64,000 nucleotides of DNA, from NCBI RefSeq assembly GCF_901827175.1, contig NZ_LR594662.1, positions 2,604,001-2,668,000 on the forward strand. The letters are read 5' to 3'. This DNA comes from Variovorax sp. RA8 (lineage in GTDB: Bacteria > Pseudomonadota > Gammaproteobacteria > Burkholderiales > Burkholderiaceae_C). Both the position numbers and the translations under genes were made by a program. This document shows positions 1-64,000 of this stretch, piece by piece. Numbering within the stretch: position 1 is the first letter of the stretch; every line of letters starts with the position of its first letter. The notes under the pieces were generated by a model. It did no database searches and was not told the DNA's origin. It saw nothing but the letters and a program-made list of their open reading frames with translations.

Positions 1-946
1 CCCTCGCTTGTGCCAGGACTGCGGCGATCGTTCGTTCCGCCAGCGGCAGCTTGAAGGCGTTGTCGTGCGTCGGCTGGGCACCCGCCAGCAGCCGGCCGGC
101 AACCGCCTCGGCCCCTTGCGGCAGCGCAGCGTCGGCGGCCTCGTCGCGCCACGGCTTGTGCGCCACGCCGCCGAGGGCGACCCGGCCCGCGCCGTTGCGC
201 TGCACGATCGCAGCCACGGAGACGAGCGCGAAGGCGTACGAGGCGCGATCGCGCACCTTGCGGTACAGCTGGGCGCCGCCTGCCGGCCGGGGCAGCGTGA
301 CCGCGGTGATCAGCTCGCCGCGCTCCAGTGCCGTCTCGATGTGCGGGGTATCGCCCGGCAGCCGGTGGAAATCGGCGATCGGGATGACACGTGCCCGGCC
401 GTCGGGCCGCACGGTCTCCACCGTCGCGTCGAGCACGCGCATCGCAACCGCCATGTCACTGGGGTGGGTGGCGATGCAGGCCTGGCTGCTTCCGACCACC
501 GCGAGTTGACGGCTCACCCCACCCAATGCGCTGCAGCCGCTGCCCGGCTGGCGCTTGTTGCACGGCTGGTCGGTGTCGTAGAAGTAGGGGCAGCGCGTGC
601 GCTGCAGGAGGTTGCCGGCCGTGGTCGCCTTGTTGCGCAATTGGCCCGAGGCCCCGGCCAGCAGCGCCCGCGAGAGCACGCCGTAGTCGCGCCGCACGCG
701 CTCGTCCGCGGCCAGCGTGGTGTTGCGCACCAGCGCCCCGATGCGAAGCCCGCCATCAGCCGTCGGCTCGATCCTGTCCAGCGCGAGGCCGTTCACATCC
801 ACCAGGTGCGTCGGCACCTCGATCTGCAGCTTCATCAGGTCGAGCAGGTTGGTGCCGCCGGCAATGAACTTCGCGGCCGGGTCGCGGGCCACGGCCGCGG
901 CGGCTTGCGCCGGCGACTTCGCGCGCTCGTAGGTGAAGGGCTTCAT
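1..946 (-). CDS. paoB: PaoB-like FAD subunit of periplasmic aldehyde oxidoreductase (3' end cut by window edge)
   Basis: This is the FAD-binding subunit of a xanthine-dehydrogenase-family molybdoenzyme, which passes electrons from the Fe-S subunit to the acceptor. Translating from the ATG at 946 gives an open frame to the window edge. It contains the FAD motif [12 protein letters not shown] near residue 28 and the segment [19 protein letters not shown]. The following cysteines ([11 protein letters not shown], then NKRQPGSGC) match the extra [4Fe-4S] loop of E. coli PaoB. Its ATG overlaps the stop of the upstream 2Fe-2S gene by 4 bases (ATGA), so the two are translationally coupled. The molybdopterin subunit (PaoC) would be expected beyond base 1. 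The substrate is unknown; aromatic or aliphatic aldehydes are usual for the family. Confidence 0.85.
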
Positions 947-1584
947 GTCCTGACTCCGGCCACTTCGGACATCGCATCGATGATGTTGGAATAGGCGCCG
1001 CAGCGGCAGATGTTGCCGCTCATGCGCTCCCGAAGTTCCTCGGCAGAGAGCAGCGGCCGCGCCGCGAGGTCCGCGCTGACGTGGCTGGGAATGCCCTGGC
1101 GAATCTCGTCGAGCACGCCGACCGCCGAGCAGATCTGGCCCGGCGTGCAGTACCCGCACTGGTAGCCGTCGTGCTTCACGAAGGCGGCCTGCATCGGATG
1201 CAGGCTCCCGGGCGTGCCGAGGCCCTCGATGGTGGTGACCTTGCTGCCTTCATGCATCACGACGAGCGTCAGGCACGAATTGATTCGCACGCCGTCCACC
1301 AGGACGGTGCATGCGCCGCACTGCCCGTGGTCGCAGCCCTTCTTGGTGCCGGTGAGGTGCAGGTGCTCGCGCAAGGCGTCGAGCAGCGTGGTCCGCGTGT
1401 CGAGATCGAGCGTGCGGCGCGTGCCGTTCACCTCGAGGGACACCTTGGTTGCCGGCACAGTGCCGCCGGCAGCCGCAGCCGGTGCTGCGGTGGCATCTGG
1501 GGAGACGGTGGTCGTGGCGGCCGTGGCAGCGCCCACGATCAACAGGTCACGCCGGGAGATGGTCAGGTCGCTCGGACTGTCCAT
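943..1584 (-). CDS. paoA: PaoA-like 2Fe-2S subunit of aldehyde oxidoreductase, Tat-exported
   Basis: This is the iron-sulphur subunit of a molybdenum hydroxylase (213 aa). It starts with a Tat signal, [11 protein letters not shown] at residues 10-20, followed by an Ala-rich linker, so the complex is probably folded in the cytoplasm and exported, as with E. coli PaoABC. The plant-type [2Fe-2S] site is visible as [15 protein letters not shown]. The second cluster site is GYCTPGQIC followed by ICRCGAY near the C terminus. It is first in the minus-strand operon and couples to the FAD subunit by an ATGA overlap. The 158 bases upstream show no gene. Confidence 0.9.
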
Positions 1585-1742
1585 GTTGGTCGATCCTCAT
1601 GGATGGCGCGGCGCGAAACTAGCTGCGGCCGCTAAGGCTCGTCGCCGCCTCCGGCGATCAGGCAGGCGAGGATGACGGCGTCGCGCCACGGGGCCATGTA
1701 GGCCGCCGGCTCACGCGTGAGTAGTCGCGGCGACATGCGTCG

Positions 1743-2714
1743 TCATGAAGACCTGGCAGATGCAGATGGCAGCTCTGCACGGGCCTCCCTGCCGAACCGT
1801 CGGACCGATTGCGGCGGCTGCCCGAGGCTGCGCAGGAACGCGCGTCGCATGCGTTCGCGATCGCCGAAGCCGACCTCGTCGGCGATCACATCCATGGACA
1901 GGCGCCCTTGCTCGAGCCTCAGTCTCGCGGCTTCGACACGCAAGAGCTCGACGGCCTTGGCGGGTGAGCGGCCCGTCTCGGTGCTGAAGGCCCTGCTGAA
2001 CTGCCGCGGGCTGAGCCCTGCGACGTCGGCAAGCTCTTCGACGGACAACGCTTCGCGCAAATGGGCGTTCGCGTAGTCGATGGCCTTCTGGATCCTGTCG
2101 GACTTCGGGTCGAGGTCGAGCAACGCGGAGAACTGCGACTGTCCGCCCGTGCGACGGTGGTAGACGACGAGCTTGCGCGCGACCGTGCGGGACACGTCCT
2201 TGCCGAAATCCTTCTCGATCATGGCGAGCGCCAGGTCGATGGTGGCCGCCATGCCTGCAGAGGTCCAGATCGGTCCGTCGACGACGAATATCTGGTCTTC
2301 CTCGACGGCGATCTTCGGGAACCGGCGCTGCAGATCGCGAGCGAACCGCCAGTGGGTCGTCGCCCGGCGGCCATCGAGGACGCCTGCTTCGGCGAGGAGG
2401 AAGGCGCCGGTGCAGGGAGCCGCGATCCGCCTCGATGTCGTGAGCGCGCGCTTGACGAAGGCGACCAATCCGGGCGAACTGAGGTCGGTCTCGACACCGG
2501 AGCCGAACATGACCGTGTCGAAGACGGCGTCGCCGAAAGGCTGGGTCTCGACACGGAACCCGGCGGAGGCGGCAACGAGGCCACCCTTTTCCGAGACCAG
2601 GGTCACCTCATACGCCGGCTCGTCGACCACGAGGTTGGCAGTCTCGAAGGCAGTGACCGCAGCGAAGCCCAGCAGGTAGAAGTTGGGGAATACGACGAAA
2701 CCGATCCTGTGCAT
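1743..2714 (-). CDS. GlxA-family AraC-type transcriptional regulator
   Basis: This 323-aa regulator has an N-terminal DJ-1/PfpI-like domain (about residues 1-170) with the nucleophile-elbow segment AAPCTGAFLLAEAG. A C-terminal AraC/XylS double helix-turn-helix follows (about 215-310; LSVEELADVAGLSPRQFSRAF and VIADEVGFGDRERMRRAF). Members of the GlxA family respond to small metabolites and usually control a neighbouring operon. It is divergent from the MFS-cupin-CMD operon, and an 11-bp inverted repeat at 2730-2767 lies in the shared region just upstream of its ATG. Its inducer is not evident. Confidence 0.9.
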   Translation of the reverse strand: MHRIGFVVFPNFYLLGFAAVTAFETANLVVDEPAYEVTLVSEKGGLVAASAGFRVETQPFGDAVFDTVMFGSGVETDLSSPGLVAFVKRALTTSRRIAAPCTGAFLLAEAGVLDGRRATTHWRFARDLQRRFPKIAVEEDQIFVVDGPIWTSAGMAATIDLALAMIEKDFGKDVSRTVARKLVVYHRRTGGQSQFSALLDLDPKSDRIQKAIDYANAHLREALSVEELADVAGLSPRQFSRAFSTETGRSPAKAVELLRVEAARLRLEQGRLSMDVIADEVGFGDRERMRRAFLRSLGQPPQSVRRFGREARAELPSASARSS

Positions 2715-2729
2715 GTGTCACTCCGCGCC

Positions 2730-2767
2730 ATGTCTCGAATCAGCAGTATTTATGACATTTGAGACAT
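2730..2767. promoter_or_regulatory. Inverted repeat, candidate operator between the AraC/GlxA gene and the MFS operon
   Basis: The left arm ATGTCTCGAAT (2730-2740) and right arm ATTTGAGACAT (2757-2767) are inverted copies matching at 10 of 11 positions, separated by 16 bases. They sit in the divergent intergenic region, beginning 16 bases upstream of the regulator ATG. The size and placement suit a dimeric AraC-type regulator, but binding is inferred. Confidence 0.5.
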
Positions 2768-2826
2768 CGGCAATGGCGCATATTCTGGCGGCTCTACTCC
2801 ATCGAAGCCATCGAAAGTTGTTTGAT

Positions 2827-4017
2827 ATGGACCGTCGACTCGTCATGCTTGCGCTCGGCATGTTCGCCATGGGAACGGACAATTTCGTCGTCGCCGGAAT
2901 CCTTCCGGGCGTTGCCCAGTCACTGCACACCTCGGTCAGCCTGGCCGGCCAGATGGTGACCGTCTACGCGCTTTCATACGCCGTCATGGCGCCCGTGATG
3001 GCCGCCCTGGCCGGGGGATGGCCGCGCGAGGTTCTCCTGGTCTCGGCACTGGCGGTCTTTGTTGCAGGCAATGTCATCAGCGCCCTTGCGACGGACCTGA
3101 ACACCGTGCTGGTGAGCCGCGCAATTGCTGGCCTGGGCGCTGCCATGTTCGCGCCCACGGCACTCGGGGTGGCCGCCGCGCTGGCGGAGCCGGCGAGGCG
3201 GGGGCGCGCACTCGCCACCGTGACCGCCGGCCTCGCCGGTGCCACGGCACTGGGCGCACCGATCGGCACCTTCATCGGCGGGTTCGGAAGCTGGAGGGCC
3301 ACGCTGTGGTTCGTCGCGGCCCTCGGGCTCGTCTCGATGATCGGCGTCTGGACGATGCTTCGCTCGGTCCCGCAGCCCGCACGCATCCCCTTGCGGGAGA
3401 GGCTGGCGCCCGTGCGCGACATCCGCATCGCGCTGACCCTGCTGACGTCGCTGTTCGCCTTCGGCGGGTTCCTGATGGTCTATACCTACGCCGGGCTGGT
3501 GCTGGGTCGCGTGACCGGCGGCGATGAGCGCGTCCTCGCCGGCATGCTTCTCTTCTGGGGTGTCGCCGCGACGATCGGCAACGTGCTGGCGGGTCGGCTG
3601 GTCGATCGTTTCGACAGCCGCAGGATCATCAACGCCGGCCTCGGCGTTGCCATCGTCAACTTCTGCGCCTTGCCATGGACTGCCGCCCATCCGGTGAGCG
3701 CTCTCATCGCGCTGGCGATCTGGGGCGTGTGCGGATGGGGCCTCCTCGTGCCCCAGCAGCACCGGCTCGTGAAGATCGCGCCCGAGGTCGCACCGCTGCT
3801 GCTTGCCCTGAACAACACGGCCACCTATGGCGGACTTGCCTGCTCGGGCGTCATTGGAGGCGTCGTGCTCCTGTACATGGACCCGCAGTACCTCAGCCTC
3901 GTCGGAGCCGGGCTGATCGCGGTCGCTTTCGTGCTCGCCGAGGCTGCGCATCGCCACATCCGGCGTGAGCGCGTACTGAACTATGCGGTCGCCGGCACGA
4001 CGCCTGGTGCGGCATGA
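2827..4017 (+). CDS. MFS transporter (DHA1-type efflux family)
   Basis: This is a 12-helix major facilitator protein. From the ATG at 2827 it begins MDRRLVMLALGMFAMG and carries the DHA1-like first-helix motif TDNFVVAGILPG. Helix 4-5 shows RAIAGLGAAMFAPTALG and the antiporter-like GAPIGTFIGGFGSWRATLWFV. In-frame ATGs at 2773 and 2683 would add 18 or 48 residues. The 2683 start would read through the candidate operator and overlap the divergent gene, so 2827 is preferred; it gives 396 aa, a usual MFS length. Cupin and CMD genes follow on the same strand after gaps of 51 and 26 bases, so they are probably cotranscribed. The substrate is unknown. Confidence 0.88.
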   Translation: MDRRLVMLALGMFAMGTDNFVVAGILPGVAQSLHTSVSLAGQMVTVYALSYAVMAPVMAALAGGWPREVLLVSALAVFVAGNVISALATDLNTVLVSRAIAGLGAAMFAPTALGVAAALAEPARRGRALATVTAGLAGATALGAPIGTFIGGFGSWRATLWFVAALGLVSMIGVWTMLRSVPQPARIPLRERLAPVRDIRIALTLLTSLFAFGGFLMVYTYAGLVLGRVTGGDERVLAGMLLFWGVAATIGNVLAGRLVDRFDSRRIINAGLGVAIVNFCALPWTAAHPVSALIALAIWGVCGWGLLVPQQHRLVKIAPEVAPLLLALNNTATYGGLACSGVIGGVVLLYMDPQYLSLVGAGLIAVAFVLAEAAHRHIRRERVLNYAVAGTTPGAA

Positions 4018-4068
4018 CCGATCGCAAGGCCGCGACGGCCGTGCCGCAAGACACCAGCAAAGGAAATC

Positions 4069-4485
4069 ATGAAACTCAGACTCATCGTCGGCGCTGCGTG
4101 CGCCGCACTCATCCCCGCATTCGCAATGACGGTGGCCGCACACACCGGCCGTGAAGTGGTCACCCCTCATTTCGAGCACGCACTGCCCGACATTCCCGGC
4201 AAGTCGCTGATCGCCGTGGTGGTCGACTATCCACCCGGCAGCGCATCCGCGCCGCACTCGCACGCGAAGTCAGCCTTCATCTTCGGCTATGTCGTGTCGG
4301 GCGCGATCGAAACGCAGGTCAACGACGAAGCCAGGCGGATCGTCCGCGCAGGCGAGAGCTTCTACGAGCCGCCGGGCTCGCGGCATCCTGTCAGCAGGAA
4401 TGCAAGCACGACGGAGCCGGCGAAGCTGCTGGCCGTCTTCGTCGTCGACTCGAATGACCGGGCGCTGACCACGCCCGACAAGTAA
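4069..4485 (+). CDS. Secreted cupin-domain protein
   Basis: This 138-aa protein has an N-terminal export signal (hydrophobic stretch at residues 4-23, likely cleaved after the Ala run) and one small cupin barrel. Metal-ligand motifs are visible: PHSHAKSAFIFGYVVSG (two His of motif 1) and PPGSRHPVSRNA (His of motif 2). A good ribosome site (AAAGGAAATC) precedes the ATG. It lies between the MFS gene and an alkylhydroperoxidase-like gene, an arrangement common in oxidative or electrophile stress operons. Whether it is an enzyme or a binding protein cannot be told. Confidence 0.82.
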   Translation: MKLRLIVGAACAALIPAFAMTVAAHTGREVVTPHFEHALPDIPGKSLIAVVVDYPPGSASAPHSHAKSAFIFGYVVSGAIETQVNDEARRIVRAGESFYEPPGSRHPVSRNASTTEPAKLLAVFVVDSNDRALTTPDK

Positions 4486-4511
4486 CTCACTGAAGCAAAG
4501 GAAAATCCGGA

Positions 4512-4967
4512 ATGAGCAAGCGCCTCGATTACAACCAGGTCGCGCCGGCAGGCGCCAAGGCCCTCGGCGGCGTCTACGGGTACGTGACGCAGAGCGGCCT
4601 TCCGCCTGGCCTGGTCGACCTGGTCTATCTGCGCGTCTCGCAGATCAACAACTGCGCCTACTGCCTCGACATGCACACGCGCGAACTGCTGAAGAAGGGG
4701 CTGAAGATCGAGAAGCTGGCGCTGGTGCAGGCCTGGGCCGAAGGCGGAAGTCTCTTCGACGAACGCGAGCGTGCCGCCCTGGCCTGGGCCGAAACGGTGA
4801 CGCGCGTGGCAGAGACCGGCGTTCCCGACGAGGCCTACGGGGCGGCGCGTGCGACGTTCAGCGAACGGGAACTCGTGGATCTCACGATCGCGATCAGCGT
4901 GATGAATGCCTACAACCGCATGGCGATCAGCTTTCGAAACACGCCCGCGGCAGTGCTCGAGGAGTGA
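4512..4967 (+). CDS. Carboxymuconolactone decarboxylase / AhpD-like peroxidase-family protein
   Basis: This 151-aa all-helical protein of the CMD superfamily carries the redox motif NNCAYCLDMHTREL (Cys-x2-Cys followed by His at +4). That marks the AhpD-like alkylhydroperoxidase branch rather than true gamma-carboxymuconolactone decarboxylase. The WAEGGSLFDERERAALAWAETV segment is typical of the family. A purine-rich ribosome site (AAAGGAAAATCCGGA) precedes the ATG. It ends the MFS-cupin-CMD operon and converges on the TctC gene, ending one base before it. Confidence 0.87.
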   Translation: MSKRLDYNQVAPAGAKALGGVYGYVTQSGLPPGLVDLVYLRVSQINNCAYCLDMHTRELLKKGLKIEKLALVQAWAEGGSLFDERERAALAWAETVTRVAETGVPDEAYGAARATFSERELVDLTIAISVMNAYNRMAISFRNTPAAVLEE

Positions 4968-4968
4968 C

Positions 4969-5964
4969 CTACTCGACGACGACCTTGCCGTCCTTCACGA
5001 GCTGCGCGAACTTCGCCGTCTCCTCGCGGATCCGGGCGGCCATGTCGGCGGAGCTGTCGCCGATCGGGTCCGCGCCGATGGCCTGCATGCGCTCGCCGAA
5101 GTCGGGCGACTTGATGATCTTCACCATCTCGCGGTTCAGCTTCGCAACGATGTCCTTCGGGGTGTTCGCCGGCGCGAGCACGCCGAACCAGGTCCCGATG
5201 TCGAATCCCTTCAGGCCGGCCTGTTCGAGGGTCGGTACCTCGGGCAGCACGGCGGACCGTTTTGCCGTGGTCACCGCAAGCGCGCGCAGCTTGCCGCTCT
5301 TGATGTGCTGCAGCACCGGCGTGATGGTGTCGAAGGACATGGCCACCTGGCCGCCGAGAAGGTCGGTGGTGAGCGGGCCGCTGCCCTTGTAGGGCACGTG
5401 CAGCAGGGTAGTGCCGGTGCTGGCCTGGAACTGAGTGCCGATCAGGTGCTGCGCGGTGCCATTGCCGTTCGAGCCGTACGCCAGGGGCGTGGGTGATGTC
5501 TTGGCGAATGCGACCAGCTCGGCCACGGTCCTGGCAGGCGTGAGCGCGGCGTTGACGACCAGGACATTGGGGACCATCGCCACCGTGGTGATCGGCGTGA
5601 GGTCCTTCTGGAAGTCATAGGGGAGCTTCTTGTAGACACTGGTCGCGATCGTGTGGTGCACCGCACCCATGAGCAGCGTATAGCCATCGGGCTTGGCCTT
5701 GGCGACGTAGTCCGCGCCCAGCGTGGCGCCCGCGCCCGGCTTGCTTTCGACCACCACAGGCTGGCCCAGGCTCTTGGACAGTGCGTCGGCGAGTGCCCGG
5801 GCCAGCACATCGGTCGTGCCGCCCGCAGGAAAGGGCACGATCAGGCTGATCGGCTTGGCCGGCCATGCCTCCTGGGCGCCGGCCCATGGGACCAGGGAAA
5901 GCCCAAGCGCGGCCATGGCGGCGCCCGTGAGGACTCGGCGATTGAGCGGGAATCTTTGGTTCAT
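4969..5964 (-). CDS. Bug/TctC-family periplasmic solute receptor, beside tartrate dehydrogenase
   Basis: This is a periplasmic binding protein of the tripartite tricarboxylate transporter receptor (Bug) family. The ATG at 5964 is preceded by GGAGACAAAGAG, so the in-frame ATG 12 codons upstream is not used. A signal peptide (RRVLTGAAMAALGLSLVPWAGA) is followed by the family signature WPAKPISLIVPFPAGGTTD and KAKPDGYTLLMG. It is second in the operon after the tartrate dehydrogenase gene (61-base gap), suggesting a hydroxy-dicarboxylate ligand such as tartrate. No tctA or tctB membrane genes are present nearby, so it must borrow a transporter or act as a sensor. Confidence 0.92.
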   Translation of the reverse strand: MNQRFPLNRRVLTGAAMAALGLSLVPWAGAQEAWPAKPISLIVPFPAGGTTDVLARALADALSKSLGQPVVVESKPGAGATLGADYVAKAKPDGYTLLMGAVHHTIATSVYKKLPYDFQKDLTPITTVAMVPNVLVVNAALTPARTVAELVAFAKTSPTPLAYGSNGNGTAQHLIGTQFQASTGTTLLHVPYKGSGPLTTDLLGGQVAMSFDTITPVLQHIKSGKLRALAVTTAKRSAVLPEVPTLEQAGLKGFDIGTWFGVLAPANTPKDIVAKLNREMVKIIKSPDFGERMQAIGADPIGDSSADMAARIREETAKFAQLVKDGKVVVE

Positions 5965-6025
5965 CTCTTTGTCTCCAGGTTGACGGTCTGCGCCGTTCAT
6001 TCGGACTTGCGGTGAGCGCAGCGCT

Positions 6026-7114
6026 TCATGCGGCCTGGCGCTGCCGACCGGCGGACGCGAGTCGCTCGCACACGGCCTGCGTGACCTGCGACGTGGTCGC
6101 CGTGCCGCCCAGGTCGCGGGTATGGAGCGATGGGTCGGCGGTGACGGCTTCGATGGCGTTCATGACGCGTTGGGCGGCATCGGCTTCGCCCAGGTGCTCC
6201 AACAGCATCGCGACCGACCAGAAGGTGCCGACGGGGTTCGCCAGTCCCTGGCCCATGATGTCGAATGCCGAACCGTGGATCGGCTCGAACATGGACGGGT
6301 AGCGGCGCTCGGGGTCGATGTTGCCCGTCGGCGCGATGCCCAGGCTTCCTGCGAGGGCGGCGGCAAGGTCGCTCAGTATGTCGGCATGGAGGTTGGTGGC
6401 GACGATCGTGTCGAGCGTGGCGGGCCGGTTGATCATGCGCGCCGTCGATGCATCGACCAGTTCCTTGTCCCAGGTGACGTCCGGAAACTCCTTGGAAACC
6501 TGCAGCGCGATCTCGTCCCACATCACCATGGCGTGCCGCTGGGCGTTGCTCTTGGTGATGACAGTCAGCAGCTTGCGGGGGCGCGACTGCGCCAGCTTGA
6601 AGGCGAAGCGCATGATGCGCTCGACGCCTGCCCGGGTCATGATCGAGACATCCGTGGCAGCCTCGATCGGATGGCCTTGGTGAACGCGGCCGCCGACGCC
6701 CGCATACTCGCCCTCCGAGTTCTCGCGAACGATCACCCAGTCGAGGTCGTCCGGCCCGCAGCGCTTGAGCGGCCCGTCGATGCCCGGCAGGATGCGCGTC
6801 GGGCGCACGTTGGCGTACTGGTCGAAGCCCTGGCAGATCTTCAGGCGCAGCCCCCAGAGGGTGATGTGGTCGGGAATGTGCGGATCGCCCGCCGAGCCGA
6901 ACAGGATGGCGTCCTTGCCGCGCAAGGCATCGAGGCCGTCGTCCGGCATCATCACCCCGTGCTTGCGGAAGTAGTCGCCGCCCCACTCGAAGTTCTCGAA
7001 TTCGAACTTGAAGCTGCCCGCCGAAGCGACGGCGTCCAGCACTTCCCGCCCGGCCGGCACGACTTCCTTGCCGATGCCGTCGCCTGGAATGGTTGCAATC
7101 CGGTACGTCTTCAT
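6026..7114 (-). CDS. ttuC: Tartrate dehydrogenase / isopropylmalate dehydrogenase-family enzyme
   Basis: This NAD-dependent beta-decarboxylating dehydrogenase (362 aa from the ATG at 7114) probably oxidises tartrate or D-malate. Visible motifs are IATIPGDGIGKEVVPAG at the N terminus, FGSAGDPHIPDHITLWGLRL, VRENSEGEYAGVGGRV (substrate loop) and EPIHGSAFDIMGQGLANP (metal and NAD region). These match TtuC/YeaU more than LeuB. The in-frame ATG 19 codons upstream lies in the divergent promoter region and is less likely. A TctC receptor follows and a LysR gene is divergent, the usual layout of tartrate-use loci. Confidence 0.87.
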   Translation of the reverse strand: MKTYRIATIPGDGIGKEVVPAGREVLDAVASAGSFKFEFENFEWGGDYFRKHGVMMPDDGLDALRGKDAILFGSAGDPHIPDHITLWGLRLKICQGFDQYANVRPTRILPGIDGPLKRCGPDDLDWVIVRENSEGEYAGVGGRVHQGHPIEAATDVSIMTRAGVERIMRFAFKLAQSRPRKLLTVITKSNAQRHAMVMWDEIALQVSKEFPDVTWDKELVDASTARMINRPATLDTIVATNLHADILSDLAAALAGSLGIAPTGNIDPERRYPSMFEPIHGSAFDIMGQGLANPVGTFWSVAMLLEHLGEADAAQRVMNAIEAVTADPSLHTRDLGGTATTSQVTQAVCERLASAGRQRQAA

Positions 7115-7195
7115 TTGTGCCTGGTCCTTTGTCTGTTCGAGGCCGATTCTGAGGGTTGCATCCGAGTGCATCGCGGCGGTAGATTCAATCCGCCT

Positions 7196-7210
7196 TTAAC
7201 CTGAAGTTAA
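7196..7210. promoter_or_regulatory. Candidate LysR operator TTAAC-N5-GTTAA
   Basis: Perfect 5-bp inverted arms TTAAC and GTTAA with a 5-base centre form a 15-bp site, 13 bases before the LysR ATG at 7224 and 81 bases upstream of the divergent ttuC ATG. LysR regulators usually bind such interrupted dyads upstream of the divergent target, so this is a reasonable autoregulatory site. The assignment is inferred from position and symmetry only. Confidence 0.45.
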
Positions 7211-7223
7211 CAATCCACAGACC

Positions 7224-8156
7224 ATGAACCAGGGCATCCAACCCTCCGAGCTGGGTTTCTTCGTGCAGATCGCGGCGGGCGGGAGCCTGAGCGCCGCCGC
7301 GCGCAACCTGGGCGTTTCCACGCCGGCCGTCAGCAAGCGCCTGTCGCAGATGGAGCAGCGGCTACGCATGCCGCTGGTCAACCGCACCACGCGGCGACTG
7401 AGCCTGACGCCGGAGGGCGAGGTGTTCCTGGAGCATGCGCGCCGGATCCTCGGCGAACTCGATGACCTGGACCAGCTCCTGGCCAAGGGGAGGGCGTCAC
7501 CCAAGGGCCTGCTGCGCGTGAATGCGACGCTTGGCTTCGGCCGCATGCACGTGGCCCCGGTCATCTCGCGCTACTGCCGCCTTTGGCCCGATGTGGAAGT
7601 CCAGCTGCAGTTGTCCGCCGACCCGCCGCCGCTCATCGAGGATGCCTTCGACGTCTGTGTCCGATTCGGGGAGCCGCCGGACGCACGGGTGATCGCCAAG
7701 CGGCTGGCGCCCAACCGACGGCTGCTATGCGCCTCGCCCAAGTACCTGGCGCAGCGGGGGACGCCCGCGGTGCCCGCCGATCTGGCACGGCATGACTGCA
7801 TCGGCATTCGCCAGGGCAACGATGCCTACGGGGTCTGGCGCCTGGCGAGCGGGAAGGGGCGCCGGGAGCACACCGAGACCATCAAGGTCCGTGGCGCGCT
7901 GACCACCAACGACGGCGAGATCGCGGTGCGCTGGGCACTCGATGGGCACGGCATCGTCATGCGCGCCGAGTGGGACATCGCGCGCTACCTGGCAAGCGGG
8001 CGCCTGGTACAGGTTCTGCCGCAGTACCGGACGCCCAGTGCCGACATCTACGCCGTCTACGCGCAGCATCATCAGCTGTCGTCGCGCGTGCGGCTGTTCG
8101 TCGACTGCCTGACGGAGGCATTCGCGCGGCTCGGGCCTGGCACGGGCACCCAGTAG
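7224..8156 (+). CDS. LysR-family regulator of the tartrate dehydrogenase operon
   Basis: This 310-aa LysR-type regulator has the winged helix at residues 5-65 (GGSLSAAARNLGVSTPAVSKRLSQMEQ) and a periplasmic-binding-like effector domain after it. It is divergent from ttuC-tctC across 109 bases that hold the 7196-7210 dyad, which makes that operon its likely target. It resembles DmlR/TtuA-like regulators of malate or tartrate use; that specificity is inferred from context. Confidence 0.9.
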   Translation: MNQGIQPSELGFFVQIAAGGSLSAAARNLGVSTPAVSKRLSQMEQRLRMPLVNRTTRRLSLTPEGEVFLEHARRILGELDDLDQLLAKGRASPKGLLRVNATLGFGRMHVAPVISRYCRLWPDVEVQLQLSADPPPLIEDAFDVCVRFGEPPDARVIAKRLAPNRRLLCASPKYLAQRGTPAVPADLARHDCIGIRQGNDAYGVWRLASGKGRREHTETIKVRGALTTNDGEIAVRWALDGHGIVMRAEWDIARYLASGRLVQVLPQYRTPSADIYAVYAQHHQLSSRVRLFVDCLTEAFARLGPGTGTQ

Positions 8157-8170
8157 CAGCTTCCGGCCGC

Positions 8171-8629
8171 TCAACCTTCCGCAACAAAGCCAGGCAGCAG
8201 CGTGGCCGCGGCCTGCAGAAGCTCGAACTCGGTATCGGAGAGCGGCAGAGGGGTCATGTCGAAATGGCTCAGCGTGCCCCACAGATCGCCGCTGGAGGTC
8301 GTCAGCGGAACACTGTGATACGACACGACCACACCCCGATACGGGTGATCCCGGAGCCTCGGGTCGGCTGCCGAGTCGTCGGTGCGGAACGAGCCGTCCC
8401 GAAGAACGAACTGGCAGAAGCTCTGGTCGAAAGGCACGGCCACAAGGAACTCGGGCCGCAGCTCGCCCGCCTTGTCGTGCAGCAGCACATTGCGCAGCAT
8501 GGGGCCGGCGAAGCGGTAGACGGCGCTGTACCGGTGCGGGACGCCTTCGTTCAGGTACGCAAGCGCCGCCTCCGGGCCTTCGGCGTGCAGGACCGCCGAG
8601 AACGCTTCCAGATTGCGAGGCAATGCCAT
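8171..8629 (-). CDS. GAF-domain-like protein
   Basis: This 152-aa protein is recognisable as a GAF-type sensory domain by GVVVSYHSVPLTTSSGDLWGTLSHFDMTPLPLS near the C terminus, where family members read WGTLCHFD. The expected Cys is Ser here. The ATG at 8629 (MALPRNLEAF) is preferred. Upstream in-frame codons are antisense to the neighbouring LysR gene and look non-coding. It lies 65 bases after that LysR gene on the same strand and converges on the tartrate LysR gene. No output domain is attached; its ligand is unknown. Confidence 0.75.
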   Translation of the reverse strand: MALPRNLEAFSAVLHAEGPEAALAYLNEGVPHRYSAVYRFAGPMLRNVLLHDKAGELRPEFLVAVPFDQSFCQFVLRDGSFRTDDSAADPRLRDHPYRGVVVSYHSVPLTTSSGDLWGTLSHFDMTPLPLSDTEFELLQAAATLLPGFVAEG

Positions 8630-8694
8630 GTCTCGATTTTCGCCCCGAAGGATGAGGGGAACATGATGGATACCCGAACTCGCCGCTGTTGCGC

Positions 8695-9621
8695 TCACCG
8701 CCTGGCCTGCATGGATGCCTCCATCTGCTTGAAGCGATCGACGAGTTCGAGCAGGAAGTCGATGAAGGTGCGGACCTTGGCCGACAAGTGGCGTCCGGGC
8801 AGGTAGACGGCGTGGACGTCCGGCCCCTTCGCCACGTAGTCCGTGAGGATCCGCTTGAGCTGCCCGCGCCGCAACGCATCGGCCGCGATGAAGTTGCTGA
8901 TCATCGTGATGCCGGCGCCCGCGACCGCGGCTTCGAGCAGGGATTCCGCGTTGTTCATGTTCAGCCCCCCGCTCACGACCTTGGCGAAGGTCCGGCCGTC
9001 CTTGCTGAATTGCCAGGCGCGGTAGTTGCCGGTCATCGGAAACATGTAGGCCAGGCAATGGTGCCGGTCGAGGTCGTCGGGAGTCGCAGGCTCGCCGTGA
9101 AGCGCCAGGTAGTCCGGCGAGGCATAGGCCGCGAAGCTCAGGTTGCACAAGTGGCGCGCCACCAGCCGCGCATCGGGGATCGGTCCGATCTGGATCGCCA
9201 GGTCGAAGCCCTCGTATGCCAGGTCCGCCGCCCGATCGCTCAACTCCACGTCCACGCTGAGGCCCGGGTTCTGCTCGGTGAAGCGCAGGAGGGCGGGCGC
9301 GACGACGCGGCGGCCGAAACCCACCGGCATCTGCACGCGCAGCTTGCCTCGCGGAATGCTGTTGCTGAGCGTGAGGGCGCTTTTCGCGTCCTCGATTTCC
9401 GCCAGGATGTGGCGGCAACGATCGAAGAAGCTCGCGCCATCGTTGGTCAGGCTGACCAGCCGCGTCGAGCGGTGGAGCAGCCGCACGCCGAGTTCGCCTT
9501 CCAGCTTGGACACCGACTTGCTCACGGCCGACGGTGTCAGCCCCAGCCGCTCGGCAGCGAGCGTGAAGCTGCGGCTCTCGGCCACGCGGGCGAAGACTTG
9601 AAGTGCGTTGAGGTTTTCCAA
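8695..9621 (-). CDS. LysR-family regulator, divergent from the PrpD/lactonase cluster
   Basis: This 308-aa LysR-type regulator has an N-terminal winged helix (FARVAESRSFTLAAERLGLTPSAVSKSVSKLE) and a substrate-binding domain of the DmlR/CrgA-like group. No ATG is available in frame before the TTG at 9621, so a TTG start is proposed. Only 56 bases separate it from the divergent OYE-type gene at 9678, so it probably controls the 13-kb cluster that begins there. A weak TTGA/TCAA dyad at 9633-9650 could be part of its site. Confidence 0.88.
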   Translation of the reverse strand: MENLNALQVFARVAESRSFTLAAERLGLTPSAVSKSVSKLEGELGVRLLHRSTRLVSLTNDGASFFDRCRHILAEIEDAKSALTLSNSIPRGKLRVQMPVGFGRRVVAPALLRFTEQNPGLSVDVELSDRAADLAYEGFDLAIQIGPIPDARLVARHLCNLSFAAYASPDYLALHGEPATPDDLDRHHCLAYMFPMTGNYRAWQFSKDGRTFAKVVSGGLNMNNAESLLEAAVAGAGITMISNFIAADALRRGQLKRILTDYVAKGPDVHAVYLPGRHLSAKVRTFIDFLLELVDRFKQMEASMQARR

Positions 9622-9666
9622 GGTACCCGCTATTGATGAACCAAATTCAACAGTGTTTGTAATTCT

Positions 9667-9680
9667 AGGGGATTTATGTG
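9667..9680 (+). promoter_or_regulatory. Ribosome site selecting a GTG start for the OYE-type gene
   Basis: AGGGGA at 9667-9672 lies 5 bases before the GTG at 9678. The in-frame ATG at 9708 has no comparable Shine-Dalgarno sequence, so GTG is the better start. An ATG at 9676 is in another frame. Confidence 0.5.
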
Positions 9681-11744
9681 CAAGAGCATCCTAATTACGA
9701 TTGGGCGATGCTCCTGCAAACCGCTGCGTCCATCGGTCCGCTCCGCCTGAAAAACCGCGTGGTGATGGCGCCCATGGGCACCAACTACAGCACCACCGAC
9801 GGCCTCTCCACCGCGCGCGACAAGGCCTACTACGCCGAGCGCGCACGTGGCGGCGTCGCGATGATCATGACGGAGGCGATGGTCGTGACCGAGCAGGCCC
9901 GGCCGCATCACAACTCGCTGTGCTGCTACCACGACCGCTTCATCCCGGGGCTCGCGAGCATCGTCGAGGCGATCAAGGAACACGACTGCCATGTCTTCGG
10001 CCAGCTGAACCACCGCGGCGGGCTGCTGCGGCGTTCGGTGCTCAACATGGAGCCGGTCGGTCCCTCGGCCTGGACCAACCCGAACACCGGCGATGCGGTG
10101 CGCGCGCTGGCAGTGCCGGAAATCCACGAGATCCAGAAGCTCTTCGTCGCCGCTGCGCGCCGGCTCGCGCTCGCGGGCTACGACGGTGTCGAGATCCATG
10201 CCGCCAACGGCTACCTGTTCCAGCAGTTCTTCACGCGGCGCATCAACCAGCGCACCGACCAATATGGCGGCTCGATCGAGAATCGAATGCGCCTCCTGCT
10301 CGAGACCATCGACCGGGTGCGCCAGGCGCTGCCCGAGCTGTGCCTGGTGGTGCGGCTGAGCGCGAGCGAGTTCACCGCGGACGGCTACACGACCGAGGAG
10401 ATCATCGAGCTCGCACGGGCGGTGGAGCGTGCCGGCGTCGCCGCGATCGACCTCTCGGGCGGCAGCAACGAGAGCCCGCAGCTTTCGAAGTACTGCATCC
10501 AGCCGCCGTCCTTCCCCCGCGGGTGCCTCGCGCCCCATGCAAAACCCATCAAGGACGCGGTCGGCATTCCGGTGCTCGTCGCGGGCCGCATCGTCGAGCC
10601 GGCCGATGCCGAGCAGGTGCTGGCTTCGGGCAGTGCCGACTTCGTCTCGCTGGGGCGCGCGCTCTACGCCGACCCCCACTGGTGCCTCAAGGCGTTCGGC
10701 GAGGTGAAGGCGCCCATTCGGCAGTGCATTGCCTGCAACGTGTGCTTCGAGCGCCTCACCCTCGAGAAGGACGTGGCCTGCGTGCAGAACCCGATGCTGG
10801 GCACCGAGTTCGAGACCCTCGAACACGCCGAGCCGCAACTCTTCGATGCGCCGCGGGAAGGGCGCAAGCGCGTGCTCGTGCTCGGCGCCGGCGTCGCGGG
10901 TATCGAGGCTGCCCGCGTGGCGAGCGGCCGCGGGCACCAGGTCGAGGTGTGGGAGAAGAGCGCAAGCACAGGCGGCCAGATGCACCTGGCGGTTGCAGCG
11001 CCCGACAAGATGGAAGTGCAGCCGGTGTGGGACTACCGCTGGAGCGAGCTGATGGCGATGCGCGTGCCGGTGCGCACCGGCGTGGACGCGGACGAGGCGC
11101 GGCTGCGCGCCTTTGCACCCGATTTCGTGGTGGTCGCGACCGGCGCGGCGCCGCGTCCGGCGCCGCTCGACACGCGAGAGCTCGACCCCGCCATCCCGGT
11201 GCTGCACGCCTGGGACCTGCTGCGCGACCCCTCGCGCGTGGCGCGCGGTGCGGCGCTCACGATCGTGGGCGGTGGAATGGTCGGCGTCGAGCTGGCCGAC
11301 CTGCTGCGCGAAAGATCCTGCACGGTGCAGGTGCTGGAACTGCAGGCCGGCGCGGCCAACGGCATGGCCCGCAACAACCGGTTCGAGCTGCTGGAACGGC
11401 TGGCCGCGGCAGGCATTCGCGTGATCACGAACTGCCGCATCGACGGCGTCGCCGGGCGCCACCTCGAGGTGCGCATCGGAAAGGACGAGCCTTCGCTGCT
11501 GCCCGTCGGCGATGCCCTCGTCTTCGCCACCGGGCCGCGGCCGAGCCTCGATGTGCTCGATGCCCTCGACGCGAGCGGCATCCCCTATGCGCGCATCGGC
11601 GACTGCAACGTGCCCGGCGACTTCCTGAGCGGGCTGCGCGATGCGTGGATGGTGGGCCTGGCCATCGAGGCGCAGCCCGCGCGCCGCGCGAGCGCCACGT
11701 CCTTCGACGCCGACGAAGCTCGCCTTGCCGGAGCCACCGCATGA
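9678..11744 (+). CDS. Old-yellow-enzyme-type Fe-S flavoprotein oxidoreductase (2,4-dienoyl-CoA reductase / TMADH family)
   Basis: This 688-aa flavoprotein has an N-terminal FMN TIM barrel (residues 10-340; RLKNRVVMAPMGTNYS, GQLNHRGG, EIHAANGYLFQQFF), then a [4Fe-4S] site CIACNVCF with a fourth Cys 11 residues on. The C-terminal half binds FAD and NAD(P)H (VLVLGAGVAGIEAARVA; LTIVGGGMVGVELADLL). The C-x2-C-x2-C spacing resembles trimethylamine dehydrogenase more than FadH. Such enzymes reduce activated C=C bonds. It heads the cluster, and its stop overlaps the next ATG by 4 bases (ATGA), so an unsaturated intermediate for the following lactonase is plausible. The substrate is unknown. Confidence 0.88.
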   Translation: MQEHPNYDWAMLLQTAASIGPLRLKNRVVMAPMGTNYSTTDGLSTARDKAYYAERARGGVAMIMTEAMVVTEQARPHHNSLCCYHDRFIPGLASIVEAIKEHDCHVFGQLNHRGGLLRRSVLNMEPVGPSAWTNPNTGDAVRALAVPEIHEIQKLFVAAARRLALAGYDGVEIHAANGYLFQQFFTRRINQRTDQYGGSIENRMRLLLETIDRVRQALPELCLVVRLSASEFTADGYTTEEIIELARAVERAGVAAIDLSGGSNESPQLSKYCIQPPSFPRGCLAPHAKPIKDAVGIPVLVAGRIVEPADAEQVLASGSADFVSLGRALYADPHWCLKAFGEVKAPIRQCIACNVCFERLTLEKDVACVQNPMLGTEFETLEHAEPQLFDAPREGRKRVLVLGAGVAGIEAARVASGRGHQVEVWEKSASTGGQMHLAVAAPDKMEVQPVWDYRWSELMAMRVPVRTGVDADEARLRAFAPDFVVVATGAAPRPAPLDTRELDPAIPVLHAWDLLRDPSRVARGAALTIVGGGMVGVELADLLRERSCTVQVLELQAGAANGMARNNRFELLERLAAAGIRVITNCRIDGVAGRHLEVRIGKDEPSLLPVGDALVFATGPRPSLDVLDALDASGIPYARIGDCNVPGDFLSGLRDAWMVGLAIEAQPARRASATSFDADEARLAGATA

Positions 11745-12535
11745 CGCCCGAATACGAGGTCTTCGCCATCCGCTACGCCACGCGGGACGCCCGGCGGAAG
11801 AACAACTTTATCGGCGGCGATCCGCACGATGCGCCGATGCCCATGGATTATTTCGTGTGGCTGGTGCGCGGCGCCGGGCGCAGCTACGTGGTCGACACCG
11901 GCTTCGGCGCCGAGATCGCGGCGCGCCGCGGCCGCACGCTGCTGCGCACCCCTGCCGAAGGCCTGGCCCTGCTCGACGTCGACGCCCGCCTGGTGCAGGA
12001 CGTCGTCATCACCCACCTGCACTACGACCACGTCGGCACCTTCGAGAGCTTTCCGGCCGCGCGCTTCCACCTGCAGGACGACGAGATGGCGTACGCGACC
12101 GGCCGTCACATGCGGCACCGCCAGTTCAACCACGGCTACGAGGTCGACGAAGTGATCGGCATGGTGCGCCTGGTCTACAAGGACCGCGTTGCCTTCTACA
12201 GCGGCAGCGCCGAGCTGGCGCCGGGCATCAGCCTGCACCGCATCGGCGGCCACACGCACGGCCTGCAGTGCGTGCGCGTCCACACGCGCCGCGGCTGGGT
12301 CGTGCTGGCTTCCGATGCGAGCCACTACTACGAGCACTTCGAGAAGCGCCGCGTGTTCACCACCATGTTCAACGTGGGCGAGGCGGTCGATGGCTACGCC
12401 ACGCTGGAGCAGCTTGCCGACTCCCCCCGGCACATCGTCCCCGGCCACGACCCGCTCGTCATGCAGCGCTACCCGGCGCCGTCCGCGGCGCTGGAGGGCA
12501 TTGCGGTGCGGCTCGATGCCGACCCCGCGGACTGA
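11741..12535 (+). CDS. Metallo-beta-lactamase-fold lactonase (AHL-lactonase-like), copy 1
   Basis: This 264-aa MBL-fold hydrolase has the two-metal motif THLHYDHVG (HxHxDH), a later His in RIGGHTHGLQ, Asp in VVLASDASHYYEH and a terminal His in IVPGHDPLV. These are the ligand positions of AiiA-type N-acyl-homoserine lactonases. It overlaps the flavoprotein gene by ATGA and is clearly paralogous to the protein at 16404-17231 along its whole length. Within this cluster, hydrolysis of a catabolic lactone is more likely than quorum quenching, though both are possible. Confidence 0.85.
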   Translation: MTPEYEVFAIRYATRDARRKNNFIGGDPHDAPMPMDYFVWLVRGAGRSYVVDTGFGAEIAARRGRTLLRTPAEGLALLDVDARLVQDVVITHLHYDHVGTFESFPAARFHLQDDEMAYATGRHMRHRQFNHGYEVDEVIGMVRLVYKDRVAFYSGSAELAPGISLHRIGGHTHGLQCVRVHTRRGWVVLASDASHYYEHFEKRRVFTTMFNVGEAVDGYATLEQLADSPRHIVPGHDPLVMQRYPAPSAALEGIAVRLDADPAD

Positions 12536-12610
12536 GATGCCGAGGCGCGCCGATTCATTCACGGCTTGCGGGCGCGAGTCGCCGATCACGACCAAAGAAG
12601 GAGACAAGAC

Positions 12611-13576
12611 ATGAGAGCGATTTCGAAACTGTGGCTGGCCGCTGCGTTCTGCCTCGGGGCGGTGGCGCCTGCCGCGGCGCAGGACTACCCCGCGCGCCCC
12701 GTGCAGGTGATCGTGGCCTTTCCCGCCGGCGGCAGCGCCGACATCGTGGGCCGCCACGTCATGCAGAAGCTCAGCGAGACGACGGGCGGCTCCTTCGTGG
12801 TCGAGAACCGCACCGGCGCCGGCGGCAACATCGCCTTTGCGGCCACGGCGGCCGCCAAGCCGGACGGCTACACGCTGCTGTTCAGCACGCCGGGCATCGC
12901 CATCAACCCCAGCCTCTACAAGAAGGCCAACTACAAGCTGGAGGACTTCACCCCGATCGCGCTCATCGGCGAGGCGCCGCTGGTGCTGCTGGCCAATCCG
13001 GCGCTGCCGATCAAATCGGTCAACGACCTGGTCGAGGCCGGCAAGCGCAAGCCGGACGCCATTCGCTTCGCCAGTTCGGGCAACGGCAGTTCCTCGCACT
13101 TGGCGATGGACGTGCTGCGCTCGATGACGGGCATGCAGTACCTGCACGTTCCCTACCGCGGCGGCGGCCCCGCGATGCTCGACGTGATCGCCGGCCAGGT
13201 CGACGTGACCATGCTGCCGATTTCCGAAAGCATGCCCTACGTGCGCGACGGGCGGCTGCGCGCGCTCGGCCAGACGGGCGCCAAGCGCTCGCCCATCGCG
13301 CCCGACATGCCGACCATCGAGGAGGCTGGCGTGAAAGGCTATGCGTCGACCACGTGGTACATGGTGCTCGGGCCGGCCGGCATGCCGCGCAACGTGGTCC
13401 AGACCCTGCAGGCGCAGCTCGACCGCGTGCTCAAGATGCCGGACCTGCAGGAGAAGCTCAAGGCCGCCGGTGTCAGCGTGATCAACGGCAATTCGGAGGA
13501 GGCCAACGCCTTCCTGCAGTCCGAGTACAAGAAGTGGGCCGCGCTGATCAAGGCCTCCGGCACCATCATCGAGTGA
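12611..13576 (+). CDS. Bug/TctC-family periplasmic solute receptor (cluster copy 1)
   Basis: This 321-aa exported binding protein has a signal peptide (residues 1-23, LWLAAAFCLGAVAPAAAQ), then the family signature DYPARPVQVIVAFPAGGSADIVG and KPDGYTLLFSTPG. An ideal ribosome site (AAGGAGACAAGAC) precedes the ATG at 12611, which rules out the in-frame ATG 15 codons upstream. It starts the first TctC-PrpD unit of the cluster. No membrane partners are encoded in the window. Confidence 0.93.
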   Translation: MRAISKLWLAAAFCLGAVAPAAAQDYPARPVQVIVAFPAGGSADIVGRHVMQKLSETTGGSFVVENRTGAGGNIAFAATAAAKPDGYTLLFSTPGIAINPSLYKKANYKLEDFTPIALIGEAPLVLLANPALPIKSVNDLVEAGKRKPDAIRFASSGNGSSSHLAMDVLRSMTGMQYLHVPYRGGGPAMLDVIAGQVDVTMLPISESMPYVRDGRLRALGQTGAKRSPIAPDMPTIEEAGVKGYASTTWYMVLGPAGMPRNVVQTLQAQLDRVLKMPDLQEKLKAAGVSVINGNSEEANAFLQSEYKKWAALIKASGTIIE

Positions 13577-13600
13577 GGCGAGCGGCATGAGGAACATCCG

Positions 13601-14998
13601 ATGAGCAGCAACACGCCCGCCCTGCTGGAAGGGGCCACCCGCACGCTGGCCGAGTTCGCGTCAGGCGTCGCCTTCGACGACCTGCCGAAACAGGTGGTCG
13701 CGCGCATGAAGACCAGCCTGCTCGACAGCATCGGCTGCTGCCTGTTCGGCGCCACGTTGCCATGGACGCAGCGCGTGCAGGCGATGGTCGAGGAGGAGGG
13801 CGCGCGCCCCGTCGCCTCGATCTTCGGCAGCGGCCGCAGGACGTCGATCGCAGGCGCCGTGCTCGTCAACGCCACGGCGGGCCACGCCTTCGAGCTCGAC
13901 GACATTCACAAGGAATCGATCGTGCACGCAGGCTCCATCGCGGTGCCGGTGGTGCTCGCCTTCGCCGAACAGAAGGGCGGCGTGCCGGGTCGCGCGCTGC
14001 TCGCCGCGATGGCCACCGGCTACGAGATCGGCACACGGGTCGGCAACGCGGCGACGATGGGGCTCTTCTTCCGCGGCTTTCATCCGCAGGGCACCTCGGG
14101 CGTGTTCGTCGCCGCTGCGGCGGCCGCGCACATGCTTGGCCTCGACGCGGCGCAGATGCAGCACGCGCTCGGGATCGTGGGTTCGCAGGCCGGCGGGCTG
14201 ATGGCGGCGCAGGAGGGCGCGATGGTCAAGCGCTTCCATTCCGGCCGCGCGGCGCAGAGCGGCGTGTATTCGGCGCTGCTGGCACAGCGCGGCTTCACCG
14301 GGATCGGCGACGTGCTCGAAGCGGGCTACGGCGGCTACCTGAGCACCTATTCCGACAAGCCCAACGCGCCGCGCCTCACCGACGAGCTCGGCGCGGTGTG
14401 GGAGGCAGGCAAGGTCGGCTACAAGCCGCATGCCTGCGTGACGAGCATCCACTCGTCGCTCGACGCCTTCAGGCAGCTGCTCGACACGCACCAGCTCACC
14501 CCGGGCGACATCGAGCGCGTCGACGTCGGCACCAGCCGCATGACCTACCAGCACTGCGCCTGGACGTACAAGGCCCAGGGCGTGACGGCGGCGCAGATGA
14601 ACCTGTTCTACGGCATCGCGGTCATGGCCTACGACGGCGTCGCCTTCGTCGCGCAGTACGCCGAGGAGCGCCTTGCCGAGCCGCGGCTGCTCGACTTCGT
14701 CGAGCGCGTGCACGCGCATGTCGACGACGAGATCGAGGCCATGGGCCCGGCCTATCGCCATGCGGCCCGCGTCAAGGTCACGACGCGCGACGGCCGCAGC
14801 TTCAGCCACGAGATCCTGAACCGACGCGGCAGCCCCGAGAACCCGATGACGCCGGCGGACGTGGAATACAAGTTCCGCAATGTCGTCGCCTCGTGCCTGT
14901 CGCCGGCCCACATCGAGCGCGTGATCGCGCTGGTCGACCGGCTGGAACACCTCGACAGCACCGGCGAGCTGATCGCGCTGCTGGCCGCGCCACGCTGA
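13601..14998 (+). CDS. MmgE/PrpD-family protein 1
   Basis: This 465-aa member of the MmgE/PrpD superfamily (2-methylcitrate dehydratase, cis-aconitate decarboxylase, iminodisuccinate epimerase) shows family-typical segments: LLDSIGCCLFGA, NATAGHAFELDDIHKESIVHAGS and MVKRFHSGRAAQSGV, followed by KPHACVTSIHSSLDAF. It spans both the helical and lid domains at normal length. It follows a TctC gene after 24 bases and is followed by a second PrpD gene 28 bases later. The presence of four paralogs argues against a housekeeping PrpD; the reaction is unknown. Confidence 0.88.
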   Translation: MSSNTPALLEGATRTLAEFASGVAFDDLPKQVVARMKTSLLDSIGCCLFGATLPWTQRVQAMVEEEGARPVASIFGSGRRTSIAGAVLVNATAGHAFELDDIHKESIVHAGSIAVPVVLAFAEQKGGVPGRALLAAMATGYEIGTRVGNAATMGLFFRGFHPQGTSGVFVAAAAAAHMLGLDAAQMQHALGIVGSQAGGLMAAQEGAMVKRFHSGRAAQSGVYSALLAQRGFTGIGDVLEAGYGGYLSTYSDKPNAPRLTDELGAVWEAGKVGYKPHACVTSIHSSLDAFRQLLDTHQLTPGDIERVDVGTSRMTYQHCAWTYKAQGVTAAQMNLFYGIAVMAYDGVAFVAQYAEERLAEPRLLDFVERVHAHVDDEIEAMGPAYRHAARVKVTTRDGRSFSHEILNRRGSPENPMTPADVEYKFRNVVASCLSPAHIERVIALVDRLEHLDSTGELIALLAAPR

Positions 14999-15026
14999 TT
15001 TTTTTCCCCCCTCCTTCGTCCACCCC

Positions 15027-16400
15027 ATGAACCAGACCTCGACCTCCTCCGCCACGCTCGCCGATCGACTGGGCGCGCACTTCAGCCGCTTCCAGTGGAG
15101 CGATCTCGGCGCCGACACCCGCAAGGCCGTCAAGCGCCTGCTGCTCGACTACATCGGCGTGGCCGTCTCCGGCAGCCAGACCGAGAGCGGCAAGGTCGCA
15201 CGCGAGTTCGCGGCCGTCACCGGCGGCCATGCGGAGGCCACGCTGATCGGCGGCGTCGGCCGCGTGCCGGCGATGCAGGCCGCCTTCGCCAACGCGATCT
15301 CCTCGCACAGTGTCGAGCTCGACGACATCGACGTGCTGGCGCTGTTCCACTTCAGCCCGCCGGTCTACTCCGCCGCGCTGGCCACGGCCGAGCAGAAGGG
15401 GGCGAGCGGCAAGGACCTGCTGACCGCGCTCGCGGCGGGCTGCGAGATGATGGAGCGCCTGAGCAAGGCGGCCAACAACTCGCTGCGCAACCGCGGCTTC
15501 CACACGACGCCGACCTGCGGCGTGTTCGGCGCGACGGTGGCCGCGGCGCTGCTGCAGAAGCTGCCCGCGGACAAGATCGTCTCCGCGCTCGGGCTGGCCG
15601 GTGCGTCCTCGTCGGGGTTGATGGAGATGTACGGGCCCTCGATGCAGAAGCGCTTCAACCCCGGGCCGACAGCGCGCAACGGCGTCACGGCGGCCACGAT
15701 CGCAGGGCTGGGCTTCACCGGCGCCTCGACCATCTTCGAAGGCGAACGCGGCTTTCTCGCCGCGTTTACCGACAAGAACGATCCAGGGCAGCTGGTGGCG
15801 GGCCTGGACCGGCCGTATCAGCTCGACATCGAGTTCAAGCCCTATTCGTGCGCCCGGCCGATCCACAACGCGATCGACTGCGCACTGGACATCCGCCGCA
15901 AGCATTCACCGGACCTGAACCGCGTGCGTTCGATCGAGATGGCGCGCCATCCCGAGTGGGCCCACTACCACCAGAACAAGCGCCCGCGGACGTACCACGA
16001 GGCGCAGGTGAGCCTGCCGTACTCCGTGGCGGTGGCGCTGACCGACGGCCAGGCGCTCTTCGCGCAGTACAACGACGCGCGCCTGCAGGAGCCGATGCTG
16101 CTGCGCCTGTCGGACCTGGTGGAGATCAAGCCCGACGCGACGCTGCCGCGCGGCGTCTCGTGCCGCATGACGATGACCATGGAAGACGGCACGCAGCACG
16201 TGTCGCAGGTCGACTATCCCAAGGGCTCGATCCAGAACGCCATGGACGACGACGAATTGCGCGCCAAGTTCGACAGCCTCGTGCACCCGGTGCTCGGCGC
16301 CGGCCGCGCCACCGAGATCGCGGCGATGGTGCAGGGCATCGAGGACGTTGCGGACATCGGCCAGCTGATGCAGCTGACGTCGAAGCCCGCGGCACGCTGA
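15027..16400 (+). CDS. MmgE/PrpD-family protein 2
   Basis: This 457-aa MmgE/PrpD superfamily protein shows LLLDYIGVAVSGSQTESG, NAISSHSVELDDIDVLALFHFSP, MQKRFNPGPTARNGVTAA and KPYSCARPIHNAIDCALDI. It is clearly related to its upstream neighbour but strongly diverged: HFSP replaces the VHAGS type of the active-site loop, and NPG replaces HSG. That suggests a different substrate or a heteromeric pairing of the two proteins. Only 3 bases separate its stop from the second lactonase gene. Confidence 0.88.
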   Translation: MNQTSTSSATLADRLGAHFSRFQWSDLGADTRKAVKRLLLDYIGVAVSGSQTESGKVAREFAAVTGGHAEATLIGGVGRVPAMQAAFANAISSHSVELDDIDVLALFHFSPPVYSAALATAEQKGASGKDLLTALAAGCEMMERLSKAANNSLRNRGFHTTPTCGVFGATVAAALLQKLPADKIVSALGLAGASSSGLMEMYGPSMQKRFNPGPTARNGVTAATIAGLGFTGASTIFEGERGFLAAFTDKNDPGQLVAGLDRPYQLDIEFKPYSCARPIHNAIDCALDIRRKHSPDLNRVRSIEMARHPEWAHYHQNKRPRTYHEAQVSLPYSVAVALTDGQALFAQYNDARLQEPMLLRLSDLVEIKPDATLPRGVSCRMTMTMEDGTQHVSQVDYPKGSIQNAMDDDELRAKFDSLVHPVLGAGRATEIAAMVQGIEDVADIGQLMQLTSKPAAR

Positions 16401-16403
16401 GCG

Positions 16404-17231
16404 ATGGACCCGGCCTTCGCCCTGCCGAACTACGAGGTGGTCGCGCTCAAGTACGCGACGCGGGGCGGCAGCCGGCCCGACCACTTCGTTGGCGGCGATC
16501 CGCACGAGGTGCCCATGCCGATGGACTACTACCTGTGGGTGGTGCGCGATGAACAGCGCATGTTTCTTGTCGACACCGGCTTCAACGCGGACATGGCGGT
16601 CAAGCGCCACCGCACGCTGTTGCGCACGCCGGCCGAGGCGCTGGCGCTGCTCGGGATCGCGGGCGGGGATGTGCGGCAGATCGTCGTGACCCACCTGCAC
16701 AACGACCACATCGGCACTTTCGACGAATACCCGAACGCGCGCTTCCACCTGCAGGACGACGAGATGGCGTTCGCGACCGGCCGCTACATGTGCTGCGAGC
16801 GATTCAACCGGGCCTACGAGGTCGAGCACGTCGCCGGCATGGTGCGGCTCACCTACCAGGACCGCATCGAGTTCCACCGCGGCGACGCCGAGATCGGACC
16901 CGGCATCAGCGTCCACCGCATCGGCGGCCACACGGCCGGGCTGCAGGCAGTGCGGGTGCACACGGCGCGCGGCTGGGTCGTACTGGCCTCGGATGCGAGC
17001 CACTACTACGAACACTTCGAGACCCGGCGCTGCTTTCCGCTGGTGTTCCACGTGGGCGACGTGCTGGAAGGCTATGCGCGCCTGCTGGCGCTGGCCGAGT
17101 CGCCGCGGCACGTGATCCCCGGGCACGATCCGCTGGTCGTGCAACGCTACCCGGCCTTGTCGCCGGCGCTGGCCGGCATCGCGGTGCGGCTGGATCTCGA
17201 GCCCTTGCCATCCACCGGTACCGAAGCATGA
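16404..17231 (+). CDS. Metallo-beta-lactamase-fold lactonase, copy 2
   Basis: This 275-aa paralog of the lactonase at 11741-12535 aligns with it from YEVVALKYATR to GHDPLVVQRYPA without large gaps. Metal ligands are retained: THLHNDHIG, RIGGHTAGLQ, LASDASHYYEH and PGHDPL. The Tyr of HLHYDH is Asn here. Its stop overlaps the next TctC ATG (ATGA), so it is tightly coupled to a receptor gene. Keeping two such enzymes in one operon suggests two lactone substrates or stereoisomers. Confidence 0.86.
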   Translation: MDPAFALPNYEVVALKYATRGGSRPDHFVGGDPHEVPMPMDYYLWVVRDEQRMFLVDTGFNADMAVKRHRTLLRTPAEALALLGIAGGDVRQIVVTHLHNDHIGTFDEYPNARFHLQDDEMAFATGRYMCCERFNRAYEVEHVAGMVRLTYQDRIEFHRGDAEIGPGISVHRIGGHTAGLQAVRVHTARGWVVLASDASHYYEHFETRRCFPLVFHVGDVLEGYARLLALAESPRHVIPGHDPLVVQRYPALSPALAGIAVRLDLEPLPSTGTEA

Positions 17232-18196
17232 AGACGACACTGAAGATCCTCGCCGCCGTTGCACTCGCCGCGCATGCACTGCTGGCCGCCGCGCAGGACT
17301 ATCCGAACCGCGCCGTGCGCCTGATCGTGCCCTTCCCGCCGGGCGGCGGCACCGACATCATCGCGCGCCCCATCGCGCAGAAGCTGGCCGAGAAGTGGGG
17401 CCAGCCGGTCGTCGTCGACAACCGCGGCGGCGCGGGCGGCAATGTCGGCACCAAGGCCGCGGCCGAGGCGCCGCCCGACGGCTACACGCTGATCCTCGGC
17501 GTGCAGGGAACGCATGCGGTCAACCAGAGCCTCTATGCCAACGCAGGCTTCGATTCCACCCGGGACTTCGCCGCCATCACGATGGTGGCGAACACGCCGA
17601 ACATCCTGGTGGTCCATCCCTCGGTGCCGGCCCACTCCGTGGCCGAGCTCGTCGCGCTCGCCAAGGCGAAGCCGGGCGCGCTCAACTATGCGACGCCCGG
17701 CAACGGCACGCCGTCGCACCTCGCGACCGAGATGTTCAAGCGCATGGCGGGCGTCGAGCTGACGCATGTCCCGTACAAGGGCAGCGGCCCGGCACTGGCC
17801 GACATGCTCGGAGGCCAGACCCAGCTCTGGATCGCCAACGCGCCTGTCGTGCTGCCGCACATCAAGGCCGGCAAGCTGCGCGCGCTGGCGAGCACCAGCG
17901 CCAGCCGGCCGTCGATCGCAGCCGACATTCCGACGCTGGCCGAGGCCGGGCTCAAGGGCTACGAGGCGGACACCTGGTACGGCCTCTTCGCGCCGGCGAA
18001 GACGCCCAAGCCGATCCTGGACAAGATCCATGCCGACGTGGTCGCCGTGCTGCAGTCGCCGGAGATCCGCGAGGCTTTCGCGCCGCAAGGTGCCGAAGTC
18101 GTCGCCAACAGTTCCGAGGCGTTCACGCGCCAGTTGAATGACGACGTAGCCAAGTGGAAGAAGGTGATTGCCGATCTCAAGCTGCGGATCGACTAG
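17228..18196 (+). CDS. Bug/TctC-family periplasmic solute receptor (cluster copy 2)
   Basis: This 322-aa exported receptor has a signal peptide (MKTTLKILAAVALAAHALLA, cleavage near AAAQ) and the Bug signature DYPNRAVRLIVPFPPGGGTD. APPDGYTLILGVQG and GLKGYEADTWYGLFAPAKTP are also typical. The start is fixed by the ATGA overlap with the lactonase gene; an upstream continuation of the frame is antisense or out-of-frame sequence of that gene. The next PrpD gene begins 2 bases after its stop. Confidence 0.93.
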   Translation: MKTTLKILAAVALAAHALLAAAQDYPNRAVRLIVPFPPGGGTDIIARPIAQKLAEKWGQPVVVDNRGGAGGNVGTKAAAEAPPDGYTLILGVQGTHAVNQSLYANAGFDSTRDFAAITMVANTPNILVVHPSVPAHSVAELVALAKAKPGALNYATPGNGTPSHLATEMFKRMAGVELTHVPYKGSGPALADMLGGQTQLWIANAPVVLPHIKAGKLRALASTSASRPSIAADIPTLAEAGLKGYEADTWYGLFAPAKTPKPILDKIHADVVAVLQSPEIREAFAPQGAEVVANSSEAFTRQLNDDVAKWKKVIADLKLRID

Positions 18197-18198
18197 CC

Positions 18199-19530
18199 AT
18201 GCTGGCGCGACGCCTTGGAGAATTTGCTGCCGGCGTGGACGCCGCCGCGTTGCCGAGCACTGTCGTCGATGCCGTCAAGCTGCGCGTTCTCGACACCCTG
18301 GGTGCGGGGCTCGCGGGCATGGCGCTGGGCCATCATCGCGTGCTCGATCCGGTGCTGGAGTCGGCCGGAAGCATCCGGGTCTGGGGCGAGGCGGCCACGC
18401 GCTCGGCGCGCGAGGCGGCACTGGTCAACTGCTTCGCGACGCATTCGACCTACCTCGAGGACGGCTCACGCTTCACCGGCGGCCATCCTTCGTCGGTGGT
18501 CGTGCCGGTGGTGCTCGCAGATGCGCAGCAGCGCAACGCAGCCGGGACGGAGATGATGGCCGCCGTGCTCGCCGGCTACGAAATCTTTCTCCGGCTGGGC
18601 CGCGCGATCTATCCCGCCTGCGTGCAGCGCGGGTTCCAGAGCACCGCGGTGCTTGGCGCCGTGTCGTCTGCCGCTGCCATCGCGCGGCTGCGCCGTCTCT
18701 CGCCGGCCCAATGCGGCGATGCGATCGCGATCGCTGCGAACCTCGGCATCGGGCTGAAGGAAGCATTGAAGAGCTCGGCCACGCAGCCGCTCCAGGTCGC
18801 GCGCACCTGCGAAGGCGGCATGGTGGCCGCCGCATTGGCCGAGGCCGGATGCCAGGGAGCCCCGCTCGTGCTCGAAAACGGCTTCCTGCCCGCCTTCGGC
18901 CCCGGCGCCGATGCGGCGGCCGTCACCGCGGGGCTCGGCAGCGAGCTGCGCATCGGCGAGACCTATCTGAAGCGCCATGCAGGCTGCCGCGGCAACCATG
19001 CGCCGCTCGATGCGGCCCTGGAACTGATCTCGGCCGAAGGGCTGAGCGCCGGCGACGTGCGCCACCTCACGGTCGCAGTCGACAGCGTGACCCGCGCCGC
19101 CGCCATCGAGCCGCCGCTGAACGGCGATCAGGCGCAGTTCAGCATCGGGTTCTCGGTCGCGTTGGCCTTCGTCGACGGCGACGCGCCGATCTTCAGCTAT
19201 ACGGACGCGCGGCTCGCCGATGCCGCGATCCGCGCGATGATGGCGCGCGTCGAGGTGCGCATCGACCCTGCACTCGACGCCCGCTATCCCGCGGAGCGCG
19301 GCGCGTGGGTCGAGGCGGAACTCGCCTCGGGCCGGCGCGTGCGGCGTGCTGTAGCCAATGCGCGGGGCGAGCCCGAATGGCCGCTGTCCCGGCAGGACGT
19401 CGAGCGGAAGTTCCTTGCCCTCGCGGCGCCGCGCCTCGGCGAGCGAGCCCACGCGCTGCGCGAGGCGATCGGGCGCATGGAGCACACGGACGGCGCATCG
19501 ATCGCCGCACTTCTCGCCCCCGCCAACTGA
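18199..19530 (+). CDS. MmgE/PrpD-family protein 3
   Basis: This 443-aa MmgE/PrpD superfamily protein starts MLARRLGEFAAGVDAAALP; the 15 in-frame codons upstream overlap the TctC gene. It contains LRVLDTLGAGLAGMALG, NCFATHSTYLEDGSRFTGGHPSS and KRHAGCRGNHAPLDAAL. Where family members usually have the HxxELDD motif it reads HSTYLEDGS, so this copy is the most divergent in the active-site loop. Tight spacing to the preceding receptor gene (2 bases) implies coupled expression. Confidence 0.86.
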   Translation: MLARRLGEFAAGVDAAALPSTVVDAVKLRVLDTLGAGLAGMALGHHRVLDPVLESAGSIRVWGEAATRSAREAALVNCFATHSTYLEDGSRFTGGHPSSVVVPVVLADAQQRNAAGTEMMAAVLAGYEIFLRLGRAIYPACVQRGFQSTAVLGAVSSAAAIARLRRLSPAQCGDAIAIAANLGIGLKEALKSSATQPLQVARTCEGGMVAAALAEAGCQGAPLVLENGFLPAFGPGADAAAVTAGLGSELRIGETYLKRHAGCRGNHAPLDAALELISAEGLSAGDVRHLTVAVDSVTRAAAIEPPLNGDQAQFSIGFSVALAFVDGDAPIFSYTDARLADAAIRAMMARVEVRIDPALDARYPAERGAWVEAELASGRRVRRAVANARGEPEWPLSRQDVERKFLALAAPRLGERAHALREAIGRMEHTDGASIAALLAPAN

Positions 19531-19555
19531 TTTCAACATGCAGAAGGACCACTTG

Positions 19556-20560
19556 ATGACCACGACTTCGATCCCTCGCCCGGCCGCCAGGCGCCGGCTG
19601 CTCGGCGCGGCCGCGCTCGGCGCCTTGATGCTGGCCACGCCAGGCGGCTTCGCGCTCGCGCAGGACTATCCGAGCCGGCCGATCAACCTGATCGTCGGCT
19701 TTCCGCCCGGCGGATCGAACGACATCGTCGCGCGCATCCTCGCGCCCCGCCTGGGCGATGCGCTCGGCGTGCCGGTGGTGGTCGTCAACAAGCCGGGGAG
19801 CAATGCGCTGATCGGCACCGAGTTCGTCGCCCGCGCCGCGCCCGATGGCTACACCATCACGCTGGCGAGCGCGAGCCCGCTGGTCATCAGCCCGAGCACC
19901 TACGCCAAGATGCCCTTCGACGCCTTGAACGACCTGGTCGGCATCACGACCGTCGCGAACACGCCGGAGCTGGTGGCGGTGCATCCGTCGGTCCAGGCCA
20001 GGACCCTGCAGGAGCTGATCGCGCTGTCGAAAACCCGCGAGGTCACACTCTCGTCGTCGGGCAACGGCGGGCTGCCGCACCTCGCGATCGAGCTGCTGCG
20101 CACGGCCACCAAGGGCAAGATCCTGCACGTGCCCTACAAGGGCGCGGGGCCGGCGGTCACCGACACGGTCGGCGGGCATGTCGATGGCGTCATCATGGAT
20201 TTGCCGGCGCTGCAGACCATGGTGCTCGATGGCCGCCTGCGCCCCATCGCCATCACCAACAAGGCGCGCGCGCCCTCGCTGCCCGATACGCCCACGTCGG
20301 TGGAGCAAGGCGTGCCGAGCCTGCTGGCCTTCAACTGGTTCGCCGTGATGGCGCCGGCCAAGACGCCGAAGCCGATCGTCGACAAGCTGTATGCCGCGCT
20401 GGTCAAGGTCGCGCATTCGCCGGAGGTGAAGGAGGCGATGGTCAAGGTCGGCGTCGAGCCGCTGACGCATCCGTCGCCCGAGGCCTTCGCCGTCTTCATG
20501 CGCGAGGAGACCGCGCGCTGGGGCAAGGTGGCGCGCGACTCCGGCGCCAAGGCCGATTGA
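19556..20560 (+). CDS. Bug/TctC-family periplasmic solute receptor (cluster copy 3)
   Basis: This 334-aa exported receptor has a long basic leader (RPAARRRLLGAAALGALML) before the cleavage region ALAQ, then DYPSRPINLIVGFPPGGSNDIV. The ATG at 19556 is preceded by AGAAGGA at good spacing; an ATG at 19538 six codons earlier lacks one. A fourth PrpD gene follows 25 bases later, forming the third TctC-PrpD pair. Confidence 0.92.
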   Translation: MTTTSIPRPAARRRLLGAAALGALMLATPGGFALAQDYPSRPINLIVGFPPGGSNDIVARILAPRLGDALGVPVVVVNKPGSNALIGTEFVARAAPDGYTITLASASPLVISPSTYAKMPFDALNDLVGITTVANTPELVAVHPSVQARTLQELIALSKTREVTLSSSGNGGLPHLAIELLRTATKGKILHVPYKGAGPAVTDTVGGHVDGVIMDLPALQTMVLDGRLRPIAITNKARAPSLPDTPTSVEQGVPSLLAFNWFAVMAPAKTPKPIVDKLYAALVKVAHSPEVKEAMVKVGVEPLTHPSPEAFAVFMREETARWGKVARDSGAKAD

Positions 20561-20585
20561 CATCGAGAAGAGAGAGAAGACGCCC

Positions 20586-22016
20586 ATGGACGACCTGAAC
20601 GCCTGGAAGTCGCTCGCCCGCGAGCACCGCGGCATCACGCTGGCATTGGCCGAGTTCGTCTCGTCGCTCCGGGCCGAGGCGGTGCCCGATGCGACGCGGC
20701 AGGTGTTGGCCAAGGCCGTGGTCGATGCCATCGGCTGCGGGCTCTACGGCCTCACCACGCCCTGGGGCCGCACCATGAGCGCCTTTGCGGGTGAGCAGGG
20801 CGGGCCGGCCGAGGCCGGGCTCTGGGGCGCGGGACAGCGGGTCAGCGTCGGCCACAGCGTGCTGGCCGGCGGCACCGCGATCCACAGCTTCGATTTCGAC
20901 GACCACAGCCGCGCGAAGATCCATCCGGGTGCGATCGTCGTGCCGGTCGCGCTGGCGCTGGGCGAACGCGAGAGCGCGCCAGGCAGCGTCGTGCTGGCCG
21001 CCATCGCGGCGGGCTACGAGACGATGAACCGCGTCAGCCTGGCGGCCAATCCCGGTCGTGCGCGGATGCGGGGCTGGCATCTCACCGGCACCTGCGGCAC
21101 CTTCGCGGCGGCGGCCACTGCCTGCGTGATCCTCGGCCTCGATGCCGGGACCACGGCAAGCGCGCTCGGCCTCGCGGGCACGCAGTCGGCGGGCCTTTGG
21201 GCATTCACGGCCGACGGCTCGATGAGCAAGCGCATGCACCCGGGACGGGCGGCGCAGGATGGCGTCACGGCGGCGCTGCTGGCGGCGCGAGGCTTCGAAG
21301 GGCCTCGGTACATCCTCGAAGCGGAGGACGGAGGTTTTCTGTTCGCGATGTCCGATGCGCCGAGGCCCGGGCGCATCACCGAGGGGCTCGGGAGCACCTG
21401 GCATTCCGACGCGACTTGCTTCAAGCCGCACGCCTGCTGCGGCAGCAATCATGCCTGCGTCGATGCAGCGATCGACATCATGCGCGAGCACCGGCTGGGC
21501 ATCGACGACGTCGATCGCGTGGTCGCGGGCATCGCGAGCGTGGTGCAGACACAGACCGGCTTCGACTACCAGGCCGATTCCGTGCTCAACGCGCAGATGA
21601 GCCTGCGCTACAACATTGCGGTGGCGATGTGCGACGGCCAGGCCTTGCTCGAGCAGTTCACGCCCGAGCGCATCGTAGAGCCGCGCACGGTCGCGCTGGC
21701 GCAGCGTGTGGAGATCGAGATCGATCCCGAGATCGATCGGGCGTATCCCGAGATCTATGGCGGTCGCGTCACCGTCGTCACGCGCGGCGGGCAAACCATC
21801 AGCCGGCGCGTCGACTATTCGCGCGGCATGCCCGAGAACCCGATGGCGCACGAGGAGATCGAGCGCAAGTTCATGTCGCTGGCCACCGTTGCGGTGGGCG
21901 CCGCGCGCGCGGGCGAGATTCTTCGCCTCGCCAACGGTGTCTTCGCTGCCGGCTCGGTGACGCCACTCAATGCCATGCTGACCGCATCGACGATCGCCGA
22001 AGTGCGGCACGCATGA
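20586..22016 (+). CDS. MmgE/PrpD-family protein 4
   Basis: This 476-aa MmgE/PrpD superfamily protein has VVDAIGCGLYGLTTPWGRTM, AIHSFDFDDHSRAKIHPGAIVVP, MSKRMHPGRAAQDGVTAAL and KPHACCGSNHACVDAAI. The FDFDDHSRAKIHPG loop corresponds to the substrate pocket of the family. It has an AGAAGAGAGAGAAG-type ribosome site. It is the last PrpD of the cluster and is followed after 91 bases by the aldo/keto reductase. Confidence 0.88.
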   Translation: MDDLNAWKSLAREHRGITLALAEFVSSLRAEAVPDATRQVLAKAVVDAIGCGLYGLTTPWGRTMSAFAGEQGGPAEAGLWGAGQRVSVGHSVLAGGTAIHSFDFDDHSRAKIHPGAIVVPVALALGERESAPGSVVLAAIAAGYETMNRVSLAANPGRARMRGWHLTGTCGTFAAAATACVILGLDAGTTASALGLAGTQSAGLWAFTADGSMSKRMHPGRAAQDGVTAALLAARGFEGPRYILEAEDGGFLFAMSDAPRPGRITEGLGSTWHSDATCFKPHACCGSNHACVDAAIDIMREHRLGIDDVDRVVAGIASVVQTQTGFDYQADSVLNAQMSLRYNIAVAMCDGQALLEQFTPERIVEPRTVALAQRVEIEIDPEIDRAYPEIYGGRVTVVTRGGQTISRRVDYSRGMPENPMAHEEIERKFMSLATVAVGAARAGEILRLANGVFAAGSVTPLNAMLTASTIAEVRHA

Positions 22017-22107
22017 GCCTTGCCTGGCGGTTCCGAAGTGACTCCAATGAACACCCGCGCTGGAGCAGCGTGGTTAACATGAAGGGCCGAATTTCGGAGA
22101 ACTGCAC

Positions 22108-22974
22108 ATGACCCGGCCTGACACCCTCGAGATCCCCACCGGCGGCCGGCTTCCCGTGCTCGGCCTGGGCACCTGGCACCTCGGCGAGGACCCCGCCCAG
22201 CGGCGCGCGGAAGTCGCCGCGGTGCGCTCGGCCATGGCGATGGGCTACCGCCTCATCGACACGGCCGAGATGTACGGCGAGGGCGGTGCCGAGGAAGTGG
22301 TGGGCCAGGCCATCGCGGAGGCGCTGCGCGCCGGCGACGTGGCGCGCGAGCAGCTGTTCGTCGTCAGCAAGGTGTATCCGCACAACGCCAGCCGCACGGG
22401 AACGCCGGCCGCCTGCGCGCGCAGTTTGGCGCGGCTCGGGCTGGATCGCATCGACCTCTATCTGCTGCACTGGCGCGGCGAGCATCCGCTCTCCGAAACC
22501 TGCGAGGCAATGCGTCAACTCGTGGCCGAAGGCCGCATCGCGCACTGGGGCGTCAGCAACTTCGACACCGATGACATGGAAGAGCTGGCCACGGTATGTG
22601 GCGAGCCGCTGGACTGCGCGGCGAACCAGGTCTACTACTCGATGAGCGAGCGCGGTCCGGAGTTCAGCCTGCTGCCGTGGCAACGCCAGCGCGGCATGCC
22701 GATGATGGCCTACAGCCCGATCGACCAGGGCGCGTTGGCGAGCGACGCGGCACTCCAGAAGATGGCCCGGCGGCTGGGCGTGACAGCGGCACAGCTCGCA
22801 CTCGCCTGGGTGATCGCGCAGCCCGGCGTGGTTGCCATCCCGAAGGCCGTGCGCGAAGCGCATTTGCGCGAGAACCTGGCTGCCGCTGACCTGGAGCTGA
22901 GCGCGGACGACCTTGCGGAGATCGACCGCTTGCATCCGCCGCCGCGGCGCAAGAAGCCGCTGGCGATGATCTGA
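22108..22974 (+). CDS. Aldo/keto reductase
   Basis: This 288-aa NADPH-dependent reductase has the complete AKR tetrad: Asp and Tyr in YRLIDTAEMYGEGG, Lys in FVVSKVYP and His in YLLHWRGEHP. GVSNFDTDDMEEL and AIPKAVREAHLRENLAA (cofactor site) are also present. It is closest in look to E. coli YeaE/DkgA-type enzymes. It ends the PrpD/lactonase cluster on the same strand and would reduce an aldehyde or ketone intermediate there. A separate promoter in the 91-base gap is possible. It converges on the permease gene. Confidence 0.9.
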   Translation: MTRPDTLEIPTGGRLPVLGLGTWHLGEDPAQRRAEVAAVRSAMAMGYRLIDTAEMYGEGGAEEVVGQAIAEALRAGDVAREQLFVVSKVYPHNASRTGTPAACARSLARLGLDRIDLYLLHWRGEHPLSETCEAMRQLVAEGRIAHWGVSNFDTDDMEELATVCGEPLDCAANQVYYSMSERGPEFSLLPWQRQRGMPMMAYSPIDQGALASDAALQKMARRLGVTAAQLALAWVIAQPGVVAIPKAVREAHLRENLAAADLELSADDLAEIDRLHPPPRRKKPLAMI

Positions 22975-23016
22975 AGAAGCCTGGGCGCTTTGCGAACCCG
23001 CGGCATTCACCCCTCG

Positions 23017-24501
23017 TCAATGCGCCTCGGCCTGCTTGGCCGCAGCAATCACCGCGCCTTCGTCGTGCTTCGCGCCATTGAGGAACAGGTTCAGCAGCAC
23101 CGCCGAAATCGAGGCCAGCAAAATGCCGGACTCCACCAGCGAGTGGATCGCGTGCGGCATCCATTGCTTGAAGTTGGGCGCGATCAGCGGAATCATGCCG
23201 ATGCCGATCGACACCGCGACGATCATCGCGTTGTGGCGGTTGCCCTTGAAATCCACCCCCGAGAGGATGCGGATGCCGGTGGCCGCGACCATGCCGAACA
23301 TCACCAGGCCCGCGCCGCCCAGCACCACCGTGGGCAGTGATTCGACCAGCGCCGCCATCTTGGGCAGCAGGCCCAGCACGATCAGGATCACGCCGCCGGC
23401 CACGCAGACGAAGCGGCTCTTGATGCCGGTGACCGCCACCAGCCCGACGTTCTGCGAGAAGCTCGTGTAGGGGAAGGTGTTGAACACGCCGCCGATCAGC
23501 GTGCCCAGGCCGTCGGTGCGCAGGCCGCGCGCCAGGTCCTTCTGGCCGATGCTGCGGCCGGTCATCTCGCCGAGCGCGAGGAACATGCCGGTGGACTCGA
23601 TCATCACCACGATCATGATCAACGTCATGGTGAGGATGAGGATCGGGTCGAACTGCGGCATGCCGAAGTGGAAGGGCAGCACCACGTCGACCCAGGCGGC
23701 CTTGCCGACCTTCTCGAAAGTCATGAAGCCGAAGACCGTGGCGACCACCGCGCCGATCACGATGCCCAGCAGCACCGAGATGTTGGCGACGAAGCCCTTC
23801 GCGTACTTGACGATCACCAGGATCGACACGAGCACCAGCGCAGCGATGCCCAGGCCGCCCAGATCGGCGTACTTGGGGTTCGGGACCGACGGCACGATGG
23901 CCAGCCCCTTGGGGATCGGCGGCACCGAACTGCCGGGCGAGGTGACCTCGGCCAGCCACTTGGCGTAGACGGGGTCGACCAGCGCCGGCGCCGTCGGGCC
24001 CACGGGATTGCCGAAGATCCAGTTGATGCCCACGCGCATCAGGCTGATGCCGATCACCGCGATGATGGTCCCGGTCACCACCGGCGGAAAGAAGCGCAGC
24101 ATGCGCGAGACCAGCGGCGCGATCAGGATCGAGATCACGCCCGCGCCGATGATGGCGCCGAACAGCAGCTGTGCGCCGTTCTGGCCCGGGTTGGCGTTGG
24201 CGATCGCGACCATGGGCGCGACCGAGGCGAAGGTCACGCCCATCATCACCGGCAGCTTGATGCCGAACCACTGCGTGGCGCCCAGCGCCTGGATGAGCGT
24301 CGCGATGCCGCAGCAGAACAGGTCGGCCGAGATCAGCAGCGCGACCTCGTCGGGGCTGAGCTTGAGCGCGCGGCCGACGATCAGCGGCACGGCCACCGCG
24401 CCGGCGTACATCACCAGGACGTGCTGCAGGCCGAGGGCGGTGAGCTTGCCGGCGGGCAGGCGCTCGTCGACGGGGTGGACGGAGGAAGAGGAAGCAGTCA
24501 T
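23017..24501 (-). CDS. NCS2-family xanthine/urate permease
   Basis: This 494-aa inner-membrane nucleobase:cation symporter (NAT/NCS2) has about 12-14 hydrophobic segments. It shows LGLQHVLVMYAGAVAVPLIVG at the N terminus and the NAT signature SQNVGLVAVTGIKSRFV. The neighbouring GLLPKMAALVESLPTVVLGGAG also fits xanthine and uric acid carriers. A TGTATACA palindrome 75 bases upstream links it to the purine genes at 32-41 kb. An AGGAG site precedes the ATG. Confidence 0.88.
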   Translation of the reverse strand: MTASSSSVHPVDERLPAGKLTALGLQHVLVMYAGAVAVPLIVGRALKLSPDEVALLISADLFCCGIATLIQALGATQWFGIKLPVMMGVTFASVAPMVAIANANPGQNGAQLLFGAIIGAGVISILIAPLVSRMLRFFPPVVTGTIIAVIGISLMRVGINWIFGNPVGPTAPALVDPVYAKWLAEVTSPGSSVPPIPKGLAIVPSVPNPKYADLGGLGIAALVLVSILVIVKYAKGFVANISVLLGIVIGAVVATVFGFMTFEKVGKAAWVDVVLPFHFGMPQFDPILILTMTLIMIVVMIESTGMFLALGEMTGRSIGQKDLARGLRTDGLGTLIGGVFNTFPYTSFSQNVGLVAVTGIKSRFVCVAGGVILIVLGLLPKMAALVESLPTVVLGGAGLVMFGMVAATGIRILSGVDFKGNRHNAMIVAVSIGIGMIPLIAPNFKQWMPHAIHSLVESGILLASISAVLLNLFLNGAKHDEGAVIAAAKQAEAH

Positions 24502-24576
24502 GCAGAGGCTCCTGGCGCGGATGGCGAAGGGGCGAGCCGGCCGGGTGTCGATGGCTCACAGGTGTGTACGCCAAAC

Positions 24577-24584
24577 TGTATACA
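24577..24584. promoter_or_regulatory. Candidate GntR operator core TGTATACA upstream of the xanthine/urate permease
   Basis: This perfect 8-bp palindrome in AACTGTATACAAAC lies 75 bases upstream of the permease ATG. It shares its core with the longer palindromes at 36954-36967 and 38794-38805 that flank other purine genes. The outer positions match less well than those two sites. Confidence 0.5.
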
Positions 24585-24665
24585 AACTATGAACGCGACT
24601 GTATGGCGGAAAACCCGAGCCCTTGGGCGTTCGCTTTTCGTCTCGCGAGGCGGCGGCGAACACCT

Positions 24666-25577
24666 TCAGATCGACAGCGAGCCCAGCCGCTCCACCACCA
24701 TGTCATGCAGCCCCCGCGCGGCCGCCGACAGGCTGCCCTCGCGCCGCTGCACCAGGTAGATGCGCCGCGTGAGCTGCGGCAGCGGCAGCGGCCGGATGGC
24801 GATCGTCTCTCGCCTGAACTGGTAGAGGGTGAGCGTGGGCACCACGCTGATACCGAGGCCCGCCTCGACCATGCCCATCACGGTGGCCAGTTGCTCGACC
24901 TCCAGCACGGTGTTCATCGCCAAAGGGTGGAGCGCGACCTCGAGCGCCTGCCGTACGCTGCTGTTGCGCGTCATGTGGATGAAGGAGAAGGGCTGCAGCT
25001 TGCGCAGCGTGAGCCGGGGCTCGGTCGCGAGCGGATGGTCGGCGCGGCACACCAGGTGGAAGCGGTCGGTGCACAGCACGCGCATGCGCAACTCCGCGCT
25101 GTCGGCTGCGCGGCTGCCTGCGGCGGCCAGCGCGAAGTCGGCCTGGCCCCCGCGCACGAGGTCGATGCAGGCGTCCGACAACTGGTCGCTCAGCTGGAGC
25201 TCGATGCCGGGCCATTGCGCGTGAAAGTCCGAGAACAGCGTGGGCAGCCAGCCGGCGGCCAGCGAGGGCAGGGCGGCAACGTGCACGCGGCCCTTGCGCC
25301 GCTCCACATGGTCGCCGAGATCGCCGATGGCGCGCTCGATATCGGCCAGCAGCCGCCGCGCCGAGGCTTCGAACAGGCGGCCCTCGGGCGTGAGCTGCAC
25401 GCTGCGCGTGCTGCGGTCGAACAGCCTCGCGCCCACCTCCTGCTCCAGCGCGCGGATCAGCGTGCTGAAGGCCGGCTGCGAGAGATGGCAGGCCTGGGCG
25501 GCGCGCGTGAAGTTGGGTAGGTCGACCAGCGCGACGAAAGCGCGCAGCTGGCGGGTAGAGAGCTCCGTGGCGGCCAC
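24666..25577 (-). CDS. LysR-family regulator, divergent from the AtuA-like operon
   Basis: This LysR-type regulator starts at about the GTG at 25577 (303 aa). The winged helix reads STRQLRAFVALVDLPNFTRAAQACHLSQPAFSTLIRALE, followed by an effector-binding domain. GGAGG lies 8 bases before the GTG; an ATG at 25592 and a TTG at 25616 are in frame but lack ribosome sites. It faces the AtuA-like pair and TctC at 25683-28508, whose control is its likely role. Confidence 0.88.
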   Translation of the reverse strand: MAATELSTRQLRAFVALVDLPNFTRAAQACHLSQPAFSTLIRALEQEVGARLFDRSTRSVQLTPEGRLFEASARRLLADIERAIGDLGDHVERRKGRVHVAALPSLAAGWLPTLFSDFHAQWPGIELQLSDQLSDACIDLVRGGQADFALAAAGSRAADSAELRMRVLCTDRFHLVCRADHPLATEPRLTLRKLQPFSFIHMTRNSSVRQALEVALHPLAMNTVLEVEQLATVMGMVEAGLGISVVPTLTLYQFRRETIAIRPLPLPQLTRRIYLVQRREGSLSAAARGLHDMVVERLGSLSI

Positions 25578-25590
25578 GATCCGTTCCTCC
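25575..25590 (-). promoter_or_regulatory. Ribosome site selecting a GTG start for the LysR gene
   Basis: GGAGG (complement of 25586-25590) is 8 bases from the GTG at 25577-25575. It is the only strong Shine-Dalgarno near the possible starts of this gene. Confidence 0.45.
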
Positions 25591-25615
25591 ATTGATCTGA
25601 AAATCGAATGAGCCA

Positions 25616-25639
25616 ATCCGAAGTTTCAATTTTACGGAT
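25616..25639. promoter_or_regulatory. Candidate LysR operator ATCCG-N14-CGGAT
   Basis: Perfect 5-bp inverted arms ATCCG (25616-25620) and CGGAT (25635-25639) flank an AT-rich centre, in the 105-base divergent region between the LysR gene and the AtuA-like operon. The size is right for a LysR site; support is positional only. Confidence 0.38.
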
Positions 25640-25682
25640 GACTGTGGAAGGCCTACAGTCGCTGTCACAACACGAGACACGC

Positions 25683-27065
25683 ATGAGTTCATCGCCTGCA
25701 TCCTCCCTGCTGATCGGCTGCGCCGCGGGCTTCTCCGGCGACCGCACCGACGCCGCCGGCGCCGTGGTGGACACCCTCGTCGCCCGGCTCGCCGGCGGCC
25801 CCGCGGGCCAGCGGGGTTTCCTCATCTTCGAGACGCTGGCCGAGCGCACGCTGGCCCTGGCCCAGCTGCGCCGCCGCGCCGATCCCGAAGCGGGCTACGA
25901 GCCGCTGCTGGACGCCATGCTGCGCCCGGTGCTGGCGCGCTGCCTTGCGCATGGCATCCGCATCGTCAGCAACTTCGGCGCCGCCAACCCGCGCGCGGCG
26001 GCGCGCCGCATCGCCCGCCTGGCCCGTGAGCTCGGCGCACCGGCACCGCGCATCGCGGTGGTGGAGGGCGACGATCTCTCGGGCTCCTCGCATCGCGCCT
26101 TGTTGCGCGAGCAACTGGGCGCGGCGATGGACGGGATGCGCGTGGTCAGCGCCAACGCCTACATCGGCGCGGAACCGATCGCCGCCGCGCTCGATGCCGG
26201 CGCGCAGATCGTGGTCTGCGGGCGCGTGGCCGATCCCTCGCTCACCGTCGGGCCGGCGATGTCGCATTTCGGCTGGCGCGCCGACGACTGGGAGCGCCTC
26301 GGCCGCGCCACGATGGCCGGCCATCTGCTCGAATGCGGCGCGCAGGTCTGCGGCGGCTACTTCGCCGACCCGGGCTACAAGGATGTGCCGGGACTGGATT
26401 CGATCGGCTTTCCGATCGCCGAGATCGACGCCGATGGCGGCTGCACGCTCGGCAAGGCCGAGGGCACCGGCGGCTTCGTGAGCGAAGCCACGGTGAAGGA
26501 GCAACTGCTCTACGAGGTGCACGACCCGGCCGCCTATCTCACGCCCGACGTGGTGGCCGACATCGCCGAGGCCGAGGTACGCGCTGCCGGTGCGGATCGC
26601 GTCACGCTGTCCGGCGTGCGCGGCCATGCGCGGCCCGCGCACTACAAGGTCAACGTCTGCCACGAAGGCGGCTGGCTGGCCGAGGGCGAGATCTCCTATG
26701 CCGGCGCACGCGCCGAGGCCCGGGCCCGGCTCGCGGCCGACATCCTGCGCAGCCGTCTCGCGGGGCTGCAATTGCGCGTCGACCTGATCGGCGCCATCAG
26801 CATCCTGGCCGACGACGGCGGCCGTGCGATGGCGGCCACGCCCGCGGGCGACGCACGCGACGTGCGATTGCGCGTGGCGGCGGTGCACGACGAGCGCGCG
26901 CAGGCCGAGCGCCTGACGCGCGAGGTGATGGCGCTCTACACCTGCGGCCCGGCCGGCGGCGGCGGCGTGCGCACCGCGCTCACGCCGCGCCTCAACATCC
27001 GCTCGTGCCTGCTGCCGCGCGAGCAGGTGCCGGTGCGCTTCGAGATGCTGGAGGTTGCCTTATGA
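25683..27065 (+). CDS. AtuA-like protein, DUF1446 domain
   Basis: This 460-aa protein matches the N-terminal (DUF1446) portion of AtuA, a protein of acyclic terpene utilisation in Pseudomonas whose biochemical role is unclear. Visible segments are LLIGCAAGFSGDRTDAAGAVVDTL, RIVSNFGAANPRAAARRIARL, VSANAYIGAEPIAAALDAGAQIVVCGRVADPSL and HLLECGAQVCGGYF. Its stop overlaps the next ATG (ATGA), and the next gene supplies the C-terminal AtuA domain. An in-frame ATG at 25608 lies within the putative operator, so 25683 is preferred. Confidence 0.82.
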   Translation: MSSSPASSLLIGCAAGFSGDRTDAAGAVVDTLVARLAGGPAGQRGFLIFETLAERTLALAQLRRRADPEAGYEPLLDAMLRPVLARCLAHGIRIVSNFGAANPRAAARRIARLARELGAPAPRIAVVEGDDLSGSSHRALLREQLGAAMDGMRVVSANAYIGAEPIAAALDAGAQIVVCGRVADPSLTVGPAMSHFGWRADDWERLGRATMAGHLLECGAQVCGGYFADPGYKDVPGLDSIGFPIAEIDADGGCTLGKAEGTGGFVSEATVKEQLLYEVHDPAAYLTPDVVADIAEAEVRAAGADRVTLSGVRGHARPAHYKVNVCHEGGWLAEGEISYAGARAEARARLAADILRSRLAGLQLRVDLIGAISILADDGGRAMAATPAGDARDVRLRVAAVHDERAQAERLTREVMALYTCGPAGGGGVRTALTPRLNIRSCLLPREQVPVRFEMLEVAL

Positions 27066-27490
27066 GCCGCGCGGCCGTTCCGAAGGCGAATAGCGCCGCA
27101 GCCGAAGGCGCAGGTACTCCAGTGACGCTGCCGCTGCATCGTGTCCCGCTCTTCCGCGCCGCGCACGGCCGCACCGGCGACAAGGGCGATCGCTCCAACA
27201 TCAGCGTGATTGCCTGGCATCCGGAGCTCTATCCGCTGCTGGCCGAGCAGATCACGCCCGAAGCCGTGGCCGCGCAATTCCGCCACCGTGCGCCCAGCCG
27301 GGTGCAGCGCTTCCTGCTGCCGCGCCTCGGCGCCATGAACTTCGTGCTCGACGGGGTGCTGGACGGCGGCGTCAACGACGCGCTCAATCTCGATGCGCAC
27401 GGCAAGGCGCTGTCCTTCCTGCTGCTCGACATGCCGCTCGAGGTGCCGGATGCGCTGCTGCACCGGCTGGTCGGGCCGCCCGAGGGCTGA
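27062..27490 (+). CDS. AtuA-like C-terminal ferredoxin-fold domain protein
   Basis: This 142-aa protein corresponds to the C-terminal domain of AtuA (core HRVPLFRAAHGRTGDKGDRSNISVIAWHPELYPLL, then LGAMNFVLDGVLDGGVNDALNLDAHGKALS). In many organisms this is fused to the DUF1446 domain; here the two halves are separate but coupled by an ATGA overlap, so they probably form a complex. A TctC receptor gene follows 52 bases later. Confidence 0.82.
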   Translation: MSRAAVPKANSAAAEGAGTPVTLPLHRVPLFRAAHGRTGDKGDRSNISVIAWHPELYPLLAEQITPEAVAAQFRHRAPSRVQRFLLPRLGAMNFVLDGVLDGGVNDALNLDAHGKALSFLLLDMPLEVPDALLHRLVGPPEG

Positions 27491-27542
27491 GCGTCGTTCC
27501 TTTTTTCATTCATCCATTCAACGACCCCAGGAGACAACAAGC

Positions 27543-28508
27543 ATGATCCGATTGCCATCCCTTTCGCTGGCCCTCGCCGCGCTGCTGGCCGCAGGCGGCG
27601 CCACGGCCCAGGGCTTCCCCGAGAAGCCCATCACCTTCGTCGTGCCCTTCGCGGCCGGCAGCGCGACCGACCAGATCGCGCGCGCGCTCGGCAACGGCGT
27701 GACGGCCGAGACGAAGCAGCCGGTGGTGATCGACAACAAGGCCGGCGCGAGCGGCTTCATCGCCTCGCAGCAGGTCGCCAAGGCCGCGCCCGACGGCTAC
27801 ACGGTGCTGATCACCACCAACACCACGCACGCGGCCAACGAGCACCTGTTCAAGAAGCTGCCCTACGACCCGGTGAAGGACTTCGCGCCGGTGGCCGGGC
27901 TGGGCAAGGGCGGCCAGATCATGGTGGTGCGGCCCGAGTTTCCGGCGAAGACGGTGGCCGAGTTCGTCGCGCTCGCGAAGAAGGAGCCGGGCAAGCACAG
28001 CTTCGGCAGCGGCAGCTCGTCCAGCCGCATGGCGGGCGAGCTGCTGCAGCAGCTGGCGGACATCAAGCTGCTGCACGTGCCGTACAAGAGCAACCCCCTG
28101 GCCGTGACGGACCTGCTCGGCGGGCAGATCGACATGATGATCACCGACACGGCGACCGGCCTGCCGCAGGTCAAGGCGGGCAAGCTGCGCGCGCTCGGCG
28201 TCTCCGGCGCCAAGCGCTCGCCGCTGGCGCCGGACGTGCCCACCATCGCGGAGGCCGGCGTCAAGGGCTACGAGATGGGCTACTGGTTCGCGGCCTACGC
28301 GCCCGCGAAGACGCCGCCCGCGGTGGTCAATCGCCTGAACGAGCTGCTGGTGAAGGCCGCGAAGAGCGAGGCTGCCAAGGCGGCCTTCTACGAGCCGAGC
28401 GGCACCGAGGTGTTCACCACCACGCCCGAGGAGCTGGCGAAGTTCCAGACCGCCGAATCGCAGAAGTGGGGCCGCATCGTGAAGGCCGCGGGCATCCAGG
28501 CCGAGTAG
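27543..28508 (+). CDS. Bug/TctC-family periplasmic solute receptor of the AtuA-like operon
   Basis: This 321-aa exported receptor has a signal peptide (IRLPSLSLALAALLAAGGATA) and the signature GFPEKPITFVVPFAAGSATDQIARAL, with APDGYTVLITTNTT and GYEMGYWFAAYAPAKTP. AGGAGACAACAAGC precedes the ATG. Its position after the AtuA-like pair suggests that it captures the substrate of that pathway. Confidence 0.93.
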   Translation: MIRLPSLSLALAALLAAGGATAQGFPEKPITFVVPFAAGSATDQIARALGNGVTAETKQPVVIDNKAGASGFIASQQVAKAAPDGYTVLITTNTTHAANEHLFKKLPYDPVKDFAPVAGLGKGGQIMVVRPEFPAKTVAEFVALAKKEPGKHSFGSGSSSSRMAGELLQQLADIKLLHVPYKSNPLAVTDLLGGQIDMMITDTATGLPQVKAGKLRALGVSGAKRSPLAPDVPTIAEAGVKGYEMGYWFAAYAPAKTPPAVVNRLNELLVKAAKSEAAKAAFYEPSGTEVFTTTPEELAKFQTAESQKWGRIVKAAGIQAE

Positions 28509-28997
28509 CCGGCTCCCGACGACGCACCGCGACCAGCAGACGAGCATGCAACAGACCAGGAGGCGCGCCGCCGGCGCGCACTCTTCGCCGCCGCATCAGT
28601 GATCGCGACACTGCGCGCAGCCATGTTGCTTGATGGGTGCTTTGTCTCCGCTTGTAAAAGGTTGCGAATACTTAAGTTCGCGAAATGATGCCAAATCCCG
28701 GTGGCTCGATGCGATTGCGTCGCTTCGTGCCCACGGATGCCTGTTTGACGGGCATTCCGTCGGAACGCCCGTGGGGCCTCGCACGGATGAGTTGCTCTCT
28801 GGGTTGTCCACAACGTTATCAACGGGCCCGGGGGATAAATTTCCCTCTGGCCGGGGCGCCTTGGGCGCTGCCGGCGCCGGACTTAGCCACAAGCGCGGCT
28901 AACAAATAAATCACGCGCTGACAAGCGCGTTACCGAGCAAAGACACAGTCGGATATCCCATGCGCGAAGGGCGCGAACGGCGCAGGGGATCCGCGGC
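28509..28997. other. Intergenic region between convergent genes
   Basis: This 489-base stretch is less GC-rich than its surroundings. Short open frames inside it (for example 28630-28902) have no recognisable protein content or ribosome sites and overlap one another in several frames, so I treat it as non-coding. A hairpin at 28913-28930 is the only structure I can support. Confidence 0.5.
28913..28930 (-). terminator. Hairpin terminator for the flavoprotein gene
   Basis: ACGCGCT and AGCGCGT form a perfect 7-bp stem with a 4-base loop. Read on the minus strand it is followed by GATTTATTTGTT, a T-rich tail. It lies about 70 bases after the stop of the minus-strand flavoprotein gene, so a Rho-independent terminator is plausible. 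Confidence 0.5.
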
Positions 28998-30395
28998 TCA
29001 GTCCTGCGCTGGAGGCGCCTCCAGCGGCCGCAGTGCACCCAGCACCGTCGGCAGCAGCTCCGACACGGTGGGATGGATGAACACGGCGCGTTGCACGGTC
29101 GACACCGGCTGCCGCGCATACATCAGCGTCAGCAGCGCATGCACCGCCTCGTCGGCCTCCACGCCCAGCAGCGTCGCACCGACCAGGTGGCGCGTCTGCG
29201 CATCCACCAGCACGCGCAGGAAACCTTGCTCTTCACCCTTCTGCACCGCGCGCCCGACCCGGGACATGGGACGCTCGCCGATGAGGGTCGGCCGGCCCGA
29301 GCGCAGCGCCTCGCCCACGGTGATGCCGATTCGCGCGAGCGGCGGGTCGGTGTAGAGCGCGTAGGCAGGAATGCGATCGCCCACGCGCCGCGGGTCGTCG
29401 TCCAGCAGGTTCGCGGCGACGATCTCGAAGTCGTTGTAGGCCGTGTGCGTGAAGGCGCCGCGGCCGTTGCATTCGCCGAGCGCCCAGATGCCTTCCGCCG
29501 AGGTGCGAAGCTGGTCGTCGACCTCGATGAAGCCGCGCTCGTCGACCTTGACGCCGGCGCGCTCCAGCCCCAGGTCATCGGTGTTGGGCCGGCGCCCGGT
29601 GGCGTTGAGCACGTGCGTGCACAGGAACTCGTCCTGGTCGTCCCCGCAGCGCCAGCGCGCGGCGATGCGCTCTCCCTCGCGCCGCAGCGCGAAGCATTCC
29701 GTGCCCGTGCGGATCTCGACGCCCTCGCGCTCTAGGATCTCCTGCAAGGCAGCCGCCACATCGGCGTCCTCGCGCGGCACGATCTGCGCGCCTCGCTGCA
29801 GCATCGTCACCCGCGAGCCGAAACGCCTGAACATCTGGGCGAACTCCAGCCCCACGTAGCTGCCGCCGACCACGCCCAGGTGCTCGGGCAGTCGATCGAG
29901 TGCCATCAGCGACGAGTTGTTGAGCACGTCCACGCCGTTGCGGATCTCGGGCGCCAGCTCGCTCGCGCGGCCGCCCACATTCACGAAGATGCGATCGCTG
30001 CGCAGCAGCCGATCGGCCACGCGAACCGCGCCGGGCGCTTCGAAGCGCGCATGGCCCTGGATCACCGTGACGCCCGGCATGCCGCGCAGCCAGTTCTCGA
30101 CGTTCTCGCTCGACTTGCCGGAGATGCGGCTCTTGCGCGCCATCACCGCGCCGAAGTCCACCGCGGCTTCGCCCCGGATCGAGACGCCGTACTCCTCGCT
30201 TCGATGCAGCAGCGCCGCCACGTGCGCGCTCGCCACCATCGCCTTGGTCGGAATGCAGCCGGTGTTGACGCAGGTGCCACCGAATCGATGGCGCTCCACC
30301 ACCGCGACGCGCCGGCCCGCTTGCGAGAGGCGGGCGGCCAGCGCGGGGCCGGCCTGGCCGCTGCCGATGACGATGGCGTCGAATGGCTCGTCCAT
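28998..30395 (-). CDS. Mercuric-reductase-like FAD pyridine-nucleotide disulfide oxidoreductase
   Basis: This 465-aa flavoprotein belongs to the dihydrolipoamide dehydrogenase/MerA family. It has the FAD motif AIVIGSGQAGPALAARL, the redox-active disulfide GGTCVNTGCIPTKAM, the NAD site LGVVGGSYVGLEFAQMF and the C-terminal HPTVSELLPT loop of the dimer partner. It lacks both the N-terminal heavy-metal domain and the C-terminal Cys pair of true MerA, and no mer genes are nearby, so mercury reduction is unlikely. The ATG at 30395 sits at proper distance from AAAGGAGA; the ATG two codons earlier is too close. It stands alone, divergent from an acylphosphatase. Confidence 0.85.
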   Translation of the reverse strand: MDEPFDAIVIGSGQAGPALAARLSQAGRRVAVVERHRFGGTCVNTGCIPTKAMVASAHVAALLHRSEEYGVSIRGEAAVDFGAVMARKSRISGKSSENVENWLRGMPGVTVIQGHARFEAPGAVRVADRLLRSDRIFVNVGGRASELAPEIRNGVDVLNNSSLMALDRLPEHLGVVGGSYVGLEFAQMFRRFGSRVTMLQRGAQIVPREDADVAAALQEILEREGVEIRTGTECFALRREGERIAARWRCGDDQDEFLCTHVLNATGRRPNTDDLGLERAGVKVDERGFIEVDDQLRTSAEGIWALGECNGRGAFTHTAYNDFEIVAANLLDDDPRRVGDRIPAYALYTDPPLARIGITVGEALRSGRPTLIGERPMSRVGRAVQKGEEQGFLRVLVDAQTRHLVGATLLGVEADEAVHALLTLMYARQPVSTVQRAVFIHPTVSELLPTVLGALRPLEAPPAQD

Positions 30396-30564
30396 GTGCA
30401 TCTCCTTTGGAAGCGCGCAGTGTGTCAGGCCAGGAGCGCCTTGACCAGATCCAGCTGCGGTCCGGTCCGTGCGTCGTGAGCTGCAGGTTGGCCTCGGGAC
30501 ATGGAGTTGGTGTCTACCCGGAGCAGGTCGACAATGGACCGCCCGCGATCACCGAAGGAAACGC

Positions 30565-30873
30565 ATGCAGCCCCACGACGAGAACGCACCGATCGAGCAC
30601 CGCCTGGTGCGTGTGCGCGGCCTCGTCCAGGGCGTCGGCTTCCGCGCCAGCTGCATGCGTCACGCGCGCGCGCATGGCATCGCCGGCTGGGTGCGCAATT
30701 GCCGCGACGGCTCGGTCGAGGCGCTGCTTCAGGGCTCGCCGCAGCAGCTGGCGCAGATGTGCGACTGGCTGCGCCACGGCGTGCCCGGCGCGCGGGTCGA
30801 GGGGCTGGAGCAGAGCGTCGTGCACGCGCCGTCGCTGCCACTGGAAGGGTTCGACATCCTGCCCGCTGCGTGA
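30565..30873 (+). CDS. acyP: Acylphosphatase
   Basis: This 102-aa acylphosphatase hydrolyses carboxyl-phosphate bonds such as acetyl phosphate. It has the phosphate-binding loop with catalytic Arg in VRGLVQGVGFRASCMRHA and the catalytic Asn in GWVRNCRDGSVEALLQG. The GAAGGAAACGC ribosome site marks the ATG at 30565; the frame is open upstream to 30469 but without family similarity. It is a single gene. Confidence 0.92.
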   Translation: MQPHDENAPIEHRLVRVRGLVQGVGFRASCMRHARAHGIAGWVRNCRDGSVEALLQGSPQQLAQMCDWLRHGVPGARVEGLEQSVVHAPSLPLEGFDILPAA

Positions 30874-31142
30874 GCCGTCGGGGTCGAGGGCGGTGGCCTC
30901 GGCACGTGTCCTACGGCGCGGTAGGGATGCGCCTACAAACGAAACGTACTCATGCGAAGGGATGCCTGCTGGCGCTTGCCTCAGGATGAATTTTCCGGCA
31001 TCCCGCCTGCCGCACACGCAGGCACCGAACACATGAGGGTATGAATGAGTATGGGTATCGACGTAGACCGAAACGCCGCGCAAGCCAGATTTCTGCGGCC
31101 CGTGCGCTGGACTACGCAGCTTGAAAACGGGTCGCGATTCTG
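30874..31142. other. Intergenic region upstream of the WbsX-like gene
   Basis: These 269 bases have no recognisable gene. GCCTGC (31005-31010) and GCAGGC (31018-31023) can pair around a 7-base loop, but no T tract follows. The promoter of the WbsX-like gene should lie here; I cannot assign it. Confidence 0.4.
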
Positions 31143-32243
31143 ATGAGCAGCCCGCAGCTGCTGGCATTCCTGCTGCCGCAATTTCATCGCATCCCGGAAA
31201 ACGACCAGTGGTGGGGCGAAGGCTTCACCGAGTGGACGAACGTCAGGAAGGCGCGGCCGGGATTCCGCGGGCACCGACAGCCCCGCGTGCCGCTGCACGG
31301 CCACTATTACGACTTGTCGGATCCCAGCACGCAGGACTGGCAGGCCGAGCTTGCGAAGGCCCACGGACTGGGCGGCTTCTGCTACTACCACTACTGGTTC
31401 GCGGGCCGCCAGTTGCTGGAGCGGCCGCTGGAATCCATGCTGCGGCGGGGTGCGCCCGACTTCCCGTTCTGCCTGGCATGGGCCAATGAACCCTGGACGC
31501 GCGTCTGGGATGGCGGCGACCGCCACGTCCTGATGCCGCAGAGCTACGGCGACAAGAGCCATTGGGAGGCTCACTACCGGCATCTCGAGAGGGCGTTTCG
31601 AGACCCGCGCTACATCCGCGTGGATGGCTGCCCGGTGATCCTCATCTACCGCAGCGCCAGCATCGCCGAGTGCGGCGACATGCTGGATTGCTGGCGCAAC
31701 CTGGCGGTGAAGAGCGGCTTCCCCGGGCTGCACGTCGTGAGCATGCTGACCGTGTTCGGCCGTGATGAGCGCAGCCATCTCTTCGACGCCTATTCGGAGT
31801 TCGAGCCCTTCTACACGCAGGCGCACCTGCCGCTCCACCTGAGGATTTCCGAGAAGCTCGTGAATGGAGCCAGCCGGCTGTGCTGGCGCTATCTTGGAAG
31901 GGGCCCCTACGCGCCCCGGAGCAGGGACTACCGGGCGATGTGGCGGGCGCTTGCCAGCCGTCCCGTGCGGCCGGGCCAGTACCCCGGCGCATTCGTCGAT
32001 TGGGACAACAGTCCGCGCAGGCGGCTGGACACGAGCCTGGTCATGCGCAACGTGGATGTCGACACATTCCGGACCGGTTTTTCACAGCTCTACGAGAGAG
32101 CCAGCGATGCCGGAGCCCGCTTCATCTTCATCAATGCGTGGAATGAATGGGCGGAGGGCACCTACCTGGAGCCTGACGAGGACATGGGCACGGCCTATCT
32201 GGAGGCCATCCATTCCGTGGTCGGACGCAACGGCGGCGGCTGA
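31143..32243 (+). CDS. WbsX-like glycosyltransferase / GH99-like domain protein
   Basis: This 366-aa protein of the WbsX family (glycoside-hydrolase-99-like TIM barrel) is usually found in O-antigen and capsule clusters. Diagnostic segments are FLLPQFHRIPENDQWWGEGFTEW, HGLGGFCYYHYWFAGRQLLERPL, LAWANEPWTRVWDGG and FINAWNEWAEGTYLEPD near the C terminus. It is full-length apart from any fused transferase domain. No other polysaccharide genes are near, so its substrate cannot be inferred. A GC hairpin spans its stop codon. Confidence 0.85.
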   Translation: MSSPQLLAFLLPQFHRIPENDQWWGEGFTEWTNVRKARPGFRGHRQPRVPLHGHYYDLSDPSTQDWQAELAKAHGLGGFCYYHYWFAGRQLLERPLESMLRRGAPDFPFCLAWANEPWTRVWDGGDRHVLMPQSYGDKSHWEAHYRHLERAFRDPRYIRVDGCPVILIYRSASIAECGDMLDCWRNLAVKSGFPGLHVVSMLTVFGRDERSHLFDAYSEFEPFYTQAHLPLHLRISEKLVNGASRLCWRYLGRGPYAPRSRDYRAMWRALASRPVRPGQYPGAFVDWDNSPRRRLDTSLVMRNVDVDTFRTGFSQLYERASDAGARFIFINAWNEWAEGTYLEPDEDMGTAYLEAIHSVVGRNGGG

Positions 32244-32251
32244 GCCGCCGC
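32233..32251. terminator. GC hairpin at the end of the WbsX-like gene
   Basis: GCGGCGG (32233-32239) and CCGCCGC (32245-32251) form a 7-bp stem around a 5-base loop overlapping the stop codon. There is no T run, so intrinsic termination is uncertain. It lies between two convergent genes (the next ends at 32283). Confidence 0.3.
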
Positions 32252-32282
32252 GCGCCAACCGGACGCGCCGGCGCCGGCGTAC

Positions 32283-33515
32283 TCAGGCCAGCAGGTCGTG
32301 CAGGGTGCGCGCGATCACCTTGGTCGCGCGCCGCAGATCCTCCAGCACCAAGCGCTCGTCGCTGCGCTTGGCATGCGATTCGAGCACGCTGCGCGGGCCG
32401 GCCCCGTAGATCACGCCCGGGATGCCGGCTTCGGCGTAGAGCCGCACGTCGGTGTAGAGCGGCGTGCCCATGGCCTTGATCGGCTCGCCGAAAACCTGCT
32501 GGCCGTGCTTCTGGATCGCGTCGACCAGCGGCTTGTTGCCGGGCAGCGGCTTCATCGAATTGGCCAGCAGCAGGCGCTTGATATCGACCGTGATGCCCGG
32601 CACCTGCGCGGCGGCATCGGCGATGACCTGGCGGATGGAGGCCTCGACCTCGGCCGGATGTTCCTCGGGGATCATGCGGCGGTCCAGCTTGAACACCACC
32701 TTGCCGGGCACGACGTTGGTGTTGGTGCCGCCCTCGATGCGGCCCACGTTGAGGTAGGGATGCGTAATGCCCTCGACCTTCGACGTGACCTGCTGGTAGA
32801 GCGTGTTCTGCGCATAGAGCGCATTCAGGATACGGACCGCCCCCTGCAGCGCATCGACGCCGGTGGCAGGCACGGCCGCATGGGCCATCTTGCCGTGCAC
32901 GGTGACTTCCATCTGCAGGCAGCCGTTGTGGGCCGTCACCACCTCGTAGCTGAAGCCGGCCGCGATCATCAGGTCGGGCTTGGTGAGGCCGTTCTTCAGC
33001 AGCCAGCCCGGGCCGAGGAGGCCGCCGAATTCCTCGTCGTAGGTGAAGTGCAGCTCGACGCTGCCCTTGGCCGGCTTCGCCACCGCTTCGAGGGCACGCA
33101 GCGCGAAGGTGAAGCTAGCGAAGTCGCTCTTGCTGACCGCCGCGGCGCGGCCGTAGAGGCGGCCGTCCTCGATCTCGCCGCCGTAGGGGTCGTGGGTCCA
33201 GCCTTCGCCGGGCGGGACCACGTCGCCGTGCGCGTTCAATGCCACGGTGGGCCCAGCGCTGCCGTACTTGCGGCGCACGATCAGGTTGGTGATCGACTCC
33301 AGGCCGTAGTCCTTCACTTCCTGCGCGGGCACCGGGTGCTTCTCTGCCACGAAGCCGAAGTCTTCCAGCAGCTCGGCCGTGCGCTCCGCATGGGGCGCGT
33401 TGTTGCCGGGCGGCGTGTCGGTGGGCACGCGCACCATCTGCTGGAGGAAGCGCACCTCCTCGTCGAAATGCGCGTCGATCCATGCGTCGAGCTTGTCGTA
33501 GTCGGTGGTCGTCAT
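32283..33515 (-). CDS. M20-family (ArgE/DapE-like) hydrolase in the purine operon, atypical metal site
   Basis: This 410-aa M20 metallohydrolase has the metal His in LNAHGDVVPPG and the catalytic Glu pair in YDEEFGG, with a lid/dimerisation domain in the middle. Where most M20 enzymes have the bridging Asp in GRGAADMKGG, it reads GRAAAVSKSDF, so the Asp is missing at its usual place. It is the last gene of the gntR-puuE-uraD/uaaC operon, one base after the preceding stop. That context suggests a ureido compound of the allantoin pathway (for example ureidoglycolate), because no ureidoglycolate lyase gene is seen. This function is inference. Confidence 0.82.
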   Translation of the reverse strand: MTTTDYDKLDAWIDAHFDEEVRFLQQMVRVPTDTPPGNNAPHAERTAELLEDFGFVAEKHPVPAQEVKDYGLESITNLIVRRKYGSAGPTVALNAHGDVVPPGEGWTHDPYGGEIEDGRLYGRAAAVSKSDFASFTFALRALEAVAKPAKGSVELHFTYDEEFGGLLGPGWLLKNGLTKPDLMIAAGFSYEVVTAHNGCLQMEVTVHGKMAHAAVPATGVDALQGAVRILNALYAQNTLYQQVTSKVEGITHPYLNVGRIEGGTNTNVVPGKVVFKLDRRMIPEEHPAEVEASIRQVIADAAAQVPGITVDIKRLLLANSMKPLPGNKPLVDAIQKHGQQVFGEPIKAMGTPLYTDVRLYAEAGIPGVIYGAGPRSVLESHAKRSDERLVLEDLRRATKVIARTLHDLLA

Positions 33516-33516
33516 G

Positions 33517-35295
33517 TCAGTGCGCTTTCTCGCTGGCCAGGTTGTCGAGCAGCAGCTGGAAGGCTTCGACCGCCAGCTGTATGTCGTTGTTGGTGCTCGA
33601 TTCGAGCGGGTTGTGGCTGATGCCGGAATTGATGCCGCGCACGAAGAGCATGGCCTGCGGCATCACCTCGTGCAGCTTCATCGCGTCGTGCCCGGCGCCG
33701 CTGGGCATGCGGTGCAGCGGCACGCCGAGCGCATCGACCGCCTTCTCCCAGCGCTGCTGCCAGTCCGGGGCGCTGGGCGCGGCGGAGGCCTTCATGCTCT
33801 CTTCGATCGTGTGGCGCACGCCGCGCCGCTCGCAGATCGCCACGAGCTCGGCCAGGACGTCGGCCGTCAGCTTGTCGCGCTGCGGGTTGTTGGGCGCGCG
33901 CAGGTCCAGGCTGAACTTGCAGCGGCCCGGCACCACGTTGATCGAACCGCTGGGCACTTCCAGCATGCCGACAGTGGCGACCGAGTCGCCGTCCCTGGCG
34001 GCGCGCTGCTCGGCGTAGAGGATCAGCTCGGCCACCGCGGCGGCCGCATCGCGGCGGCGGTTCATCGGCGTGGTGCCGGCGTGGCTGGCCATGCCGATCA
34101 CTTCGCCCACGTAACGCACCCCGCCGTTGATCGAGGTCACGATGCCCAGTGGCAGGTCCAGCTCGGTCAGCACGGGGCCCTGCTCGATATGCACTTCGAC
34201 GAAGCCGAGGTACCGGGACGGGTCGCGCTTCAGCTGCGGGATGTCCTCTTCCTTCAGTCCGGCGATCGCGCGCGCCTCGCGCATGGTGATGCCGTCGGCG
34301 TCCTTCTGGTCCAGCCACTTCGGGTCGAAATGCCCGGTCAGCGCGCCCGAGCCGAGGAAGGTGGCCTTGTAGCGCTGGCCTTCCTCCTCCGCGAAGCCGA
34401 CGACCTCGAAGGCGTAGGGCAGGCGGCGGCCCTGGCGCTTGAGCTCGCGCACGCAGGCGATGGGCACGAAGATGCCCAGCCGCCCGTCGTACTTGCCGCC
34501 GTTGCGCACGGTGTCGTAGTGCGAGCCGGTGAGGAGCGTCCTTGCATCGGGCGAGGTGCCCTCGTAGCGGCCCACCACGTTGCCCACGGCATCGATCTCC
34601 ACGCTGTCGAAGCCGGCGTCGCGCATGCAGCCCGCGATCTGCTGCGCGCAGGCCCGGTGCGCCTCGGTCAGGTAGGTGACGGTGAGCTGGCCTTTCTCGG
34701 CATAGCCGGGGTCGGTGTGCACCGAGAGCTGTTCGTGCCAGTCCCACACGTCGTTGCCGAGGGCGGGCGTGACGCCGAACTTGTCGTCCAGCCGGATCTC
34801 GGCGATGCGGTGGATGTTGCGCAGCGCCTCGCCGCGCTCGAAATCCGCGGGGTGGTGCAGCCGGCGCTCGAAGGTGTCGATGATCTCGCGCTTGCCGAGG
34901 CCCGTGCCGCGCGGCCCGCGCACCGCGAGGATGAAGGGGAAGCCGAACTTGGCGTTGTAGTCGGCGTTGAGCTGCTGGATCTTCGCGAACTCCTCGGGCG
35001 TGCACTCCGTGAGGCCGGCCTTGCCCTGCTCGTGGGTGGATTCGGCCGTCAGCGTCTTGCTGACCATGGCCTTGCCGGCGAGTTCGGGGTGCGCGCGGAT
35101 GAGGCCGAGCTGTTCGTCTTCGGTGGCGCTGGAGACCACCTGCACCAGCGCATGCTTGAGATGCGCCAGCGAGCGGAAGGGCCGTGCCGCGGCGGCGCGC
35201 TGCGCGATCCACGGCGAATGCTCGTAGGTGCCGTCGAGCAGGGCCGCGAACTGGTCGGGCGCGGCGGCGTTCAGTTGTTCGATGCTCAGGGCCAT
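33517..35295 (-). CDS. Fusion of OHCU decarboxylase (UraD) and allantoate amidohydrolase
   Basis: This is a 592-aa bifunctional protein. Residues 1-170 are UraD, which decarboxylates 2-oxo-4-hydroxy-4-carboxy-5-ureidoimidazoline to S-allantoin (ATEDEQLGLIRAHPELAGKAM with catalytic His; FGFPFILAVRGPRG). Residues 180-590 are an M20 allantoate/N-carbamoyl amidohydrolase (LLTGSHYDTVRNGGKYDG, VGFAEEEGQRYKATFLGS, VEVHIEQGPVL, GAGHDAMKLHEVMP). The steps joined are not consecutive, since allantoinase acts between them, and its gene puuE lies directly upstream with a one-base gap. No stop or frameshift occurs at the joint, so the fusion looks genuine. Confidence 0.92.
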   Translation of the reverse strand: MALSIEQLNAAAPDQFAALLDGTYEHSPWIAQRAAAARPFRSLAHLKHALVQVVSSATEDEQLGLIRAHPELAGKAMVSKTLTAESTHEQGKAGLTECTPEEFAKIQQLNADYNAKFGFPFILAVRGPRGTGLGKREIIDTFERRLHHPADFERGEALRNIHRIAEIRLDDKFGVTPALGNDVWDWHEQLSVHTDPGYAEKGQLTVTYLTEAHRACAQQIAGCMRDAGFDSVEIDAVGNVVGRYEGTSPDARTLLTGSHYDTVRNGGKYDGRLGIFVPIACVRELKRQGRRLPYAFEVVGFAEEEGQRYKATFLGSGALTGHFDPKWLDQKDADGITMREARAIAGLKEEDIPQLKRDPSRYLGFVEVHIEQGPVLTELDLPLGIVTSINGGVRYVGEVIGMASHAGTTPMNRRRDAAAAVAELILYAEQRAARDGDSVATVGMLEVPSGSINVVPGRCKFSLDLRAPNNPQRDKLTADVLAELVAICERRGVRHTIEESMKASAAPSAPDWQQRWEKAVDALGVPLHRMPSGAGHDAMKLHEVMPQAMLFVRGINSGISHNPLESSTNNDIQLAVEAFQLLLDNLASEKAH

Positions 35296-35296
35296 C

Positions 35297-36250
35297 TCAG
35301 GCTCCTTTCGATTCGGTGCAGGGGTGGGTCGCCTTCCAGTGGCGCGCGATGTCGAGGCGCCGGCAGACCCACACGCGATCGTGCTTGGCGATGTGGTCCA
35401 GGAAGCGCTGCAGCGCCGTGATGCGGCCGGGGCGTCCGAGCAGGCGGCAGTGCATGCCGATGCTCATCATCTTCGGCGCCTCGTCGCCCTCGGCGTAGAG
35501 CGCGTCGAAGCTGTCCTTCATGTACTGGAAGAAGGGGTCGGCATGCGAGTAGCCCTGGGGCAGCGCGAAGCGCATGTCGTTGCAGTCCAGCGTGTAGGGC
35601 ACGATGAGCTGGGGCACCACCGTGCCATCGGTCTTCTGCACCTTCATCCAGAAGGGCAGGTCGTCGCCGTAGTAGTCGCTGTCGTACTCGAAGCCGCCGT
35701 AGTCGGCCACCAGGCGGCGCGTGCGGGGGCTGTCGCGGCCGGTGTACCAGCCCAGGGCCCTTTCGCCCGTGAGCTTCTCGATGGCCTGCATGCCCAGGCG
35801 CATGTGCTCGCGCTCGGCGGCCTCGTCCATGTTCTGGTAGTGGATCCAGCGCCAGCCGTGGCAGGCGATCTCGTGGCCCAGTTCCCTGAAGGCGGCCGTC
35901 AGCTCGGGGTGGCGCTCGAGCGCCATGCCGACGCCGAACACGGTGAGCGGCAGGCCGCGCTTCTCGAACTCGCGCAGGATGCGCCAGACGCCGGCACGCG
36001 AGCCGTACTCGTAGATGCCCTCCATGCTGATGTGCCGGTCCGGATAGCTCGCCGGATTGAACATCTCGGAAAGGAACTGCTCCGAGCCTGCGTCGCCGTG
36101 CAGCACGCTGTTCTCGCCGCCTTCCTCGTAGTTGAGGACGAACTGAACCGCGATGCGCGCGCCGCCGGGCCATTGCGCATGCGGCGGGTTGCGGCCGTAG
36201 CCGACCAGGTCGCGCGGGTAGGGCAGGGTGGTGTCGTAGATGTTGCTCAT
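35297..36250 (-). CDS. puuE: Allantoinase PuuE (polysaccharide deacetylase fold)
   Basis: This 317-aa metal-independent allantoinase opens the hydantoin ring of allantoin to allantoate. Family-specific segments are FVLNYEEGGENSVLHGD, MFNPASYPDRHISMEGIYEYGSRAGVWR, EIACHGWRWIHYQNMDEAAEREHM and GWYTGRDSPRTRRLV. It sits 8 bases after the GntR regulator gene and 1 base before the UraD fusion, so the three reactions from OHCU to ureidoglycine are encoded together. Confidence 0.93.
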   Translation of the reverse strand: MSNIYDTTLPYPRDLVGYGRNPPHAQWPGGARIAVQFVLNYEEGGENSVLHGDAGSEQFLSEMFNPASYPDRHISMEGIYEYGSRAGVWRILREFEKRGLPLTVFGVGMALERHPELTAAFRELGHEIACHGWRWIHYQNMDEAAEREHMRLGMQAIEKLTGERALGWYTGRDSPRTRRLVADYGGFEYDSDYYGDDLPFWMKVQKTDGTVVPQLIVPYTLDCNDMRFALPQGYSHADPFFQYMKDSFDALYAEGDEAPKMMSIGMHCRLLGRPGRITALQRFLDHIAKHDRVWVCRRLDIARHWKATHPCTESKGA

Positions 36251-36258
36251 GACGAGGA

Positions 36259-36927
36259 TCAGGCGGCCAGTGCGACCGAGATGTCGTGGGTGGGAACCTT
36301 GCGGTCGAAGACGAGGTTGGCCTCGACGTTCAGCAGGTGCTCGGTCATCAGCCGCACGGCGCGCTCCTCGTCCTTCGCGGCCAGCGCCTTCACGATGTCG
36401 GCGTGCTCGTCGTTGGAATGCTCGGCCGCGCTCGCGCTCTGGTACATCAGCGTGATGAGGGCGCAGCGCGAGATCAGCTCGCCGAGGATCTGCGCCAGCA
36501 CCTGGTTGCCCATCAGCTCGGCCATGCGCACGTGGAAGTCGCCCAGCAGCTCGGTGCGGCCCGAGACGTCTTCGCCGGAGACCGCGGCCTTCTCGAGCGC
36601 GACGTGCTCCCTGAGCGCCTTGATCTTGGCCGGCGTCACGCTGCGCACGAACTCGCGCGTCATCTCGGCCTCCAGCATGCGGCGCACGGCGAAGACCTGC
36701 TTGGCCTCGTCGACCTCGGGCGCCGCGACGAAGGCGCCGCGCGCGGGCTCGAGCCGGATCAGCTTGTTCTGCGAGAGCTGGAACAGCGCCTGCCGCACCA
36801 GGGTGCGCGAGACGCCGAAGTGATCGGCCAGCTTCTGCTCGGCCAGCTTGCTGCCCGGCTGCAGCCGGTGCTCCACGATGGCCTTGGTGAGCGCATCGAC
36901 GATCGCGCGGGTGGTGGTCGAATCCAT
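36259..36927 (-). CDS. GntR/FCD-family regulator of purine catabolism
   Basis: This 222-aa regulator has an N-terminal winged helix (IVEHRLQPGSKLAEQKLADHFGVSRTLVRQALFQLS; wing PARGAFVAAP) and a helical FCD effector domain with metal-type His residues (DFHVRM, NDEHADIV). The ATG at 36927 (MDSTTTRAIV) is chosen because upstream codons run into a perfect palindrome. It heads the puuE operon and is divergent from uraH. The TGTATACA sites in this window are its likely operators, making it probably an autoregulated repressor of urate use. Confidence 0.9.
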   Translation of the reverse strand: MDSTTTRAIVDALTKAIVEHRLQPGSKLAEQKLADHFGVSRTLVRQALFQLSQNKLIRLEPARGAFVAAPEVDEAKQVFAVRRMLEAEMTREFVRSVTPAKIKALREHVALEKAAVSGEDVSGRTELLGDFHVRMAELMGNQVLAQILGELISRCALITLMYQSASAAEHSNDEHADIVKALAAKDEERAVRLMTEHLLNVEANLVFDRKVPTHDISVALAA

Positions 36928-36953
36928 GTTTTCATGATAGACCCAAAGCCGAG

Positions 36954-36967
36954 AAGTGTATACACTT
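36954..36967. promoter_or_regulatory. Candidate GntR operator AAGTGTATACACTT between gntR and uraH
   Basis: This perfect 14-bp palindrome lies 27 bases upstream of the gntR ATG and 43 bases upstream of the uraH ATG. It would serve both divergent transcripts. Length and AC/GT content fit operators of FCD-type GntR regulators. The same sequence recurs at 38794-38805 and, in part, at 24577-24584. Confidence 0.7.
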
Positions 36968-37009
36968 TTGTCGACCGGAATTTCCCGAATGCCTTGAAGG
37001 AGCATCACC

Positions 37010-37372
37010 ATGGGCCTGAGCACCCACGTCCTCGACACCATGCACGGCGGCCCCGCGGTCGGTATGCAGGTCGCGCTCTACACGACCGAGGGCAGCGGCG
37101 AGGACGCGCGCGCCACGCTGGTGAAGCGCTTCACGCTCAATGCGGACGGCCGCAGCGATGGGCCGCTCTATGCCGACGGTGCGCTGAAGGCGGGCACCTA
37201 CCGCCTGGTGTTCGACGTTGCTGGCTATTTCAAGTCACGCGGCGTGAAACTGCCCGAGCCGAATTTCCTGAATCGCGTGGCGCTGGATTTCGGCGTGGCG
37301 AACGCCGAGCAGCACTACCACGTGCCGCTGCTGGTAAGCCCCTGGAGCTACTCCACCTACCGTGGATCCTGA
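37010..37372 (+). CDS. uraH: 5-hydroxyisourate hydrolase (transthyretin-like)
   Basis: This 120-aa enzyme hydrolyses 5-hydroxyisourate to OHCU, the UraD substrate. The signature is LSTHVLDTMHGGPAVGM at the N terminus (catalytic His), with a central Arg in GRSDGPL. It ends in the family-defining tetrapeptide YRGS (reading WSYSTYRGS). A GAAGGAGC ribosome site is present. It has no peroxisomal or export extension. Its last 16 bases overlap the convergent lipoprotein gene. Confidence 0.95.
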   Translation: MGLSTHVLDTMHGGPAVGMQVALYTTEGSGEDARATLVKRFTLNADGRSDGPLYADGALKAGTYRLVFDVAGYFKSRGVKLPEPNFLNRVALDFGVANAEQHYHVPLLVSPWSYSTYRGS

Positions 37373-37881
37373 AACTGCGAGAGCTGCCCTTCGGTCAGCG
37401 TATCGAGTTGGAAATGCCCGCTCTTGTCCCACAGCCAGGTCTCGGTCCAGGTCAGCTTGCCGATGCGGCTCGCGGCCGGGTAGGGCGCCGCGCTCAGCAC
37501 GGTGCGCTCGATCTCGGCGATGACCTCGGGTGCATGCTTGGGCGCGCGCATCCAGTTCATGCCGGTGACGCGGCCGTTCGCATCGAGGCTGACCGAGAGC
37601 GTGCCGATGGCGTAGAGCAGCGGCGGCAGCTTGCCGGCGTAGATCCGGTTGCCGTTGCGTGCGTAGATGTGGCGGGCGGCGTCCTGCTTGTACTCGCGCG
37701 GAGTGCCGGCGTTCGAGGCCCGGGGGGTTGCGCTGGCGCCCTGGGCGGTCGCATTGCTGAGCTGGCCGGGCACGGAACCGGTCGATCCCGGAAGGCCGCC
37801 GCAGCCGGCGAGGCCCAGGGCCATGGTCAGGGCGGCCGCGAAGGCGCGGCGCAGGGGCGTGGCGAGCAGCGTGAATGTCAT
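37357..37881 (-). CDS. TonB-C-like lipoprotein
   Basis: This 174-aa protein has a lipoprotein signal (RRAFAAALTMALGLAGC, lipobox LAGC at about residue 27). A Ser/Ala/Thr-rich linker follows, and then a C-terminal domain resembling the TonB carboxy-terminal fold (SVSLDANGRVTGMNWMRAPKHAPEVIAEIERTVLSAAPYP). It probably sits at a membrane facing the periplasm. It converges on uraH with a 16-base overlap and has no evident link to purines. Function unknown. Confidence 0.7.
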   Translation of the reverse strand: MTFTLLATPLRRAFAAALTMALGLAGCGGLPGSTGSVPGQLSNATAQGASATPRASNAGTPREYKQDAARHIYARNGNRIYAGKLPPLLYAIGTLSVSLDANGRVTGMNWMRAPKHAPEVIAEIERTVLSAAPYPAASRIGKLTWTETWLWDKSGHFQLDTLTEGQLSQFQDPR

Positions 37882-37934
37882 GCTGGGATTTATACCGTGG
37901 GCGCAGGGCCCCGGCGCAACCGGAGGTTTCGCGG

Positions 37935-38744
37935 ATGAACGGCATGGTCGACGAACTGCTGGCGCGCCTCGCGCGCGGCGAGGAGGGCGTGCTGGTGCTC
38001 GTCGAGAAGACGCAGGGCTCCGCGCCGCGCGAGGCCGGCACCTGGATGGCCGTGTGGGCCGATGGCCTCACCGCCACCATCGGCGGCGGGCAGCTGGAGT
38101 ACCAGGCGACCGACGAGGCGCGCGGCTGGCTGCTCGGCGGCGCGGCGATCGAGGGCGTGCAGCGCTATCCGCTCGGCCCGAGCCTCGGCCAGTGCTGCGG
38201 CGGCGTGGTCTTCCTCTCGTACCGGCGCATCGTGGCGGCCGATGCGAAGGCGCTGCAGGCCGAACTGCTCGCCCATCTGGAACCGGTGGCCCTCTTCGGC
38301 GGCGGCCATGTAGGCGCGGCGCTGGCGCGGCTGCTGTCGACGCTGCCCTTCAAGGTGCGCTGGATCGACAGCCGCGACGGCGTGTTCCCCGACGCGCTGC
38401 CGGCCCAGATCGAGACCGAGCATTCCGATCCGGTGCAGGACGCCGTGGCCCAGCTCGAGCCTGGCTCGCGCGTGCTGATCATGAGCTTCAGCCACGCCGA
38501 AGACCTGGACATCGTCATCGCCTGCCTGAAGCGCCTGCGCGCCCGAAACGACTTGCCCTACGTGGGCCTGATCGGCAGCAAGACCAAGTGGGCCACCTTC
38601 GGCCACCGGCTGGAGGCGCGCGGTTTCACGGCCGAGGAACTGGCGCGCATCACCTGCCCGATCGGCGTGCCCGGCATCAAGGGCAAGGAGCCCGAGGTGA
38701 TCGCAATAGCAGTCGCGGCACAGTTATTGCAGACACTGGGCTAG
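37935..38744 (+). CDS. xdhC: Xanthine dehydrogenase accessory protein XdhC
   Basis: This 269-aa protein binds, sulfurates and inserts the molybdenum cofactor into xanthine dehydrogenase. Visible segments are VLVEKTQGSAPREAGTWMAV, TIGGGQLEYQATDEA, SLGQCCGGVVFLSYRR and the Rossmann motif VALFGGGHVGAALARLL. GGAGG lies before the ATG at 37935; the frame is open 20 codons further up. The xdhA and xdhB genes are not in this window, so the accessory gene is separated from its enzyme. puuD follows after 171 bases. Confidence 0.92.
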   Translation: MNGMVDELLARLARGEEGVLVLVEKTQGSAPREAGTWMAVWADGLTATIGGGQLEYQATDEARGWLLGGAAIEGVQRYPLGPSLGQCCGGVVFLSYRRIVAADAKALQAELLAHLEPVALFGGGHVGAALARLLSTLPFKVRWIDSRDGVFPDALPAQIETEHSDPVQDAVAQLEPGSRVLIMSFSHAEDLDIVIACLKRLRARNDLPYVGLIGSKTKWATFGHRLEARGFTAEELARITCPIGVPGIKGKEPEVIAIAVAAQLLQTLG

Positions 38745-38793
38745 GGTTTTCCAGCAGGCCTCGCTGCGAAAATCCTTCGAATCCAGCGTCAAA

Positions 38794-38805
38794 AGTGTAT
38801 ACACT
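38794..38805. promoter_or_regulatory. Candidate GntR operator AGTGTATACACT upstream of puuD
   Basis: This perfect 12-bp palindrome lies 110 bases before the puuD ATG, in the xdhC-puuD gap. It shares 13 contiguous bases (AAGTGTATACACT) with the gntR-uraH site. It suggests that puuD and ttuD have their own GntR-controlled promoter. Confidence 0.65.
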
Positions 38806-38915
38806 CCAGTCCACAAGCCGCAGCGGAGCGAGGCCATTCCAGGAGCCTGCGTTCGCGGCCTTTTCTCTGCTTACAGCGCCCGCAGTGGTGAGCAGTCCAA
38901 ACCAAGGTTGAGCAC

Positions 38916-40124
38916 ATGGAAAGCTACTACCTCGACTGGGCCAATCTGCTGCTGCGCTGGGTCCACGTCATCACCGCCATCGCGTGGATCGGCGCCTCCT
39001 TCTACTTCGTGATGCTGGACAACAGCCTCGAGAAGCCGCAGGACCAGGAGTCCCTCGACAAGGGCGTCGGCGGCGAGCAGTGGGCGGTGCACGGCGGCGG
39101 CTTCTACAACATGCAGAAGTACGCGCTGGCGCCCAAGAAGCTGCCCGACCACCTGCACTGGTCCTACTGGGAAAGCTATTCCACCTGGATCAGCGGCTTC
39201 GCGCTCTTCACGATGTCCTATCTGTGGAACGCGAGCACCTACCTGATCGACAAGTCCAAGATGGACTGGCAGCCCGGCGCCGCCATCGGCGTGGCGCTGG
39301 CCTTCTTCGTCGTCTTCTGGATCGTCTACGACGGCATCTGCCAGGTCTTCGGCCGGCGCAAGAACGGCGACACCATCGTCGGCGTGCTGGTGGCGGTCTT
39401 CATCGCCTTCGCCACCTGGCTGGCCTGCCAGTGGTTCGCCGGCCGTGCGGCCTTTTTGCTGGTGGGCGCGATGATGGCCACGACCATGAGCGGCAACGTG
39501 TTCTTCTGGATCATCCCGGGCCAGCGCAAGAACGTGCAGGCGCTGCGCGAGGGCAGGCCGGTGGACCCGGTCCACGGCGCGCGCGGCAAGCAGCGCAGCG
39601 TGCACAACACCTACTTCACGCTGCCGGTGCTGTTCGCGATGCTGAGCAACCACTACAGCTTCACCTACACGCACAAGTACAACTGGATCGTGCTGCTGCT
39701 GATCATGCTGGGCGGCGCGGCGATCCGCCAGTTCTTCGTGGTGCGGCACCGCTTCAAGCTGGGCAGCGCGGGCAACCCGCTGCCCTATGCGATGGTCGGC
39801 GTGGTGGTGCTGGGCCTGTCGATTGTGTGGATGCGGCCCGAGCCCGCCGCCGCGCCGATGGCCAGCGCCGCCGCCTCCCAGAAGGTAGCCTTCGGCGACG
39901 TCAGGAAGGTGCTGGAGCAGCGCTGCTACATGTGCCACGGCGCCCAGGTGCAGATGAAGAACGTGCGCCTCGACACGCCCGACCAGGTGGCCGCGCATGC
40001 GCAGGGCGTCTACCAGCAGGCGGTCGTGACCAAGATCATGCCGATGAACAACTCGACCGGCATGACCGATGCGGAGCGTGCGCTGATCGCGAAGTGGTTC
40101 GAGGGCGGCGCAAAGACCAACTAG
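38916..40124 (+). CDS. puuD: Urate hydroxylase/dehydrogenase PuuD, membrane protein with cytochrome c domain
   Basis: This 402-aa integral membrane urate-oxidising enzyme has eight or so N-terminal transmembrane segments (WANLLLRWVHVITAIAWIGASFYF; VHGGGFYNMQKYALAPKKLP). A C-terminal cytochrome c domain has the haem site CYMCHG at residues 337-342 and an axial Met in the TKIMPMNNSTGMT region. PuuD feeds electrons from urate to the respiratory chain instead of making hydrogen peroxide. The product, 5-hydroxyisourate, is the UraH substrate. A GntR-type palindrome lies upstream and glycerate kinase follows. Confidence 0.93.
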   Translation: MESYYLDWANLLLRWVHVITAIAWIGASFYFVMLDNSLEKPQDQESLDKGVGGEQWAVHGGGFYNMQKYALAPKKLPDHLHWSYWESYSTWISGFALFTMSYLWNASTYLIDKSKMDWQPGAAIGVALAFFVVFWIVYDGICQVFGRRKNGDTIVGVLVAVFIAFATWLACQWFAGRAAFLLVGAMMATTMSGNVFFWIIPGQRKNVQALREGRPVDPVHGARGKQRSVHNTYFTLPVLFAMLSNHYSFTYTHKYNWIVLLLIMLGGAAIRQFFVVRHRFKLGSAGNPLPYAMVGVVVLGLSIVWMRPEPAAAPMASAAASQKVAFGDVRKVLEQRCYMCHGAQVQMKNVRLDTPDQVAAHAQGVYQQAVVTKIMPMNNSTGMTDAERALIAKWFEGGAKTN

Positions 40125-40179
40125 CGAGCCCGGGCGCCGCGGCGTGCCGTGGACAATCGGGCAACGGAGACCGAAAGCA

Positions 40180-41508
40180 ATGAATCCATCCCCAGCCCTG
40201 CCCGATCCGCACGCCGCGCCGCGCAATTTCCTCGAACAGCTCTACCGCATCGCAGTCCGGCGCGCCCTGCCGCTGGACAGCATGGGCGCTTGTCTCCCCA
40301 AGCCGCCCAAGGGCCGCACGCTGGTGCTCGGCGCCGGCAAGGCCGGCGGCTCGATGGCGCAGGCGCTGGAGGCGCTGTGGCCGGCCGATGCGCCACTCTC
40401 GGGGCTGGTGGTTACGCGCTACGACCATATCCCGCCGCGCCCCGAGGGGCTGGCGCAGCGCATCGAGATCGTCGAGGCCGCGCATCCGGTGCCGGACGAG
40501 GCTGGCCTGAAAGCGGCCGAGCGCATCCTTGCGCTGACGCAGGGCCTCACGGCCGACGACCTGGTGCTGTGCCTGATCTCCGGCGGTGGCTCCGCGCTGC
40601 TCACGCTGCCGGCCGAGGGGCTGACGCTGGCGGACAAGCAGCGCATCAACAAGCAGCTCCTCGAATCCGGTGCCCACATCGGCGAGATGAACTGCGTGCG
40701 CAAGCACCTGTCGCGCATCAAGGGCGGGCGGCTGGCCGCCGCCTGCGGGCCCGCAAAGGTGGTGACGCTCACCATCAGCGACGTGCCCGGAGACGACCCC
40801 GCAGTGATCGCCAGCGGGCCCACGGTGCCCGATGCGACGACCTGCGCCGACGCGCTGGCGATCCTGGATCGCTATCGCATCGAGGTGCCGCCGGCCGTGC
40901 GGGCGCAGCTCGAGAGCGGCGCGCTCGAAACACCCAAGCCTCATGACGCCGTGTTCAATGGCCACGCCACGCACCTGATCGCCACGCCGCAGCAGTCGCT
41001 CGAAGCCGCTGCCGCGGCGGCGCGCGCGGCCGGCATCGAGGCCCACATCCTCAGCGACGAAATGGAAGGCGAATCGCGCGAGGTCGGCAAGGTGCATGGC
41101 GCACTGGCGCGCGCCGTGGCGCTGCGCGGTGCGCCCTTTGCGAAGCCCTGCGTGATCCTGTCGGGTGGCGAGACGACGGTCACCATCCGCCCGCGTCAGC
41201 CGGGCCAGGCGAAAGGGCGGGGCGGCCGTGCCGGCGAGTTCTGCCTCGGTCTCGCCGGTGCGCTCGCCGGCCAGAAGAGCGTGTGGGCACTCGCGGCCGA
41301 CACCGACGGCATCGACGGCGTGGAAGACAACGCGGGCGCCTTCGTCACGCCCGACACCCTGGCGCGCGCCGAGGCGGCGGGGCGCAAGCTGGCTGACCAC
41401 CTGGACCGCAACGACGCGTATGGGTACTTCGATGCGATCGGGGATCTGTGCGTGACGGGACCGACGCACACCAACGTCAACGACTTCCGGGCCTTGCTGG
41501 TGTTGTAG
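40180..41508 (+). CDS. ttuD: Glycerate 2-kinase (MOFRL/TtuD family)
   Basis: This 442-aa protein of the GckA/TtuD family phosphorylates glycerate to 2-phosphoglycerate; older annotations call it hydroxypyruvate reductase. Motifs are LVLGAGKAGGSMAQALEALWP, LISGGGSALLTLPAEGLTL, CVRKHLSRIKGGRLA and, in the C-terminal MOFRL domain, AGEFCLGLAGALAG with ALAADTDGIDGVEDNAGAF. It lies 55 bases after puuD. Glyoxylate from urate breakdown enters central metabolism through tartronate semialdehyde and glycerate, so this gene completes the pathway. Confidence 0.9.
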   Translation: MNPSPALPDPHAAPRNFLEQLYRIAVRRALPLDSMGACLPKPPKGRTLVLGAGKAGGSMAQALEALWPADAPLSGLVVTRYDHIPPRPEGLAQRIEIVEAAHPVPDEAGLKAAERILALTQGLTADDLVLCLISGGGSALLTLPAEGLTLADKQRINKQLLESGAHIGEMNCVRKHLSRIKGGRLAAACGPAKVVTLTISDVPGDDPAVIASGPTVPDATTCADALAILDRYRIEVPPAVRAQLESGALETPKPHDAVFNGHATHLIATPQQSLEAAAAAARAAGIEAHILSDEMEGESREVGKVHGALARAVALRGAPFAKPCVILSGGETTVTIRPRQPGQAKGRGGRAGEFCLGLAGALAGQKSVWALAADTDGIDGVEDNAGAFVTPDTLARAEAAGRKLADHLDRNDAYGYFDAIGDLCVTGPTHTNVNDFRALLVL

Positions 41509-41541
41509 ATCAGCTCTGCGTCTTCGACGTCGCCAGGAACC

Positions 41542-42249
41542 TTACCTGTGCCCGCTCCCGGAGCGAGTGGGCGCAGTTCGATGCGCCTTCCCCAACGCCG
41601 CCAGCCCCGCGAACACGTAGCGCATCAGGTCATCGAACATCCCCTCGCTGTCCTTGGCCATCGCCGGCAGCACCTTGCGCGGGATCTCCTTCGGCGCGAC
41701 CAGCATCACGATGCAGGGCAGCACCGAGAACACCAGCGCCCGCTGTACCGCCGGGTGATCGGCCGGCAGCTCCAGGATTTCGGCCAGCAAGCCGAGCAGC
41801 AGCTTCGCCTTGGGCCGCACCGCCTTTTCCACCAAGGCCGGCGCCAGTGGCCCTGGTGACATCATCTCGCGCAGCATCACGCGAAAACCCCAGGGCATGG
41901 CCTCGCGCGAAGAGGGCGCCAGCATATGCCCGAGCAGGGCGCGCAGCTTGTCGCGCGGATCGCCGAGCGCGCGCGTCATCTCGACCAGCTCGTCCACGCT
42001 CACGATCTGGCGGTGCGCCTCGATCAGCACCTCCTCGTACAAGGCCTCGCGGCTGCCGAAGTGGTAGTTGACCGAGGCCATCGGCGTGCCGGCGCGTTCG
42101 CAGATCTCCTTGCTGGTGGCGTCGGCATAGCCGCGCTCGGCAAATACCTGGCCGGCGGTCTGCAACAGCAGCGCGCGGGTGGCGGCGCCGTCCGGGCGCG
42201 GTGCGCGTGCAGTGCGCGGGGCGGGGGCTTTCTTTCTCGTGGCAGGCAT
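41542..42249 (-). CDS. TetR-family regulator (CecR-like), divergent from the ABC exporter
   Basis: This 235-aa TetR regulator has its helix-turn-helix at about residues 25-70 (LLQTAGQVFAERGYADATSKEICERAGTPMASVNYHFGSREALYEEV) and a long C-terminal domain of the CecR/CerR (DUF1956) type. In E. coli CecR controls the ybhGFSR exporter, and the same exporter is divergently encoded here. An 18-bp perfect palindrome between them is the likely operator. It converges on ttuD, ending 33 bases away. Confidence 0.9.
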   Translation of the reverse strand: MPATRKKAPAPRTARAPRPDGAATRALLLQTAGQVFAERGYADATSKEICERAGTPMASVNYHFGSREALYEEVLIEAHRQIVSVDELVEMTRALGDPRDKLRALLGHMLAPSSREAMPWGFRVMLREMMSPGPLAPALVEKAVRPKAKLLLGLLAEILELPADHPAVQRALVFSVLPCIVMLVAPKEIPRKVLPAMAKDSEGMFDDLMRYVFAGLAALGKAHRTAPTRSGSGHR

Positions 42250-42283
42250 GGCAGAACAGGGTGCGCGCGAAACTCGGCATTAG

Positions 42284-42301
42284 TTTGAATTTAAATTCAA
42301 A
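42284..42301. promoter_or_regulatory. Candidate TetR operator, 18-bp perfect palindrome
   Basis: TTTGAATTTAAATTCAAA is perfectly symmetric, lies 35 bases before the TetR ATG and 57 bases before the HlyD ATG, and is strikingly AT-rich for this genome. Length and place are those of a TetR operator overlapping divergent promoters. Confidence 0.7.
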
Positions 42302-42357
42302 TTCGTTAAGATCCAGTCTACTGCATCGACCACGCCCCTGGCGAGAAGGCCCACCCC

Positions 42358-43382
42358 ATGAACAAGAAACCCCTCATCCTCGGCGGCATCGTGATCGTGG
42401 GGGCGCTCGCTGCAGCCGCGTGGTACTTCAACCGCAAGCCGGCCGATGCAGACAGCCTCGTGCTCTACGGAAACGTCGACCAGCGCCAGGTCTCGCTGGC
42501 GTTCAACGGCAGCGATCGCATCGGCAGGCTCGACGTGGAGGAGGGCGACCACGTCAAGGCCGGCCAGGTGCTCGGCGAGCTCGACACCCGCACCCTGAAG
42601 CTACGCGCCGCGCAAGCCCAGGCGCGGATCGGCGTGCAGGAGCAGGCCCTGCTGCGCCTGAAGACCGGCAGCCGCCCCGAGGAAGTCGCACAGGCCCGCG
42701 CCGGCGTGGCTGCCGCCCAGGCCGATGCCGAGCTGGCCGGCCAGCAACTGGAGCGACTGCAGGGCATCCGCCAGACCACCGCCGGCCGCGCCGTCAGCCA
42801 GCAGGACCTGGACAGCGCCCTGGCCCGCCGCAAGGTCGCGCAGGCGCAGCTGGAGAACGCGCGCAAGGCCCGGCAGCTGGTGGTGACGGGCCCGCGCAAG
42901 GAAGACATCGCGCAGGCCCAGGCCCAGCTCGATGTGGCACGCGCCGAACTCGCGCTGCTCGAGCGCCAGCTCGAGGAGGCCGAGCTGCGCGCCCCGATCG
43001 ACGCCGTGGTGCGCGCCCGCCTGATGGAACCCGGCGACATGGCCTCGCCGCAGCGCCCCGTCTACACCCTCGCGATCACCGACCCGAAATGGGTGCGTGC
43101 CTACGTGGCCGAGGCCGAGCTCGGCCGCGTCAGGCCCGGCATGGCCGCAACGCTCTCGACCGACAGCCATCCCGGCCAGCCGCTCGCGGGCAAGGTGGGC
43201 TACATCTCGTCGGTGGCCGAGTTCACGCCCAAGACGGTGCAGACCGAGGAGCTGCGCAGCAGCCTGGTCTATGAGATCCGCGTGCTCGCCGACGACAAGG
43301 AGGACCGCCTGCGTCTCGGCATGCCCGTCACCGTGCGCCTCTCGCTGAACGGCAGCGCGACGCCGGTCGCCGCGGGGCGCTG

Positions 43383-43383
<1 letters not shown>
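42358..43383 (+). CDS. ybhG: HlyD/YbhG-like periplasmic adaptor of the ABC exporter
   Basis: This 341-aa membrane-fusion protein has an N-terminal membrane anchor (LILGGIVIVGALAAAAWYF) and the YbhG-like opening LVLYGNVDQRQVSLAFNGSDRI. A biotinyl-lipoyl half (VEEGDHVKAGQVLGELD), a long coiled coil (about residues 80-210) and a beta-barrel domain follow. It links the inner-membrane ABC proteins to the outer-membrane channel encoded downstream. Its TGA stop and the next ATG share a base (TGATG), so translation is coupled. Confidence 0.9.
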
Positions 43384-45130
<1,747 letters not shown>

Positions 45131-45134
<4 letters not shown>

Positions 45135-46252
45135 GCGGCTTCCGCTCCAGGCTCGCCGCCCTCACGCGCAAGGAGACGCGCCAACTGCTGCGCGACCCGA
45201 GCAGCATCGCGATCGGCGTGCTGCTGCCCATCATCCTGATCCTGATCTTCGGCTTCGGCCTCTCGCTGGATGTGAAGAACGCGCCGCTCGCCGTGGTGAT
45301 GGAGGACAGCACCCCCACCGCGATGGATGCCGTCGCGGGCCTGCAGCTCACGCCCTACATCTCTCCGGTGCTGCTGGGCTCGATGCACGATGCCGAACTG
45401 CTGATGCGCCAGCGCCGGGTCGACGGCATCGTGCGCGTGCCCGGCGACTTCTCGCGCCGGCTGGCGGCCGGCGATGCGCGCATCCAGCTGTTGGTCCATG
45501 GCGCCGACGCGGGCCGCGCCAGCATCGTGCTGCGCTACGCGACGGCCGCGCTGCAGCAGAACGCGCAGCGCGTGGCCGACCGCGGCCAGCCCGGCGCCGC
45601 CATCGGGCGCGTGAGCGTCGAGCAGCGCCTGTGGTTCAACACCGCCAACACCAGCACCTGGTACCTGGTGCCAGGGCTGATCGTGCTGATCATGACGCTG
45701 GTCGGCGCCTTCCTCACCGCCCTGGTGATGGCGCGCGAATGGGAGCGCGGCACGCTGGAGGCGCTGTTCGTCACGCCCGTGCGGCCGGTCGAGATCCTGC
45801 TGGCGAAGATCATTCCCTACTTTGGCGTCGGCATGGTCGGCCTTGCGCTGTGCCTGCTGGCCGCGCGTTTCCTGTTCGAAGTGCCGATGGTCGGATCGCT
45901 CGCGCTGCTGGTGCTGTGCGCGATGCTCTACATGCTGGTGGCGGTGGGCATCGGGCTGGTGATCTCCGCGGTCACGCGCAACCAGTTCCTGGCCAGCCAG
46001 GTCGCGCTGCTCGCGAGCTTCCTGCCCTCGCTGATGCTGTCGGGCTTTCTCTTCGACCTGCGCAACGTGCCCACCGCAGTGCGCGTGGTGGGGCAGGTGC
46101 TGCCGGCCACCTACTTCATGGAGCTGATTCGCACGCTCTTCCTGGCCGGCGACGTCTGGCCGCTGGTGCTGCGCAACGGCGCCATCCTCATCGCCTATGC
46201 CGTGTTGCTGCTCGGCGTGGCGCGCGCCACAACCCGCAAGACACTGGATTGA
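45131..46252 (+). CDS. ybhS: YbhS-like ABC-2 permease
   Basis: This 373-aa ABC-2 type membrane subunit has a first helix (SIAIGVLLPIILILIFGFGLSLDV), then a large periplasmic domain and five C-terminal helices. ARE WERGTLEALFVTP-type text (MAREWERGTLEALFVTPVRPVEILLAK) marks the coupling region. It pairs with the next gene as a heterodimer. Exported substrates of the E. coli relative include drugs and cations; the substrate here is unknown. Confidence 0.9.
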
Positions 46253-46263
46253 GGCCGACCGCC

Positions 46264-47394
46264 ATGAACGCTTTCTTCATCGACGCCGTGCTGCGCATCC
46301 TCAACCTGTGCCGCAAGGAATTCCTGGCCGTGCTCAAAGACCCGGCCAGCCGCGCCATCCTTATCGTGCCCGCGCTCATGCAGAGCCTGCTGTTCGGCTA
46401 TGCCGCCACCTACGACCTCAACCAGGCCGACTATGCGCTGCTCGACCAGAGCCACAGCGCGGCCTCGACCGCGCTGGTCGCCAAGCTCGACGGCACCGGC
46501 GTCTTCCGCCGCGCCGCGACCTTGCGCAGCGCGGGCGACATCGAGCGCGTCATCGATGCGCAGGACGCGCTCTTCGTGATCCACATCGGCCCGCGCTTCG
46601 AGCAGCAGCTGCAGGCCGGCGAAGACGCCGCAGTGCAGCTCATCGTGGACGCGCGCAACTCCAACACCGCCGGCTCCGCCGCCGGCTACGTGAGCGCCGT
46701 GGTGGCCGACTTCAACGCGCAGTGGCGCGCGCAGCACGGCGGGGCGCAGGCGCCGGTGCGCATCGACTCGCGTGCCTGGTACAACCCCAACCTCGAGACG
46801 CGCTGGAACCTGATGCCCGGCATGATCGCCGCGCTCAGCATGCTGCAGACCCTGCTGCTCACCGCGCTCTCGGTGGCGCGCGAGCGGGAGCAGGGCACCT
46901 TCGACCAACTGCTGGTCACCCCCCTCACGCCCACCGAGATCATGATCGGCAAGGCCGTCCCGCCGGTGCTGATCGGGCTGGTGCAGTCCACCATCGTGCT
47001 CCTGGTCACGCTGCTTTGGTTCAAGGTGCCGATGGCCGGGTCCCTCCTCACGCTCTATGCGGGCCTGGCCTGCTTCACCATCGCGAGCGTGGGCATCGGT
47101 CTGTCGATCTCTGCGGTGTCGGCCAACATGCAGCAGGCCATGCTCTATACCTTCGTGCTGATCATGCCGCTGATGCTGCTGTCGGGCCTGACCACGCCCG
47201 TGCGCAACATGCCCGAGGCGCTGCAGATCGCGACCCTGGCCAACCCGCTGCGTTTCGCCATCGACCTGGTGCAGCGCGTCTATCTCGAGGGCGTGGGCCT
47301 GCTGACTGTCTGGCACAACCTGATCCCGCTGGTCGTCATCGCGGCCATCACGCTGCCGCTGGCGGCTTGGCTGTTCCGCAACCGTCTCGTCTGA
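46264..47394 (+). CDS. ybhR: YbhR-like ABC-2 permease
   Basis: This 376-aa second ABC-2 permease has the pattern of its neighbour: KEFLAVLKDPASRAILIVPALMQSLLFGYAATYDL at the start, a periplasmic domain, and AREREQGTFDQLLVTPLTPTEIMIGKAVP before the last helices. It lies 11 bases after ybhS and 13 before the outer-membrane channel gene. Confidence 0.9.
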   Translation: MNAFFIDAVLRILNLCRKEFLAVLKDPASRAILIVPALMQSLLFGYAATYDLNQADYALLDQSHSAASTALVAKLDGTGVFRRAATLRSAGDIERVIDAQDALFVIHIGPRFEQQLQAGEDAAVQLIVDARNSNTAGSAAGYVSAVVADFNAQWRAQHGGAQAPVRIDSRAWYNPNLETRWNLMPGMIAALSMLQTLLLTALSVAREREQGTFDQLLVTPLTPTEIMIGKAVPPVLIGLVQSTIVLLVTLLWFKVPMAGSLLTLYAGLACFTIASVGIGLSISAVSANMQQAMLYTFVLIMPLMLLSGLTTPVRNMPEALQIATLANPLRFAIDLVQRVYLEGVGLLTVWHNLIPLVVIAAITLPLAAWLFRNRLV

Positions 47395-47407
47395 AAGAGA
47401 GCGCGAC

Positions 47408-48916
47408 ATGAAGCACCCGCAACGCTCCTCCTCATTGTCCCGCTGCGTCCCCTGGCTCGCGGCGCTGATGCTGGCCGGCGGCTGTGCCGTCGGGCCGGAG
47501 TTCAATGCGCCCACGCCCGAGGCACCGGCCGATTTCTCGGGCTGGCACGGCGGCTCGGCGGAGCTGCTCGATGCGCAGGCCCGCGATGCCGCGGGCGCGC
47601 CCATCGGCTGGTCTGCCTTCGCCGACCCGGTGCTCGATGCACTGATGGCGAAGGCGCTCGACGCCAACCACGACCTGCAGACCGCCGCGCTGCGCTTCGC
47701 ACAAAGCCGCGTCCAGCGCCGGCAGGCCGAGGCCCAGCGCGGCCCGCAGCTCAACGCCAGTGCGGCCGCTGCGCGCAAACGGCAGAGCGAGGTGGGCTCC
47801 GGCACGCGCTTGATCGATGCGCTCAATCCCTCGAACCGCGAGCAGCTGATCGGCGCCCTGAGCGAGCCGCACAACCTCTACCAGGCCGGCTTCGATGCCT
47901 CTTGGGAACTCGACCTCTGGGGCCGCGTGCGTCGCGCCATCGAGGCGGCCGATGCCGATGTCGTTGCTTCGCAGGCCCTGCTGGCGCAGGTGCAACTGGC
48001 CGTGCAGTCGGAACTGGCGCGCAACTACTTCGAGCTCCGTACGGCGCAGCGGCAGTTGCGCATCGCGCGGGCCGACGTCGGCGCGAGCGAAGAGACGCTG
48101 GCCCTGGTGCGCGCACGCGCCGACGGCGGCCTGACCACCGATCTCGATGTGCGGCGGCAGGCGGCCCAGGCTGCGGACCTGCGCGCACGCCTGCCGCAGC
48201 TGCTGGCGTTGGAGGCCAGGGCGACCAACCAGATCACGCTGTTGCTCGGCGAACGGCCTGGCGCAATGCAGACGCAGCTTGCGGGGCCCGCCGATGGGCC
48301 CGCAGGCGCCTTGCCCGACCTGTCGCCGGGGCTGCCTTCCGAGGTGGCGCTGCGCCGTCCCGACATCCGGCGCGCGGAGGCGCAATTGCATGCGGCCACC
48401 GCGAGCATCGGCCTGGCCATGGCCGACCTGTACCCGCGCATCACGCTGGGCGCGAACTTCGGCTTCGAATCGGTGGCGAGCCGCAGCTTCGGCGAGTGGG
48501 GGAGCCGGCAATGGTCCGTCGGGCCCAGCTTGCAGTTGCCCCTCTTCGATGGCGGACGGCGCCGCAGCACAGTGACCCTGCGCGAGCTGCAGCAACAGGA
48601 AGCCGCTGTGGCCTACCAGCAGACCGTGCTGAAGGCCTGGCACGAGATCGACGATGCGCTGAGCGCCTATGCCGCCGAAAGACAGCGGCATCTTCAGCTC
48701 GCCGACAAGGAGCGGCAGAGCAGGGATGCGTGGGATCTTGCGCGAGTGTGGTACGAGCATGGGCTGACCGACTTCCTGGTGCAGCTCGATGCGCAGCGCA
48801 CGCTGCTGCAGGCGCAGCGGGACCAGGTGGACAGCGCAGGGCGGCTGGCGATGGACCTGGTGTTGCTGACCAAGGCGCTGGGCGGGGCCGAGGACCGGAA
48901 CGCAGCGCGGCGCTAG
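47408..48916 (+). CDS. NodT-family outer-membrane efflux lipoprotein
   Basis: This 502-aa TolC-like channel has a lipoprotein signal (LAALMLAGGCAVGP) and two OEP repeats. Segments are LRFAQSRVQRRQAEAQRGPQLNASAA, SWELDLWGRVRRAIEAADADV, LRRPDIRRAEAQLHAATASIGLAMADLYP and ERQRHLQLADKERQSRDAW. It completes a self-contained tripartite exporter, unlike E. coli ybhGFSR, which has no channel gene of its own. Confidence 0.92.
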   Translation: MKHPQRSSSLSRCVPWLAALMLAGGCAVGPEFNAPTPEAPADFSGWHGGSAELLDAQARDAAGAPIGWSAFADPVLDALMAKALDANHDLQTAALRFAQSRVQRRQAEAQRGPQLNASAAAARKRQSEVGSGTRLIDALNPSNREQLIGALSEPHNLYQAGFDASWELDLWGRVRRAIEAADADVVASQALLAQVQLAVQSELARNYFELRTAQRQLRIARADVGASEETLALVRARADGGLTTDLDVRRQAAQAADLRARLPQLLALEARATNQITLLLGERPGAMQTQLAGPADGPAGALPDLSPGLPSEVALRRPDIRRAEAQLHAATASIGLAMADLYPRITLGANFGFESVASRSFGEWGSRQWSVGPSLQLPLFDGGRRRSTVTLRELQQQEAAVAYQQTVLKAWHEIDDALSAYAAERQRHLQLADKERQSRDAWDLARVWYEHGLTDFLVQLDAQRTLLQAQRDQVDSAGRLAMDLVLLTKALGGAEDRNAARR

Positions 48917-48957
48917 GCCCAAGTGGTGCGATCGGATCTCTGGCATGCTGGGTCCGC

Positions 48958-49341
48958 ATGAACCTGGATCCGTTCGTCAGCGTCGATGGAATTCCGTTCA
49001 CGATCTCGCAAGAAGAGATCGTGAAGCGGCGAGGGCAGCCCCTGGGGTCCGGCCGGAACGCCGTGGGGCTGAACGAGTTCGACTATGCATCGGTGGTCTA
49101 CCGGTTTCAGGACTCTGGCAGGTTGGAGGAGGTCACCACGCAGGCGCCGGTGGTCAACTTCGGCAATGTAGCGGTGCCGTTCGAGACGCTGCCGTCGTTC
49201 GTCCGGCAGCAGGATCCGGGGGTGTTCGAGCGGGCAGGGTTTGTCGTCAGCCCGCGGTTCGGCCTGGCCTTCGATCCCGATGAGCCGTCCTGGGTGACGG
49301 CGCTTGCGGCGCATTGTCTCGATGCGTGGCGGGCCTTGTGA
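48958..49341 (+). CDS. Conserved-looking hypothetical protein, 127 aa
   Basis: This soluble 127-aa protein begins MNLDPFVSVDGIPFTISQEE. It looks like a small alpha/beta protein with the motif FDYASVVYRFQDSGRLEEVT, which recalls immunity-type or SMI1-neighbour proteins, but I do not recognise the family. Codon use is typical of its neighbours. The frame extends far upstream only as a shadow of the NodT gene, so the ATG at 48958 is used. It may have its own promoter in the 41-base gap. Confidence 0.6.
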   Translation: MNLDPFVSVDGIPFTISQEEIVKRRGQPLGSGRNAVGLNEFDYASVVYRFQDSGRLEEVTTQAPVVNFGNVAVPFETLPSFVRQQDPGVFERAGFVVSPRFGLAFDPDEPSWVTALAAHCLDAWRAL

Positions 49342-49436
49342 AAACACGTTGGCAGGATTCGCGGCTCCCTGGTCCTTGTGGTGCAGGCTGATCCTTCGTA
49401 GGCTCGGGGTTTCACGTCCATCATTCAAGGAGAACC

Positions 49437-49883
49437 ATGAGCAACAACACAGTCAGGCTGCATCGCGTCATTGCCGCTAAGCCTGAAAAAGTCTATCGGG
49501 CCTTCGTCGACGCCGACGCCAAGGCGCGGTGGCTGCCGCCCAATGGCTTCACCGGGAAGGTTCATAGCATGGAGGTCAAGGTGGGCGGCAAGTACAGGAT
49601 GTCGTTCACGAACTTCACCACCGGCAAGAGCACGTCCTTCGCGGGTGAATACCGCGAGCTCGTGCCGAATGAGCGGCTGCGGTACACCGACGTCTTCGAC
49701 GATCCGAACCTGCCCGGGGAGATGCAGGTCACGGTCACGATGAAGCAGGTCTTGGTCGGCACCGAACTGAACATCGTCCAGGAGGGCATCCCCGATGCGA
49801 TCCCTCTGGAAGCGTGCTACCTCGGCTGGCAGGAGTCGCTGCTGAACCTGGCGCGGCTGGTGGAGCCGGAGATCAACGGTTAG
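49437..49883 (+). CDS. SRPBCC/AHSA1-family protein
   Basis: This 148-aa START-like (SRPBCC) protein of the AHSA1 branch has the family pattern IAAKPEKVYRAFVDADAKARWLPPNGFTGKV at the N terminus. GGKYRMSFTNFTTGKSTSFAGEYRELVPNERLRYTD follows, and GWQESLLNLARLVEPEI lies in the C-terminal helix. It likely binds a small hydrophobic ligand. An AAGGAGAACC ribosome site precedes the ATG. It is followed by a truncated SnoaL-like gene. Confidence 0.85.
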   Translation: MSNNTVRLHRVIAAKPEKVYRAFVDADAKARWLPPNGFTGKVHSMEVKVGGKYRMSFTNFTTGKSTSFAGEYRELVPNERLRYTDVFDDPNLPGEMQVTVTMKQVLVGTELNIVQEGIPDAIPLEACYLGWQESLLNLARLVEPEING

Positions 49884-49926
49884 CCATCGGGGGCAATGGA
49901 CCCGTCACCCAGTACGGGAGCTGCCC

Positions 49927-50184
49927 ATGACCCCTGCCGATCTTTCCGCCCTGTACCTCGAATACATCGCCTGCCTCAACCAGCAGGATTGGGCGGCGCT
50001 GGGGCGGTTCGTCGACGATGAGGTGAGCCACAACGGCCGGCAGTTCGGACTGCACGGGTATCGGGAGATGCTCGAAGGGGATTTCCGGGAGATCCCGGAT
50101 CTTCATTTCAACGTGGCATTGCTGGTTGCCGAGCCGCCTCATGTCGCGAGCCGGCTGGACTTCGCGAAAACGACGCGGTATTAA
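49927..50184 (+). pseudogene. Truncated SnoaL-like / ester cyclase-type gene
   Basis: This 85-aa frame starts like a SnoaL-like polyketide-cyclase protein (LYLEYIACLNQQDWAALGRFVDDEVSHNGRQFGLHGYREML, then DLHFNVALLVAEPPHVASRL). It loses similarity abruptly after RLDF and stops six codons later. Full-length relatives are roughly 130-140 aa. The missing half is not found in other frames of the next 170 bases, which are lower in GC. A deletion or insertion scar is likely; a short functional variant cannot be excluded. Confidence 0.6.
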
Positions 50185-50276
50185 TTCGAAGTTTTGAGGC
50201 GAATGATGGTCTGGAAAATGGTGTGCTAGCGATAGCAAGAGCGACAACAAACCAACGCCTTCTCAAGGGTGCTGAT

Positions 50277-50293
50277 TAGATCTCAATGATCTA
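50277..50293. other. Small inverted repeat in the low-GC scar region
   Basis: TAGATC (50277-50282) and GATCTA (50288-50293) can pair around TCAAT. It lies in the low-GC segment 50185-50352 between the truncated gene and the CBS gene. No T tract follows. I see no transposase or integrase remnant. Confidence 0.3.
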
Positions 50294-50352
50294 GTGGACG
50301 ATCCCGCGCTCGCCCAGTAACAATGCCGGACCCACCCAGTCCCCACGCCTCC

Positions 50353-50793
50353 CTACCCCAACACATCATTCACCTGCGCATTGAACTCCGCCTGCCCCAA
50401 CGCCACCCCGATCTCCCTTGGCAGCGCATCCCTCACAGAAAACACCCCCAGGATCTTCGTTCCCGACACCAGCGGCAGGTGCCGGAATCCCCGCTCGAGC
50501 ATCAGCACCACCGCATCCGACACCAGCGTCTCCGGCGACACGCAAATCGGATTCGGCGTCATCACTTCACGCACGGCCGCTCGATCCGGATCGAGCCCTT
50601 TCGCCAGCACCCGCGTCATCAGGTCGCGCTCGGTCAGGATGCCCAGCAGGATGTCCGGCGGCTCCATGATGAGCACGCTGCCGCAGTTGGCGCGGGTCAT
50701 CGCGCCGGCGGCGTCGCGCACGCTGGCATGCGGCCCGAGGCTGAGCACATGCTTGCGCGATATGGACTGAAACACAGTACGTTCTTCCGCCAT
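50353..50793 (-). CDS. Tandem CBS-domain protein
   Basis: This 146-aa protein is made of two CBS motifs (SVRDAAGAMTRANCGSVLIM...ILTERDLMTRV and VSDAVVLMLERGFRHLPLVSGTKILGVFSVRDAL), which together form one Bateman module that binds adenylate nucleotides. The ATG at 50793 gives the normal two-CBS length. It is the last gene of the 2-oxoacid oxidoreductase operon, 44 bases after it, and could sense the energy state for that complex. This link is inferred from position. Confidence 0.88.
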   Translation of the reverse strand: MAEERTVFQSISRKHVLSLGPHASVRDAAGAMTRANCGSVLIMEPPDILLGILTERDLMTRVLAKGLDPDRAAVREVMTPNPICVSPETLVSDAVVLMLERGFRHLPLVSGTKILGVFSVRDALPREIGVALGQAEFNAQVNDVLG

Positions 50794-50837
50794 GGTCCGC
50801 CCTCCAGCAAAAGCGCGATGTTGCGACGGGCTCGGGC

Positions 50838-51893
50838 TCAGCGCAAGGAGGCGTTGAGTTTTTCCAGCGCCGGGGCGCCCGGGCACAGCTCGCCGGGCCC
50901 CAGCTGGTTGAGCGGGCGGGCACTGGTGTTGAGCGCCGTGTGCAGGTCGGTGGCCAGTGGATCGACGTAGAGCAGGCCGGTCACCACCTCGCCCATTTCC
51001 TGGTGCCGCTGCATGTGCGACATGGCGGCGTGGCGGTCGCCGGGGTTGTAGCCGGCGTGCAGGCTGCGCAGCCGCAGCAGGGTGCCGTCGTGCTGGCGCA
51101 CGTCCATTACCTCGCCCGGCGCCACGTCCGCGGTGATCGCTTCGCGCCCCTGGATGAAATCGATGCGGCTCACCGCCTCGTTGTGTTCGCGCACGTAGTC
51201 GTAGCTCTTGGTGCTGCCCGGATGGTTGTTGAAGGCCACGCAGGGGCTGATCACGTCGATGAAGGCGGCCCCGCCGTGGCTGATGGCGCCCTTGATCAGC
51301 GGCACCAGCTGGGCCTTGTTGCCCGAGAAGCCACGCCCGACGTACGTGGCGCCCAGCTGCAGGGCCATGGCCACGAGGTCCACCGGGCTGTCCGTGTTGA
51401 TTGCGCCCTTCTTGCTCTTGGAGCCCTCGTCGGCGGTGGCGGAGAACTGGCCCTTCGTGAGGCCGTAGACGCCGTTGTTCTCGACGATGTAGGCCATGCG
51501 CACGCCGCGCCGCATGGCGTGGGCGAACTGGCCCAGGCCGATGGATGCCGAATCGCCATCGCCCGAGACCCCGAGATAGAGCAGGTCGCGGTTGGCCAGG
51601 TTGGCGCCGGTCAGCACGCTGGGCATGCGGCCGTGCACGGTGTTGAAGCCGTGCGAGGCGCCCAGGAAATAGTCCGGCGTCTTGGAGCTGCAGCCGATGC
51701 CCGAGAGCTTGGCGACGCGGTGGGGCTCGATGTCCAGCTCCCAGCAGGCCTCGATGATGGCGGCCGAGATCGAGTCGTGGCCGCAGCCGGCGCACAGCGT
51801 GGAAATCTTGCCCTCGTAGTCGCGCCGCGTATAGCCGACCTTGTTGGTGGCCAGCGTGGGGTGGTGCAGCTTGGGCTTGGCGAGATAGGTCAT
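50838..51893 (-). CDS. 2-oxoacid:acceptor oxidoreductase beta subunit (KorB-like, TPP-binding)
   Basis: This 351-aa thiamine-diphosphate subunit has Cys ligands in STLCAGCGHDSISAA and GIGCSSKTPDYF, and the TPP/metal motif GVSGDGDSASIGLGQFAHAMRRG followed by IVENNGVYGLTKGQFS. It pairs with the alpha subunit gene, whose stop it overlaps by ATGA. It belongs to the oxygen-tolerant KorAB type without the intramolecular ferredoxin domain of PFOR. 2-Oxoglutarate is the likeliest substrate; other 2-oxoacids are possible. Confidence 0.9.
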   Translation of the reverse strand: MTYLAKPKLHHPTLATNKVGYTRRDYEGKISTLCAGCGHDSISAAIIEACWELDIEPHRVAKLSGIGCSSKTPDYFLGASHGFNTVHGRMPSVLTGANLANRDLLYLGVSGDGDSASIGLGQFAHAMRRGVRMAYIVENNGVYGLTKGQFSATADEGSKSKKGAINTDSPVDLVAMALQLGATYVGRGFSGNKAQLVPLIKGAISHGGAAFIDVISPCVAFNNHPGSTKSYDYVREHNEAVSRIDFIQGREAITADVAPGEVMDVRQHDGTLLRLRSLHAGYNPGDRHAAMSHMQRHQEMGEVVTGLLYVDPLATDLHTALNTSARPLNQLGPGELCPGAPALEKLNASLR

Positions 51894-53761
51894 GCGGTTC
51901 CCCCCGTCACATGCGCAGCGATCGCCCCGGTGACGAAGCGCGCCGTAATGGGCGTTCCATCGAAGTGCAGCACGCGCACCAGCCGGGCCGGGTCGATGTC
52001 GAGTTCGTTGATCAGCAGGCTGCGCATCTGCGCGTCGCGGTTCTGCTCGACCACGAAGACTTGGCGGTGCTCGGCCAGGAACTGCACGACGCTCTCCGGA
52101 AAGGGGAAGGCGCGCAGCCGCATCGCATCCAGGTGGATGCCGCGGGCCTCGAGCGCTTCCAGCGCCTCGTGCATGGCGGGGCTGGTCGATCCGAAATAGA
52201 TCACGCCCAGGTCCGTGGCCTGCGCGGCCGGCCGCAGCACGGGCTGCGGCACCATCGTGGCGGCGGTCGCGAACTTCTTCAGCAAGCGCTCCATGTTGTA
52301 GATGTAGTCGGGCCCGCGCTCCGAGTAGCGGGCGTAGGCGTCGCGCGTGGTGCCCCGTGTGAAGAAGCTGCCCTTGGTCGGATGCGTGCCGGGCAGGGTG
52401 CGCCAGGGGATGCCGTCGCCGTCGACGTCCTTGTAGCGGCCGAAGTCGCGGCCGGCCTCCAGCTCCTCGGCCGTCATGACCTTGCCGCGGTCGTAAGTGC
52501 GGCTCTCGTCCCATTCGAAGGGGGCGCACAGGCGCTGGTTCATGCCGATGTCCAGGTCTGTCATCAGGAACACGGGGGTCTGCAGGCGGTCCGCCAGGTC
52601 CAGCGCGGCAGCGGCGTGCTCGAAGCACTCGTGCGGGTCCTCGGGGAACAGCAGCACGTGCTTGGTGTCGCCGTGCGAGGCGTAGGCGCAGCACAGGATG
52701 TCGGCCTGCTGGGTGCGCGTGGGCATGCCGGTGGAAGGTCCGCCGCGCTGCACGTTGATGAGGGTGACGGGGATCTCGGCGAAGTAGGCGAGCCCGATGA
52801 ACTCGGTCATCAGCGAGATGCCCGGGCCCGAGGTTGCGGTGAAGGCGCGCGCGCCGTTCCATCCGGCGCCGACCACCATGCCGATGGAGGCCAGCTCGTC
52901 CTCGGCCTGCACGATGGCGAAGCGGTTCTGGCCGGTGGCCGGGTCCACGCGGAACTTGGCGCAGTACTTCTGGAAGGCCTCGGCGACCGAGGAAGAGGGC
53001 GTGATCGGGTACCAGGCCGCGACCGTGGCGCCGCCGTACACGCAGCCCAGTGCCGCGGCGCTGTTGCCGTCGACGAAGATGCGCTCGCCCACGCGGTCGG
53101 CGCGCCGCACCTGCAGCCCCACCGTCTCGCGCAGGTGCTCGCGCGCGAAGTCGCAGCCCAGGTGCAGGGCCTGCACGTTGGAGGCCAGCAGCTTCTCCTT
53201 GCCCCTGTACTGCTCGCCGAGCAGCTTCTCGACCACCTGCGGCTCGATGCCCAGCAGGACGGCGAGTGCGCCCACGTAGACGATGTTCTTGAACAGCTGC
53301 CGCTGTCGCGGGTCGTGGTAGACCGCGTTGCAGATCTCGGTGAGCGGCATGCCGATCACGCGGATGTCGTCGCGGAACTTCGACGGCGGCAGGGCGCGCG
53401 TGCTGTCGTAGAACAGGTAGCCGCCGGGCTCCAGCTCGGCCACGTCGGCGTCCCAGGTCTGCGGATTCATCGCCACCATCATGTCGGTGCCACCGCGCCG
53501 CCCCATGTGGCCCTGCTCGGAGACGCGCACTTCGTACCACGTCGGCAGGCCCTGGATGTTGCTCGGGAAGATGTTGCGCGGGCTCACCGGCACGCCCATG
53601 CGCAGGATGGCCTTGGCGAACAGCTCGTTGGCCGAGGCCGAACCCGAGCCGTTGACGTTGGCGAACTTGATGACGAAGTCGTTGACCGCCGTGATCGAGG
53701 GCACGGCCCCTACGTTCGCCGAAGGGGCCTGCACGCCCTTGGGCGGAAGTGTCGCACTCAT
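51890..53761 (-). CDS. 2-oxoacid:acceptor oxidoreductase alpha subunit (fused gamma-alpha, KorA-like)
   Basis: In this 623-aa subunit, residues 25-200 are the gamma (CoA-site) domain (ANVNGSGSASANELFAKAILRMGV, MGRRGGTDMMVAMNP). The rest is the alpha pyrimidine domain with the motif AAWYPITPSSSVAEAF, plus FTATSGPGISLMTEFIGLAYFAEIP. This gamma-alpha fusion is standard for KorA. It is followed by the beta gene and preceded by a ferredoxin-type FAD oxidoreductase, as in the 2-oxoglutarate:NADP+ oxidoreductase of Azoarcus evansii. Confidence 0.9.
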   Translation of the reverse strand: MSATLPPKGVQAPSANVGAVPSITAVNDFVIKFANVNGSGSASANELFAKAILRMGVPVSPRNIFPSNIQGLPTWYEVRVSEQGHMGRRGGTDMMVAMNPQTWDADVAELEPGGYLFYDSTRALPPSKFRDDIRVIGMPLTEICNAVYHDPRQRQLFKNIVYVGALAVLLGIEPQVVEKLLGEQYRGKEKLLASNVQALHLGCDFAREHLRETVGLQVRRADRVGERIFVDGNSAAALGCVYGGATVAAWYPITPSSSVAEAFQKYCAKFRVDPATGQNRFAIVQAEDELASIGMVVGAGWNGARAFTATSGPGISLMTEFIGLAYFAEIPVTLINVQRGGPSTGMPTRTQQADILCCAYASHGDTKHVLLFPEDPHECFEHAAAALDLADRLQTPVFLMTDLDIGMNQRLCAPFEWDESRTYDRGKVMTAEELEAGRDFGRYKDVDGDGIPWRTLPGTHPTKGSFFTRGTTRDAYARYSERGPDYIYNMERLLKKFATAATMVPQPVLRPAAQATDLGVIYFGSTSPAMHEALEALEARGIHLDAMRLRAFPFPESVVQFLAEHRQVFVVEQNRDAQMRSLLINELDIDPARLVRVLHFDGTPITARFVTGAIAAHVTGGTA

Positions 53762-53819
53762 TGGCTAAGCTCCGCGCCATGCGCTGCGGTGCTGTTCGAA
53801 TTGGGAGCGGCCTGGGTTC

Positions 53820-55652
53820 TCATGCCGGCACCCCCTGCTTCGGCGCGAGCTTCGCATCGCGGCTTGCCGGGCCCGCCGGCGTCATCTTCAGCAGGAACTT
53901 CTGCATGTCCCAGGCCCCGGTGGGACAGCGCTCGGCGCACAGGCCGCAGTGCAGGCAGACGTCCTCGTCCTTCACCATCACGCGGCCGGTCTTCAGCCCG
54001 CCGGACACGTACAGATCCTGCGCCAGGTTGAGCGCGGGTGCCTTCAATCGCTGCCGCAGCTCCGCCTCCTCGCCGTTGGCGGTGAAGCTGATGCAGTCCA
54101 TCGGGCAGATGTCCACGCAGGCATCGCACTCGATGCACGCGACCTCGGTGAACACGGTCTGCACATCGCAATTGAGGCAGCGCTCGGCCTCCTTGAAGGC
54201 AGTGGCGGCGTCGAAGCCCAGCTCCACCTCGACCCGGATGCTGGCCAGCGCAGTCTCCGCCTTGGCCCAGGGCACCTTGTAGCGCAGGTCGTTGGTGATG
54301 TCGTTGTCGTAGCTCCACTCGTGGATGCCCATCTTCTGCGACATCAGGTTGGTCATGGGGGCAGGGCGCAGCTCGATCGATTCGCCGTGCAGCAGCCGGT
54401 CGATCGACACCGCGGCCTCGTGCCCATGGGCCACGGCCTCGATGATGTTCTTGGGGCCGAAGGCCGCGTCGCCGCCGAAGAACACGTTCGGCGCGGTGGC
54501 CTGGAAGGTGCTCTTGTCCAGCACCGGCAGGCCCGACTTGTCGAAGTCGATGCCGCAGTCCCGTTCGATCCACGGGAAGGCGTTCTCCTGGCCCACCGCC
54601 ACGAGCACGTCGTCGCACTCGAAGAAGGCCTCGGGCTCGCCGGTGGGCACCAGCGAGCGCCGGCCCTGGGCGTCGTACTGCGCGCGGACGATCTCGAAGC
54701 GCATGCCCACCAGCCTGCCGTCCTCGTGGACGAAGGCCTTGGGTACATGGAAGTTGATGATGGGGATGCCCTCGTGCTGCGCATCCTCCTTCTCCCAGGG
54801 GGAGGCCTTCATTTCCTCGAAGCCGCTGCGCACGATCACCTTCACGTCGCTGCCGCCCAGGCGTCGCGCCGACCGGCAGCAGTCCATCGCCGTGTTGCCG
54901 CCGCCCAGCACGATCACGCGCTGGCCGATGCCGGTGATGTGGCCGAAGGAGACGGAAGCCAGCCAGTCGATGCCAATGTGGATATTGGCCGCGGCCTCCC
55001 GGCGGCCGGGCAGGTCGAGATCGCGTCCGCGCGGCGCGCCGCAGCCGACGAAGATCGCATCCCAGTCTTGCGCCATCAGCGCCTTCATCGAGCCGATGCG
55101 CTCGCCGCTGCGGAACTCGACGCCCAGATCCAGGATGTAGCCGGTCTCCTCGTCGATCACCGACTCGGGCAGGCGGAAGTGCGGGATCTGCGTGCGCATG
55201 AAGCCGCCGGCCTTGGCCTCCTCGTCGAACACCGTCACCTCGTAGCCCAGCGGCGCCAGGTCGCGCGCGACGGTGAGCGAGGCCGGCCCGGCGCCCACGC
55301 AGGCGACGCGCTTGCCGTTGCGCGGCTCGAGGGTCGGCATGCGCGCGCGCACGTCGCCCTTCATGTCGGCCGCGACGCGCTTGAGCCGGCAGATCGCCAC
55401 GGGCTCCGGCTTCTGCGCATTGCTCTCTTCGACCCGGCCGCGCCGGCAGGCCGGCTCACACGGCCGGTCGCAGGTGCGCCCGAGGATGCCGGGGAAGACG
55501 TTCGAGGCCCAGTTGATCATGTAGGCGTCGCTGTAGCGGCGCTGCGCGATCAACCGGATGTACTCGGGGACGGGGGTGTGCGCCGGACAGGCGTACTGGC
55601 AATCGACGACCTTGTGGAAGTAGGCCGGGTTCGCGATATCGGTTCGCTGCAA
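53820..55652 (-). CDS. Fe-S FAD oxidoreductase (GltD/KorC-like) with C-terminal ferredoxin domain
   Basis: This 610-aa electron-transfer subunit has an N-terminal GltD-type helical Fe-S domain (DCQYACPAHTPVPEYIRL; LGRTCDRPCEPACRRG), the FAD motif CVGAGPASLTVARDLAPLG and the NAD(P) motif VIVLGGGNTAMDCCRSA. The C terminus carries two [4Fe-4S] sites (CIECDACVDICPMDC; CLHCGLCAERCPTGAW). No ATG fits; a TTG at 55652 with AGGAG 7 bases away gives MQRTDIANPAYFHKV, where family similarity begins. It heads the operon and should pass electrons from the 2-oxoacid oxidoreductase to NAD(P)+ or from NAD(P)H to ferredoxin. Confidence 0.88.
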   Translation of the reverse strand: MQRTDIANPAYFHKVVDCQYACPAHTPVPEYIRLIAQRRYSDAYMINWASNVFPGILGRTCDRPCEPACRRGRVEESNAQKPEPVAICRLKRVAADMKGDVRARMPTLEPRNGKRVACVGAGPASLTVARDLAPLGYEVTVFDEEAKAGGFMRTQIPHFRLPESVIDEETGYILDLGVEFRSGERIGSMKALMAQDWDAIFVGCGAPRGRDLDLPGRREAAANIHIGIDWLASVSFGHITGIGQRVIVLGGGNTAMDCCRSARRLGGSDVKVIVRSGFEEMKASPWEKEDAQHEGIPIINFHVPKAFVHEDGRLVGMRFEIVRAQYDAQGRRSLVPTGEPEAFFECDDVLVAVGQENAFPWIERDCGIDFDKSGLPVLDKSTFQATAPNVFFGGDAAFGPKNIIEAVAHGHEAAVSIDRLLHGESIELRPAPMTNLMSQKMGIHEWSYDNDITNDLRYKVPWAKAETALASIRVEVELGFDAATAFKEAERCLNCDVQTVFTEVACIECDACVDICPMDCISFTANGEEAELRQRLKAPALNLAQDLYVSGGLKTGRVMVKDEDVCLHCGLCAERCPTGAWDMQKFLLKMTPAGPASRDAKLAPKQGVPA

Positions 55653-55664
55653 AGCTTGTCTCCT
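55650..55664 (-). promoter_or_regulatory. Ribosome site selecting a TTG start for the KorC-like gene
   Basis: AGGAG (complement of 55660-55664) is 7 bases from TTG at 55652-55650, where protein similarity starts. The frame stays open further upstream, but without family similarity or a ribosome site. Confidence 0.5.
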
Positions 55665-55775
55665 TGCTGCCGCCCGTGGCCCTCGTGGGTGGGCCGATGC
55701 GGGCTTTTCCGCCAGTATGCGCCGCGTGCGGCACAAAGGGGGCTCGGTGAAAGCCCTCAGCGTGGCATGGGTGCA

Positions 55776-56465
55776 TCAGCCCCGCGCCGCGGCCCGCGTC
55801 TCGGCGAAGGCGCTGCGGCCCAGCCAGCGCCAGAGATCGCGGGCATCGCGCACACCGCCGGTCATGCGCACCCGCCGCTCGCGGATCGAGTCTTCGGCCT
55901 CCCGGTCGCCGGTCCAGATCTCGGTCAGCGCGAGCACGGTGCATTCGACGACCAGCGTCGGCTCGTCGCCCGGGTTGTCGCGGCAGAGATCGGCGGTGCC
56001 CTGGTCGATCACCAGCCACCAGCGCCGCTCGCCTTCCGGCGCATCGGTGAAGCGGAAGTGGACCACGATGCAGCGCCCGGGGGGGCATTCGTCGAGGTGC
56101 ACGAAGCGGCGGATGTCCCACATCAGGAAGCCCGCGTCGAGCTGCCCGCGCTTGAGGCGGCTGCCGATCCAGCGCGCGCCCCAGTGGCCCAGCGCCATCA
56201 CGATCGGGCGCAACTCCTCGCCGGCGCCGGTCAGGTGGTATTCAGCCGAAGGACCCGTGCCCTGGACGCGAGTGACCACGCCGACCTCCTCGAGCTTGCG
56301 CAGGCGCTGCGCGAGCAGCGAGCCCGACATGCGCGGCACGCCGCGCCGGATGTCGTTGAAGCGCGTGCTGCCGCACATCAGCTCGCGCACCACCAGCGGC
56401 GTCCAGCGTTCGCACAGCACCTCGGCGCCTCGTGCGACGGTGCAGAACTGGCCGTAGTCGATCAT
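55776..56465 (-). CDS. HxlR-family regulator with C-terminal extension
   Basis: This 229-aa regulator has an HxlR/MarR-like winged helix at residues 8-105 (VLCERWTPLVVRELMCGSTRFNDIRRGVPRMSGSLLAQRLRKLEEVGVV). The C-terminal part of about 110 aa (WWLVIDQGTADLCRDNPGDEPTLVVECTVLALTEIWTGD) resembles the SCP2-like sterol-carrier fold seen in some longer members. It faces a methyltransferase gene across 111 bases containing an imperfect 9-bp inverted repeat. Confidence 0.87.
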   Translation of the reverse strand: MIDYGQFCTVARGAEVLCERWTPLVVRELMCGSTRFNDIRRGVPRMSGSLLAQRLRKLEEVGVVTRVQGTGPSAEYHLTGAGEELRPIVMALGHWGARWIGSRLKRGQLDAGFLMWDIRRFVHLDECPPGRCIVVHFRFTDAPEGERRWWLVIDQGTADLCRDNPGDEPTLVVECTVLALTEIWTGDREAEDSIRERRVRMTGGVRDARDLWRWLGRSAFAETRAAARG

Positions 56466-56497
56466 GGCGCCAATCTAGCGCTTCGCGCGCCCGGAGA

Positions 56498-56518
56498 CCA
56501 GTACAGATTCTGGACTGG
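56498..56518. promoter_or_regulatory. Candidate HxlR operator, imperfect inverted repeat
   Basis: CCAGTACAG (56498-56506) and CTGGACTGG (56510-56518) are inverted copies with one mismatch and a 3-base centre. They lie 33 bases before the HxlR start and 59 before the divergent methyltransferase ATG. The role is inferred. Confidence 0.5.
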
Positions 56519-56576
56519 CGCGGCGACCGGGGCGCGGCCATCCTTGCGGCATTACTTCACCCCAAGGAGATGCACC

Positions 56577-57452
56577 ATGAGCACTGTCGCCGCCCCGCCT
56601 GTCTTCGACGCCGCCGCCTTCAAGACCACCACCCGCGCGCAATGGCAGTCCGCGGCCGAGGCCTGGCACCGCTGGGGACCCTTCCTCGGCCGCTGGCTCG
56701 GCGACGCGACCGACGCCATGTTCGAGCTGGCGCGCATCGGGCCGGGCTCGCGCGTGCTCGACATCGCGGCCGGTGCCGGCGAGCAGTCGATCGGCGCCGC
56801 GCGGCGCGTGGGAGCCTCGGGCCATGTGCTCGCCACGGACATCGCGCCTGCGTTGCTTGAGCGCGCCGCCGCCGATGCCCGCGCCGCCGGGCTGGCGAAC
56901 CTCGAGGTCCGCGAGCTCGACGGCGAGGCGCTCGACACCCTGCCGGCAGCGAGCTTCGATGCCGCGATCAGCCGCGTCGGCCTGATCTACTTTCCCGACC
57001 AGCAGCGCGCGCTGGCCGGCATGCGGCGGGCGCTGCGGCCGGGCGGGCGGGTGTCGGTGGTCGTGTACTCGACACCCGAGCGCAACGCCTTCTTCTCGAT
57101 CCCGGTGAAGATCATCCGCGAGCGCGCCGGGTTGCCGCCGCCGCTGCCGGGGCAGCCCGGGCCCTTCTCGCTGGGCGGGGAGGGCGTGCTCGAGGCCACG
57201 CTGGCCAAGGCCGGCCTCGGCGAGATCGAGGTCCGCAGGGTGCCGTCGCCGGTGCGGCTGCCGAGCGCGGCCGAGTGCGTGCGCTTCGAGCGGGAATCCT
57301 TCGGCGCGCTGCACCAGATGATGGTGGGCCTGGACGAAGCGCAGCGGGCCGAGGCCTGGCGCGCGATCGAAGAGGCCCTGCGTGCCTTCGAGACCGCTGA
57401 CGGGTTCGAGGCGCCGTGCGAGATGCTGGTGGGAGCGGGAACGGTCTCGTGA
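56577..57452 (+). CDS. Class I SAM-dependent methyltransferase (UbiE-like)
   Basis: This 291-aa methyltransferase has motif I VLDIAAGAGEQSIGAARRVG, the acidic residue of motif II in VLATDIAPALLERAA, and motif IV-like FDAAISRVGLIYFPDQQRALAGMRRALRPGGRVSVV. The AAGGAGATGCACC ribosome site marks the ATG at 56577; the frame is open for kilobases upstream only as an antisense shadow. It is probably controlled by the divergent HxlR protein. The substrate is unknown. Confidence 0.9.
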   Translation: MSTVAAPPVFDAAAFKTTTRAQWQSAAEAWHRWGPFLGRWLGDATDAMFELARIGPGSRVLDIAAGAGEQSIGAARRVGASGHVLATDIAPALLERAAADARAAGLANLEVRELDGEALDTLPAASFDAAISRVGLIYFPDQQRALAGMRRALRPGGRVSVVVYSTPERNAFFSIPVKIIRERAGLPPPLPGQPGPFSLGGEGVLEATLAKAGLGEIEVRRVPSPVRLPSAAECVRFERESFGALHQMMVGLDEAQRAEAWRAIEEALRAFETADGFEAPCEMLVGAGTVS

Positions 57453-57474
57453 TCGAGCGGCTGCCCGTGCGGGT

Positions 57475-59247
57475 TCAAGTCGCCAACCCGGCCTTGCGCA
57501 GACCCGCCACGAACTGATCGAGCGGCGCGGGGTCGCTGTAGGGCAGCACGCGCAGCGTGAGTTCGATCCCGTAGCCGGGATGGAGGGCCATCAGCTCGCG
57601 CCAGATCCGGCCGGCCTCGTCGTGGCGGCCGGTGTGGCCGTAGATCGAAGCCAGGTAGGCCCGTGTGACGTCCGATCCCGGCATGTGGATCAGTCGGCGC
57701 TTGAAGCTCACTTCGGCCTCGGCGTACCGCCCGAGGGCGAACTGAGCCCGCCCCTGCGCGTGCCGCCACAGGCTGAACTGCGGGTCGAGGCGCAGTGCCT
57801 GCGCGAGCGATTCGACCGCCTCCTCGTGCCGCCCGGCGAAGTCCAGGATGATGCCGAGCGTCCCATGGCTCTGCGAGGAATTCGGGTCGAGCGCGATCGA
57901 CCGCCGCGCCGCGCTCTCCGCCTCGTCCAGCCGGCGCAGCCACATGAGCGCGTTGGACAGCGCGTGATGCGCCATGGGCTCGGAAGGGTCCGCTGCGCGG
58001 GCCTTGCGTGCTATTGCGAGGTTCTCTTCCAGGTCATGCTCCGTGCGGCCGTTCCAGGCGTTGGCGTATTCCACGCCACGGGCGATCGCCAGGTAGGCGT
58101 AGGCCTGCGCCATGTCCGGGTCGATGGCCAGCGCGCGCTCCAGCATTTCGCGCGTCTCGGCCAGTGCCGGTTCGGTGAACTGCAGGATGCAGCTCTTGGC
58201 GCGGAAGAGATAGTCATAGGCCTCGCCGTTGACCTTGCCGCGCTCTTGACGGCGTGCCTCCTCGTTGCCGGTGAGCCGCACCTCGAGCGTTTCCACGATC
58301 TTGCGCGTGACTTCGTCCTGCACCAGGAAGATGTCCTCGAGGTCGCGGTCGTAGCGGTCCGCCCAGACGTGTCCGCCGGATTCAGCATCGATGAGCTGCA
58401 CGTTGATGCGCACCCTCATTCCGTGGCGCCGCACGCTGCCCTCGAGCACGTGCCGTACGCCCAGCTTGGCGCCGACATCCTTGATGTCGACGTTCTGCTT
58501 CTTGAAGGTGAAGGTCGAGTTGCGCGCGATCACGAACAGGCCGGAGATCTTGGAGCAGTCGGTGATGATGTCCTCGGTGATGCCGTCTGCGAAGTACTCC
58601 TGCTCCGGGTCTCCGCTCATGTTGGTGAAGGGCAGCACCGCCAGCGAAGGCCGGTCCGGCGGGCGCAGGGCACGCGCTGGCGCAGGCGCGGGCTCGGCCG
58701 GCTTCAGCTGGAAGGCGTGGACCAGGTGCGCGATGTTCTTCATCGGCTGCTCGCCCTGGTCGACGAAGCTGGCGACGATCCTGTCGCGCACGGCCCCGTG
58801 CACCGCGTCGGACACGACGATGCCGCCCGCCTCGGCCACCGCGCACAGGCGCGAGGCGATGTTCACCCCATCGCCGTAGACCGTGCCGTCCGCCTTCTCG
58901 ATCACATCGCCCATGTGGATGCCGATGCGAAAGTGCATCCGCCGATCCTGCGGCACGGCAGCGGTGGACGCGCGCAGTTCCTGCTGGACGGCGATGGCGA
59001 CCGTCACCGCGCCGGCGGCCGTCTCGAACACGGCGAGTACCGAGTCGCCGGCCATGTCGATCACGCGGCCATGACCGGCCTCGATGCGGCTGCGGAAGAC
59101 CGCGCGCGCAGCATCGAGCGCGGCCACGGTGCCGTGCTCGTCGCCCGCCATCAGGCGCGAATAGCCGACTGCGTCCGCCGCGACGATCGCCAGCAGGCGC
59201 TGTCTGAGATCAGCCGAGTTCAACGACGTCAACTCCATAGGGAACAC
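57475..59247 (-). CDS. Adenylate/guanylate cyclase catalytic domain - TolB-like - TPR protein
   Basis: This 590-aa signalling protein has a class III nucleotide cyclase domain (residues 18-185) with metal Asp residues in IVAADAVGYSRLM and DMAGDSVLAVFE, and the Asn/Arg pair in VYGDGVNIASRL. A TolB-like N-terminal segment follows (LAVLPFTNMSGDPEQEYFADGITEDIITDCSKI), then about five TPR repeats (ALAIDPDMAQAYAYLAIARG; SIALDPNSSQSHGTLGIILD). This architecture is frequent in rhizobia and betaproteobacteria; the stimulus is unknown. No membrane segment is evident. Confidence 0.9.
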   Translation of the reverse strand: MFPMELTSLNSADLRQRLLAIVAADAVGYSRLMAGDEHGTVAALDAARAVFRSRIEAGHGRVIDMAGDSVLAVFETAAGAVTVAIAVQQELRASTAAVPQDRRMHFRIGIHMGDVIEKADGTVYGDGVNIASRLCAVAEAGGIVVSDAVHGAVRDRIVASFVDQGEQPMKNIAHLVHAFQLKPAEPAPAPARALRPPDRPSLAVLPFTNMSGDPEQEYFADGITEDIITDCSKISGLFVIARNSTFTFKKQNVDIKDVGAKLGVRHVLEGSVRRHGMRVRINVQLIDAESGGHVWADRYDRDLEDIFLVQDEVTRKIVETLEVRLTGNEEARRQERGKVNGEAYDYLFRAKSCILQFTEPALAETREMLERALAIDPDMAQAYAYLAIARGVEYANAWNGRTEHDLEENLAIARKARAADPSEPMAHHALSNALMWLRRLDEAESAARRSIALDPNSSQSHGTLGIILDFAGRHEEAVESLAQALRLDPQFSLWRHAQGRAQFALGRYAEAEVSFKRRLIHMPGSDVTRAYLASIYGHTGRHDEAGRIWRELMALHPGYGIELTLRVLPYSDPAPLDQFVAGLRKAGLAT

Positions 59248-59385
59248 CAGGGCCGGTGCATATTACGCTCGTCGCGGGGGCGGAGGGATGCTGATCGCAT
59301 CCGCCGCGACCGCATCATTTGCGCCGGCCTACAGACGCGGAGCGTCTTCGACGACGCCGCGCACCCGGCATGGCCTTAGTCTGGG

Positions 59386-59631
59386 ATGCATCCAAACTGC
59401 ACAGCATTAGTCGACGACATGGCCGCCAATGCGATGGTCAAGGGAGAGGTGAATTACCGGGCCGGTGACGGCCCCATGATCCGGATCCCCGAGGGGCCGG
59501 TCGAAGTGGACCTGGCGGACGACAGCGCGGTGCTCAGCTGGGGCGACGCCGGCAACACGCAGAGCGCCGCGTTGCCGATCGCCGAATACGAGCGCTATGT
59601 GCGCGATGGCCTGATCGTGCCGAAAGCCTAG
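59386..59631 (+). CDS. Small acidic hypothetical protein, 81 aa
   Basis: The frame MHPNCTALVDDMAANAM reads on as a plausible small beta-rich protein (VEVDLADDSAVLSWGDAGNTQSAALPIAEYERYVRDGLIVPKA) with normal high-GC third positions. Starts at 59386, 59419 or 59434 are possible; none has a clear ribosome site. I do not recognise the family. A hairpin follows 6 bases after the stop. Confidence 0.5.
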   Translation: MHPNCTALVDDMAANAMVKGEVNYRAGDGPMIRIPEGPVEVDLADDSAVLSWGDAGNTQSAALPIAEYERYVRDGLIVPKA

Positions 59632-59943
59632 CAGCGCGCCTGGCTCGCCAGGCACTTACCAGCGCAAGCGCCAAGGGCGGAGTTCCAAAGACTACGGTGT
59701 GTTCTGTTCATAAGGGATGTCCAGGAGACGTTCGGGACCGTGCGCGGTGCGCACAGGGCAGGCACGCCGCGCGAGCGGTGCCATCCTTTTCGGTACACGC
59801 ACCAGACCCTCAGGCCGCAGCGCGTGAAGCCGGGAATCGGCAAATGCTAGGAATGGCCGCTGGCCTCGTCAGGCTGCCGCTACAAAAGGCGAGAAATCAT
59901 TCGCAACCCGCCGTCCCTTCAAAAGGCACGGACCAGCGCAAGC
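59632..59943. other. Intergenic region without a supported gene
   Basis: These 312 bases lie between the small hypothetical gene and the LysR gene end. Open frames here (for example 59697-60047) have no recognisable content. Besides the hairpin at 59638-59653, a second stem (GTGCGC/GCGCAC at 59740-59754) is present without a T tract. Confidence 0.4.
59638..59653 (+). terminator. GC hairpin after the small hypothetical gene
   Basis: GCCTGG and CCAGGC pair around CTCG, beginning 6 bases after the stop at 59631. There is no T run, so its role as a terminator is doubtful. Confidence 0.3.
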
Positions 59944-60879
59944 TCACCCGCGCCCGGCGCCTTTGTCCGTCTCCGACAGCCCCGCCAAGTGCTTCACCAG
60001 CAACCCCGCCGCCGCCGACAGGTTCTCCCCCGTCTTCGTCGCCATGAGCAGCCGCCGCACCGCCCACGCATCCTTCAGCCGCAGCACGCGCAGGTCCAGC
60101 ACGCTGACCTGCGCCGAGCAAGCCGCCAGCGGCACGACGCCGATGCCCAGGCCGGCCGCGATCATGTGGCACATCGCGTCGAAGCTGCGCACCTGCACGC
60201 GCAACCGCATCGGGATGCCCGCCTGCTCGGCGGCGCGCGAGGTCAGCTCCAGCAGCGAGCTGCTGCGATTCAGTCCCACGAATTCGTAGGCCAGGCAGGT
60301 CTTGAAGTCCACCCGCTTCAGGCTCGCCAGCGGATGCTGCCGTGCGCACAGCACCACCAGCTCATCGGTCTGGAAGGGCGCGATGTCCAGGCCGTAGGCC
60401 GGTGTGTTCTCGGCGAACACGCCGACGTCGGCCAGTCCGTCGACCAGGGCACGCACGATGTCGCCGCTCAGCTGCTCCTCCACCTCGACGCGGATGTCGG
60501 GATGCCGCGCGAGGAAAGTCGCGAGTGCCGTAGGCAGGAACTCGGTGAGCGCCGACATGTTGGCCCACAGCCGCACGTGGCCGCGAACGCCGCTCGCGTA
60601 GTCGCCCAGCTCGCTGCTGAACTGCTCGAAGCCCTGGAACAGGCGCATCGCGTGCTGCATGGCCACGTGGCCGGCGGGCGTCAGGGCAATGCCCTGGGCG
60701 CTGCGCTCCAGCAGCTTCGAGCCGGTGGCAGTCTCGAAGTCCGAAAGCCGCCGGCTCGCCGCAGACAGCGCCAGGTGACAGGCTTCCGCGCCCTTGGTGA
60801 TGCTGCCCGTCTGCGCCACCGCGCAGAACAGGCGCAGGGTGACGAAATCGACGCGGGCCGGGTTGATGGTGCGGGCCAT
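59944..60879 (-). CDS. LysR-family regulator of the CoA-transferase operon
   Basis: This 311-aa LysR-type regulator has a winged helix in FVTLRLFCAVAQTGSITKGAEACHLALSAASRRLSDFE and an effector domain in the rest. The ATG at 60879 (MARTINPARVDFV) fits the family start; a longer frame to 61011 would run through the operator and the divergent gene. A perfect 10-bp inverted repeat at 60898-60920 lies between it and the CoA-transferase gene. Confidence 0.9.
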   Translation of the reverse strand: MARTINPARVDFVTLRLFCAVAQTGSITKGAEACHLALSAASRRLSDFETATGSKLLERSAQGIALTPAGHVAMQHAMRLFQGFEQFSSELGDYASGVRGHVRLWANMSALTEFLPTALATFLARHPDIRVEVEEQLSGDIVRALVDGLADVGVFAENTPAYGLDIAPFQTDELVVLCARQHPLASLKRVDFKTCLAYEFVGLNRSSSLLELTSRAAEQAGIPMRLRVQVRSFDAMCHMIAAGLGIGVVPLAACSAQVSVLDLRVLRLKDAWAVRRLLMATKTGENLSAAAGLLVKHLAGLSETDKGAGRG

Positions 60880-60897
60880 GGGCGAGATTCTAGAGAG

Positions 60898-60920
60898 GGC
60901 CTTCGCATTCTGCGAAGGCC
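60898..60920. promoter_or_regulatory. Candidate LysR operator, perfect 10-bp inverted repeat
   Basis: GGCCTTCGCA (60898-60907) and TGCGAAGGCC (60911-60920) are perfect inverted copies with a 3-base centre, 19 bases before the LysR ATG and 82 before the CoA-transferase ATG. It could also fold as a hairpin in the leader RNA, but the divergent setting favours an operator. Confidence 0.6.
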
Positions 60921-61001
60921 TGCTGCCGTCAAAGCAATTCCGCTGGCGGCGCGGCGTTCCTACAGTGGAGGCCATTCCACTCAAGAGACAAACGCAACGC
61001 C

Positions 61002-62162
61002 ATGAACGCACTCGAAGGCCTCAAGGTCCTGGAGCTCGGCCAGCTCATCGCCGGCCCCTTCGCCGGCAAGACGCTGGCCGAGTTCGGCGCCGACGTGATC
61101 AAGGTCGAGCCGGCCGAGGTCGGCGACCCTTTGCGCAAGTGGCGCATGCTGCGCGACGGCACCTCCGTGTGGTGGGAAGTGCAGTCGCGCAACAAGCGCT
61201 CGGTCTGCCTGGACCTGCGCAGCGCCGAAGGCCAGGAGGCGGTGCGGGCCCTGGCGCTCGAGGCCGACGTGCTGATCGAGAACTTCAAGCCCGGCACGAT
61301 GGAGGCCTGGGGCCTGGGCTGGGAACAGCTGCATGCGCTCAATCCGAAGCTGGTGATGCTGCGCATCTCGGGCTATGGGCAGACCGGCCCCTACCGCGAC
61401 AAGCCCGGCTTCGGCGTGCTCGGCGAATCGATGGGCGGCCTGCGCTATCTGAGCGGCGAGCCGGGCCGGGTGCCGGTGCGGGTGGGCGTCTCGCTGGGCG
61501 ACACGCTGTCGGCGCTGCACGGCGTGATCGGCGTGCTGATGGCGCTCTACCACCGCGCAGCCCATGGCGGCGAAGGCCAGTTCATCGACGTGGCGCTTTA
61601 CGAGTCGGTCTTCAACGTAATGGAGAGCCTGCTGCCCGAGTACGACGCCTTCGGCGCGGTGCGCGAACGCGCCGGCAGTGCGCTGCCGGGCATCGCGCCC
61701 ACCAACGCCTACCGCTGCAACGATGGCCACTACGTGCTGGTGGCCGGCAACGGCGACAGCATCTTCCGCCGGCTGATGCGCGCGATCGAGCGGCCGGACC
61801 TCGAAAACGACCCGGCGCTGCGCCACAACGACGGCCGGGTGCAGCAGGTCGAGATGCTCGATGCCGCGATCGAAGCATGGACGGTGCAGCGCAGCCGCGA
61901 CGAGGTGCTGGCCGCACTCGATGCCGCCGGCGTGCCGGTCGGGCGCATCTACACGGTGGCCGATATCGCACGCGACCCCCAATATTTGGCGCGCGAAATG
62001 ATCGTCGAGGCACCGACCTCCGACGGCCGCACGCTCAAGGTGCCCGGCATCGTGCCCAAGCTCAGCGCCACGCCGGGCCGCATCGCGCATCCGGCGCCGC
62101 GCCTGGGCGAGCACGACGATCAACTGCAACCAGGTGCCGGCTGGCCCGTGCGCACACGCTGA
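61002..62162 (+). CDS. Class III CoA-transferase (CaiB/BaiF family)
   Basis: This 386-aa family III CoA-transferase moves CoA from one acyl-CoA (often succinyl-CoA) to a carboxylic acid. Segments are LGQLIAGPFAGKTLAEFGADVIKVEP, LIENFKPGTMEAWGLGW, SGYGQTGPYRDKPGFG and VSLGDTLSALHGVIGVLMALYHR. Asp167 in SLGD corresponds to the catalytic Asp169 of formyl-CoA transferase. It is first in an operon with an HMG-CoA-lyase-like enzyme, so it probably activates an acid for C-C cleavage. Confidence 0.92.
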   Translation: MNALEGLKVLELGQLIAGPFAGKTLAEFGADVIKVEPAEVGDPLRKWRMLRDGTSVWWEVQSRNKRSVCLDLRSAEGQEAVRALALEADVLIENFKPGTMEAWGLGWEQLHALNPKLVMLRISGYGQTGPYRDKPGFGVLGESMGGLRYLSGEPGRVPVRVGVSLGDTLSALHGVIGVLMALYHRAAHGGEGQFIDVALYESVFNVMESLLPEYDAFGAVRERAGSALPGIAPTNAYRCNDGHYVLVAGNGDSIFRRLMRAIERPDLENDPALRHNDGRVQQVEMLDAAIEAWTVQRSRDEVLAALDAAGVPVGRIYTVADIARDPQYLAREMIVEAPTSDGRTLKVPGIVPKLSATPGRIAHPAPRLGEHDDQLQPGAGWPVRTR

Positions 62163-62174
62163 AAGGATAGCGAC

Positions 62175-63164
62175 ATGAACACCGGCAATGGCACGCGCCT
62201 GCACATCAACGAGGTCGCCACGCGCGACGGTTTCCAGATGGAAAGCCGCTTCATCCCCACCGAGGACAAGATCGCGCTGATCGATCGCCTGAGCGGCCTC
62301 GGCTACGCGAAGATCGAGGTGACCTCCTTCACCTCCGCGAAGGCCATCCCGGCCCTGCGCGACGGCGAAGAGGTCATGAGCCGCATCGCACGCCGGCCCG
62401 GCGTGGTCTACACCGCGCTGGTGCCCAACCTGCGCGGCGGCGAGCGGGCGCTCGACAGCCGCGTCGACGAGTTCAACGTCGTGATGTCGGCCAGCGAGAC
62501 CCACAACCTGGCCAACCTGCGCATGACCCGCGCGCAGTCCTTCGCCCAGCTGGCCGAGGTGATCGCGCTGGCGCGGCGGGCGGCGGTGCCGGTGAACGTC
62601 TCGCTGTCCTGTGTCTTCGGCTGCCCGATGGAGGGCGAGGTGCCGCTCGATGGCGTGCTGGGCTGGATCGAGCGCTTCGCCGAGCAGGGCGTGGCCGGCA
62701 TCACGCTGTGCGACACCACGGGCATGGCCTATCCCACGCAGGTGCAGCAAGTCTGCGCGAGTGCGCTCACGCGTTTTCCCGCGCTGGAGTTCACCGCGCA
62801 TTTCCACAACACGCGCGCCATGGGCCTGGTCAACACGGTGGCGGCGGTCGAATCGGGCGTGCGCCGCCTCGACATGTCGCTGGGCGGCATCGGCGGCTGC
62901 CCCTATGCGCCCGGCGCGAGCGGCAATGTGGCGACCGAGGACGTGGTCCACATGCTGCAGTGCATGGGCTACGACACGGGCATGGACCTCGACGGCCTGA
63001 TCGGCGCGGCGGCACAGCTCGAAGCGCTGGTGCAGCACGCGCTCCCGGCCCAGGTCTCCCGCGCCGGCCATCGGCTCACCCGCCACGCGCCACCGGCGGA
63101 TTTCGCGGAGATCGCCCTGCGGGCGAAGGCGCGCGACCAAGGCACCAAGGAGCTGCAGCCATGA
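62175..63164 (+). CDS. Hydroxymethylglutaryl-CoA lyase-family enzyme
   Basis: This 329-aa TIM-barrel lyase of the HMG-CoA lyase/DRE-metallolyase family has NEVATRDGFQMESRFIPTEDKI (catalytic Arg-Asp), SCVFGCPMEGEVPLD, AHFHNTRAMGLVN (metal His) and the signature GGCPYAPGASGNVATEDVV with the catalytic Cys. It cleaves 3-hydroxy-3-methylacyl-CoA-type substrates to acetyl-CoA and an oxoacid. Following a CoA-transferase, it would act on a branched hydroxy-dicarboxylate such as 3-hydroxy-3-methylglutarate or citramalate; the exact substrate is not determined. Its stop overlaps the VOC gene. Confidence 0.9.
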   Translation: MNTGNGTRLHINEVATRDGFQMESRFIPTEDKIALIDRLSGLGYAKIEVTSFTSAKAIPALRDGEEVMSRIARRPGVVYTALVPNLRGGERALDSRVDEFNVVMSASETHNLANLRMTRAQSFAQLAEVIALARRAAVPVNVSLSCVFGCPMEGEVPLDGVLGWIERFAEQGVAGITLCDTTGMAYPTQVQQVCASALTRFPALEFTAHFHNTRAMGLVNTVAAVESGVRRLDMSLGGIGGCPYAPGASGNVATEDVVHMLQCMGYDTGMDLDGLIGAAAQLEALVQHALPAQVSRAGHRLTRHAPPADFAEIALRAKARDQGTKELQP

Positions 63165-63541
63165 TCGACCACCTGGACCACCTGGTGCTCACCACCGCCG
63201 ACGAGCCCGCCTGCGTGCGCTTCTACGTCGAGGTCCTGGGCATGGCGCTCGAAACCTTCGGCGAGGGGCGCAAGGGCTTCCGCTTCGGCAACCAGAAGAT
63301 CAACCTGCACGTGAAAGGCCACGAGTTCGAGCCCAAGGCGCAGGTCCCGATGCCCGGCGCGCTGGACCTGTGCTTCATCGCCGCGGTGCCGCTCGACGAG
63401 GTGATCGCGCGCCTCGCCGAGAAGCAGGTGCCCATCATCGAGGGCCCCGTGATGCGCACCGGCGCGGTCTCGCGCATTCGCTCGGTCTACGTGCGCGACC
63501 CGGATCTCAACCTCATCGAGATCTCGGAATTGAAGGCCTGA
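63161..63541 (+). CDS. VOC-family (glyoxalase/dioxygenase fold) protein
   Basis: This 126-aa vicinal-oxygen-chelate protein has an opening His in HLDHLVLTTADEPACVRFYVEVLGM, a middle segment NQKINLHVKGHEFEPKA and a terminal Glu in VRDPDLNLIEISE. These are the metal-ligand positions of the fold. The ATGA overlap with the lyase gene shows cotranslation. It could be an epimerase, isomerase or lyase for the pathway intermediate. Confidence 0.87.
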   Translation: MIDHLDHLVLTTADEPACVRFYVEVLGMALETFGEGRKGFRFGNQKINLHVKGHEFEPKAQVPMPGALDLCFIAAVPLDEVIARLAEKQVPIIEGPVMRTGAVSRIRSVYVRDPDLNLIEISELKA

Positions 63542-63578
63542 ACAGCACACCGTATCCGTATTGACAAGGAGACAAGAC

Positions 63579-64000
63579 ATGAAACTCGCCCCCCGCCTGC
63601 TCGCGGCCTGCGCCGCCTTCACCGTGATGGCCTCGCACGCCGACAGCTGGCCCTCGAAGCCCATCACGTTCATCGTCCCCACCGCGCCCGCCGGTTCCAC
63701 CGACATCATGGCGCGCATGGTCGCCGATCCGCTGGCACGCGCATTGGGCCAGCCGGTGGTGGTCGACAACAAACCCGGCGCCAGCGGCAACATCGGCACC
63801 GAGGCCGTGGCCCGCGCCGCGCCGGACGGGTACACCCTGCTCATGCAGTACTCGGGCTACCACGTGGGCAACCCTGCGCTGTTCCAGCAGATCAAGTGGA
63901 ATCCGACCAAGGACTTCGTGCCGGTCGCGCTGGTGATGCGGGCGCCGCACGTGGTGGCGGTCAGCGGCAAGCTGCCGGTGAACTCGATGAAGGAGCTCAT
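63579..64000 (+). CDS. Bug/TctC-family periplasmic solute receptor (3' end cut by window edge)
   Basis: The N-terminal 140 residues of a Bug receptor are visible: a signal peptide (KLAPRLLAACAAFTVMASHA), SWPSKPITFIVPTAPAGSTDIMARMV, VVDNKPGASGNIG and APDGYTLLMQYSG. AAGGAGACAAGAC precedes the ATG, nearly the same leader as before the receptor at 12611. It is fourth in the CoA-transferase operon and probably binds the acid that this operon degrades. The gene continues past base 64000. Confidence 0.9.
   Translation, partial: MKLAPRLLAACAAFTVMASHADSWPSKPITFIVPTAPAGSTDIMARMVADPLARALGQPVVVDNKPGASGNIGTEAVARAAPDGYTLLMQYSGYHVGNPALFQQIKWNPTKDFVPVALVMRAPHVVAVSGKLPVNSMKEL

Follow-up and report, generated by a model that had tools for sequence, protein, structure and literature searches.

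A conserved, probably catabolic gene cluster with four MmgE/PrpD proteins and a predicted LysR operator in Variovorax sp. RA8

Introduction

Homologues of MmgE/PrpD proteins occur in 19.2% of the species searched and are mostly uncharacterised; four known activities are listed in the portion of the family report considered here (PMC12290011). The same portion assigns six pocket residues to 1,4-dicarboxylate binding and catalysis and holds that every member conserves the residues coordinating the carboxylates (PMC12290011). One of the closest described systems is the itaconate/methylsuccinate cluster of Pseudomonas and Cupriavidus, which resembles the locus described here in having an MmgE/PrpD enzyme for a free branched 1,4-dicarboxylate and a lactonase acting on 2-hydroxyparaconate, a lactone from the same family of acids. 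As described in the excerpts used, it differs in employing a CoA transferase, an acyl-CoA dehydrogenase, a hydratase and a citramalyl-CoA lyase, and in having one PrpD, which bears Tyr148, and no OYE (PMC12290011, PMC9875883).

The 2-methylcitrate cycle (PrpD and PrpB) is similar in that a PrpB-family lyase is linked in 20 of 80 loci; these loci belong to the best 80 of 579 confirmed MBL1 relatives and are called the 80-locus set below. It is unlike the present cluster in that the PrpDs described here score far below the PrpD models, while the linked lyase falls below the PrpB cut-off and is unlinked in the present window. Iminodisuccinate (IDS) epimerase (2hp0/2hp3) and cis-aconitate decarboxylase (6r6u) were among ten PDB sequence matches for PrpD1, PrpD2 and PrpD3, and IDS epimerase was the best match of these three queries.

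Results and Discussion

The window, that is, the whole stretch of 64,000 nucleotides analysed, contains eleven plus-strand genes between 9.7 and 23.0 kb in the order OYE, MBL1, Bug1, PrpD1, PrpD2, MBL2, Bug2, PrpD3, Bug3, PrpD4 and AKR. A sequence-only reading had listed eleven consecutive genes of these families in this order, which was confirmed by the coordinates and by Pfam and NCBIfam profiles (Oxidored_FMN and Pyr_redox_2; Lactamase_B, AHL-lactonase-like; TctC for Bug; MmgE_PrpD_N and MmgE_PrpD_C four times; Aldo_ket_red). The Pfam search covered nine of the eleven genes; MBL2 was covered by NCBIfam profiles and Bug2 by alignment and a TctC scan of the genome. From OYE to AKR the genes are separated by a 4-base overlap, 75, 24, 28 and 3 bases, a second 4-base overlap, and 2, 7, 25 and 91 bases. 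Because four of the seven PrpD-family genes of the genome sit in the cluster, their grouping exceeds chance. The Bug genes are uninformative for clustering, since TctC matches are so common in the genome (at least 150, with 150 of 208 candidates scored); TctA permeases number seven.

A divergently oriented LysR gene upstream of OYE (8695..9621, minus strand) marks the beginning of the unit. Its start, TTG at 9621, was taken from an alignment, and ATG stands at the aligned site in loci L024 and L039. Identity to this regulator is 81-95% in L023, L024, L025 and L027 and 67% in L039. A divergent LysR gene adjoining OYE was present in 25 loci and the window; by the criteria applied to the 80-locus set it was found in only 24 of 47 testable loci. 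A motif search predicted a LysR-type operator, TGAACCAAATTCA, at 9637..9649 (no strand assigned; TGAA-N5-TTCA, T-N11-A), the sole match in the window, where 0.19 were expected. The exact operator occurs in 16 of 26 LysR-OYE intergenic regions, window included, and the best matches in the other ten have 7 of 8 arm bases. Shuffles, which ignore the kinship of the loci, gave a mean of 0.18 and a maximum of 2 for the exact form. With a divergent LysR gene and a T-N11-A operator the cluster would, judged by sequence, qualify as a LysR-regulated operon.

The gene order and strand given by the sequence-only reading stood; the OYE start was placed at GTG 9678 and probably lies at ATG 9708. The latter codon is conserved in 6 aligned OYE sequences, and when the query started from it, 26 of 26 matches began at residue 1. 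The gene (9708..11744, plus strand) encodes an ene-reductase-like, OYE-type 4Fe-4S flavoprotein (PF00724, 239.5 bits; PF07992, 87.3 bits). It matches Mycofactocin OYE2, BaiCD and bilirubin reductase (long form) over the full length, covering both the FMN part and the NAD(P)H/FAD part, and shares their 4Fe-4S cysteines, read by eye as CxxCNxCx11C; a scripted search for the FadH-form pattern CxxCNxxC gave no match. The scores against the three were 430, 399 and 368 bits, below the cut-offs of 793, 825 and 750, and no cut-off was reached among the 25 of 61 NCBIfam families listed.

MBL1, with its coordinates corrected to 11741..12535 (plus strand), is a lactonase-like hydrolase of the metallo-beta-lactamase fold (PF00753, 60.2 bits). 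It has the metal ligands of AHL lactonases (HxHxDH~H~D~H), and H92, H94, D96, H97, H171, D192 and H236 are invariant in 16 aligned sequences including that of the window. Its paralogue MBL2 (16404..17231, plus strand; 65% identity; NCBIfam profiles and alignment) carries HxHxDH, the part of the ligand set that was checked, and forms a clade of its own of 34 sequences (support 0.988). Among NCBIfam models, those of AHL lactonases score best for the MBL proteins (55-60 bits); this name is also found in public records, and a role in quorum quenching might be considered. Such a role is highly improbable, however: the scores amount to about one-sixth or less of the curated AHL-lactonase cut-offs of 360-475 (best score 60.2 bits; MBL1 against the AidB lactonase model 55.4 bits, cut-off 360), and the partners of the MBL genes are metabolic enzymes. 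Since the MBL and OYE proteins score far below curated models, "lactonase" and "ene-reductase" are family-level labels.

Three Bug (TctC) receptors are encoded on the plus strand: Bug1 (12611..13576; PF03401, 237.7 bits; N-terminus signal-peptide-like by eye), Bug2 (17228..18196; 41-42% identity to Bug1 and Bug3; overlapping the TctC match G000:C1:2621360-2622181 of the genome scan, 253.5 bits) and Bug3 (19538..20560; PF03401, 206.5 bits).

In the 80-locus set OYE was present in 52 loci, PrpD1 in 59, PrpD2 in 49, MBL2 in 33, PrpD4 in 16 and PrpD3 in 12. The 41 loci of this set with at least 8 kb on both sides contained OYE in 28, PrpD1 in 33 (absent from 8), PrpD2 in 32 and MBL2 in 24 cases. 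OYE lay immediately 5' of MBL1 in 41 of the 52 loci. A search anchored on PrpD1 yielded 20 loci, with MBL1 in 10, PrpD2 in 10 and OYE in 8; seven had neither OYE nor MBL nor PrpD2 at a 45% identity threshold, and PrpD1-like proteins therefore serve elsewhere too. The OYE-MBL-PrpD1-PrpD2 core is conserved across Betaproteobacteria, and PrpD3 is patchy (found in 6 of 100 Variovorax genomes, the present one counted). The PrpD types thus co-occur with the lactonases in the 80-locus set, as had been anticipated, and a lack of conservation in relatives, named beforehand as evidence against the cluster, was not seen. Values of pN/pS between 0.07 and 0.33 for 11 genes (LysR and OYE to PrpD4) against L023, L024, L025 and L027 indicate purifying selection. 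The gene neighbourhood retained across relatives upholds the view that the unit is real, conserved and probably catabolic; it is probably governed by a single switch.

Several small pathways might instead lie side by side under one regulator, each a module of Bug, PrpD and MBL for its own acid. Such modules would fit the repeated order MBL1-Bug1-PrpD1-PrpD2 / MBL2-Bug2-PrpD3-Bug3-PrpD4 and the occurrence of sub-sets alone or in other orders. They fit less well with the single operator copy in the window and with PrpD2, which directly follows PrpD1 in 48 of 48 loci of the 80-locus set that have both, and this arrangement is considered unlikely. PrpD1 and PrpD2 may function as partners, although PrpD1 is also found without PrpD2 (no adjacent PrpD2 in 11 of 59 PrpD1 loci of the set, some ended by contig edges).

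The four MmgE/PrpD proteins, PrpD1 (13601..14998; PF03972, 222.8 bits; PF19305, 116.5 bits), PrpD2 (15027..16400), PrpD3 (18199..19530) and PrpD4 (20586..22016), are all encoded on the plus strand. Both Pfam domains exceed the gathering score in PrpD1, PrpD2 and PrpD4 and reach it in PrpD3 too. They had been described as amplified, a term that does not suit them: pairwise identities are only 27-40%, and in the tree they fall into four clades, each across genera. A function as prpD of the methylcitrate cycle, also named in advance as counter-evidence, is unsupported, the four proteins scoring 18.8-59 bits against 2-methylcitrate dehydratase models (TIGR02330/NF006943/NF042438) with cut-offs of 458-950 where listed.

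At IDS-epimerase positions 85, 88, 99, 145, 150, 198 and 266 the pockets read H,E,H,F,H,K,K in PrpD1 (59 sequences), H,E,H,R,H,K,K in PrpD2 (50 sequences), H,Y,H,V,Q,Q,K in PrpD3 (12 of 12 sequences) and H,D,H,R,H,K,K in PrpD4 (14 sequences). The six pocket residues H85, D88, H99, H150, K198 and K266 are kept in PrpD1, PrpD2 and PrpD4, with Glu for Asp88 in PrpD1 and PrpD2, matching Glu91 of methylsuccinate isomerase. The second catalytic base of the epimerase-type members (IDS epimerase, methylsuccinate isomerase), Tyr145/Tyr148, is missing from all four, being F (58) or L (1) in PrpD1, R in PrpD2, V in PrpD3 and R in PrpD4, where the alignment is ambiguous (R in one, A in another) and Tyr in neither.

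In PrpD3 three of the six differ, with D88Y, H150Q and K198Q in 12 of 12 sequences. Among the best 120 of 345 homologues, Y, Q and Q stand at these positions in 119, 119 and 116; H99, the catalytic base, is retained in 119, as is K266 in 119. Judged from these residues, the active site of PrpD3 is rebuilt, unlike that of characterised members, and departs from the universal conservation of carboxylate-coordinating residues claimed in the consulted part of PMC12290011. Replacement of three of six pocket residues could also mark a non-catalytic or decaying paralogue without a new activity. Of the genes measured, PrpD3 had the highest pN/pS against three of the four nearest loci and ranked just behind MBL2 against L024, so its constraint may be relaxed. 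This reading is nevertheless rather improbable, as the replacements are identical throughout the 12 sequences and nearly all of the homologues, H99 and K266 are retained, and pN/pS is still 0.25-0.33 against L023, L024, L025 and L027.

On the opposite strand, 6026..7171 encodes a tartrate dehydrogenase/decarboxylase-like enzyme of the Iso_dh family (TTC; TIGR02089, 558.1 bits, cut-off 470.4). It is 85% identical to the cluster-linked gene of L063, other copies in its own genome reaching 46-49%, and TTC is linked in 16 loci of the 80-locus set. It was not found in the approximately 7.9 kb examined upstream of OYE in L023, L024, L025 and L039 (Variovorax-like/Ramlibacter). TTC is possibly a pathway partner. 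Membership is uncertain for the Bug receptor beside it (4969..6000, minus strand; PF03401, 255.9 bits; 43% to Bug2) and for a second LysR regulator divergent from it (7224..8156, plus strand; 35% to the cluster LysR). The 20 loci with a linked PrpB-like lyase include L028 and L053; the K(K/R)CGH motif is present in 21 of 22 lyase sequences, and the PrpB model gave 295.8 bits (cut-off 354.4). The present genome has an orthologue (74%) at G000:C1:1101283. No operator copy was found at TTC or at the lyase locus L158. Both enzyme families act on 2-hydroxy-1,4-dicarboxylates. The sequence-only reading had passed over the LysR gene with its operator, the TTC orthologue, the lyase and the PrpD3 pocket.

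Starting from the observed gene content, conservation, LysR and operator sequences and active-site residues, the following reactions, with their order and substrates, are proposed. Periplasmic acids would be bound by the Bug receptors and passed to TctA/B permeases whose genes lie elsewhere. The MBL enzymes would open a lactone (or related ester or anhydride), and OYE would reduce an activated C=C bond with NAD(P)H. On the 1,4-dicarboxylates so formed, PrpD1, PrpD2 and PrpD4 would act at the C2 proton, removing or adding it via an enolate in dehydratase/hydratase or isomerase steps, and PrpD3 would accept an intermediate in which a neutral group (amide, ester, lactone or ketone) stands in place of one carboxylate. 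An acid of the 2-hydroxy-succinate type would result and might be converted to 2-oxoacids by the tartrate/D-malate-type decarboxylating dehydrogenase next door or the PrpB-type lyase elsewhere in the genome.

The likely role of the cluster is to break down substituted 1,4-dicarboxylates, lactonised or unsaturated, without CoA, and the substrate class suggested earlier, unsaturated or lactonised polycarboxylic acids, is plausible. With middling confidence, the cluster is read as a single CoA-independent catabolic unit under a LysR switch, serving substituted 1,4-dicarboxylic acids that arrive as lactones or unsaturated acids. More tentatively, the pathway may be a new one, in which four functionally distinct MmgE/PrpD enzymes replace hydratases, isomerases and CoA enzymes, and PrpD3 has an activity new to the family, its carboxylate pocket (D88, H150, K198) made neutral (Y, Q, Q) for a half-masked dicarboxylate (amide, ester or lactone). 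The cluster is distinctly unlikely to be a funnel for lactones of the muconolactone type from aromatic ring cleavage, with OYE reducing a dienelactone, MBL opening it and the PrpDs rearranging oxo- or hydroxy-dicarboxylates. Distant plasmid-borne MBL paralogues do adjoin carboxymuconolactone-decarboxylase-family genes and SDRs, together with PrpD in two of three cases, but neither that decarboxylase nor a ring-cleaving dioxygenase was present among the Pfam-scanned recurrent families of the 80-locus set (20 of 45 unlabelled families scanned).

The statement of the sequence-only reading that no operon of this make-up has been characterised agrees with the open-licence literature searched, in which no description of the cluster was found. 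Four conserved MmgE/PrpD sub-families, each with a fixed pocket of its own, sit together in one unit that appears to be co-regulated, and the substrate of the operon, once found, could therefore assign several of them at once. The operator and patchy presence of the cluster make it directly testable.

The aldo/keto reductase gene AKR (22108..22974, plus strand; PF00248, 202.1 bits) had been counted as a member. It was present in none of the 80-locus set, of which 11 hold at least 1.5 kb past PrpD4. Its orthologue lies on a different contig from the cluster in the genomes of L023 and L024, and none was detected in that of L025 at 1e-60. AKR adjoins the cluster and is probably not a conserved member of it.

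Gene content and conservation of the cluster

All eleven plus-strand genes of the sequence-only reading were found as stated, with intergenic gaps of -4 to 91 bases. The genome belongs to the genus Variovorax and has a size of 7.42 Mb. Reaction classes are predicted from enzyme family membership. The ATG at 9708 was common to all six aligned sequences of the OYE-type flavoprotein, and with a query begun at this codon the match started at residue 1 in each of 26 loci, the window counted; it is probably the true start of the gene, as judged from these alignments.

An alignment of MBL1 relatives was scanned against one genome per species (84,980 species). At least 595 stretches were matched, 579 of them encoding a relative, and the counts apply to near relatives only because the best 80 of the 579 loci were used. 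Partners were scored at cut-offs of 40% identity and 60% coverage, and contig ends interrupt many loci. Among these best 80 loci OYE was present in 52, PrpD1 in 59, PrpD2 in 49, MBL2 in 33, PrpD4 in 16 and PrpD3 in 12. The 41 of them with at least 8 kb on each side contained OYE in 28 cases, PrpD1 in 33, PrpD2 in 32, MBL2 in 24, PrpD4 in 13 and PrpD3 in 11. Within the best 80, PrpD2 directly followed PrpD1 in 48 of the 48 loci holding both, and OYE lay immediately upstream of MBL1 in 41 of the 52 loci with OYE; 11 of the 59 PrpD1 loci had no directly following PrpD2, some being interrupted by contig ends. Carriers of OYE, MBL1, PrpD1 and PrpD2 include Variovorax, Ramlibacter, Polaromonas, Bordetella, Achromobacter, Verticiella and Burkholderia. 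Within the genus Variovorax the distribution was patchy, with PrpD3 in 6 of 100 genomes, this genome counted. The strongest part of the explanation is that these genes most likely form a single conserved catabolic unit, controlled by a dedicated regulator.

The aldo/keto reductase, counted in the sequence-only reading among the pathway genes, was set aside as a pathway enzyme and conserved member. It accompanied the cluster in none of the best 80 MBL1 loci and in none of the 41 well-flanked ones, a small test because just 11 loci extend at least 1.5 kb past PrpD4.

For the reverse check PrpD1 was searched in 300 genomes of the order, and a match at 1e-130 or better was present in 20 of them, this genome counted. 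The neighbourhoods of 20 of the 22 PrpD1 places outside this genome were compared at a partner cut-off of 45% identity. MBL1 and PrpD2 were each found near PrpD1 in 10 of these 20 loci, OYE in 8 and MBL2 in 5. Since 7 of the 20 lacked MBL, OYE and PrpD2, there is more than one setting for PrpD1-like proteins, and the association with the cluster is strong, not exclusive. Four of these seven (L139, L143, L145 and L146) carried instead three PrpD1-like genes in tandem, with identities to PrpD1 of about 65, 39 and 34%, and lacked OYE and MBL; this is another multi-PrpD arrangement.

At least 150 TctC-type (Bug) receptors were counted in this genome (150 of 208 candidates scored) versus 7 TctA permeases, an imbalance within a single genome, and none of the 7 permeases lay in the window. 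Because of these numbers the three Bug genes of the cluster are weak evidence on their own.

The four PrpD types

The cluster had been called amplified, but recent amplification of one PrpD was rejected, as pairwise identities among the four proteins were 27 to 40% and they fell into four separate clades. Each type (at least 45% identity to that of the window) formed one clade spanning genera, with supports of 0.76, 1.0, 1.0 and 1.0; clades that cross genera make a recent amplification unlikely. MBL2 likewise formed a single clade of 34 sequences (support 0.988).

PMC12290011 describes which activities have been characterised in the MmgE/PrpD family, the 1,4-dicarboxylate core that these have in common, and the residues of the iminodisuccinate epimerase pocket. 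All six of these residues (H85, D88, H99, H150, K198 and K266) were kept in PrpD1 (59 sequences), PrpD2 (50) and PrpD4 (14), those of the window included, with Glu replacing Asp at position 88 in PrpD1 and PrpD2. Tyr145 of the two-base epimerases was absent from the aligned sequences of all four types.

PrpD3 had Tyr, Gln and Gln at positions 88, 150 and 198 in 12 of 12 sequences (the window and 11 loci). A database search gave 345 homologues; in the best 120 of these, which include the protein of the window, Tyr88 occurred in 119, Gln150 in 119 and Gln198 in 116, while H85 was kept in 120, H99 in 119 and K266 in 119. A neutral group would sit in PrpD3 where other members hold a carboxylate. 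The pN/pS of PrpD3 was 0.25 to 0.33 versus the nearest loci (L023, L024, L025 and L027) and 0.42 versus the more distant L039; the other measured genes gave 0.07 to 0.30 and 0.22 to 0.48, respectively. PrpD3 is under purifying selection, and its sub-family is the part likeliest to surprise a specialist.

Regulator and predicted operator

A LysR gene (8695-9621, minus strand) is divergent from OYE, and the same arrangement was found in 24 of 47 testable loci. The region between LysR and OYE (9622-9707 in the window) was compared with its counterparts in 25 loci, and the exact form TGAA-N5-TTCA was present in 16 of these 26 regions; in the other 10 the best match had 7 of 8 arm bases. For the exact form, the only one this statistic covers, dinucleotide shuffles averaged 0.18 and never exceeded 2, with loci treated as unrelated. 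Across the regions the arms were retained and the spacer was variable. LysR-type sites follow the T-N11-A rule, and the element is as expected of such a site, which makes it a predicted operator. The exact match was unique in the 64-kb window (0.19 expected). A second copy before the tartrate-dehydrogenase-like gene or the lyase gene was found neither in the window nor in the lyase locus L158. Between the two LysR genes of the window, a small GAF-domain protein is encoded at 8171-8656 on the minus strand (PF01590, 27.3 bits).

Linked partner genes

Recurrent partners in the best 80 MBL1 loci were a PrpB-like lyase (20), a ModA-like protein (18), a tartrate-dehydrogenase-like protein (16) and an amidase (14). 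The nearest model of the lyase was methylisocitrate lyase, with a score under the cut-off of that model, and a K(K/R)CGH motif was present in 21 of 22 lyase sequences. The lyase gene is linked to the cluster in Polaromonas (L028) and Ramlibacter (L053); its orthologue in this genome (74%) lies away from it, at G000:C1:1101283. The orthologue of the tartrate-dehydrogenase-like gene in the window (6026-7171, minus strand) is separated from OYE by 2.5 kb and adjoins another LysR gene. It was 85% identical to the linked gene of locus L063, the two other copies of the genome being 46 to 49% identical. It was not found in L023, L024, L025 and L039, where about 7.9 kb upstream of OYE was covered; L027 was too short. 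The ModA-like (SBP_bac_11) protein, encoded at L042:6208-6912 and in 17 further loci, often adjoins the LysR gene and might act as an enzyme instead of belonging to a transporter.

Comparison with known systems

Of the genome's 7 PrpD-family genes, 4 lie within the cluster. Tetrapyrrole-derived maleimides and fungal alkylcitrate lactones were considered as candidate substrates and are not claimed. No published description of this gene make-up or its substrate was found in the open-licence literature. The closest known system comes from Pseudomonas and Cupriavidus, whose itaconate/methylsuccinate cluster (PMC12290011, PMC9875883) likewise combines a PrpD protein and a lactonase. That cluster works via CoA esters, unlike the present one as read here.

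Other neighbouring genes

An AtuA-family gene (PF07287, 482.2 bits) begins at 25608. The frame after it ends at 27490 with the terminus GDKGDRSNI... and is perhaps a second AtuA part. The region adjoins a LysR and a Bug gene. The AtuA-type gene was rejected as a member of the unit, as AtuA was present in 0 of the 80 MBL1 loci and 0 of the 20 PrpD1-anchored loci. On a Diaphorobacter plasmid AtuA, DUF4387 and two PrpD genes occur together.

Distant MBL1 paralogues were located on plasmids NZ_CP115853.1, NZ_LR594668.1 and NZ_LR594669.1 with genes of the carboxymuconolactone-decarboxylase family, SDR and NAD(P)-dependent oxidoreductase genes, and on two of the three also beside PrpD genes. These loci are a second MBL-PrpD assembly.

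The minus strand at 32283-36250 encodes M20 peptidases, an OHCU decarboxylase and a polysaccharide-deacetylase-type protein. Together with a xanthine/uracil permease (23017-24501), these genes likely serve purine (urate/allantoin) breakdown.
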